In this document: positions 1-33,507 of the stretch, one piece after another
How the letters are laid out: the number at the start of each line of letters is the position of its first letter
Numbering within the stretch: the first letter of the stretch is position 1
Assembly (NCBI GenBank): GCA_023489135.1
Contig: JAMDCE010000242.1
Location: 1-33,507 of the forward strand
Reading direction: 5' to 3'
Source: Chloroflexota bacterium
GTDB lineage: Bacteria > Chloroflexota > Chloroflexia > JAMDCE01
Length of the DNA: 33,507 nucleotides
Notes under the pieces: generated by a model
The model's input: the letters and a program-made list of their open reading frames with translations, nothing else
What the model was told of the DNA's origin: nothing
The model's database searches: none
Translations under genes and position numbers: made by a program

Positions 1-22
1 CCCGCGCATCAAGGAATTCCTG
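1..22. repeat. 22-bp inverted copy of an internal GIY-YIG gene segment
   Basis: Bases 1-22 are exactly the reverse complement of bases 333-354, which lie inside the GIY-YIG gene and encode PRIKEFL. Similarity stops right after base 22. It may be the edge of a partial duplication, a chance short repeat, or an assembly artefact if the window start is a contig end. Confidence 0.6.
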
Positions 23-110
23 TCGGCATTCTTCAAAGCATCCGCCTCTTGTATTGTTTGCTATTCTTAGAGCGGGCGCGGGGGAGCAGAGCGTCTAGCT
101 GAACTGCCAA

Positions 111-713
111 TCAGGCGGTGATGTAGCGAGGGAAACCGATGATCTGGTGGTCTGACTCAATTCTCACTTCCACCGGCGTTTCACGGCTCATTCGCGTTCT
201 ATACCTGACATCTGAAGGCAAAAGGCTTGAAGCGATACTATCAGACCGGAGCGCTGCAGCAATCGCACCCTCGATTCTTCTTCTTAACACACGGTCGCAG
301 TCGGTAGCCGCCACGAAGACCACTTTCGCCTGCAGGAATTCCTTGATGCGCGGGGCTAGTTCCTCATAGCGTTTTAGAAGCTCGGGAAACTTGTGACGTG
401 TGCCTCGGCGCCACAAACCGTCCCACAACACATCTTCGGTTCCTTGGCGCATCGCTGTGGCATTGCAGATACGATAATTGCCACCCAACGTTTGGATAAG
501 GTGCTCCTTTGTTCTTTGATAGAACGATGTGCCAGTCTCGCCGACATACGTGACTCTATACGTGTCGTTTACCTGTACCGCCCAAAGGTAAATGCCGGAA
601 GCCTGTCTTTGAGCACAATCAAAAAGCACGTCATGCGCTTCGCTGCAAAGCTCGAAGGGTCCCGAGAAGTGCAGTACAATCGTATGGTCTCGACTCAAGA
701 GCTTACCGTCCAC
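111..713 (-). CDS. GIY-YIG nuclease-like protein
   Basis: A 200-residue protein. The GIY-YIG core is visible: GIY at residues 40-42, YVGETG at 56-61, a candidate catalytic arginine in YQRTKEH near residue 67, and a candidate metal-binding glutamate in RRRIEGAIAAAL near residue 148. In this family these residues form a Mg-dependent DNA nuclease site. No extra DNA-binding domain is recognisable, so the target is unknown. It lies last on the minus strand, downstream of the disrupted DUF262-HNH gene and a 41-codon ORF, so it may have belonged to the same defence operon (inference). The GTG start at 713 has only a weak purine-rich upstream sequence, so the start is uncertain. The gene appears intact. 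Confidence 0.75.
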   Translation of the reverse strand: MDGKLLSRDHTIVLHFSGPFELCSEAHDVLFDCAQRQASGIYLWAVQVNDTYRVTYVGETGTSFYQRTKEHLIQTLGGNYRICNATAMRQGTEDVLWDGLWRRGTRHKFPELLKRYEELAPRIKEFLQAKVVFVAATDCDRVLRRRIEGAIAAALRSDSIASSLLPSDVRYRTRMSRETPVEVRIESDHQIIGFPRYITA

Positions 714-776
714 CGCTTACCCGAACTGATACGAGTAATGATGATCGCAACTGAAAGAGTATTCTTCTGAACATCG

Positions 777-902
777 CTATTCAGATCCGTGTTTTCGAGG
801 TGAACCATGCTGTTCTCGGATATCATCCAACCCCTCTCTCACGGTCTTCCCCTTCACCCCTGCTGCAATGTGTTGAATCACGTTTTCACGTACGAGGTCC
901 AT
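777..902 (-). CDS. Small hypothetical protein, 41 residues
   Basis: An uninterrupted ORF on the minus strand beginning MDLVRENVIQHIAAGVKGKT and rich in charged residues (translated by eye). It starts 14 bases after the HNH stop codon and precedes the GIY-YIG gene in the same direction, so it would sit inside the same transcription unit. No strong ribosome binding site is visible (purine-rich AGAAGATAACC upstream). It matches no family I recognise. It could be a small accessory or regulatory protein, or a chance ORF. Confidence 0.3.
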   Translation of the reverse strand: MDLVRENVIQHIAAGVKGKTVREGLDDIREQHGSPRKHGSE

Positions 903-916
903 AACATGGTTATCTT

Positions 917-1745
917 CTAGTCATCTGCGGGTCGCCCACGAGGATGGCATTCCTTGTGAAGCAGACGGCCGTTGTCAACAGTGGTCTTGCCGCCATCACG
1001 ATACGGCACTGGATAGTGATCATACTCTTCATCCTCGCTGTTGACGTACTCGCTACATATCGCACACTTCGACTGTTGACGCTTCCTTATCACTTCTCTG
1101 TCTTTTTCGCCGAAGGCTCGATTAGGATCGAGTATTACTCCGATACCTGGCGGAAGTGCCTGCCGCCAGCGCTCGTAGTAATGGTAGATTACCCCGCCTG
1201 ACACTGCCCTGCTGTTTTGCTTGATGCTCGGTTCACTTGTCGCACGTGCCAACTTTGCTTTGGCTTCAGTTGTCAGTTTGAATTGACTTGATCGTTGCGA
1301 GTCCTGAATGTACATGGCGAGTGCGAACAAAGTAATCTTCGCCACCTTTCGACGGCCGTGCTGTTTGGCGGCAATTCGGTCAGTGATCTCCTGTATTTGG
1401 CCAAAGATACGCTCAATATTTTCGAAAGGATTTTCGCCTGATGGGATTTGAGTGTAACGGTGATATAGACTGTCCAAGTCGGCAGCCTTTACACTTGGGG
1501 CCGAAAATGGGTTTCCGGATCTCTCCATAAGAAGCGTGCATAGTTGGGCACAAGTCGTGCGATGTTTGACATACGCGTCGTTTGAGTCATCTTCATCGTC
1601 GCGGGTGCCCCTGCCATCCACCGCGTTGAAGAAATCGTACTTAGGACTCGACTTTTGCAGCACCTTAACAACTGAATCCTCAAGCGTTGGGTGACCAGGA
1701 ACCCAGGCACGTACTCTGCTGAGTAACTGAGCGCAGTCCCATTCA
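917..1745 (-). pseudogene. HNH endonuclease C-terminal part of a DUF262-HNH protein, cut off by an IS
   Basis: The open frame extends to 1810, but its first ~21 codons lie in insertion-sequence DNA, so the genuine coding part begins near TEWDCAQLL (about 1745). The C-terminus is a zinc-type HNH nuclease: CAIC (residues 249-252 of the open frame), DH at 264-265, then N280, H285, C288 and H289 in a LLHKECHP context. The preceding RAFGEKDREVIRKRQQSKC segment is typical of the HNH half of DUF262-HNH fusions, which are GmrSD-like enzymes cutting modified or foreign DNA. The missing N-terminal half is most likely the DUF262 gene at 3338-4147 on the other side of the IS. The two parts do not rejoin in frame, so sequence was lost or they came from related but different genes. 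Confidence 0.7.
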
Positions 1746-1764
1746 GTGCTCAGAGAGGTGACCG

Positions 1765-3180
1765 ATGATACCTTTGGTCGAGTTCCCCGAGTTGGTGCAG
1801 CATTACGCACCGCATTTCGAGCGAGTGTTCTCGCCCGAAGCCCTCGTGCAATTCAAGCGCTACATCACCGGCTTGATCGTGTCGGAGAACAAGACGGTGG
1901 ATGGCATCAACCGCTTGTTCGTGGTCGAGAGCCGCAACCAGAGTTCCCTTAATCGTCTGCTCACCGAAAGTCCCTTCACTATCGCGGAACTGAATCAGGC
2001 GCGCTTGGACCTTCTCAACTCCCTGCCGGCTACCCGTTTGAAGCCCCAGGGCGTGCTCGGCGTGGATGACACCCTGCTCACACACTACGGCCACCACTTT
2101 GACGAGATTACCAAGCTTTATGACCCCAAGGAAGACCGCTACGTCTGGGCGCACAACCTCGTGACGCTGCACTACAGTGATGACGACACTGACTATCCGG
2201 TCTCCTTTCAGCTTTGGAAGCCCGTGGATTTGGCAAAACTCGAATGCGGCCTGGTCGCCGCGGACATCCAGCTTCGAGAGTGCAAGCAAACGCTGAAAAC
2301 GGAAGCCCCGGACAGGTGGAAAGCTTACTTGATGGGAGTATGGCGACGTCATTCGCACCAGCCGGAGGTCGCAGCCTTGTACGATAGCAAGTTGCGGATC
2401 GCCGAGCAATTGCTCAGCCACTGGGTCGAAGTACATCCCGAGTTGCGCACGCACGTTCCGGTGACTTTCGATAACTGGTACACCCAACCCGGGTTCTGTC
2501 ATTATGTCGGCAATACCCTGGGTTTGGCCTATGTTGGCAGCTTGGCCGAGGACGATAAGGTGGTCTTGAAGACCGGCGCCGAGCGTTTGGACAGTTTTGC
2601 GGCACGACTGAAAGCGGAGCACCTGCAGGCGCTGGGGGATCACCTTCCCGGTGTCTTCCAGCGACTCACGATTCGCTACAAGGGCGAGCGCGAGTCGTAC
2701 TACAGCTACTGCGGGACGCATCAGATTCAGTCGTTTGGCAAGGTCCGTCTGGTGATCAACCATCGCCAGGAGGACCTCGACGACAATCCTGTATTCATCA
2801 TCGCCAACCGCCTGCACTGGCAGGCCTTGGGCATCACCCGTATCCGACGCCACCGTTGGCCCGTGGAAGTCTATCATGAAGAAGGCAAAGCCGAAGGGTT
2901 GGACCAGTATCAACTGCGGGACTTCAAGGCCATTGAACGACATGTCGCCTTAGTCGCCACAGTGTACAGCTTACTGCGCGCAGCCCAACACGACCCGGTC
3001 CTTCGCCAGAGGCTTCAACGTGAACTCAAGTTGGAACTTGAAGGCAGCACAGCATTCTGGCGCCGGGCTACGCAAGCCCATAGTCTGTGGGCTCTGGCGC
3101 TGTTTATCAGCGCTGGCCTGGCGCAAGGGCAGCCCCTGCACCAGGTGATGACGCCGCTCCTGCGGGCCGTGTGCCCCTAG
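1765..3180 (+). CDS. Transposase, DDE type (IS4/IS701-like)
   Basis: A 471-residue, full-length transposase. The three catalytic acidic residues can be placed: D in GVLGVDDTLLTHYG, D in VTFDNWYTQPGF, and E in WPVEVYHEEGKAEGLDQYQLRD, the last giving the family's W-P-x-E-x-Y-H-E-x-x-K signature. It catalyses cut-and-paste movement of its element. The ATG at 1765 lies close to the left end after GAGAGGTGACCG, the usual layout for such elements. No frameshift or stop is seen, so the element may be a recent arrival. Family assignment between IS701 and other IS4-superfamily groups is by motif only. Confidence 0.85.
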   Translation: MIPLVEFPELVQHYAPHFERVFSPEALVQFKRYITGLIVSENKTVDGINRLFVVESRNQSSLNRLLTESPFTIAELNQARLDLLNSLPATRLKPQGVLGVDDTLLTHYGHHFDEITKLYDPKEDRYVWAHNLVTLHYSDDDTDYPVSFQLWKPVDLAKLECGLVAADIQLRECKQTLKTEAPDRWKAYLMGVWRRHSHQPEVAALYDSKLRIAEQLLSHWVEVHPELRTHVPVTFDNWYTQPGFCHYVGNTLGLAYVGSLAEDDKVVLKTGAERLDSFAARLKAEHLQALGDHLPGVFQRLTIRYKGERESYYSYCGTHQIQSFGKVRLVINHRQEDLDDNPVFIIANRLHWQALGITRIRRHRWPVEVYHEEGKAEGLDQYQLRDFKAIERHVALVATVYSLLRAAQHDPVLRQRLQRELKLELEGSTAFWRRATQAHSLWALALFISAGLAQGQPLHQVMTPLLRAVCP

Positions 3181-3241
3181 AGTAACGAGGCGGGCATCCC
3201 GAAGGAGTAGGGTCGTTGGGCTAACCGGCAAGCGGTCACTG

Positions 3242-3325
3242 CCCCACTTTGCGGCGCGGCCGAGTGGGGACAGTGCGAGTGCGACCTAGCACTGCCCTGA
3301 GCTGGTGCTTTTGAACTGCACCAGC
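3242..3325. repeat. Three consecutive hairpins in the IS 3' tail
   Basis: Three perfect short inverted repeats follow one another: CCCCACT/AGTGGGG (3242-3248 and 3263-3269), CAGTGC/GCACTG (3271-3276 and 3289-3294) and GCTGGTGC/GCACCAGC (3301-3308 and 3318-3325). None is followed by a T-run, so classical intrinsic termination is not evident. They may insulate the transposase from outside transcription or form subterminal transposase sites. Confidence 0.5.
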
Positions 3326-3337
3326 CACTTGAGAGAT

Positions 3338-4147
3338 TCAATTCTTAGGTGCAAAAGTCGAGTTAGGACTCGTAGACAGCTTCCCAGCCCATAGCTCGAT
3401 ACGCGGCCCAATCTCCCCAGGCCATGCATCTCGTATCTGCTGACGCGTTAGCGCGGTGCCGCTTTGAAGTCGGATGAACAAGTCACGTACTTCGTCCGAG
3501 TTTTCGACATCTCTTACTAGGTAAACGCGCATTAGATACCCTTCGAGGGTTTCCCGCAGGTCATCGGAAAGGTCTGAACACCGCTTGTTAGCCCAAGGTG
3601 CACCTGTTGGACGCAAGCTAATGGGCAAACGGAGTTTTGGGTCTTGTGGCTCAAGAAGAGGAAAGCTGTCTCTCAAGTATTCGTGCAAGGCAAGAATGCG
3701 TTGCTGACCGTCTATTATCTCATAGACTTCTTGAGGACTTCCTCCGAGGCTTGCTTTGGTCTTCACCTCTAGGAAGAGGGGCGGCACTGGATAAGCACGA
3801 AAGATGGAATCAATCAGGGCTTGCTTCTGCTGTTTCCCCCACGCGGCGCCGCGTTGGTACTCGGGATTCCTGGTTAAGGAACCCGACCTGAAAGCTGCGA
3901 CCAATTCTCTTACGGCATATTCTTTCTCATCGAACTTCACGTGCTTCTCCTCCCATATCAGCTTAAAAGTATAGCTCCCATCACTCAACTGTGTCAAACC
4001 ACAACTATCCAACCAGGCGCTCGGGAATTGATCGGACTCAGCGTGGCAGAGCCAACCGGTGAGCAAGGAGGCTGACGTGCTGAAAGATGTTGTGGGGGCA
4101 ATAAGCAGGCGATTAGTCAGGGGGTCGAAGGATACAATTTGTGACAC
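3338..4147 (-). pseudogene. DUF262 (ParB/GmrS-like) N-terminal part of a DUF262-HNH protein, cut off by an IS
   Basis: A 269-residue open frame. DUF262 signatures are clear: NPEYQRGAAWGKQQKQALIDSI (from residue 94, YQRG at 97-100), YPVPPLFLEV, and IIDGQQRILALHEYL with DGQQR at 146-150, the ParB/sulfiredoxin-like nucleotide-binding motif. In GmrSD-type enzymes this half binds and hydrolyses NTP and directs an HNH nuclease against foreign, often modified, DNA. The frame stops at a TGA at the IS border just after SPNSTFAPKN, where the family normally continues for a few hundred residues to an HNH domain; that domain lies beyond the IS at 917-1745. The GTG start at 4147 has no strong ribosome binding site. 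The first ~70 residues are not recognisable. Confidence 0.75.
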
Positions 4148-4161
4148 TATACTCTATCCCG

Positions 4162-4614
4162 TCAAGGATTTTTTGGCATAATCAAGTGGTAGGCGCGTTC
4201 GGCGTTTTCGCGGTTGCCCTCGTTGTTCTCGGCAGTCTCCGTCCACCTTCCCTTCTTGCCGATGGAGAAATAGCCATCGTCTACTGCTTCAACTGACGAC
4301 GTGACGTCCACTTCTTTGAACGGGCTCTGGTAATCCGGGTGCATGATCAGCCGGTGGTATTCCTCCTCAAAGATAAGGGAGTAACCCCCCTTCACCGAGT
4401 TACCATCGGCGTCGCACTTGCGATAGCGATCCACCGAGTCGATAAAGAACAGGCTGAGGACCTTGATGCCAAGCGGAGCCAGACGCAATTCCTTGTCCAG
4501 ATGCTCCTTGATCGTGCGTCGGATCATCGCCCGCTGCACCGCCAGCGGCTCCAAACCGCCATAGGTTTCGCCGATATTCAAATAGAATTCGCCGCCGGGG
4601 ACGCGCAGCTCCAC
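4162..4614 (-). pseudogene. Fragment of type III restriction enzyme Res subunit
   Basis: A 150-residue open frame matching an internal stretch of type III restriction endonuclease Res subunits, recognisable from the segment RRTIKEHLDKELRLAPLGIK followed by VLSLFFIDSVDRY and by a FEEEYHRLI stretch. Full Res proteins are roughly 900-1000 residues, so most of the helicase and nuclease domains are absent. The frame ends at an A-run (LIMPKNP) where the family continues. It lies 14 bases upstream of the DUF262 gene on the same strand. There is no Mod methyltransferase in the window, so the system is dead here. Confidence 0.65.
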
Positions 4615-4627
4615 GAACTCCTTCCCT

Positions 4628-4795
4628 TTACTCTTTTAGCCGCTCTGTGGCCCATCGGCGGAACTGTGTGCCCCGCTCCGAACGGACCCGATATCCCACG
4701 GCCAGGATCGCGTCCAGACTGTAATATTTGACCGACCGGGTCACCTGCCTTGTCCCCTCCATGCGAACCTGTAAGAACTCATTGGCTTTCCGTGT
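4628..4795 (-). pseudogene. Fragment of RhuM family gene
   Basis: Translating the minus strand gives VKYYSLDAILAVGYRVRSER followed by GTQFRRWATERLKE and a TAA stop at 4628-4630. This is the conserved core of RhuM (virulence protein RhuM family), often found in phage and defence-linked islands, usually ~300 residues or more. Only about 50 residues remain: both ends are missing. It is too short for ordinary gene calling. The upstream edge runs into the inverted repeat at 4790-4860. Confidence 0.6.
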
Positions 4796-4860
4796 GTTCC
4801 GTGCCTTCCGTGGTTACTCGCCCTGTCGATAATTGACCACGGAATACACGGAAGTCACGG
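4790..4860. repeat. Imperfect inverted repeat of the ACCACGGAA type
   Basis: Two 25-base arms at 4790-4814 and 4836-4860 match at about 21 of 25 positions around a 21-base loop. The arms consist of reiterated CACGGAA units (forms of ACCACGGAATACACGGAA). From memory, repeats of this kind often flank GxxExxY genes, and one lies immediately here. Confidence 0.65.
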
Positions 4861-5106
4861 AAGGATCATAGGACCATTCGCTCGATCTGTGCTTTCGGTG
4901 TAGCTTCCAAAGTTCACGAGTAACCCCAGGTTCAGTTGAGCTGCTTTCAAATAGTTCAAGAGCTGGGCTTTGTGCTCGGGCGCTATTTCTTTCACGGCTT
5001 TGATCTCGACGATGATTTTCCCGAAGCAAATCAGGTCTGGCCTGTACTTTTGCAACAGGACCTCGTCTTAGTACGTTAATCTCAGTTCCTGCTGCGCGGC
5101 GAAGGG
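4855..5106 (-). pseudogene. GxxExxY family gene remnant with in-frame stop
   Basis: The intact-frame part (to 5055) reads YRPDLICFGKIIVEIKAVKE then LLNYLKAAQLNLGLLVNFGS, the C-terminal half of the GxxExxY family (a small PD-(D/E)XK-like protein, normally ~125-130 residues). Upstream in the same frame lies RGIPFAAQQELRLTY, also family-typical, followed by a TAA stop at 5068-5070 and then DEVLLQKYRPDL. A nonsense change therefore splits the gene. The N-terminal GxxExxY motif itself is not found above 5110. No function can be expected from this copy. Confidence 0.65.
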
Positions 5107-5347
5107 AATGCCCCTCCTGTTGAATTCCTTAGTCTTTGGGTTCGAGGGGGTGAGATCACCCAGGAAGTTCTCTTGTCGCACCAGCCAGCAAATGAGGATC
5201 AGTCCTCCTCAACTCCAGCACAGGGGCGGGATCCCAGGCCGCACCAAACAGTACACCATTTGCGTCAACCGAGGCGCGGGGCGTTTGGAGGCATCGGTAC
5301 CGAGGGAGCGAAAAAGGACTCACCAAGATCGTCTTGACGAAGCGAAG
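5107..5347. other. No gene recognised between GxxExxY remnant and small membrane protein
   Basis: The frames here give no family match, no convincing start with ribosome binding site, and no repeat. It may hold eroded sequence from the neighbouring remnants. Confidence 0.4.
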
Positions 5348-5611
5348 TCAGGCCGCGCGCCGCATCTTGGGCTCTGGGACCTCGATCTTTGGCCGAGCAG
5401 GTATTTTCGGCTGTGCCGCTACGAAAGCGTACAGGTGAAGAAAGAAAGACATTCCCAAAAGAGTGTAGCCGATGGGCCGCGCCCATCGCGCGACCGCGGA
5501 ATAGACCAGCAACCCTACTCCCGCGCCACCGAGCACATGGGTCACATCTTCGAGCATTCGCGGATGCGCATCCCACACCTGCCGATCCATCTCTTCCAGC
5601 TTGTTCAACAT
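5348..5611 (-). CDS. Small membrane protein, hypothetical
   Basis: An 87-residue protein starting MLNKLEEMDRQVWDAHPRML. A strong ribosome binding site AGGAGG lies 7 bases before the ATG, which supports a real gene. Residues ~27-65 contain one or two hydrophobic helices (HVLGGAGVGLLVYSAVARW and PIGYTLLGMSFFLHLYAFV) and the tail is basic with proline-lysine repeats (KIPARPKIEVPEPK). It is probably an inner-membrane protein with a short cytoplasmic tail. I do not recognise the family. Nothing around it suggests a partner. Confidence 0.55.
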   Translation of the reverse strand: MLNKLEEMDRQVWDAHPRMLEDVTHVLGGAGVGLLVYSAVARWARPIGYTLLGMSFFLHLYAFVAAQPKIPARPKIEVPEPKMRRAA

Positions 5612-5996
5612 GCTCTAGTCCTCCTGATAGGATCTCTTGGCCGGCTGAGCGCTCACCTTTTGAGCGGTCCGGAGCGCTGCGGCAAGATACGTGCCGATCA
5701 CCCTCGCCTGCCCTTCGAATTCAGGGCCGTCAGCGAGACCGTTCAGGGGAAAGGGATTCTTTGAGCCCCTCCCGAGTGGATAACATCCCAAACTGATGCT
5801 CCCTGAAAGTGGGGGGACATATCTCATCCATCAAAGCAGCAGGCGGGAAGGCGTCTCCCAGAACGATGGCACCCTGAGTACATACGTCAACCTTAACCCG
5901 TTCTTGTAATCTGGGCAACAGTGGTATTACAATGTGATAGTCGACAACATACGCCGTATTGCTCGGCACGTGCTCCGGATTGCGAAGGTTGACGCG
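5612..5996. other. No gene recognised upstream of the BrnT-like gene
   Basis: The minus-strand frame at 5615-5827 (70 codons) has no ribosome binding site or recognisable motif and is not called. The rest holds no repeat or promoter I can defend. The upstream part of the BrnT open frame (5934-5996) is treated as leader. Confidence 0.35.
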
Positions 5997-6275
5997 TTGT
6001 TCCCTATCAACAGAATCATCGTCACCGCCGAGAGGGAAGAACACATCTGGACCAAGCACGCGGTTAGCCGCGAGGACGTGGACGACATTTGTCTCTCAGA
6101 TCCACTAGTCCGACGTGGCCGTGAGGGTAGCTACGGCATTTACGGACAGACCAGGGGCGGCCGTTATCTGATCGTTTTTGTTTATCCAGTGTCTCAAGGT
6201 GCGTTCCGCCTGGCGACAGCCCGAGATATGAACGATGCGGAAAGACGGCGCTTTCAGCGATATCGGAAGGAGTGA
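5997..6275 (+). CDS. BrnT-family toxin (predicted RNase)
   Basis: A ~92-residue protein with the BrnT-like (DUF497) layout: EEHIWTKHAVSREDVDDICL, then DPLVRRGREGSYGIYGQTR, the hydrophobic strand RYLIVFVYPV, and the C-terminal ATARDMNDAERRRFQR helix with the family's conserved A-R and E-R-x-x-Y/F pattern. BrnT proteins are RelE-fold ribonucleases neutralised by BrnA. The TTG at 5997 is preferred because GAAGG lies 8 bases upstream and gives family-typical length; the frame also allows a GTG at 5934. Its stop lies 8 bases before the antitoxin ATG. Confidence 0.7.
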   Translation: MFPINRIIVTAEREEHIWTKHAVSREDVDDICLSDPLVRRGREGSYGIYGQTRGGRYLIVFVYPVSQGAFRLATARDMNDAERRRFQRYRKE

Positions 6276-6283
6276 AGAAGACT

Positions 6284-6571
6284 ATGCCAAGGCGAAAGGA
6301 AACTGTGCCGAGCACGATTCCCGGTTTCAAAAACGAGATTGAGGCAGGTGAGTATTGGGATAAACATAGCCCGGAGGAATTCCCCGATGAGTTCGAGGAG
6401 GTGAAAGTGAAGCTGCCCAGACCTACTTACGAAGGGGTGCTCACCGTGAAACTGGAGGACGACACAATCAAGGAACTAAGACAGGTGGCGCGAGAGATGG
6501 GGCTGCCGTCGTCTACCCTGGTTCGGATGTGGATTCTGGAGCGGTTGAAGGAACGGCGAGCAGCGCGCTGA
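6284..6571 (+). CDS. BrnA-like/CopG-type antitoxin
   Basis: A 95-residue protein. The N-terminal part contains AGEYWDKHSPEEFPDEFEE, the acidic wrapping segment typical of BrnA/CopG antitoxins, and the C-terminal half is a predicted ribbon-helix-helix domain (VLTVKLEDDTIKELRQVARE then LPSSTLVRMWILERLKER). Such proteins bind their toxin and repress their own operon. The ATG at 6284 has AAGGAG 11 bases upstream, itself inside the toxin's 3' end; a GTG at 6272 overlapping the toxin stop is the alternative. Order toxin then antitoxin is the usual BrnTA arrangement. Confidence 0.7.
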   Translation: MPRRKETVPSTIPGFKNEIEAGEYWDKHSPEEFPDEFEEVKVKLPRPTYEGVLTVKLEDDTIKELRQVAREMGLPSSTLVRMWILERLKERRAAR

Positions 6572-6580
6572 CAAATCATC

Positions 6581-6749
6581 TATGGGTATCGTGAGCGTTT
6601 CGAGTTAGGGACAACGAAACATCGATAGACAGGATGAACAGCATGGGTAGCGGATTCGCCTGCGAGGGAAGGGCGTGTGAGTTGCGCATAATGCGTTTGC
6701 TGGCGCCACGCCTGTGTCCCAACTCGTAACGCTCGCTATGACCCTATTC
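6581..6749. repeat. Possible small inverted-repeat (MITE-like) element
   Basis: The outer ~30 bases are imperfect inverted repeats: GGGTATCGTGAGCGTTTCGA (from 6584) against, on the other strand, GGGTCATAGCGAGCGTTACG (from 6745), and both continue inwards with similar sequence ending in GGGACA. The ~100-base interior has no gene. The outer ends read TATGGGT and ACCCTAT, compatible with a TA-type target. No transposase is present, so it would need help from elsewhere. Alternatively it is a large regulatory hairpin. Confidence 0.45.
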
Positions 6750-6789
6750 CCTCCAGTGCGAACCCCTCCCATATTCGATGGGACTCATA

Positions 6790-7128
6790 TTACTCCAGAG
6801 CGAATTCCTTGACGCGGCGTGTCAATGCTTGTTGCAGGCTGAATAAGGTGAAATGGTAGTGAAGGCCACCTTGAAATCGATACTCCCCTATCTTGCCTTC
6901 GCTATGATAGTTCTTGGATTTGTCAACTTCTCCTGGTTCCTCGGAGAAAGCCAAGCGCTGGGCGGAGATGCGATTAACGGGTACATTCTGGTAGGCATCG
7001 AGCAGATCTTCCACGGGGGCTCCCTCGCTGACCATACGCAGGATGAGTTCAACGGTGATTAGGGTGCCACGAATCACGGGCTTGCCGAGCATAACGGCAG
7101 GGTTGATTTCGACACGATCTACAACCAT
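6790..7128 (-). CDS. DUF433 protein with atypical C-terminal tail
   Basis: The ATG at 7128 (start MVVDRVEINPAVMLGKPVIR) is preferred over an upstream in-frame start because AAGGAGG lies 8 bases before it. Residues 1-60 are a DUF433 domain: EINPAVMLGKPVIRGTLITV, then ELILRMVSEGAPVEDLLDAY. DUF433 proteins are small winged-helix-like antitoxins usually paired with a DUF5615 PIN-like toxin. The expected ending (roughly LTREDIRAALAYAAE) is degenerate here (VNRISAQRLAFSEE) and followed by ~50 unfamiliar residues, so a small indel may have fused it to non-coding sequence. No DUF5615 partner follows. Confidence 0.55.
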   Translation of the reverse strand: MVVDRVEINPAVMLGKPVIRGTLITVELILRMVSEGAPVEDLLDAYQNVPVNRISAQRLAFSEEPGEVDKSKNYHSEGKIGEYRFQGGLHYHFTLFSLQQALTRRVKEFALE

Positions 7129-7577
7129 GGAAAGCACCTCCTTGACGCACTGGGAAATGGTCATGGCTCAGTGCGGCAACGTCACCACGATTCTAACGCT
7201 GGCTTTGTCTGCCAGGCAAGAATCTGCTAATGACCTGAAGTGCCGGCGCGAGCTTGATTTACTGCTATGTGTATGCTAGTATGGCGGCGCTTCCGAAAGT
7301 GCAGGAGGCGCCCCGATTGCAGATGTAATCGATTTGCCGCATCGAGCGATGTAGGAGACGCATCTTTTCTTAAGTGACTCGCGCCCTGCGAAAGGGAATC
7401 TTGCTCCGGTGTTAGCAGAGCGTTCCCAGCCACCGCAACGCTTCTAGCGTGCCGCGTTCGTCGCGCGCGCCAGTCGTTCGGAGAGGCACTTTGGGTAACG
7501 CTGCGCCAAGGTAGAGCGCGACGACCTGTTCGAACCGCACAGTCAGCGTGTCTGCAACCGCACAGAGGAGGTATGGA
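7129..7577. other. Intergenic region with a possible plus-strand promoter
   Basis: No gene is supported here. A possible sigma-70/A promoter is TTGATT (7254-7259), 17-base spacer, TAGTAT (7277-7282), pointing to the first ELWxxDGT gene about 300 bases on. Nothing else was identified in the long leader. Confidence 0.35.
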
Positions 7578-8418
7578 GTGCTCTCGGCTACTCGAATCGC
7601 CCAGAGCATGAGGACCGTTTCCAAGGCGTTGCCAATGACTCGGTACGTTCCTGGCGCGGTCTTCGCAGCGCTGATACTACTAGTTCCGCTTGACCATGCC
7701 TTGTCCAGTAGCCTCCAAACAGCCAACGGGTTGGCTCGTCTGGTCAAGGACATCAGGACTACCCCATCGTCGGCCGACTGTTCTGTTCCCAATACCTTCG
7801 CGGCCGGCGGAAATACCGTGTATTTCATCGCGGACGATGGGGTGCACCATCGAAACTTGTGGCGGAGTGATGGCTCTGCGGCGGGTACGGCTATGGTAGG
7901 TGATCTTTTCGGGGTTTGTGACATCAAGGTCGTGAACGGGGTCGTCTTCTTTTCGGGATACTCCGACTCTGGAATTGAGCTTTGGAGAAGCGACGGGACG
8001 GCAGATGGCACTACGCTGATGATAGATATCAGTGTCGGGCCAACTGGCTCGGATCCCTTCCCCTTTGCCCAGATCGGAGGAATCACTTTGTTCTCCGCCA
8101 CTGATCCGACGAATGGGCGTGAGCTTTGGAGAACCGACGGGACCGAAGCGGGTACTCTCCTCGTCAGGGACATTCAGATGGGAGTTAGCTCGTCCAATCC
8201 GGCCAACGCCTTGAGGCTAGATGGTACCGTGGTTTTCGAGGCCAACGATGGTGTCAGCGGGCGGGAGTTGTGGAGAAGCGATGGGACGAGAGGGGGCACG
8301 ATGCTTCTCGACGATCTTCTTCCAAGCTGATGACGGCGTCACCGGCCGGGAACTTTGGGCTATGCCCGCCTCACTCACGACTCACAAGCTCTTCTTGCCC
8401 GTAGTCACTCGGAATTGA
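7578..8418 (+). pseudogene. ELWxxDGT-repeat exported protein, internally deleted and frameshifted
   Basis: The GTG at 7578 is chosen because AGGAGG lies 6 bases upstream. An N-terminal signal-type helix (VPGAVFAALILLVPL) is followed by four ELWxxDGT units (LWRSDGSAAGT, ELWRSDGTADGT, ELWRTDGTEAGT, ELWRSDGTRGGT). Frame 1 stops just after TMLLDDLLPS at 8330, but another frame from about 8318 reads FFQADDGVTGRELWAM and ends in LFLPVVTRN at 8418, the same tail as the downstream paralogue. A deletion between repeat units, not a multiple of three, explains this. These repeats form beta-propeller-like surface proteins of unknown ligand. The product would lack the C-terminal tail and is probably non-functional unless the shift is a sequencing error. 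Confidence 0.65.
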
Positions 8419-8500
8419 CGGTTTCGCACGGCAAAAGACTTCAGATTGGATCGTGGGTCGCTGCAGGATCCACATCCAATCGGGAAAAGGAGGTCGTCAC

Positions 8501-11377
8501 GTGAGTCGAGCAGCTTTGGCCAAGGGCAAACTCAATGCTTCACACACTGCTTTGCATCGTGGCTGGGCGCTGCCACTTATCACGTTATTGATGCTCCTGC
8601 TGCTCACCGTCTTCCTCTGGCGTCCGCCCTCGGCGGGCGCCGATGGTCCGGCCTATCTCGTCAAAGACATCAACCCTCGGCTGTACCTTACAGGAGGCTC
8701 GTACTCTCAAGAGCTTGTTGAGATCGGCGGCATAGCTTTCTTCTCCGCTGTTGATGGGGCAAATGGGAGTGAGTTGTGGAGGAGCGACGGGACCGCCGCC
8801 GGAACATACATCGTTAGAGACATCAATCAATACGTAGGGGCAGCGCCAGGCACCTTTGGGTCCTCCCCTCATCAGCTCACCAATCTCGACGGGAACCTGT
8901 TCTTCATCGCCGACGACCACGAGCACGGCGCCGAGTTGTGGAAGAGCGACGGCACCGCGTCAGGCACTGTGCTGGTGAAAGACATCTATCCAGGGGAAAT
9001 CGACTCTCACTCTCGCTATCTAACTGCCGTCGCCAACACACTGTTCTTTATGGCCGACGACGGCACCCACGGGTTGGAGTTGTGGAAGAGCGATGGAACC
9101 GAGGAAGGCACCGTGCTCGTGAAGGACATCCGACCGGGCGCGGCCAATGCATTCCCCAACGCTTGCCGCAACGCCCTTTTCAACGCAAATGACACCCTGT
9201 TTTTCTGGGCCGACGACGGCACGAGTGGGTGGGAGTTGTGGAAGAGCGATGGAACCGAGGAAGGCACCGTGCTCGTGAGGGACATTTATCCCGGACCAGG
9301 CGGCTCTCAATCTACCCCATGTGATAGCAGTCCCCCCTTCGCCGACTTACGTGGGACGATCTTCTTCATCGCCAGAGACCAGGTTCACGGCAGCGAGCTG
9401 TGGAAAACCGATGGCACCATCACAGGAACCGTTATGGTGGCAGATATTAACGCCGGCATTGACTGGATATTCCCCCCTACCAGCTCGAACCCCACGAATC
9501 TGATTAGCGTCGGCGGCAGACTGTACTTCAATGCAGACGACGGCATCAACGGGCAGGAGTTGTGGATAAGCGATGGAACGATAACCGGCACTCAGCTCGT
9601 GAGAGACATCTTCTCCGGCGCAACCGGGACGAATCTCACAAGTCTGACCGACATCAACGGGACACTGTTCTTCAGTGCCGCCGACGCCGGGCACGGGTAC
9701 GAGCTGTGGAGGAGCGATGGAACCGAGGGCGGGACGGTCATGGTCAAAGACATCAACCTAGGGGCAAGTGGCTCCAGCCCTGCCTATCTCATCAACGTGA
9801 ATGGGACGCTTTTCCTAGCAGCCAGCGATGGTGTTCACGGCACAGAACTCTGGAAAAGCGATGGGACAGAGTCCGGGACCACCCTCGTCAACGATGTCAA
9901 CCCGGGCCAAGGATCTTCATTAGATAGCTATTCTTCCTTCGTGAACTTGGGCGGCATCCTGCTTTTTGGAGCTAATGACGGCGCGCGCGGCCGGGAGTTG
10001 TGGAGAAGCGACGGAACCGAGGAAGGCACCATACCTCTTACGAATACTGGCCGTAGCGCTTTCAGTTCATCCCCTTACTCCTTCCTAAGCTCGAACGGCA
10101 CCCTGTTTTTCAGCGCCGACGACGGCTCTCACGGCTACGAGTTGTGGAGGAGCGATGCGACAACCTCAGGAACCACGATGGTCAAGGACATCGTCGCGGG
10201 CTCCTATAACTCGTTGATCTACCCCACGGATCTCTACAATTTGAATGGCACGCTTTTCTTCGCCGCTTCAGATTTCTCACATGGATACGAGCTATGGCAA
10301 AGCGACGGAACAGCGGCGGGGACGGTAATGGTGAAGGACATACGGGCTGGCGGCGACTCTCTGAGGCACCCGTTCCAACAGGTTCTTGCCTTCGGGGGAA
10401 AGCTGCTCTTCGAGGCGAATGATGGCAGTCACGGATATGAATTATGGACAAGTGACGGGACCAGTGCCAGCACCTTCATGGTCAAAGACATCAGCCCCGG
10501 CGCAAACGACTCGGCTCCGAGCAGGCTCACCAACATTAACGGAACCCTGTTTTTCGTCGCCAACGATGGCACACACGGGGCGGAGTTGTGGAGGAGCGAC
10601 GGAACCGAGGAAGGCACCTTCATCGTCAAGGACATCAATCCCGGGGCAAATGCGTCGAATCCCTCCAGATTAGCCGACGTATCCGGCACGCTGTTTTTTA
10701 CTGCCAGTGACGGCGCACACGGCGCCGAGTTGTGGAAGAGCGACGGGACTGAGGCCGGAACTCTCCTGGTAAGCGATATCAATTCCGGCGCGAGCGGGTC
10801 GTCCCCGACAGACCTCACCGACGTGAACGGAACCCTGTTTTTCAGCGCCGACGATGGCGTACACGGCCTTGAACTGTGGAAGAGTGAAGGGACCGCGGCA
10901 ACCACTTCGCTCGTAAGAGACATCAAACCAGGCATCGCTGGGTCCTCTCCCTCCAGCCTTAACGGTGAAAGCGGCGTGACTTTCTTCACAGCCGACAATG
11001 GCGCGAACGGCGTCGAGCTTTGGAAGAGCGACGGGACTGAAGCGGGCACATTGATGGTCAAGGATATCTTCGCCGGCCCTGAATCTTCGTCGCCGTCGGC
11101 ACTAATCGCTATTGGAGGAGTTCTCTTCTTTACCGCTTACGAGTCAGGTACCGGTCGCGAGTTGTGGAAGTCCGGCGGTACCGGCGCGACGACAACGATT
11201 GTCCAGGACATCGCCCCAGGGGCGGGTGGGAGTGGTCCGAGAGAGCTCACAGTCGTGGGCTCAACTGCCTTCTTTACCGCCATGGAAAACAGCACCGGAG
11301 AGGAGCTGTGGGCAATGGCTCTTCCACCGTCCACCTACGCAGTCTACCTGCCCGTGCTGACGAGGAACCAGGAATGA
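8501..11377 (+). CDS. ELWxxDGT-repeat exported protein, 17 units
   Basis: A 958-residue protein. The GTG at 8501 has AGGAGG 7 bases upstream; an earlier in-frame GTG (8453) lacks one. After a basic N-region comes a hydrophobic export helix (LPLITLLMLLLLTVFLW, about residues 25-42) ending in SAGADG. The rest is seventeen ~50-residue units each with ELW(K/R)SDGT...GT...V(K/R)DI and LFFxADDGxHG, then a half unit ending ELWAMALPP and the tail YAVYLPVLTRNQE. Repeats of this kind are expected to stack as a beta-propeller-like structure on the cell surface or be secreted; ligand and role are unknown. It follows a broken paralogue. Near-identical DNA in adjacent units shows recent unit duplication. 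Confidence 0.85.
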   Translation: MSRAALAKGKLNASHTALHRGWALPLITLLMLLLLTVFLWRPPSAGADGPAYLVKDINPRLYLTGGSYSQELVEIGGIAFFSAVDGANGSELWRSDGTAAGTYIVRDINQYVGAAPGTFGSSPHQLTNLDGNLFFIADDHEHGAELWKSDGTASGTVLVKDIYPGEIDSHSRYLTAVANTLFFMADDGTHGLELWKSDGTEEGTVLVKDIRPGAANAFPNACRNALFNANDTLFFWADDGTSGWELWKSDGTEEGTVLVRDIYPGPGGSQSTPCDSSPPFADLRGTIFFIARDQVHGSELWKTDGTITGTVMVADINAGIDWIFPPTSSNPTNLISVGGRLYFNADDGINGQELWISDGTITGTQLVRDIFSGATGTNLTSLTDINGTLFFSAADAGHGYELWRSDGTEGGTVMVKDINLGASGSSPAYLINVNGTLFLAASDGVHGTELWKSDGTESGTTLVNDVNPGQGSSLDSYSSFVNLGGILLFGANDGARGRELWRSDGTEEGTIPLTNTGRSAFSSSPYSFLSSNGTLFFSADDGSHGYELWRSDATTSGTTMVKDIVAGSYNSLIYPTDLYNLNGTLFFAASDFSHGYELWQSDGTAAGTVMVKDIRAGGDSLRHPFQQVLAFGGKLLFEANDGSHGYELWTSDGTSASTFMVKDISPGANDSAPSRLTNINGTLFFVANDGTHGAELWRSDGTEEGTFIVKDINPGANASNPSRLADVSGTLFFTASDGAHGAELWKSDGTEAGTLLVSDINSGASGSSPTDLTDVNGTLFFSADDGVHGLELWKSEGTAATTSLVRDIKPGIAGSSPSSLNGESGVTFFTADNGANGVELWKSDGTEAGTLMVKDIFAGPESSSPSALIAIGGVLFFTAYESGTGRELWKSGGTGATTTIVQDIAPGAGGSGPRELTVVGSTAFFTAMENSTGEELWAMALPPSTYAVYLPVLTRNQE
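9076..9278 (+). repeat. 47-bp perfect direct repeat inside the ELWxxDGT gene
   Basis: Bases 9076-9122 and 9232-9278 are identical (47 bases, offset 156 bp = 52 codons, one repeat unit). They encode ELWKSDGTEEGTVLV in two adjacent units. Such identity at synonymous sites points to recent duplication or gene conversion between units. Confidence 0.85.
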
Positions 11378-11729
11378 GGCCAATGAAGAAGCACGCGACG
11401 CCAGATTCTCGCTTATGGGGCGACGTTTCGCGAGGCCGGACGTAGACCGGCGAACGTTCAAAGTGGTCCAAGTCGCGCGGGTATACTCTACCCTGTGAAA
11501 CTTTGTTATCACCACCTCGTCTGATCGGCCCTGATCGGCCACATACCCTATACAAGTAGCTCATTATGTCGTATAATTCATTAACGATGGATAAGACGAG
11601 ATCACACATGCCCCCATATTGGCCTCTTTGTACCCCTTGCGCGGGTCCCTGCTCCTCTTTCAGATCGCGGCGGAGTGTGCGCCTGAGGGCGAGTTCACGT
11701 GGTGGTGGGCTTCAAGATCATAGGAGCGA
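11378..11729. other. Intergenic region upstream of RNase HI
   Basis: No gene is supported. A tandem duplication of CTGATCGGCC lies at 11521-11540, just upstream of the candidate promoter. The remaining ~150-base leader shows nothing recognisable. Confidence 0.4.
11549..11577 (+). promoter_or_regulatory. Candidate sigma-70/A promoter for the RNase HI gene
   Basis: A perfect -10 TATAAT (11572-11577) lies 17 bases from a weak -35 TATACA (11549-11554). The CTGATCGGCC tandem repeat immediately upstream could be an operator. The predicted leader to the ATG at 11730 is about 145 bases. Confidence 0.4.
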
Positions 11730-12302
11730 ATGAACAACTTTTTGAAAACAGCAAATAATTTACTACTTGACGACGAGATTGTGCCTAGCTGCGAGCTGCT
11801 TTCGGTCATCGAGAGCACCATACGGGTGCGGGACGACCTGCACAGCGCCAATTGCGGCAATCATTTCGTGGCTTTCACCGACGGGAGCTGCTCTCCACGT
11901 GACTCGTCTCACGCGGACGGCCCGGGAGGTTGGGCCAGCATCATCTTCGGCCCACGCGGCGAGCGCTGGGAGGTGCACGGATCCCTACACGACACGACCA
12001 ACAACCGGGCCGAGGTGTGCGCCATGCTGGCGGCCTTGACCTGCGTTCCCGATGGCGCGCACCTGGGAGTGCACAGCGACTCCCGCTACCTGGTGGACCA
12101 CGTTCGGGCAGGGTGCCGGGCTAACGACAACGACGACCTTTGGAGTGAGATACGCGAGATGATCGTGGCCAAGGGGATTATCGTCTCGGCGTCGTGGGTG
12201 CAAGGGCACAACGGACACCGCCACAACGAGCGCGTCGACGCGCTGGCGAGCTCCCGGATGCGAAGGGTGGCGCCACGTCTGGCGCTGGCCGGCGCGCGCT
12301 AG
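11730..12302 (+). CDS. rnhA: Ribonuclease HI
   Basis: A 190-residue protein; the RNase H fold starts near residue 46. All four carboxylates of the two-metal site are visible: D51 in FTDGSC, E95 in NNRAEVCAML, D117 in HSDSRYLVD and D170 in NERVDALA, with the catalytic-loop histidine in QGHNGH (160-163). The enzyme cleaves RNA in RNA-DNA hybrids (R-loops, primers). The ~45-residue N-terminal extension is unlike the basic hybrid-binding domain of some RNases HI and is not recognised. AGGAG lies 3 bases before the ATG. It stands alone, between a long leader and a repeat-rich intergenic stretch. Confidence 0.85.
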   Translation: MNNFLKTANNLLLDDEIVPSCELLSVIESTIRVRDDLHSANCGNHFVAFTDGSCSPRDSSHADGPGGWASIIFGPRGERWEVHGSLHDTTNNRAEVCAMLAALTCVPDGAHLGVHSDSRYLVDHVRAGCRANDNDDLWSEIREMIVAKGIIVSASWVQGHNGHRHNERVDALASSRMRRVAPRLALAGAR

Positions 12303-12593
12303 GCGGGGTTAGAAAAACGGCGGGGGTGCCTGGCATCTTGGGCGTTCCAGGTCCGAGATCGCCCCTCACCCCAGCCCTCTCCCCGAAGGGGCGAGGGGGA
12401 ACCGAGGCCGCGCCCGCGCGGCCCATAGGTAGGGGCGGACGTCCCTCCCGCCAGGGGTGGGGGCGAGTGGCTCACCTCTCCCTCTGGGAGAGGTCGGCCG
12501 AAGGCCGGGTGAGGGTCGGCCCGTTGGGATGCCGAACCAGCTGGACCAGACGGCGCTGTATCGCACCCTTCAAAGCCGAGGGATAGCAGGCCC
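12303..12593. repeat. GC-rich hairpin repeats between rnhA and folC
   Basis: Two palindromic stretches are seen: CCTCTCCCCGAAGGGGCGAGG near 12375-12398 and, near 12472-12513, nested inverted repeats of CTCACC/GGTGAG, CTCCC/GGGAG and GGCC-GAA-GGCC. They resemble the dispersed C-rich intergenic repeats common in GC-rich environmental genomes. They may fold in RNA and attenuate or terminate transcription. No gene is supported. Confidence 0.55.
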
Positions 12594-13922
12594 ATGAATT
12601 ACACCGAAGCAATGGACTACATCCTCAGCTTCACGGACTACGAGAGAAACCCCGATCAGTCCCTGGCTCCGATTCACTATGACCTGGAGCGGGTGCGACG
12701 GCTGGTGGCCTTGCTGGGAAACCCCCACCAACGGTTCAAATCGATCCACGTCGCCGGAACCAAGGGGAAAGGCTCCACCGCGGCGATGATCGCCGGCGCC
12801 TTGCGCCGCGCCGGGCTTCGGACCGGGCTCTTCTCTTCGCCTCACCTTCACTCCTTCCGGGAAAGAATCAGGATATCAGGCGGGCTAATTTCCGAGGAAG
12901 ATCTTTGCCACGCGGTCGAATCCGTGCGTCCCGGCGTCGAGATCCTGACCCGGCTACACCCCGATCTGGGAGCCCCGACGACCTTCGAGATCACCACCGC
13001 GCTGGCTTTCCGGCACTTTGCCGATAGCGACGTGGACGTCGCCGTCCTCGAGGTCGGACTGGGCGGACGGCTGGATGCCACCAACGTAGTCGAGCCTCTG
13101 GTGTCCGTCATCACTTCCATAAGCCTGGACCACACCCAGGTGCTGGGAGGCACGATCGCCCAAATCGCCCGCGAGAAGGCCGGGATCATCAAGCCGGGCG
13201 GCACAGTCGTATCCGCACCTCAGGCGCCGGAAGCGCTGGCCGTCATCCGGGAGGTCTCCGAGGACAGGAAGGCGAGGCTCATCGTGGTCGGCGAAGACCT
13301 GAAATGGCATCCCTGCGGTGATGGCTCCAGCAATGAGCTCTCGCTCTCCGGCTTCGATGGGGCCTACGAGCGGATAAAGGTGCCCCTCCTCGGCCGGCAT
13401 CAGCTGGCCAACGCCGCCACGGCCGTCGGCGCGCTCGAAGCGCTGGCCCGGCGAGGGATAAGGGTCAGCCCGCGAGACGTAAGGGCCGGCATAGGCGAGG
13501 TTCGCTGGCCGGGAAGAATGGAAGTGCTCTCCGACGACCCCCTGATCGTCGTGGACGGGGCACACAACGGCGACTCGATGCGAAAGCTGGCCGCCGCGCT
13601 CGGTGCCGCCTTCCCCGGCAGGCGGCTGATCCTGATCGTCGGCACGTCGCTGGACAAGGATATCTCCGGGATACTGGGCGAGATCGTGCCTTCGGCCGCT
13701 CACACCATCGTGACCAGATCGGACCATCCCCGCTCCGCTCCACCGGAAACAATCGCCGGCCTGGCCGCGCCGCTCACCAAGAACCTGTCGATTCTACCCG
13801 ACGTTCGGGCAGCCCTTGGCGCGGCGAGGGGAGTGGCTCTCCCAGGAGATGTGATCTGCGTCACCGGCTCCCTTTTCGTGGTGGCCGAAGCGCGTGAGGC
13901 GCTGGGCTTGACAACGGTTTAG
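12594..13922 (+). CDS. folC: Folylpolyglutamate synthase / dihydrofolate synthase
   Basis: A 442-residue protein of typical length for this Mur-ligase-like ATP-dependent enzyme, which adds glutamate to dihydropteroate or to tetrahydrofolates in the cytoplasm. Visible motifs: the P-loop VAGTKGKGST (residues 53-62), GLFSSPHLHSFRERIR, LEVGLGGRLDATN, SLDHTQVLGGTIAQIAREKA with the carbamylated-lysine region after it (GIIKPG), GRHQLANAATA, WPGRMEV, VVDGAHNGDSM and VTGSLFVVAEAR. Domain order is complete. Only a weak GCAGG precedes the ATG. It converges with the M1-like peptidase gene, with 12 bases between stops. Confidence 0.92.
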   Translation: MNYTEAMDYILSFTDYERNPDQSLAPIHYDLERVRRLVALLGNPHQRFKSIHVAGTKGKGSTAAMIAGALRRAGLRTGLFSSPHLHSFRERIRISGGLISEEDLCHAVESVRPGVEILTRLHPDLGAPTTFEITTALAFRHFADSDVDVAVLEVGLGGRLDATNVVEPLVSVITSISLDHTQVLGGTIAQIAREKAGIIKPGGTVVSAPQAPEALAVIREVSEDRKARLIVVGEDLKWHPCGDGSSNELSLSGFDGAYERIKVPLLGRHQLANAATAVGALEALARRGIRVSPRDVRAGIGEVRWPGRMEVLSDDPLIVVDGAHNGDSMRKLAAALGAAFPGRRLILIVGTSLDKDISGILGEIVPSAAHTIVTRSDHPRSAPPETIAGLAAPLTKNLSILPDVRAALGAARGVALPGDVICVTGSLFVVAEAREALGLTTV

Positions 13923-13934
13923 TGTCAGTCCGCC

Positions 13935-16115
13935 CTAATCATCATCCCTCTCGGACCGGGCGAATCCCTCCAATCGACAGTAACCTTTGTTTCCCTTGTC
14001 TTCGGACTCGGTCACTCCATTTGCGCACCGGATCGGAGCCAGCGAAGCCTCCGGCTCAACAGACGTTGGGGCAACAGCCGCCGAGTCGACTTTGGGCAAA
14101 TCCGAATTCCCGCTCGGCGGATGATGCCTGGTAACAATCTCCGCGACGATGGAAGAAGCTGGGCTGGGAGCGGCCTTAACCACCGGCACGGATTCCTGCC
14201 TCAAGGGAAGCCCTTGCCTGCTATTGTACTTGGCCAGCTTAGAGCCCGTGAACTGGAAATCGCTCTTCCACGAGCGACGACTCTGGATGGCGACGAAAAG
14301 CACCAGCACCACAAAGACGCCGGCCAGGCCGGCTATTCCCATCAGTATCTTCCCCGTATCGAGGGTGATGGGGGCGTCGAGGTTGGGAGTGTAGTCGGGA
14401 AGCTGGACCTGGACGTTGAAAGGCGCGGCGATGCCGTAGCCCACCGGGGTCGCGGTGGGGGTCGGCTGCGATTTGACCGCCATTGGACGCACGGAAAGGC
14501 CCCCCGATACTTTGACCCGACGGGCACCCTCCGTCACCCGGCCGCCGTCGTCGAAGGCAGCCACCTCCACCACGTACTCCCCATCCACCAGATTCGACAC
14601 GTCCACCGAAATCGGGCTGGAAGGGCTGCTGGTCTTCAACAAGGGCAGGCCGTCGGCGTATACCTCGATCCGCTTGATGGGCGCCTCGCCGCGGTATCCG
14701 ATCGAGGCCGTTCCCGTCCAGGCGTCCCCCTGGGGCCAATCGAAATCCACCTTCAGGGGGGTGTCCGACTTATACTCAGGGAAGGAGAAGTATCGCCTGA
14801 AGAGAGGATTAAGGCTGGTCGAAGCGCGCGACTGCATGAGACTGAGAAGACCTCTGGTGGTAGCTATCTTGTGTTTGTACAAGTCGAGATATTCTCGTAA
14901 TACCCCTTCGATGCCATCGCCCTTCAGCACCCCGGCCACATCCTGCAGAAACACGGTTCCCTTGCCATAGGCCGTGGCGGAATACTGCGTTTCGTCTTTG
15001 AAGTCGTACACCGTCGAGTTTACCGGGGACTGGCCCGAAGGGGAGACGGCCGGGCTGCTCAGAGACAAGGGAGCCCAGTCCAGGACGCGATAGGCGAGAT
15101 AGGTTACCAGAGCCTCGTCGAGCCAGGGCTCCTTCATCTGGTCATTACCTACCAGGCCGTAGAACCACTGATGGCCGATTTCGTGGACGATCAGATAGCC
15201 GGAATAGCTCTTGACCCCTTCCGGCTTAGCGGAATAGGCGCTGCTGATGAACACCAGATTGGGATACTCCTGGCCCACCATGTCTTCCTTGCCCGGACTC
15301 ACTTCGACGACCTTCAGGGAATCGTAGGGGTACTTTCCGATGTTCTGGTTGAGCCACTTGACCGCCTGCGACGTTGCCTCTAGATATAGAGAGGCTGCGC
15401 CGGAGTTCCCTCGGGCGTTGTAGGCCGTGACCGTTATCCCATCTACGTTGGTCGACTTGGTCTCGTATCGGTCCGACACGGCCATGGCAAAATCTCGGAC
15501 GTTCTCTGCCTTGATCTGCCAGGTATTGCCCTCGCGCTTGATCAGGCTACCCGTGTGCGCGATTTCGACGTCGGTCTGAGACTGCACGGTTACCTGATAG
15601 TCGGCGACCTCGGATATGAAAGGGTCTCCAAAAGGGGTGTAAGTGTGTTTGTCCCAGCCGTCGCGGTAGATCGACACGAGCGGGAACCAGTTGCCGAGAG
15701 CCATCACGTGATCGTAGGTGCCAAAACGGCCGCCGATCGAGGGCACGTCGAGATCGAACCGCAGCTCGATGTCGGCGAACTCGCCGGGATCGAGAGATTG
15801 CGGGAGTACTACGTCCAGGGAGACGTCCTCCAGGAGCCAGTCGACATCCTGGCCCCCTACCCGGGCCGAAATGAGCTTGAACGCTTTGAAGTGCGCCGGG
15901 CTGACGTTGAAGCCGACCGAGCTGAGAGACGTGCCCGTTTTGTTGACGTATACCACCTTTTCCACCACGTTGAGCTGGCTGCGCGGGAAGTCGAGCTTCA
16001 CATGCATTTCGTAAGTGGTGTTTCCGGCGGCGCTGGAGATCGAAGGAAGCCCCAGGGAAATCAACGCCGTGAGAAGAACGATTAGTATCCGCCCCAACGA
16101 TTTAACTCGGTTCAC
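13935..16115 (-). CDS. Membrane-anchored M1-like zinc metallopeptidase
   Basis: A 726-residue protein. A signal-type helix spans residues 9-29 (RILIVLLTALISLGLPS). The gluzincin zinc site HEIGHQW lies at 311-317 with the third ligand E334 in WLDEALVTY, the HEXXH-18-E spacing of M1 aminopeptidases. The exopeptidase GxMEN motif is not obvious; EDMVGQEYPNLVF (277-289) sits in its place. After the catalytic domain come a beta-rich segment (~455-540), a Pro/Thr linker (PTPTATP), one membrane helix (588-611) and a ~115-residue basic cytoplasmic tail. It probably cleaves peptides outside the membrane. The GTG at 16115 follows GGAGGGG. Close relatives are annotated only as M1 family peptidases. Confidence 0.8.
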   Translation of the reverse strand: MNRVKSLGRILIVLLTALISLGLPSISSAAGNTTYEMHVKLDFPRSQLNVVEKVVYVNKTGTSLSSVGFNVSPAHFKAFKLISARVGGQDVDWLLEDVSLDVVLPQSLDPGEFADIELRFDLDVPSIGGRFGTYDHVMALGNWFPLVSIYRDGWDKHTYTPFGDPFISEVADYQVTVQSQTDVEIAHTGSLIKREGNTWQIKAENVRDFAMAVSDRYETKSTNVDGITVTAYNARGNSGAASLYLEATSQAVKWLNQNIGKYPYDSLKVVEVSPGKEDMVGQEYPNLVFISSAYSAKPEGVKSYSGYLIVHEIGHQWFYGLVGNDQMKEPWLDEALVTYLAYRVLDWAPLSLSSPAVSPSGQSPVNSTVYDFKDETQYSATAYGKGTVFLQDVAGVLKGDGIEGVLREYLDLYKHKIATTRGLLSLMQSRASTSLNPLFRRYFSFPEYKSDTPLKVDFDWPQGDAWTGTASIGYRGEAPIKRIEVYADGLPLLKTSSPSSPISVDVSNLVDGEYVVEVAAFDDGGRVTEGARRVKVSGGLSVRPMAVKSQPTPTATPVGYGIAAPFNVQVQLPDYTPNLDAPITLDTGKILMGIAGLAGVFVVLVLFVAIQSRRSWKSDFQFTGSKLAKYNSRQGLPLRQESVPVVKAAPSPASSIVAEIVTRHHPPSGNSDLPKVDSAAVAPTSVEPEASLAPIRCANGVTESEDKGNKGYCRLEGFARSERDDD

Positions 16116-16193
16116 GATGCCCCTCCCCTACCCTTACCTCCACCTCGACCTCAGAACTGAGCACGAGGACGTAGCTACCTCTCATAGGCTCCC

Positions 16194-16222
16194 ATAGTAT
16201 CACGAGAAAAAGCGAATATCAA
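16194..16222 (-). promoter_or_regulatory. Candidate promoter for the M1-like peptidase gene
   Basis: On the minus strand, TTGATA (16217-16222) and TACTAT (16194-16199) are separated by 17 bases, about 80 bases before the GTG start. It is back to back with the plus-strand promoter at 16242-16270. Confidence 0.4.
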
Positions 16223-16241
16223 GGAGAGCCTCAATCCAATC

Positions 16242-16270
16242 TTGACAACCCTGCGGGCAACGGCTAGAAT
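16242..16270 (+). promoter_or_regulatory. Sigma-70/A promoter for the DUF4015 gene
   Basis: TTGACA (16242-16247), 17-base spacer, TAGAAT (16265-16270), about 80 bases before the ATG at 16351. Confidence 0.65.
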
Positions 16271-16350
16271 GAGCCGAATTCGCGAAGCGGGGATGCAGTC
16301 ACGCGGCAGGCCTCGCTTTACCGTGGTGGAAGGGTGGAAGGGACAACGCG

Positions 16351-18132
16351 ATGAACAAAGACTCCTATCCAAGGCGATTCAAGCCGTCCCCGTTGCTGGC
16401 TGTCTTCCCGATTGTCTTCGTTTTGGCCGGGTACGCTATCTACACGATCGGTTTCGCCGGCCCGATCAAGGTCGAGGGAACTATCAAGGATGCCGCCAGC
16501 GGAACTGTTGTTGCCAACGCCAGAATCGCCGTAAAAGACAAGTCCTCGAGTGGCCAAGCCTCAGCCGAAATCCCGGTGGGACCGGACGGCACTTACGTCG
16601 TCGACAACATTTCGACGGACAGTACGCTTCGCCTCGAAGCAGACGGTTACGAGCCGCGGGAATTCACCGTTAATCGTTCGGAAAAGCGCAGCGATGCCCT
16701 GAGGCCCGTTCAACTATCCGGTAAGGTCCTTGATTCCTTCGCCAATTCGCCGATCACCTCCGCGTCCGTGAGCCTGGCAGACAAAACCGTGAGCACGGAT
16801 GCCGGCGGCAGCTATCAGATTATAGGGGCCAAGAAAGGCAATCCGCTGACCGTGGCGGCCCAGGGGTACGCGACCGCGACGGTGCCCTACGAAGGGCAAG
16901 CCACCCTGGACCTCCGTCTGCGCCCCAACACGCTGGGGGGAGCGGTTAAGGACGCCGGTTCGGGCAATCCCATCAAGAATGCCCTCGTTCAAGTCGCCGG
17001 CCAGGAGGCCACGACCACCGAAGCCGGGACCTACCGGCTGGTTGATCTTCCGGCGGGCCCCATCACGATGACGGTCACCGCTCCGGGCTACGTTAAGGCG
17101 GTGCTGGCCGTTAAGGAAAAGACGCAGCAGGACGTTCAGCTGAGACAGTTCGCCGTCAGGGGGCTCTACCTGACCTATTACGGCATCGCCGACCAGGGGT
17201 TGAGGTCGGGCGCCCTGAGCAAGATAGAAAAGAGCGAAGCCAACGCGGTCGTAATCGACGTCAAGGGCGACCTGGGCTTTCTCGTCTACAAGACCGACGT
17301 CCCCTTGGCCAAGAAGATCGGCTCGGCCGACAATCCCACCGTCAAGGACTTCGACGCCCTGATGGCCGACCTCAAGAAGAAGAACATCTACACCATCGCG
17401 CGCATCGTAACCTTCAAGGACAATCCCCTGGCGACCAGCCGTCCCGATCTGGCCACCATTGATACCAGGACCGGGAAGCCATGGATCGATCGCGAGAACC
17501 TGGCCTGGGTCGATCCGACTCGCCAGGAAGTGTGGGACTACAACCTTGCCATCGCCAAAGAGGCGGCCAAGAAGGGGTTTGACGAAATTCAGTTCGATTA
17601 CATCCGCTTTCCGACCGACGGGAGCGTGACGACGGCCAGATACTCACGTCCGAACACCATGGAGAACCGGCTCGACGCCATCAACGGGTTCCTTTCCAGG
17701 GCCAAGGCCCAATTGAAGCCCCTCGGGGTGGCCATATCCATCGACGTGTTCGGATACACTTGCTGGCGCGAGGACGACATGGGCATTGGCCAGAAGATAG
17801 AGGAGATTGGCAAGTACGTGGATTTCATCTCCCCAATGGTGTATCCGTCCACGTACTCCGACGGCATACCCGATTACCGCAACGCGGTGGCTTACCCCTA
17901 CGAGATTGTGTACTACAGCTTGAAGAAAGCCGGTGAGAGGCTGGCAGGGATGCCGGTGAAGCTGAGGCCGTGGCTTCAATACTTCGACGATTATCCCTGG
18001 GCCACCGGCATGCTATACAACGCGCGGGAGATACAGGCGCAGAAAAAAGCGGCGGCGGACGCAAAAGTGCTCGGATGGCTGATGTGGGACCCGACTAACA
18101 GATACGCGCGAGGGGGGCTGGACCCGAAGTAA
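16351..18132 (+). CDS. DUF4015 glycoside-hydrolase-like protein with carboxypeptidase-regulatory-like repeats
   Basis: A 593-residue protein. An N-terminal membrane helix (LLAVFPIVFVLAGYAIYTIG, from residue 15) is followed by three beta-sandwich repeats of the carboxypeptidase-regulatory-like type (about residues 38-115, 116-194 and 195-268; each with G-x-V/I-x-D...P-I/V-x-x-A...T-D-x-x-G-x-Y). The rest is the DUF4015 TIM-barrel, a putative glycoside hydrolase: VRGLYLTYYG, AVVIDVKGDLGFL, IYTIARIVTFKDN, FDEIQFDYIRFPTDG with the likely acidic catalytic region, SIDVFGYTCW, ISPMVYPSTY and GWLMWDP. It is likely exposed outside the membrane and acts on an unknown glycan. AAGGG lies 8 bases before the ATG. 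CvpA follows. Confidence 0.8.
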   Translation: MNKDSYPRRFKPSPLLAVFPIVFVLAGYAIYTIGFAGPIKVEGTIKDAASGTVVANARIAVKDKSSSGQASAEIPVGPDGTYVVDNISTDSTLRLEADGYEPREFTVNRSEKRSDALRPVQLSGKVLDSFANSPITSASVSLADKTVSTDAGGSYQIIGAKKGNPLTVAAQGYATATVPYEGQATLDLRLRPNTLGGAVKDAGSGNPIKNALVQVAGQEATTTEAGTYRLVDLPAGPITMTVTAPGYVKAVLAVKEKTQQDVQLRQFAVRGLYLTYYGIADQGLRSGALSKIEKSEANAVVIDVKGDLGFLVYKTDVPLAKKIGSADNPTVKDFDALMADLKKKNIYTIARIVTFKDNPLATSRPDLATIDTRTGKPWIDRENLAWVDPTRQEVWDYNLAIAKEAAKKGFDEIQFDYIRFPTDGSVTTARYSRPNTMENRLDAINGFLSRAKAQLKPLGVAISIDVFGYTCWREDDMGIGQKIEEIGKYVDFISPMVYPSTYSDGIPDYRNAVAYPYEIVYYSLKKAGERLAGMPVKLRPWLQYFDDYPWATGMLYNAREIQAQKKAAADAKVLGWLMWDPTNRYARGGLDPK

Positions 18133-18156
18133 GATCGCGTGGGGGAGGAGTGACAG

Positions 18157-18672
18157 ATGGACCTGGTGGGCCAGCATCTGACCTGGATGGACATCGCCAT
18201 TCTCATCGTGGTGGCGGGCGGAGCTTTCGTTGGGCTGGGACAAGGCCTGGTTCGGCAGGTGTTCTCGCTGGCCGGTCTCTTCTTCGGCACGATCATCGCG
18301 AGCCAGCGGTATCAGGACCTCTCCGGGCTTCTGGGGTTCATAAGCGACCCCAATTGGGCCAGGGTAGCATCATTCGCGGTGATCCTGGTCGCCGTTCTCG
18401 TCGCGGCCAATCTCGTGGGCGGGGTAATTCACCGAATACTGTCGTATATGGCTTTCGGCTGTCTTGACCGGATCGGCGGGGGAGTCTTTGGCGCGGCGGA
18501 ATCGGTGTTAATGGTTGAAACGGTCTTGATTCTGGTTTACAAGTACCCCATCTTAGGGGTAACTGGATCCATCGAAGAATCCAACGTAGCTTTGCAGTTA
18601 CTGAAGCTGGCTCCCGCCGTGTTGGCGCTCTTGCCGCCAGAGTTCGACATGGTGAAGCAGATCCTGCACTAG
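18157..18672 (+). CDS. CvpA family membrane protein
   Basis: A 171-residue protein with four predicted membrane helices: DIAILIVVAGGAFVGLGQGL, FSLAGLFFGTIIA, VASFAVILVAVLVAANLVGG and a weaker one in FGAAESVLMVETVLILVY. The G-x-x-x-G-L-x-R-Q-V-F start and the LDRIGGGVFGA segment are typical of CvpA (colicin V production) proteins, which sit in the inner membrane and are linked to envelope maintenance; the molecular role is unsettled. GGAGGAG lies 8 bases before the ATG. It is 24 bases after the DUF4015 stop on the same strand, so they probably share the promoter at 16242. Its stop faces the next small gene with 3 bases between. Confidence 0.8.
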   Translation: MDLVGQHLTWMDIAILIVVAGGAFVGLGQGLVRQVFSLAGLFFGTIIASQRYQDLSGLLGFISDPNWARVASFAVILVAVLVAANLVGGVIHRILSYMAFGCLDRIGGGVFGAAESVLMVETVLILVYKYPILGVTGSIEESNVALQLLKLAPAVLALLPPEFDMVKQILH

Positions 18673-18675
18673 CGA

Positions 18676-18846
18676 CTATCTGCGGGCAGCCTTGGTTACT
18701 TGAACCGACAGAACCACTACCAGCCAGCCAACCGCGATGGCAGCGGGGCTCTGGCTGGCATTGGCCAGGAATGTGAAGAAGGACAACACGATGAGTGCCA
18801 GGAAGCCCACCAGGCCAAAGTACAGCAGCTTTCCAAAGGTCTCCAT
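18676..18846 (-). CDS. Small membrane protein, 56 residues
   Basis: Translated by eye on the minus strand: METFGKLLYFGLVGFLALIV then two hydrophobic stretches (LLYFGLVGFLALIVLSFFTFL and IAVGWLVVVLSVQV) and a basic end, TKAARR. AGGGGG precedes the start by 8 bases. It lies directly downstream of dgkA (27 bases), on the same strand, so it is likely the last gene of that operon. No family is recognised. It is probably a two-helix inner-membrane protein. Confidence 0.55.
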   Translation of the reverse strand: METFGKLLYFGLVGFLALIVLSFFTFLANASQSPAAIAVGWLVVVLSVQVTKAARR

Positions 18847-18873
18847 GCTCACGCCCCCTGCGCTTTGAAAGGA

Positions 18874-19287
18874 CTAGCCTAAACGCCTCAACAGGTGAGG
18901 ACCGAACACCAGAATCCCCACGAAGATCGACCCTACCGCCGAAAGAAGGACCGCGCCAGCGCTCACATCTTTGGCTACCTTAGCCCGTGGATCGTGGTTT
19001 AATGTTATCAAATCGACCACCGTTTCCACAACCGTATTGATCATCTCGGCAAATATCACCAACGCCGCGGTCAGAGCGACAACGGCCAGCTCCAGGCCAC
19101 TCAGGCCCAAGCCGAGCCCGCACAGTAAGACTATGGCAGCTATGGCCAGATGGATGCGGAAATTCGCCTGGGTTCGAAACACATATGAAAATCCATGGTA
19201 GGCGTGGGTGAAGCTTCGACGGATTGAATAACCTCTATTCTTTTCCTCTCGGAACACCATTTGACTGGCTGAATCTCGGCAAGTCAA
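18874..19287 (-). CDS. dgkA: Diacylglycerol kinase / undecaprenol kinase
   Basis: A 137-residue integral membrane kinase. Three helices are visible after an amphipathic N-terminus (SFTHAYHGFSYVFRTQANFR). The signature FAEMINTVVETVVDLIT (about residues 79-95) contains the catalytic glutamate and the E/N metal-binding residues, and AKVAKDVSAGAVLL follows. Family members phosphorylate diacylglycerol or, in Gram-positive-type forms, undecaprenol to recycle the cell-wall lipid carrier. A TTG start at 19287 is supported by AAGGAGGAGG about 9 bases upstream, inside ybeY; an ATG at 19260 is the alternative. It overlaps the ybeY 3' end by 53 bases, so the two are probably translationally coupled. Confidence 0.87.
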   Translation of the reverse strand: MTCRDSASQMVFREEKNRGYSIRRSFTHAYHGFSYVFRTQANFRIHLAIAAIVLLCGLGLGLSGLELAVVALTAALVIFAEMINTVVETVVDLITLNHDPRAKVAKDVSAGAVLLSAVGSIFVGILVFGPHLLRRLG

Positions 19288-19756
19288 CCAGAGCCGCCTC
19301 CTCCTTGGATCTCATCTCCTGGCGCTGGGCCTCCGTTTCGTGATCGTACCCGAGCAAGTGCAGAACCCCGTGGACCACGAGGTAGCCGATCTCGCGCTCC
19401 ACCGAATGTTCATATTCCCGCGCCTGTTCTACGGCCCGCTCATAGGATATGACCACATCCCCCAGGGCCTTCACCTGATCGGGCGGCGTGATGAACTCCG
19501 GCTGAGCCTCGTCTGGCTCGGTCAAAGGGAACGAAAGCACATCGGTCGGCTCGTCGATCCCGCGATATGTGGCGTTCAGCTCCCTGATGCGCTCGTCGTC
19601 CGTGATGACCAGACTCAGTTCCACGTCTTCTTGAATACCTTCCATAGTCAGCACGCGATCGACCAGCTTATTGATCAAACCCAGGTCGACCGAATCCACA
19701 AGAAGCGGGAGAACGTCCACATGCAGAAGCGCGCTGCCACGTCTCTTGGCATTCAT
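19235..19756 (-). CDS. ybeY: Endoribonuclease YbeY (rRNA maturation factor)
   Basis: A ~173-residue protein. The zinc-binding signature HGVLHLLGYDHE is intact (three histidines), and the upstream TDDERIRELNATYRGIDEPT and DVLSFP segments are family hallmarks. YbeY processes 16S rRNA 3' ends and takes part in 70S quality control. The ATG at 19756 is 5 bases beyond the pgpH stop; an in-frame GTG at 19777 would overlap pgpH. It sits between pgpH and dgkA, an order common in Firmicutes and Chloroflexota. Confidence 0.9.
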   Translation of the reverse strand: MNAKRRGSALLHVDVLPLLVDSVDLGLINKLVDRVLTMEGIQEDVELSLVITDDERIRELNATYRGIDEPTDVLSFPLTEPDEAQPEFITPPDQVKALGDVVISYERAVEQAREYEHSVEREIGYLVVHGVLHLLGYDHETEAQRQEMRSKEEAALVDLPRFSQSNGVPRGKE

Positions 19757-19761
19757 GAGAC

Positions 19762-21951
19762 TTACTCTTTTATCCACGATCTGGCCACCCGCTCGGCCAG
19801 GTCTACTTGCTCCGGGGGCTTGGACTCCGGATACTCGAGACGGGGGTGGAAGATGCCCTGAAGCACGGCGACGAAGGTGTTGCGAACCTCACTTAGATCC
19901 CTCAAGGTGAGGTCGCATTCGTCCAACTGGCCATCGGCGACCCGCTCGCTAATCACTTGCTGAACAAGCTCGGCGATGCGCTCCGAGGACGTATCCTTGC
20001 TCGCCCTCACGCTCGCCTCCACGCTATCAGCCAGCATCATAATACCGGCCTCACGTGTTTGCGGCCGCGGCCCCTGGTATCGAAACTCCTCTTGATCCAC
20101 CAGCTCGAATCCGGCGCTCTGCAGCGCCTGCAAGTAGAAGTACTTCACGAGGTGCGTCCCGTGGTGTTGCTGAATTATGTCCTTCACCTTGCTGGGCAGG
20201 CCGTGCTGCCTGGCCAGCTCCAACCCATCCGCTATGTGAGAAGCTATCAGCTGCGCGCTCGACTTGGGGTCCAGCTGGTCGTGCACGTTCTGCCCCTGTT
20301 GGTTCTCTATGAAGAGATAGGGACGAATCACCTTCCCGATGTCGTGGTAATAGGCGCTCACGCGGCAAAGCATGCCGTCCGCGCCGATCTGCTGGGCGGC
20401 TCGCTCGGCCAGGTTGGCCACAACCATGCTGTGATGATAGGTGCCGGGGGCCTGGGTTAGGAGCCGGTGAAATAGCGGATGCGTCGGATGGGCAAGCTCC
20501 ATCAGACCCAGGCTGGTAGTGATGCCAAAGATGTGGCCCAGCAAGGAGAACGTTCCGAAGGTGAGGGCAGCGGAAAGCCCGCCATTGACAATGGAAATGA
20601 ACCCGAGCGTAGCCAGCCGCGAAGCATCGGGGTCCTGCGCGTAGAACTGAAAGCCCAGAATAACCGCGAAGTTCGCAACCGCCACCGCGACCCCGGTCAT
20701 GAAGAACGCGTTCATCCGCTCGATTCGGCGCGCCCCGATCAGGCCCACCAGTCCGCTCACCAGAAACAGGGTTGTCATTTCCAGGGAGAAGTTGGCTATG
20801 AACCCTATCAAGACGGCCAGAACCGTGCCGACCACCACGGCCAGCTGCGGACTCAGCAGAGTCGAAACGAGCATCGAGGCCGCCGCCATGGGAAACAGGT
20901 AAGCGTACATCTCGCGACCGGGTATCGTGAGTTTTGCCGCCAGGACCGTGACCACGAGGATCAGGCCTACCAGGGCCAGGCGCCGGACGTTACCCAGAAT
21001 CTGAGGTTCAAAGAAGTACAGATAATAGGTTAGCGACAGCACCAGCATAACCACCAGCAAAGCCGTGGCCATGATATCGTTCCACTGGATGGTGGGATTT
21101 CTGAGGCCGGCGGCATCCAGCTTCTCGACGTCCGTCTCTTTAACGACGTCGCCGTCACGCAGGATAATCTCGCCTTTCTCGACGCCGATTCTGACCGGCT
21201 GAACGGCGTCTCTGGCCTCCTTCTTGGCCTTGGCGGTCGCTTCCTGATCCACGGCGAAGGTGGGCTTCAACAGGTTTTCGGTGAGATTGACGACCACCGC
21301 CGATTGAGCACCGGTCAGAGAAGCGCTGACCAGGGTTGGAAGCTTTGCCTTAGCCTCCGGCAACTGCTTTTCCGTCACCTTGTCTCGCAGGACCGCCTCC
21401 AAAAGCAGGGTTGTCTCATTCGTGACAGCCCGCCAAGACTGATCGTCAAACGCGAGGACGGCGTCGATCGACGCTCGAGAAAGAGAAAGACCCGGTATCT
21501 TGCGGATGCTGTCGGCCTTCTGCTGGAGAGGGGCTGATTCCCGGCGAGCGTCGGAGATACGCCTGCTTATGTCAAGAAGCTTCTCCTTCTGCTGCGGCAG
21601 CACGCCCAGGTCCTGCACGTAAACCTCGGCCACGGCCGACTCAGCGCGGCTCCGCTCCTCTTTGGTTCTGGACTGGCTGACGAAGTTGACCTTTACCGGT
21701 GACTTGATGTCGCGCGGGGAGACGTCCCCTTCGTAGAGCTGGTACCGGCTCGGGAGAAACTGAAAGGTGAGCACCCCCACCAGCGCCGTCGCCAGGACCA
21801 GGCCAAAGAGGATCATACGCGCTTTCACGGCCGCGCCGTGGGGCGTTCCGGGGGTTCCGTTGTTCAAAGGTAGGCTAGGCTTCGAGTTCAACCTGAACGA
21901 TCTTTGCCGTGATTCCATAATAAACAAAGAAGGCATAGGATGCCAATCCAT
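19762..21951 (-). CDS. pgpH: PgpH-type cyclic-di-AMP phosphodiesterase (7TM-HD)
   Basis: A 729-residue polytopic membrane enzyme. A first helix (residues 46-66) is followed by an extracellular ~220-residue 7TMR-HDED domain (coiled-coil-like, ending near 285), then a block of about seven helices (about 290-475), then a cytoplasmic HD phosphohydrolase domain. Catalytic residues are visible: H506/H507 in GTYHHSMVVANLAE, H536-D537 in YYHDIGKVIRPYLF, and a later IIQQHHGTHL segment. It hydrolyses c-di-AMP, which controls osmolyte uptake and cell-wall balance. The ATG at 21951 has AGGGG nine bases upstream. It is the second gene after yqeY (25-base gap). Confidence 0.9.
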   Translation of the reverse strand: MDWHPMPSLFIMESRQRSFRLNSKPSLPLNNGTPGTPHGAAVKARMILFGLVLATALVGVLTFQFLPSRYQLYEGDVSPRDIKSPVKVNFVSQSRTKEERSRAESAVAEVYVQDLGVLPQQKEKLLDISRRISDARRESAPLQQKADSIRKIPGLSLSRASIDAVLAFDDQSWRAVTNETTLLLEAVLRDKVTEKQLPEAKAKLPTLVSASLTGAQSAVVVNLTENLLKPTFAVDQEATAKAKKEARDAVQPVRIGVEKGEIILRDGDVVKETDVEKLDAAGLRNPTIQWNDIMATALLVVMLVLSLTYYLYFFEPQILGNVRRLALVGLILVVTVLAAKLTIPGREMYAYLFPMAAASMLVSTLLSPQLAVVVGTVLAVLIGFIANFSLEMTTLFLVSGLVGLIGARRIERMNAFFMTGVAVAVANFAVILGFQFYAQDPDASRLATLGFISIVNGGLSAALTFGTFSLLGHIFGITTSLGLMELAHPTHPLFHRLLTQAPGTYHHSMVVANLAERAAQQIGADGMLCRVSAYYHDIGKVIRPYLFIENQQGQNVHDQLDPKSSAQLIASHIADGLELARQHGLPSKVKDIIQQHHGTHLVKYFYLQALQSAGFELVDQEEFRYQGPRPQTREAGIMMLADSVEASVRASKDTSSERIAELVQQVISERVADGQLDECDLTLRDLSEVRNTFVAVLQGIFHPRLEYPESKPPEQVDLAERVARSWIKE

Positions 21952-21976
21952 GCAAGAATGCCCCTATGCCCCGCAA

Positions 21977-22426
21977 CTATTTGGTTCCCAACAGTCCTTG
22001 CACAACCTGGGAGACCAGCCTGCCGTCCGCCTTTCCTCGAACCTCCGCCATAAGTCGAGGCATGACCTTTCCGATGTCGCCGGGCCCCGTGGCCCCGACT
22101 TCGGCGATCACCCGTCGAGCAGCAGCCTCCACCTCGTCCTGGGACATCTGCTGCGGCAGGTACTCCAGCAATATGGCCAGCTCAGCTTCTTCTCTCGCCA
22201 CCAGGTCCGGCCGATTCCCGCGTGCGAACTCGTAGATCGATTCGCGGCGCTGCTTTGCCTCCTTTTCGACGACTCTGAGAACCTCGGCGTCGTCCAGTGG
22301 ACGAAGCTTCTCTACCTCGGCATTCTTGATACTGGCCCGCAGCAAACGGATGACCGATACCCTGATCTCATCCCTGCGCCTCATCGAGTCTTTGAGGTCT
22401 TCCATAATCCTGTCTTGAAGACTCAC
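21977..22426 (-). CDS. GatB/YqeY domain protein
   Basis: A ~149-residue protein of the YqeY family, typical in length. Visible features: RIMEDLKDSMRRRDEIRVSV, LRASIKNAEVEK, an EYLPQQMSQDEVEAAARRVI segment and the ending GKADGRLVSQVVQGLL. The fold matches the C-terminal tRNA-binding tail of GatB; the function of stand-alone YqeY is not settled. A GTG at 22426 is preferred because GGAGG lies 4 bases upstream; the frame extends to 22471 without a ribosome site. It is first in the pgpH-ybeY-dgkA run. Confidence 0.82.
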   Translation of the reverse strand: MSLQDRIMEDLKDSMRRRDEIRVSVIRLLRASIKNAEVEKLRPLDDAEVLRVVEKEAKQRRESIYEFARGNRPDLVAREEAELAILLEYLPQQMSQDEVEAAARRVIAEVGATGPGDIGKVMPRLMAEVRGKADGRLVSQVVQGLLGTK

Positions 22427-22503
22427 GTGCCCTCCGAGAACAAAAAGCGAATGAAGAAAAGGCGAATCCACGTTTCGTGCACAACTCTTGCTTCGCGCTC
22501 ATA

Positions 22504-22533
22504 ATTATAGTCCCCTGTTATTGAGGGTGTCAA
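22504..22533 (-). promoter_or_regulatory. Consensus sigma-70/A promoter for the yqeY-pgpH-ybeY-dgkA run
   Basis: On the minus strand, a perfect TTGACA (22528-22533) and perfect TATAAT (22504-22509) are separated by 18 bases. Transcription would start near 22497, ~70 bases before the YqeY start. Confidence 0.8.
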
Positions 22534-22549
22534 GGAAGAAACCTACTCC

Positions 22550-22870
22550 CTACGCCCGGCCCGCGAAGGCAGCCTCGTAGATGGCCACCAGGTCATTTTC
22601 TATGGCCCGCCGTGCGTTGGCAGCCGTTTGCTGGTCCGTGGACAAACCTTTCACCAGCTGTGGTATGGCCTCCCTGGTCACCTGTTCCGGGAAGCGGGCG
22701 GGAAAAGACAGGCGACGGTAGAGCGTCTGGAGCCCCAGGAGCGCCAACTCCGGCTCGGGCCTATCCCCGGTCGCTTTTTCTCCCATCACCAGAGTCAGCT
22801 CCGAGAACTTGCCCGGGCCGTCGTAATCACGGAGGCTTCCGCCATTTTCTTTCTTCCAACGTGAAAACAA
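22550..22870 (-). CDS. Hypothetical protein, 106 residues
   Basis: The open frame from a TTG at 22870 starts MFSRWKKENGGSLRDYDGPG and continues through helical, Arg/Glu/Ala-rich sequence (LALLGLQTLYRRLSF and DQQTAANARRAIENDLVAIY). No family is recognised. The open reading extends upstream through APRLYQLF without a proper start codon, and the promoter at 22890-22919 predicts a transcript starting about a dozen bases before this TTG, so it could be nearly leaderless. No ribosome site is seen. It lies between two strong minus-strand promoters. Confidence 0.4.
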   Translation of the reverse strand: MFSRWKKENGGSLRDYDGPGKFSELTLVMGEKATGDRPEPELALLGLQTLYRRLSFPARFPEQVTREAIPQLVKGLSTDQQTAANARRAIENDLVAIYEAAFAGRA

Positions 22871-22889
22871 CTGGTAGAGTCGTGGCGCG

Positions 22890-22919
22890 AGTATATGGCC
22901 GGGGATGGTGGCGTGTCAA
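22890..22919 (-). promoter_or_regulatory. Sigma-70/A promoter upstream of the 106-residue gene
   Basis: Minus-strand TTGACA (22914-22919) and TATACT (22890-22895) are separated by 18 bases. It is divergent from the plus-strand promoter at 22951-22979. Confidence 0.6.
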
Positions 22920-22950
22920 GGCAACCAGTCGTTCAACCGCTCCGGGCGGG

Positions 22951-22979
22951 TTGACTTAGCGCTACCGGTGCAATATAAT
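22951..22979 (+). promoter_or_regulatory. Sigma-70/A promoter for the prpD-like gene
   Basis: TTGACT (22951-22956), 17-base spacer, perfect TATAAT (22974-22979). The predicted leader before the GTG at 23260 is about 275 bases, long enough for RNA control, though only a short TAGCC-TGA-GGCTA hairpin (near 23038) was recognised in it. Confidence 0.7.
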
Positions 22980-23259
22980 GCAGCCGATCTCTCACTCGGG
23001 TACGTACGAGCCCGTGGTGCACCGGCTACTTTCTGAGTAGCCTGAGGCTATCGACGATGATGGCAGCAATTCTTGGCCGTGTGCCGCTGCTTCCTCAACT
23101 GTCGACCTCTCGCGCAGGCGATTCGACAGCTGCAGGACACTTTCTCGGAGAAGCCACATGTTATCCCGGCCACCCAGACCACGCGCCTTTCAATAAGAAG
23201 CTCGAGATATTCTACCAAGGCCGAAAGAGTAAACCTGTCTTGAACAAGGAGTGGATACG

Positions 23260-24648
23260 GTGGAAGACACGATCTGCGCTCTCTCGCGGCACCTGAAGGC
23301 CACCACCTTTGACGGTCTGCCTTTGGAAGCCGTCGAGCGCGCTAAGATGTCCTTCCTGGACGTCGTTGGCGCCCTGGTTGCCGGCGCCACGGCACGTGGT
23401 TGCCGGGAGGTGGTGGACCTGGTTCTGGAGTGGGGCGGAAAGCCGGAGAGCACCGTACTCATGCGCGGAGGCAAGGTTCCCGCCCACAACGCCGCTCTGG
23501 CCAACTCGGTCATGGCGCGAGCGCTCGATTTCGACGACTCGATGTACAAGGGACTGCACCTCAGCGCGTCCCTGGTGCCCACGGCCATCGCGGTGGCCGA
23601 GAAACGCGGGAAAGTGTCGGGAAAGGAAATGCTGGCGGCCATCGCCCTGGGAACGGACATCGCCGGCCGCATCGATTACGCCACGGTGGACTACGACGGA
23701 TTCGATCCGACCATCTGCTGCGGCATCTTCGGATCCACCGCCGTTGCCGCCAGGCTGCTCGACCTGAACGAAGATCAGATCGCCAGCGCCTTCGGCATCG
23801 CCTTGAACCAGGCCTCCGGGACCATGCAGAGCAACGTGGACGGCGTGTTGAGCGTCCGGCTGAACCAGGGCATCGCCGCCAGCGCCGGCATCACCTCGGC
23901 GCTGTTCGCGAGCCGGGGCATCACGGGCGTGAGACAGGTCCTGGACGGCCAGTGGGGCTACTTCCACCTCTTCTCCAAGGACAAACGCGTGGCCGAGCAC
24001 CTGGTCGATAGGCTGGGATCGGTTTTCTACGGCAACCGCACCCAGTTCAAGCGCTGGCCGAGTTGCGGCTCCACGCTCTCCGCCACCGACGCGGCCGTCG
24101 AGCTGGTCGAGCAGAGTCACGTCCGGCCCGACGAGATCGAGAAGATACTGGTGAGGTGCGGTCGATTCGTGCTCAGCCTGGTCGGCCACCCGTTCGAGAT
24201 CGGCGACAACCCAGAGGTCAACGCTCAGTTCAGCGTGCGCTATGCCGTGGCCAACGCCATCCTGAGAGGGCATCCAAGACTGGAGCATTTCGGCGAGAAG
24301 CTGGTGCGCGACCCGGAGGTCATGGATCTGGCCAAGCGAGTAGACACCGTGGTGGACGAGAGCCCACAGTTCAACCAGCCTCCCTTCTACGTGGGAGCGG
24401 AGGTCAGCTTCATTCTGAGAGATGGCCGGACCTTGACCCGGTACGTCAAGGCCTGGAAGGGCCACTACACCAACCCGCTCGCGATGGACGACATCGTCGA
24501 GAAGTTCAACAAGAACCTTAGCTACGCCTCGCCCTGGTTCGACACTTCGCGGGGCACGACCATCCTGGATTTCGTCACGAACCTTGAAACGGCCGATGAC
24601 GCGACGCCGCTGATCGGGGCGCTAAAGTTTGATGGAGCGGTCAATTGA
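23260..24648 (+). CDS. MmgE/PrpD family protein
   Basis: A 462-residue protein of normal family length. Recognisable MmgE/PrpD segments: AKMSFLDVVGALVAGA near the N-terminus, HNAALANSVMARALDFDDSM (residues ~80-100, with the H and the DFDD residues of the active-site helix), IALGTDIAGRI, GIFGSTAVAARLL, KRWPSCGSTLSATDAAVEL, and NAQFSVRYAVANAIL. Members include 2-methylcitrate dehydratase, cis-aconitate decarboxylase and iminodisuccinate epimerase; which reaction applies here cannot be read. The GTG at 23260 is chosen over one at 23251 because AAGGAG sits 8 bases upstream. It heads a plus-strand group with the orphan lipoprotein and the PhtD-like protein. Confidence 0.85.
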   Translation: MEDTICALSRHLKATTFDGLPLEAVERAKMSFLDVVGALVAGATARGCREVVDLVLEWGGKPESTVLMRGGKVPAHNAALANSVMARALDFDDSMYKGLHLSASLVPTAIAVAEKRGKVSGKEMLAAIALGTDIAGRIDYATVDYDGFDPTICCGIFGSTAVAARLLDLNEDQIASAFGIALNQASGTMQSNVDGVLSVRLNQGIAASAGITSALFASRGITGVRQVLDGQWGYFHLFSKDKRVAEHLVDRLGSVFYGNRTQFKRWPSCGSTLSATDAAVELVEQSHVRPDEIEKILVRCGRFVLSLVGHPFEIGDNPEVNAQFSVRYAVANAILRGHPRLEHFGEKLVRDPEVMDLAKRVDTVVDESPQFNQPPFYVGAEVSFILRDGRTLTRYVKAWKGHYTNPLAMDDIVEKFNKNLSYASPWFDTSRGTTILDFVTNLETADDATPLIGALKFDGAVN

Positions 24649-24683
24649 CAGGGACTTGCGTTGGCGTGCCACCGAGAGCGATT

Positions 24684-24759
24684 TCCCACCGCAGAGGCGC
24701 AGAGGTATTCCTTGTTATCTCCGCGTTATCTCTGCGTCCTCTGCGCCTCTGCGGTGGGA
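24684..24759. repeat. Perfect 22-bp inverted repeat (CCACCGCAGAGGCG type)
   Basis: Arms at 24684-24705 and 24738-24759 are perfectly complementary over 22 bases around a 32-base loop. The loop contains a short direct repeat (TTATCTCCGCG, TTATCTCTGCG). Repeats of the CCACCGCAGAGGCGCAGAGG kind are widely dispersed in environmental bacterial genomes. Lying between prpD and the lipoprotein gene, it could reduce read-through or stabilise the upstream mRNA end. It lacks a T-run. Confidence 0.85.
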
Positions 24760-24870
24760 TACTAGGTACCCGTGACCGACCACGCAAGGCCCGCCGGCAA
24801 GCGCCGTTGGACGTTTGATTATTGGCTCAACCTCACCGACTCGCAGCACAAAATTGGAGGAAGAAGGAAG

Positions 24871-26061
24871 ATGCAACTGACGAACAAATCTCGGATCGGG
24901 CTATTTTCCGTGGCCTTGATACTGGTCGCGTCGCTGTCGATCAGCGCCTGCGCCGCCACGGCAACGCCCACGCCGACGAAAGCCCCGGCCTCGGCGGAGA
25001 CCAAGGCTCCGGCGGCTACCAAACCCGCGGGAGCGGCGACCAAGGCTCCCGAGTCGGCCGCCACCAAAGCGCCTGAGCCGACCAAGCCGGCTGCCAAGGC
25101 ACCGGCGCCACCGGCCGGCCCATCGACTCAAATCAAGTTCGCCGACGCCGCCAGCTTCGCCTACGCCCCTCTTTACTGGGCCATCGAAAAGGGCTATTTC
25201 AAGGAAGCCGGCATTGACTTCACTTTTGATACCAAGGCCAGCGCCGCCGACATCGTCCCATTCCTGGCCACCGGGCAGCTGGACATGGCCGGTGGAGGGT
25301 TGAGCGCGGCATACTTCAACGCCATCGCGCGCGGCATCGACCTCAAGATCATCACGCCTATGGGGCTTCTCCCGCCGAAACGCGGATCGGTGCCTATCGT
25401 CGTGACGAACGAGCTCTACGAGAAGGCTTCGCCCAAGACGGCGGCGGCGTTGAAGGGGAAGACGGTGGCCATCAATGCGAAGGGTGGCATCGTGGAGTAT
25501 ATCCTGACCAAGGCGCTGCAAAAAGAGGGCCTGGACCTCAAGGACGTGGAGACGATAATCCTGTCCTTCCCGGACATGCCCACCGCGCTGGCCGGCAAGA
25601 AGGTAGACGCCATAGTTACCGCGGAGCCCTATGGCACCAGGGCCGTCCAACTGGGGGCGGGGAAGGTGCTCCTCGACGATATTCTGCCGGGCAAGAGCAC
25701 CACGGTGATGTTTGCCAGCCCCAAGCTGGTCACCGACCGCCCGGAGATTCTCAAGAGCTTCATGGTGGCGTGGATGCGCGGAGTCAGAGACCTGCAGGAT
25801 GAGAGCAAGCTGTATACCGACGACAAGATGGCCGTCTGGGTGAAATACACCAAGCTGCAGGCGGACGTCATTAAGGCGATGGCAGCATTCAACTGGGATC
25901 CGGATCTCAACATCCAGAAAGACGTGATCGCAGATCAGCAGAAAGTCCACGGAGATCACGGGCTGCTGAACTACAAGGAACCGATACCGGTGGAGAAGAT
26001 GATCGACGAGTCCTTCGCCAAGTACGCCAGGGAGAAGCTCGGGCCCTGGAAGAAGCAGTAA
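24871..26061 (+). CDS. NMT1/THI5-like ABC transporter substrate-binding lipoprotein
   Basis: A 396-residue protein. The ATG at 24871, preceded by GGAGG 10 bases upstream and AAGGAAG directly before it, gives a lipoprotein signal peptide ending in LSISAC (cysteine at residue 27). A low-complexity Ala/Pro/Thr/Lys linker (about 30-85) leads to the periplasmic-binding domain: FADAASFAYAPLYWAIEKGY, an IDFTFDTKASAADIVPFLAT segment, QLDMAGGGLSAAYFNAIARG and VDAIVTAEPYGTRAVQLGAG. This is the NMT1/SsuA/ThiY type, which captures small organic ligands such as pyrimidines, sulfonates or aromatic acids. No permease or ATPase gene follows, so it is an orphan. Ligand unknown. Confidence 0.88.
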   Translation: MQLTNKSRIGLFSVALILVASLSISACAATATPTPTKAPASAETKAPAATKPAGAATKAPESAATKAPEPTKPAAKAPAPPAGPSTQIKFADAASFAYAPLYWAIEKGYFKEAGIDFTFDTKASAADIVPFLATGQLDMAGGGLSAAYFNAIARGIDLKIITPMGLLPPKRGSVPIVVTNELYEKASPKTAAALKGKTVAINAKGGIVEYILTKALQKEGLDLKDVETIILSFPDMPTALAGKKVDAIVTAEPYGTRAVQLGAGKVLLDDILPGKSTTVMFASPKLVTDRPEILKSFMVAWMRGVRDLQDESKLYTDDKMAVWVKYTKLQADVIKAMAAFNWDPDLNIQKDVIADQQKVHGDHGLLNYKEPIPVEKMIDESFAKYAREKLGPWKKQ

Positions 26062-26090
26062 GGACGAAGTAACTGACTGGGGGGTGCTTC

Positions 26091-27083
26091 GTGTCCAAAC
26101 TCCGCCTCACTCTGGCCTGCGCCGATTACGATAGGACCCAGGGGCTCAAGGACGGGTCGATTCAGCCCGAGGGGATAGACCTCAATTACTTGACCCTGGC
26201 GCCCACGGAGATATTCTGGAGGATGTTCCGCTACGAGGACTTCGACGCCTCGGAGGTTTCTCTTTCATCATACCTGCTGGAAAGATCGCGGGGGATGACT
26301 CGCTTTGTGGCCATACCGGTCTTCCCTTCGCGGTTCTTCCGCCACAGCGGCATCTTCGTCAACACCGACGCGGGCATCGAGCGCCCGGAGGATCTGGCGG
26401 GCAAGCGAGTGGGCATGCCGGAGTACGAGGTTACGGCGGCGGTTTGGACACGAGGCTTTCTACAGCACGACCACGGCGTCACGCCGGACCAGGTGCTGTG
26501 GTTCACGGGAGGCGTAGAGCAACCGGGGCGCAAGGAGAAGCTCAGTCTACGCCTTCCCGCCGACGTTCGCGTCCAACCCATCCCGGAGGGGCGGACCTTG
26601 AGCGGGATGTTGGAAAGCGGGGAGCTGGACGCCCTGGCCGTGGCCAGGACTCCGTCCTGCTTTCTGCGAGGCTCACCCAAGGTGCGCCGATTGTTCCCGG
26701 ACTACCGAACGGTGGAGATGGAGTACTACAAGCGCACCGGGATCTTCCCCATCATGCACACCCTGGCCATCAGGGAAGAGGTGTACAGAAACAACCGGTG
26801 GGTGGCAGATAGCCTTTACAAAGCTTTCTGTCAGGCCAAAGAGGCCTGCTATCATCGAATGATAGAAACCGGCTGGTCCACCTACACGCTTCCCTGGTTC
26901 GGAGCGGAGCTGGACGCCTCGAGAGAGGTTCTTGGCTACGATCTCTGGCCCTACGGACTGGAACCCAACCGGACAACCCTCGAGGCACTGGCCCAGTATT
27001 CCTACGAACAGGGACTGGCCGAAACACGGCCAGAGATCGAAAGCCTCTTCGCTCCGTCCACTCTGGACGAATTCAGGATTTGA
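26091..27083 (+). CDS. PhtD-like protein (4,5-dihydroxyphthalate decarboxylase family)
   Basis: A 330-residue protein with no signal peptide, matching the family annotated as 4,5-dihydroxyphthalate decarboxylase: LRLTLACADYDRTQGLKDGS, SEVSLSSYLLERSRG, FVAIPVFPSRFFRHSGIFVN, RPEDLAGKRVGMPEYEVTAAVWTRG, and FPIMHTLAIREEVYRNN. The fold is related to NMT1-like binding proteins, and many members may bind a ligand rather than decarboxylate one. The GTG follows GGGGGGTGCTTC. It lies 29 bases after the lipoprotein gene and may share its ligand chemistry. Its stop overlaps the radical SAM gene stop on the other strand by 11 bases. Confidence 0.82.
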   Translation: MSKLRLTLACADYDRTQGLKDGSIQPEGIDLNYLTLAPTEIFWRMFRYEDFDASEVSLSSYLLERSRGMTRFVAIPVFPSRFFRHSGIFVNTDAGIERPEDLAGKRVGMPEYEVTAAVWTRGFLQHDHGVTPDQVLWFTGGVEQPGRKEKLSLRLPADVRVQPIPEGRTLSGMLESGELDALAVARTPSCFLRGSPKVRRLFPDYRTVEMEYYKRTGIFPIMHTLAIREEVYRNNRWVADSLYKAFCQAKEACYHRMIETGWSTYTLPWFGAELDASREVLGYDLWPYGLEPNRTTLEALAQYSYEQGLAETRPEIESLFAPSTLDEFRI

Positions 27084-28377
27084 TGCCACCACCGGCTGCT
27101 CCGTCGGCCAATTCGGACCGGCGCGAGGCGGGGCTGCTTCCGTGCCAATAGGCGAAATCGTACTCCGTGCCGTGCGATAGGCAGCTGCGGCAGAAAGTGG
27201 ACACCGGAGTCGAGTAGCCGTGTTTCTCTCTGAGCTGCAAGTACCCCCGGCCGATCTTGATGTAATACTCTAGAGGAGGGGGCTCCTGGCCGCCGAGCCG
27301 CGACTGTTGCTCGACCACCCAGAACTGGCCCTGCCGGGGCAGAACCCCGTGCTTCATCAGGTAGTCCCATCCGCCCAGGGTGGACTCCACGGCCTCGTCG
27401 ACCCCCTTGAAGCCAAAGGGCTGAGCCATCTCCACCCCCGGCACGAAATTGGGATTTACGTTGCCTCTTCCCCAGTAATCCACCGCTCGCAGCGTCCGCT
27501 CGATCCAGAGATCGTAGCCCACGGCCCGGGCTTTTCCGGGACAGGCAATCTCGAAAATCCGCCGGTCCCAGACCTCGATATTGGGCTGGATCGTGGGGAC
27601 TTCCGTGTCTCGCAACCGCTTCCAGCCCTCGTCATCCTGGGCGCTGACCTGGAATGAGGTCGGGTACCAAACCCTGAGCCTGCTTCGTATCCCCTCCAGA
27701 AGCTCACAATACCAGTCGAGCTGGCTCTTGCCGTTGTACTCGGTAAGGATCGTGCCGCCGGAGATGCTGAGGTGCCGGAAGCGCGGTTCTTGAAAGGCCA
27801 CTTCCAGCACAATCGCCGCCTGCTCGGCCTGCTTGCGCAGGATCATCGTCTCCCCGCCCTTCTTCTGGGCGCTGGCGTGGGGGGTGAGATCGCAAAACAG
27901 GCACTGCTCTTTGTTGGAGAAATGCTCGCAATGCTTGTTGGCGGTGAAGAAGAGAAAATCGTTGTGAGCGTAGACGATGGCGGCCATCGGCACCCCGTCG
28001 ACGTACCTGCTGAAATAGGCCGGCGGATGGTCGAAATGAATCCGGCCGAGGGATTGCTCACCGTAGAGCAAGTAAAACCCTGCCCCATCCCAATCGATGA
28101 CGTAGGGACTTCGGTCATAGCGCCGAACCTGAATCACCGTCCCGGCCGCGGTCCCATCCTCGAGCATAAAGACGTAGGGGATTCGATCGTCGTACATCAC
28201 CGGCGCGCCGCGGTCGTGAGAGAAGAGCATAAACCCCTTGAACAGAACATCATCTCGACGCGACAAAGCGTGCCCTGCTGGCGCGCTGATGCGCAGGCCC
28301 TGCCGCAACACGTCGGACTTGACGATGATACTCTTCTCGACGTCTGGAAAGGCCGCGAAGGCCTCAAACAGTTCCAT
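27073..28377 (-). CDS. Radical SAM protein (paralogue 1)
   Basis: A 434-residue protein. The cluster-binding motif is CEHFSNKEQCLFC (CX8CX2C), unlike the canonical CX3CX2C; the aromatic residue before the last Cys is retained. It is followed by the glycine-rich SAM-binding element SISGGTI and, further on, PNIEVWDRRIFEIACPGKAR and GVEMAQPFGFKGVDEAVEST. The N-terminal ~150 residues form a separate domain. A C-terminal CRSCLSHG motif (about residue 405) could ligate another cluster or zinc. The ATG at 28377 has AAGGAGG 12 bases upstream; earlier in-frame codons (to 28455) lack one. It is a paralogue of the gene immediately upstream. Substrate unknown. Confidence 0.8.
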   Translation of the reverse strand: MELFEAFAAFPDVEKSIIVKSDVLRQGLRISAPAGHALSRRDDVLFKGFMLFSHDRGAPVMYDDRIPYVFMLEDGTAAGTVIQVRRYDRSPYVIDWDGAGFYLLYGEQSLGRIHFDHPPAYFSRYVDGVPMAAIVYAHNDFLFFTANKHCEHFSNKEQCLFCDLTPHASAQKKGGETMILRKQAEQAAIVLEVAFQEPRFRHLSISGGTILTEYNGKSQLDWYCELLEGIRSRLRVWYPTSFQVSAQDDEGWKRLRDTEVPTIQPNIEVWDRRIFEIACPGKARAVGYDLWIERTLRAVDYWGRGNVNPNFVPGVEMAQPFGFKGVDEAVESTLGGWDYLMKHGVLPRQGQFWVVEQQSRLGGQEPPPLEYYIKIGRGYLQLREKHGYSTPVSTFCRSCLSHGTEYDFAYWHGSSPASRRSELADGAAGGGIKS

Positions 28378-28470
28378 TCTTACCGATTGCCTCCTTGTGA
28401 GCCAAATCCCTACTCCATCCAGTTGCGCGGGGATCTTTCGTATGTTTCTCCTCAAGCGTGCCGGATCGGA

Positions 28471-29769
28471 CTAGCCCTCGAAGTCCAGCGCAGCGGTATG
28501 CTGATAAACGGATATCCCGGTCCCCATCTGGAATCCTCTGAGGGGAGGCAGGCTGTACTTCTTCCAGGTCTCGTACCAGGCCTTATCCACTCGAATGAAG
28601 TACTCCAGTGGCGGAATCCTGTTGTCGCCCAGGGCCGAGAGTGGCTCGATGCACCAGACGGGGATTCGCGGCACTACTCCACGAGACATCAGAAATTCTA
28701 TCCCTTCAGTCATCGACTTGACCGCCTGATCCACTTCCTTGAATCCCCAGGGCTGGCACATCTCCACTCCGGCCACCATGCCGGGCGACACGTTGCCTTC
28801 GCCGAAGACGTCCACCGAATCCAGCACCCGCTTGATCCACTCGTCCCACCCGAAATGCGCGGCCTTGCCCGGACAGAGGATATTGAACAGGTTCTTATCC
28901 CAGACCTCGATGTTGGCCTCGTGGGCGTCCACGCCCGCCTCACGCATCTTCTTGCAGGTAGCCTTGTCTTTGGCGTTGGTCTGAAGTATCAGCGGCCAGC
29001 GGTTGCCGATGCGCTCTTTGATCGCACGCACGTATTCGAGATAGAAGTCCTCGTCCGCCACCAGGCCGCTCTTGGGATCGATGATACTGCCACCGCTGAG
29101 GCGCAGGGACAGCCGCCGAGGCTCGTCGTCCGGCTGGTTGAGGAATACTTCCGCTGCCGCCTCGGCCACCTGTTCCACCTTCTTGCGCATGGTGTAGGGA
29201 CGGCCCGATTTCTTGAGCGATCGCGCGTTGGCGTTCAGGTCGCAGAATTTGCATTCCTGCTTCTTACCCCAATGTCCGCACACCCGGAGCAAAGTGGAGA
29301 AAGCCCGGTGGCCCCAGCCGATCACCGCCATCGTTTCGGAGTAGAGAGTACCGTCCTCGAAGGCCTTCGAGTAGTACCTCGGAACGGGAGGGTACTGGAC
29401 CTCGGCCAACACCTCTCCCTCCTCGCGCAGGACGGTCTTTCCATCCACGACATCCACTATGTAGGGGGAATCCTTGGCAAAGCGCGACCCAACCAGCGTG
29501 GGCCGAAGCTGATAGGGTCCTTGAGAGAGGCGGATCTCATCCGGGGCGCGAGAGCTCTCCTGCTTCTCCATCTCCCCGAGTCCAGTCTGGTCGTAGGAAA
29601 AGATATAGTAGGTACGGGGGCGCTTGTCGTTTCCGGCTTGCAGCGCCTCTTCAGAAAAGCGCACGCCCAGGCGCAGGATGTCCTCTTTCACAATGACTTC
29701 CTTCGGAACTTCCGGAAATACCCCGAAGTAGCGCTCTATCTCGGCCCTTCGCGAAGTGAAAACCTGCAT
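28471..29769 (-). CDS. Radical SAM protein (paralogue 2)
   Basis: A 432-residue protein. It carries CGHWGKKQECKFC (CX8CX2C), the glycine-rich RLSGGSI element, then ANIEVWDKNLFNILCPGKAA and GVEMCQPWGFKEVDQAVKSM, all aligned in order with the downstream paralogue; it lacks the C-terminal CX2C of that protein. Radical SAM enzymes cleave S-adenosylmethionine to a 5'-deoxyadenosyl radical; the reaction here is unknown. The ATG at 29769 is chosen because AAGGAGGG lies 8 bases upstream. It lies 80 bases downstream of the ferredoxin gene on the same strand, so probably in one operon with the Mo enzyme. Confidence 0.83.
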   Translation of the reverse strand: MQVFTSRRAEIERYFGVFPEVPKEVIVKEDILRLGVRFSEEALQAGNDKRPRTYYIFSYDQTGLGEMEKQESSRAPDEIRLSQGPYQLRPTLVGSRFAKDSPYIVDVVDGKTVLREEGEVLAEVQYPPVPRYYSKAFEDGTLYSETMAVIGWGHRAFSTLLRVCGHWGKKQECKFCDLNANARSLKKSGRPYTMRKKVEQVAEAAAEVFLNQPDDEPRRLSLRLSGGSIIDPKSGLVADEDFYLEYVRAIKERIGNRWPLILQTNAKDKATCKKMREAGVDAHEANIEVWDKNLFNILCPGKAAHFGWDEWIKRVLDSVDVFGEGNVSPGMVAGVEMCQPWGFKEVDQAVKSMTEGIEFLMSRGVVPRIPVWCIEPLSALGDNRIPPLEYFIRVDKAWYETWKKYSLPPLRGFQMGTGISVYQHTAALDFEG

Positions 29770-29849
29770 CGATGCTGCCCTCCTTAAGTCTCTCACCAGT
29801 GTGGCCAAAGTATGCCGGCAAATCACGAGTTGCGCCGGCGAAAGATGGG

Positions 29850-30623
29850 TTACTCGTCATCCTGGGTGTAGCACATGAGCTCCTGGGCCGTGCGCGGCTT
29901 CAGGACCAGTCTGTCTCGTCCCCGAATCCCAGGCGGCACGTTGGTGACGTCTTCCGGTGATTCGAATAACGGAGGTAAGGCCGACGACGCAAACGGCCCC
30001 CTGCCTCGCCACAGCCTGAGCACGTCCGAAGGGTCAAAGGGCACCAGCTGCCGCTTGGGATCGCTCTTCTTGAAGATCGCGGCCGGTCGGGCCTTTACTT
30101 GTTGAGGCAAGCCCTCAAGGGCATCGCCCCGACCGTACCATTGCGTCAAGTTGTCCAAGGTGTCGAAGTCGAGGGCCCTCAGTGAACACCCAAGCACGCA
30201 GATGGGCTTATTCCCCTGGTAAAGGCGATCCACGCACATAGTGCACTTAGACATAGTGGCCCGCGGGTCGTCACCGTCGAACTGCGGAGCGCCGTAGGGG
30301 CAAGCCATCCAGCAGCGTCGACAGTCCATCTCCTTGTGCACTTCTTCGCAGCCGCGGCCATCCACCAGCACGGCGCCGAATCTGTCTTCCTTATGAATCG
30401 CCCCAACCGGGCAGGCCGCCAGGCAGGGCGGGTTCTCGCAGTGGTAGCATGGTATCGCCAGAACGTGGGCGCGCACCGTGGGGAAACTGCCTGTCTCCCA
30501 TTGGAAAACCCTCATCCACTTCACCGGACCCGGCGGGGTCTCGTTCCAGCTCTTGCACAAAATGGAGCAGGCGTGGCAGCCGGTGCAGCGACTTTGATCG
30601 TAGTAGAAGCCATACTGCGTCAC
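29850..30623 (-). CDS. Four-cluster ferredoxin subunit (DmsB/PhsB-like)
   Basis: A 257-residue protein. The GTG at 30623 is supported by AAGGAG 7 bases upstream, inside the Mo-enzyme stop region (4 bases between genes). Four [4Fe-4S] motifs: CTGCHACSILC, CYHCENPPCLAACP, a third spread over CEEVHKEMDCRRCWMACP, and CTMCVDRLYQGNKPICVLGC. The third normally reads CXXCXXCXXXCP; here six extra residues separate the first two cysteines. Proteins of this type pass electrons between a catalytic Mo subunit and a partner. No NrfD/DmsC anchor gene is adjacent. A ~95-residue C-terminal extension is unrecognised. Confidence 0.87.
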   Translation of the reverse strand: MTQYGFYYDQSRCTGCHACSILCKSWNETPPGPVKWMRVFQWETGSFPTVRAHVLAIPCYHCENPPCLAACPVGAIHKEDRFGAVLVDGRGCEEVHKEMDCRRCWMACPYGAPQFDGDDPRATMSKCTMCVDRLYQGNKPICVLGCSLRALDFDTLDNLTQWYGRGDALEGLPQQVKARPAAIFKKSDPKRQLVPFDPSDVLRLWRGRGPFASSALPPLFESPEDVTNVPPGIRGRDRLVLKPRTAQELMCYTQDDE

Positions 30624-30627
30624 AATA

Positions 30628-33093
30628 CTACTCCTTTGCCTTCTCAACTTGCACCAGGGTGGATGCGGGCGCCGGGGTTGGGGGGCTATCGGAATCGCCC
30701 AGCAGAACGTGAGGAGCTATCCCCCCTTCCGGCGAGTACCAGGCCCCCTGTCTAACCACGGTCACGCCGGGAGGGATTCGCGAGGTAACGTAGGCGGGGA
30801 GGAAGATCTCGCCCTTGTCGTTGAACACGCGCACGACCTCGCCATCGGAGATGCCCCTTGTTTGCGCGTCGGCCACGCTGAGCCAGACGGCGTGGCGATA
30901 AACGTCGCCCCGCAGCCAGGGAACCGTCCAGAAAAGGGAGTGTACCCGGTACCTGCTATGGGGCGTCAGCATCATTAGAGGATACCTGTGGCCCAGCTCG
31001 TCTTCGAGGCCACGCACGGCAGGCTGATATACCGGCAATGGCTGCAGGTCTCTCCAATCGTTGGGCAGGTTGTCGATCAGCCTGCCCAGGTGATCGCGGT
31101 GTACCCGTCCACGCTGCTCCTCATTCGCGATCAAGTGGGAGTGGACCTCGAACTTGCCCGATTGGGTCAGAAAAGGCTGTTCCTGTTCGATCTCCCGGGT
31201 AAAACCAAAGAAGGGTCTATCGTGGTGCTCGTCGAGGTGAATGAATTCTCCAGCTTTGAATTCCTCCCAGCTCGGGGTAGGGAACTCGAGCTTCTCGGCG
31301 CATTCCTCGTATGATTCCCGCTGATAACGTTCCCAGTCTTCGTCCCATCGCTCGTCGGTGGTATAGTAGCGGTTGAACTCCTTACCAAAGCCCAATCTGA
31401 CGGCTATCTTCGTGAGAATCCATTCCATCGGTCTGACTTCCCCGGGCGCAGGGGCCACGCCTGGGCCACACGAAATGGAGGAGAAGCCGCCATAGGAGCT
31501 AGGAAGCACGCTCAGCTGTTCCCACATGGGGTCCATAGCCGGAAGGATGAGGTCGGCATAGCGCGCGGTCGGCGTCATCGCGGTGTGGGTCGTGAGGACA
31601 AAGTCGAGACGGTGAAGCGCCCGAATCTGGTCGTGCGTGGAGTCGCAGCCGGTGCTGAGATGGTTGGAGCCGGTGTGGTACAGGCCCCCCCACCACAGCA
31701 TCTTGGGATGGAACTCCTCGGGGAGGGGAAGCTCAGGCGCGCCTTTGTAGCCCACTTGCGCTCGCCAATCGTCAGGGCTCAATTCGCCGGTGTTGACCTC
31801 ATCCAGCAGCAGAATTGCCTGGGCCCATTTGTGGCTGCGGCATATCTTGGGGACCACGTAGCCGGTAGGCGCATCGCCCAATGGCCTGGCCGCGGCCGGC
31901 TTGGGCCAGGCGCCGAAATAATAGGGCATGATCCCGCCGGGGAGGCCAAAGTAGCCCATCATGGCCTGAAGGGCGGCTGCTCCCCGCGCGGAGTTCTCAC
32001 CACGGCTCTTGCGGGCCACCGCCCAGTGCTTGTAGAGCCAGGTTGGCTTGCTGCGCGCGTACAGCCGGGCGAACTCCGCGATGGTGTAGGCGGGAATGCC
32101 GCAGATGTTCTCGGCCCAATGCGGGGTCTTGGCCACGCCGTCGTCCAAGCCCAATACGTAGCGTCGCCACTTCTCGATTCCTTCTACATCGACGAATCGG
32201 CGCACGAAGTCTTCATCGTAGAGCTTTTCCTCGAACAGGATGTGGGCAATGGCCAGAATGAAAGCCATATCGGTGCCCGGCTTGATCGGTATCCATTGGT
32301 CGGCGAGCACTTCGGCCGCCATAGTGTAGCGCGGATCTATGCAAATGACCGGGGTGCCGCGCTCCCTCGCCATCTTGATGTACCAGGCCAACTGGTGCCC
32401 GGGCCCATGATGGGCCGTGGTGGGGTCGAATCCCCATAGTACGATCAGCCTCGAATTGAAAAGCACATCGGCGGCAGAAGAAGATCCATAGGCCTCCCAT
32501 CCCATTCGCCCGGCCGTGAGATGAGTGGCCAGTCGCTCGGAGTCGCAGGAGCACCAGCCCCAGGTATCCAAACCCGCTCCCCAGAACCCGAACAGTCGCT
32601 CGACGTTGGCGTTGGGCCAAAAAGGGGTCATGATCGAATATGGGCCGAATTCTTCACGATACTCGGTCATTCGTTCCACGATGGTGTCCAGCGCCTCATC
32701 CCAGGACACGCGCTGGAAATCGGCGTCACCCCTCCGGCTGCCCGCCCTGCGTTTGAGAGGATTGAGGATGCGGTTGGGATCGTGGAGGTGCTTGTGCCAC
32801 ATCCAACCCATGGGGCAAGCTCGTCGCTGAACCTTGGCGTGCACCAGGTCCAGGTCGGAGAGGGTACGATCCTCGCGTCCAACACCTCGATTGTAGCGAT
32901 CGTCGGGCTCAATGGTAACGACACGCCCGTCTCTCACGTGAGCTTTGAGGACGCACTGGCTGGTGCCCCCGCAGTTGGCCTTACAGCCGGTGTACGCGGT
33001 GGTCGTACCCTGGTGCTGTTGCGAAAGTTCCCGGATTATTCGTTCTACGGCCGGCCGCTCATTGCCGGCCTCGGCTGCCTCGGGATAAGCCAT
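30628..33093 (-). CDS. Molybdopterin oxidoreductase, catalytic subunit (DMSO reductase family)
   Basis: An 821-residue bis-MGD enzyme. The N-terminal [4Fe-4S] site is C37, C41, C47 and C93 (CKANCGGTSQC, RACPMGW). The Mo-ligand region reads WGWCSCDSERLATHLTAGR (C181, C183, S185 candidates), followed by VLWGFDPTTAHHGPGHQLAW, ICIDPRYT and WIPIKPGTDMAFILAIAHIL. Late elements are TGCDSTHDQIRALHRLDFVL, ADLILPAMDPMWEQ and the C-terminal MGD-binding beta domain (TPHSRYRVHS, SDGEVVRVFNDKGEI). There is no twin-arginine signal, which predicts a cytoplasmic enzyme. Substrate unknown; relatives include DMSO reductases, acetylene hydratase and pyrogallol transhydroxylase. GAGG lies 8 bases before the ATG. 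Confidence 0.88.
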   Translation of the reverse strand: MAYPEAAEAGNERPAVERIIRELSQQHQGTTTAYTGCKANCGGTSQCVLKAHVRDGRVVTIEPDDRYNRGVGREDRTLSDLDLVHAKVQRRACPMGWMWHKHLHDPNRILNPLKRRAGSRRGDADFQRVSWDEALDTIVERMTEYREEFGPYSIMTPFWPNANVERLFGFWGAGLDTWGWCSCDSERLATHLTAGRMGWEAYGSSSAADVLFNSRLIVLWGFDPTTAHHGPGHQLAWYIKMARERGTPVICIDPRYTMAAEVLADQWIPIKPGTDMAFILAIAHILFEEKLYDEDFVRRFVDVEGIEKWRRYVLGLDDGVAKTPHWAENICGIPAYTIAEFARLYARSKPTWLYKHWAVARKSRGENSARGAAALQAMMGYFGLPGGIMPYYFGAWPKPAAARPLGDAPTGYVVPKICRSHKWAQAILLLDEVNTGELSPDDWRAQVGYKGAPELPLPEEFHPKMLWWGGLYHTGSNHLSTGCDSTHDQIRALHRLDFVLTTHTAMTPTARYADLILPAMDPMWEQLSVLPSSYGGFSSISCGPGVAPAPGEVRPMEWILTKIAVRLGFGKEFNRYYTTDERWDEDWERYQRESYEECAEKLEFPTPSWEEFKAGEFIHLDEHHDRPFFGFTREIEQEQPFLTQSGKFEVHSHLIANEEQRGRVHRDHLGRLIDNLPNDWRDLQPLPVYQPAVRGLEDELGHRYPLMMLTPHSRYRVHSLFWTVPWLRGDVYRHAVWLSVADAQTRGISDGEVVRVFNDKGEIFLPAYVTSRIPPGVTVVRQGAWYSPEGGIAPHVLLGDSDSPPTPAPASTLVQVEKAKE

Positions 33094-33229
33094 AACATCG
33101 ACCTCGAAGGGAAGCCATCTCGGGAAGGCCCGGTAGGAAAGACGTCATCCGTTCGGTGTGGTCCTTCCCCAGCGGGCACATATCGATTACCCATCTCAAT
33201 AGGTCGGACCCTTTCCAAACGCCGGCACC

Positions 33230-33258
33230 ATACTAACATCGGCAACTTCCCATGTCAA
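33230..33258 (-). promoter_or_regulatory. Promoter for the Mo enzyme / ferredoxin / radical SAM operon
   Basis: Minus-strand TTGACA (33253-33258) and TAGTAT (33230-33235) are separated by 17 bases, about 135 bases before the ATG at 33093. It is divergent from 33297-33325. Confidence 0.6.
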
Positions 33259-33296
33259 CGCGGCGTCTTGCCGACCAGTCGTTGCTTGCCGGTCCT

Positions 33297-33325
33297 TTTA
33301 CATAGTTATGCAAATGTGCTATCAT
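33297..33325 (+). promoter_or_regulatory. Promoter for the gene starting at 33372
   Basis: TTTACA (33297-33302) and TATCAT (33320-33325), 17-base spacer, ~46 bases before the GTG. Confidence 0.55.
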
Positions 33326-33371
33326 TCACGCGGCCACGCGGCGGAGGAAATGCTGTTGTGAGGGAGTGGAC

Positions 33372-33507
33372 GTGATCGAAGCCATCGTTGATCTGCTGAG
33401 CGGCGAGCATCTGTTCGACCCCAACCCCGGTCCGGCCTCGCCATACTACGCGATCTTCGGATTCATCTTTGCCGTCATCGCCGGCGCGAGCCTGGCCCTG
33501 TACCTGA
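33372..33507 (+). CDS. N-terminus of a membrane protein, cut by window end
   Basis: GTG start with GAGGGAG 5 bases upstream. The visible 45 residues begin VIEAIVDLLSGEHLFDPNPG and enter a membrane helix (YYAIFGFIFAVIAGASLALYL). The frame is open to the window edge. It is divergent from the Mo enzyme operon. The family cannot be told. Confidence 0.6.
   Translation, partial: MIEAIVDLLSGEHLFDPNPGPASPYYAIFGFIFAVIAGASLALYL

Follow-up and report, generated by a model that had tools for sequence, protein, structure and literature searches.

The window, a stretch of 33,507 nucleotides of DNA from a Chloroflexota bacterium, an origin that the closest relatives of its Mo subunit and rSAM1 also suggest, carries two sets of genes that converge tail to tail (Table 1). 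The plus-strand set encodes an MmgE/PrpD-family protein (PrpD), an NMT1-type solute-binding lipoprotein and a PhtD-family protein (PhtD). The minus-strand set encodes a Mo subunit of the DMSO-reductase family, a DmsB-like ferredoxin (Fd) and two radical SAM proteins, rSAM1 and rSAM2. All seven genes reported in a first-pass annotation of this DNA were recovered on the strands that it gave. The 3′ ends of the PhtD and rSAM1 genes overlap by 11 bases, and the gaps between the minus-strand genes are 4, 80 and 93 bases when the likelier starts are taken. To the left lie ordinary genes, including those for a PgpH-like 7TMR-HD protein and YqeY. Scans of the window with Rfam (at gathering thresholds) and for tRNAs gave no match.

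Table 1 Genes and promoter-like sites of the convergent locus
Feature	Position	Strand	Evidence
Sigma-70-like promoter site, TTGACT-17-TATAAT	22951..22979	+	11/12 consensus match; ~270 bp upstream of PrpD
MmgE/PrpD-family protein (PrpD)	23251..24648	+	PF03972 196.1 bits; PF19305 105.9 bits
NMT1-type solute-binding lipoprotein	24868..26061	+	PF13379 81.7 bits; PF09084 76.1 bits
PhtD-family protein (4,5-dihydroxyphthalate decarboxylase-like)	26091..27083	+	9jp7_A E 4.9e-93; plasmid homologues
rSAM1, variant radical SAM, CX8CX2C	27073..28455	-	NF045502 170.3 bits; likelier start ATG 28377
rSAM2, variant radical SAM, CX8CX2C	28471..29826	-	NF045502 197.4 bits; likelier start ATG 29769
DmsB-like protein (Fd), four [4Fe-4S] cysteine sets	29850..30647	-	TIGR02951 144 bits; 2vpw_B E 2.1e-25 (PDB)
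Mo subunit, DMSO-reductase family	30628..33093	-	PF00384 and PF01568; TIGR02166 388.5 bits
Sigma-70-like promoter site, TTGACA-17-TAGTAT	33258-33230	-	10/12 consensus match; ~137 bp upstream of Mo subunit

Each set was said to lie behind its own consensus-like promoter, and a site of this kind is indeed present upstream of both. A consensus scan of positions 22500-33507 finds nine such sites; shuffled sequences contain 2.4 on average (sd 1.4). These sites are consensus matches that are suggestive only and give no evidence of function. An AAGGAG sequence at 23246-23251 suggests that the real start of PrpD is the GTG at 23260. For Fd, the GTG at 30623 is the likelier start, with AAGGAG immediately 5′ of it.

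A Mo/Fe-S pair with its Mo subunit outside the E. coli clades tested

Residue Ser182 of the Mo subunit aligns with the Mo-ligand position of DMSO reductase, where serine is the ligand of the metal, and serine occupies this position in all 120 homologues compared. The protein thus has the serine ligand to Mo by which type III DMSO reductases are recognized. Four Fe-S cysteines are also kept, each in 117 to 120 of the 120 homologues. Identity to E. coli DmsA is 30%.

The resemblance of the pair to DmsAB and YnfEFG extends to the order of the genes (Mo then Fd), the serine and the best curated matches, TIGR02166 and TIGR02951, but the window pair falls below the cut-offs of both models (388.5 bits against 777.7 for DmsA/YnfE; 144 bits against 214.1 for DmsB). 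Further differences are the lack of a visible Tat signal on the Mo subunit and the position of this subunit in a tree of 45 of 48 rows, from which BisC (a cut gene), G002_22 (a long branch) and P0132 (a near-copy of G001b) were left out. There the Mo subunit belongs to an eight-row clade with support of 100/100, apart from DmsA, YnfE, YnfF and TorA. Placement within a clade of known substrate whose operons lack radical SAM genes had been named as an outcome that would count against a new pathway; the Mo subunit lies outside such clades among the E. coli enzymes tested, which are DmsA, YnfE, YnfF, TorA and FdhF, in a tree that contains neither pyrogallol transhydroxylase nor acetylene hydratase.

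Because no Tat signal is visible on the Mo subunit, the enzyme is likely to be soluble and cytoplasmic. No DmsC-like gene is seen among the window open reading frames. Pyrogallol hydroxytransferase (transhydroxylase) is likewise a soluble pair of a Mo and an Fe-S subunit, and both window subunits match it by sequence (4v4c_A, 1.8e-37; 4v4c_B, 2.9e-11), although DMSO and TMAO reductases outscore 4v4c_A in comparisons with the Mo subunit. The Fd translation contains four sets of cysteines, consistent with the four clusters ascribed to it in the first-pass annotation.

Two old members of a variant radical SAM family

Both radical SAM proteins exceed the cut-off of 125 bits for NF045502, 'variant_rSAM', and neither is matched by the Pfam Radical_SAM model. 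The cluster motif is CX8CX2C in 105 of 106 collected sequences and CX7CX2C in the remaining one; the canonical CX3CX2C is absent from both window proteins. Non-canonical cysteine spacings occur in other radical SAM proteins, and so we regard CX8CX2C as the mark of a variant. The features that define the superfamily are present: a predicted radical SAM barrel, whose first strand is followed by the three cysteines of the cluster site. From a structure model of rSAM2 with a mean pLDDT of 91.4, the family has a predicted fold of the LipA/HydE/BioB type, and the fold neighbours of the model include the maturases HydE and NifB. A sequence search of the PDB with rSAM2 gave no match, and the rSAM2 profile found nothing better than E 0.46.

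The two proteins were described as paralogous, and so they are, but the split is old: they fall in different groups of a tree of 105 rows, made from the 106 sequences after one shorter than 380 amino acids was left out. (Conservation was counted over 104 rows, with the outlier L129_9900 also removed.) Judged from the organism names attached to its rows, the family spans more than ten phyla.

The nearest named relative of NF045502 proteins is the Nit1C radical SAM protein (TIGR04043, the MSMEG_0568 family), NitD of the nit1C cluster. That identity was rejected for rSAM1 and rSAM2, which score 51.9 and 69.6 bits against a cut-off of 303.7. Another difference from Nit1C is that no nitrilase was found among the window genes scanned. 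The Nit1C protein has been called biotin-synthase-related (PMC1199592), and the window model likewise has a predicted biotin-synthase/HydE/LipA-type fold. The literature searched assigns no reaction to the variant family.

Enzymes and a lipoprotein encoded on the plus strand

PhtD aligns over its full length (residues 1-329 of 330) with 9jp7_A, a solved 4,5-dihydroxyphthalate decarboxylase. It is, by sequence, a full-length relative of that enzyme, and the same activity is putative. Plasmid homologues share 49-56% identity among the 15 listed of 197. Nine of those 15 carry substrate-binding-protein names, one is named 4,5-dihydroxyphthalate decarboxylase and five coincide with no listed gene. 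Neither a phthalate dioxygenase nor a dihydrodiol dehydrogenase was found among the window open reading frames scanned.

The first-pass annotation proposed the anaerobic breakdown of a carboxylated, perhaps aromatic, compound. The PhtD match makes a catabolic role with a carboxylated, perhaps aromatic, substrate reasonable, as do the UbiD, AOR, OYE and HyuA/HyuB genes found with relatives of the locus parts. The anaerobic element gains nothing from PhtD: the aerobic phthalate pathway uses 4,5-dihydroxyphthalate decarboxylase and the anaerobic pathway uses UbiD-like decarboxylases (PMC13040137). In the literature found, the only pathway with a PhtD-type enzyme is the aerobic one, and the presence of PhtD therefore does not favour anaerobic breakdown.

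PrpD contains both the N- and the C-terminal MmgE/PrpD domain, which it has in common with cis-aconitate decarboxylases, its nearest relatives in the PDB, and with 2-methylcitrate dehydratase. When it is aligned with cis-aconitate decarboxylase (residues counted by hand), His103 corresponds to His, His159 to Asp and His277 to Cys. A published account describes His103 and His159 as conserved across species and His277 as not conserved in a Bacillus enzyme (PMC7347537). Because only the first of the two conserved histidines is kept and His159 aligns with Asp, we do not call PrpD a cis-aconitate decarboxylase. Identity with 2-methylcitrate dehydratase was also rejected, as the TIGR02330 score is 43.6 bits and the curated cut-off 458.

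The NMT1-type protein carries the lipobox ISAC, read by eye. The window open reading frames scanned include no ABC permease or ATPase that could serve it.

The seven genes are mostly not conserved as a set

A scan of genome contigs with rSAM2 gave 269 confirmed stretches, and the neighbourhoods of the best 80 of the 269 were analysed over as much as 10 kb to either side, or less on the many short contigs. The Mo reference was matched in two of these 80 loci (27% and 22% identity), PrpD in one, Fd in one, and NMT1 and PhtD in none. Neighbours were identified by picking the longest ORFs and comparing them by BLAST with a limited panel of references; because this way of picking ORFs goes wrong for some genes in GC-rich DNA, absences in such counts are weaker than presences. 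The neighbour labels CaiB, SDR, TctC, Rieske, IOR and BCAT come from a reading of N-terminal sequence rather than from a family search.

Whole genomes give a similar picture. Among 50 genomes with an rSAM2 relative, chosen from the 80 loci, the Mo subfamily (E <= 1e-120) is present in two, G001 and G002, and absent from 48. In the phylum of G001, the sole genome of its order, one of 400 genomes encodes the Mo subunit at E <= 1e-200, and at class level 6 of 294 do so at E <= 1e-120. For rSAM2 the count is 7 of 301 genomes in the phylum of G002 (E <= 1e-60), and for rSAM1 it is 3 of 393 in the class of G002 (E <= 1e-80). Closer relatives, with up to 78% identity for the Mo subunit and 72% for rSAM2, are encoded on further contigs represented in the protein collection.

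Repeated co-occurrence of the Mo subunit with the radical SAM genes, which had been suggested as support for a unit, is not observed in the whole genomes compared. There, the two Mo relatives of highest identity (72 and 71%), both in G456, adjoin Fd relatives (75 and 68%), and the stretches fetched around them contain no radical SAM match. G456 has four NF045502 matches, one of which is below the cut-off, and all are on contigs other than those of its Mo relatives. Among the six Mo relatives of at least 47% identity in G456, G001 and G002, a single one (G001:C84) shares a contig with a radical SAM gene, about 11 kb away.

Distances within genomes were compared with those expected under an even spread of genes, a rough assumption for the radical SAM estimates. 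Of the 18 radical SAM genes counted in G002, two have a Mo gene within 6 kb (1.76 expected), which is the level of chance; in G001 the figure is one of two (0.29 expected). The 78 PrpD genes of G002 include five with a Mo gene at this distance (~7.6 expected), no more than chance would give. Homologues of the window genes do lie apart with other neighbours. This bears out, in part, the pattern that the first-pass annotation had said would tell against its single pathway, and a unit pathway with these seven genes is not supported. Our literature search found no paper on this gene set by title.

Parts of the locus recur in other combinations

Mo and Fd recur together, adjoining each other in nine pairs from five genomes (three in G002, two each in G456 and G502, and one each in G518 and G533). 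Mo genes are not beside Fd at G001:C36, G001:C84, G002:C22, G002:C89 and G002:C139, the last at a contig end.

Solute-binding proteins are also frequent neighbours. G002 has 19 variant radical SAM genes, of which 15, spread over 8 of 10 contigs, have a solute-binding-protein gene within 600 bp, and 27 of its 78 PrpD genes have a member of a list of 146 such genes within 2.5 kb (~9 expected). A closeness special to the radical SAM genes, with a chance probability by contig of ~1e-6 under a rough even-spread model, was dropped as a claim. Measured against the same listed genes, the radical SAM rate (5/18) is no higher than that of PrpD (27/78), and the link is therefore one with catabolic genes at large.

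Several combinations partly resemble the window. The contig G002:C256 has three rSAM1-type genes (60, 60 and 59% identity), one of them directly before a PrpD gene of 46%, with UbiD, AOR and solute-binding-protein genes nearby. In G001:C84, a PrpD gene is near relatives of the Mo subunit and rSAM2. An rSAM2-type gene is next to HyuA/HyuB in five of the 77 loci considered from the scan, including four from a single clade, and also in G456:C161; the 77 are the 80 loci without L012, L038 and L068, whose contigs are duplicated as other loci.

These families are abundant in G001 and G002, the two Chloroflexi genomes compared. In G002, at least 150 genes belong to SBP_bac_8 (150 of 320 candidates scored), 78 score above the MmgE/PrpD cut-off, 19 are variant radical SAM genes of NF045502 and about 53 are Mo genes (from 56 matches, three being second fragments of a gene); the 3.2 Mb of G001 contain 39 Mo genes. 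In genomes so rich in paralogues, members of these families will frequently be neighbours by chance. The reading that suits the window best is a modular catabolic locus.

A proposed modular catabolic locus and its alternatives

We consider it somewhat better than an even chance, at a probability of roughly 0.55, that the locus is a modular catabolic one, composed of two convergent cassettes rather than one conserved seven-gene pathway. Gene identities, motifs, clades, patchy linkage and the predicted fold are what the analysis establishes; the substrates, the reactions, the life style and a substrate common to both cassettes are inferred. In the plus-strand cassette, the lipoprotein would capture a carboxylated substrate, on which, or on the products of which, the PhtD-type decarboxylase and the MmgE/PrpD-type lyase would act. 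The minus-strand cassette would supply a soluble DmsAB-like Mo/Fe-S enzyme for a redox step of the oxygen-atom-transfer or hydroxylation type, with the four-cluster ferredoxin relaying the electrons. Radical chemistry on small molecules may fall to the two variant radical SAM enzymes, in each of which CX8CX2C would hold a single SAM-binding cluster.

A somewhat unlikely alternative is that two unrelated cassettes, each for another compound, merely abut in a genome crowded with such genes. This would account for the convergent strands with a promoter-like site for each set, for the fact that the pairing of both sets is not repeated in any locus fetched, and for the large number of paralogues that each family has in G001 and G002. 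It explains less readily why an rSAM1-type gene and PrpD are found together once elsewhere, in G002:C256, and why PrpD lies near relatives of Mo and rSAM2 in G001:C84. The opposite proposal, and the one put forward in the first-pass annotation, is that all seven products serve a dedicated, undescribed pathway for a single carboxylated compound. The tight packing of the genes speaks for it, as does the plausibility of each enzyme type in the catabolism of such compounds, but we judge it improbable given how seldom Mo, PrpD, NMT1 and PhtD accompany rSAM2 in the best 80 of 269 loci, and given that radical SAM genes are missing from the contigs of the two Mo relatives in G456, the closest in whole genomes.

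It is very improbable that the radical SAM proteins instead mature the Mo enzyme or build a cofactor for it. They are encoded on the same strand directly downstream of the Mo-Fd pair in the window, and HydE and NifB are among the fold neighbours; against such a role, the same two closest Mo relatives have no radical SAM neighbours, 48 of 50 genomes with rSAM2 relatives do without the Mo subfamily, and the closeness of the two gene types in G002 is what chance would give.

A further reading, which we consider less likely than not, concerns the role of the CX8CX2C proteins. They may form an uncharacterised radical SAM class that is catabolic rather than biosynthetic and has multiplied within single Chloroflexota genomes. 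Each copy might open or rearrange a different carboxylated substrate, delivered by a lipoprotein encoded nearby, before UbiD, PrpD, HyuAB, AOR or Mo enzymes act on it. In the window, a Mo enzyme would then be combined with two lineages of the class that parted long ago.

If the modular reading is true, extensive collections of catabolic modules occur in some groundwater Chloroflexota. In paralogue-rich genomes of this kind, the closeness of genes gives weak support to a shared pathway. Of the parts of the locus, it is the variant radical SAM family that combines the least known function with a wide spread, and establishing the reaction of one member would help to interpret many genes that are now named only 'radical SAM protein'.

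Expanded families and radical SAM neighbourhoods

One of the two Chloroflexi genomes compared, G002, carries large expansions of several families represented in the window (loci L129-L135, L137-L139 and L092-L096): at least 150 SBP_bac_8 solute-binding lipoproteins, 78 MmgE/PrpD genes and roughly 53 Mo enzymes, while its variant radical SAM genes number 19. The other, G001, encodes 39 Mo enzymes in 3.2 Mb (loci L089-L091 and L136). Six Mo-enzyme matches, on contigs C242, C217, C106 and C61 of G002 and C64 and C27 of G001, contain a single in-frame TGA, which possibly encodes selenocysteine.

Variant radical SAM genes are also present in the three G002 stretches listed below. Within the tandem pair at L005, which adjoins indolepyruvate oxidoreductase-like and aminotransferase-like genes (judged by eye), one member carries CX7CX2C. 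HyuA and HyuB genes (hydantoinase/oxoprolinase) lie within 6 kb of rSAM2-type genes at L001, L003, L006, L007, L011 and L160; the hosts of four of these loci are sulfate reducers and a Desulfotomaculaceae genome.

Features in the window and in compared stretches
Feature	Position	Remarks
DDE_5 transposase and HNH-type ORF	window 917-3180	opposite strands, overlapping
974-aa ORF	window 8453-11377	scattered matches to beta-propeller and DUF5980
MtmB-like methyltransferase	L131:984-2354	G002
MutE-like mutase subunit	L133:4131-5669	G002
Glycyl radical enzyme	L139:9416-11854	G002
Tandem variant radical SAM genes	L005:7119-9827	

Window genes outside the locus

The transposase and HNH-type reading frames together likely constitute a mobile element.
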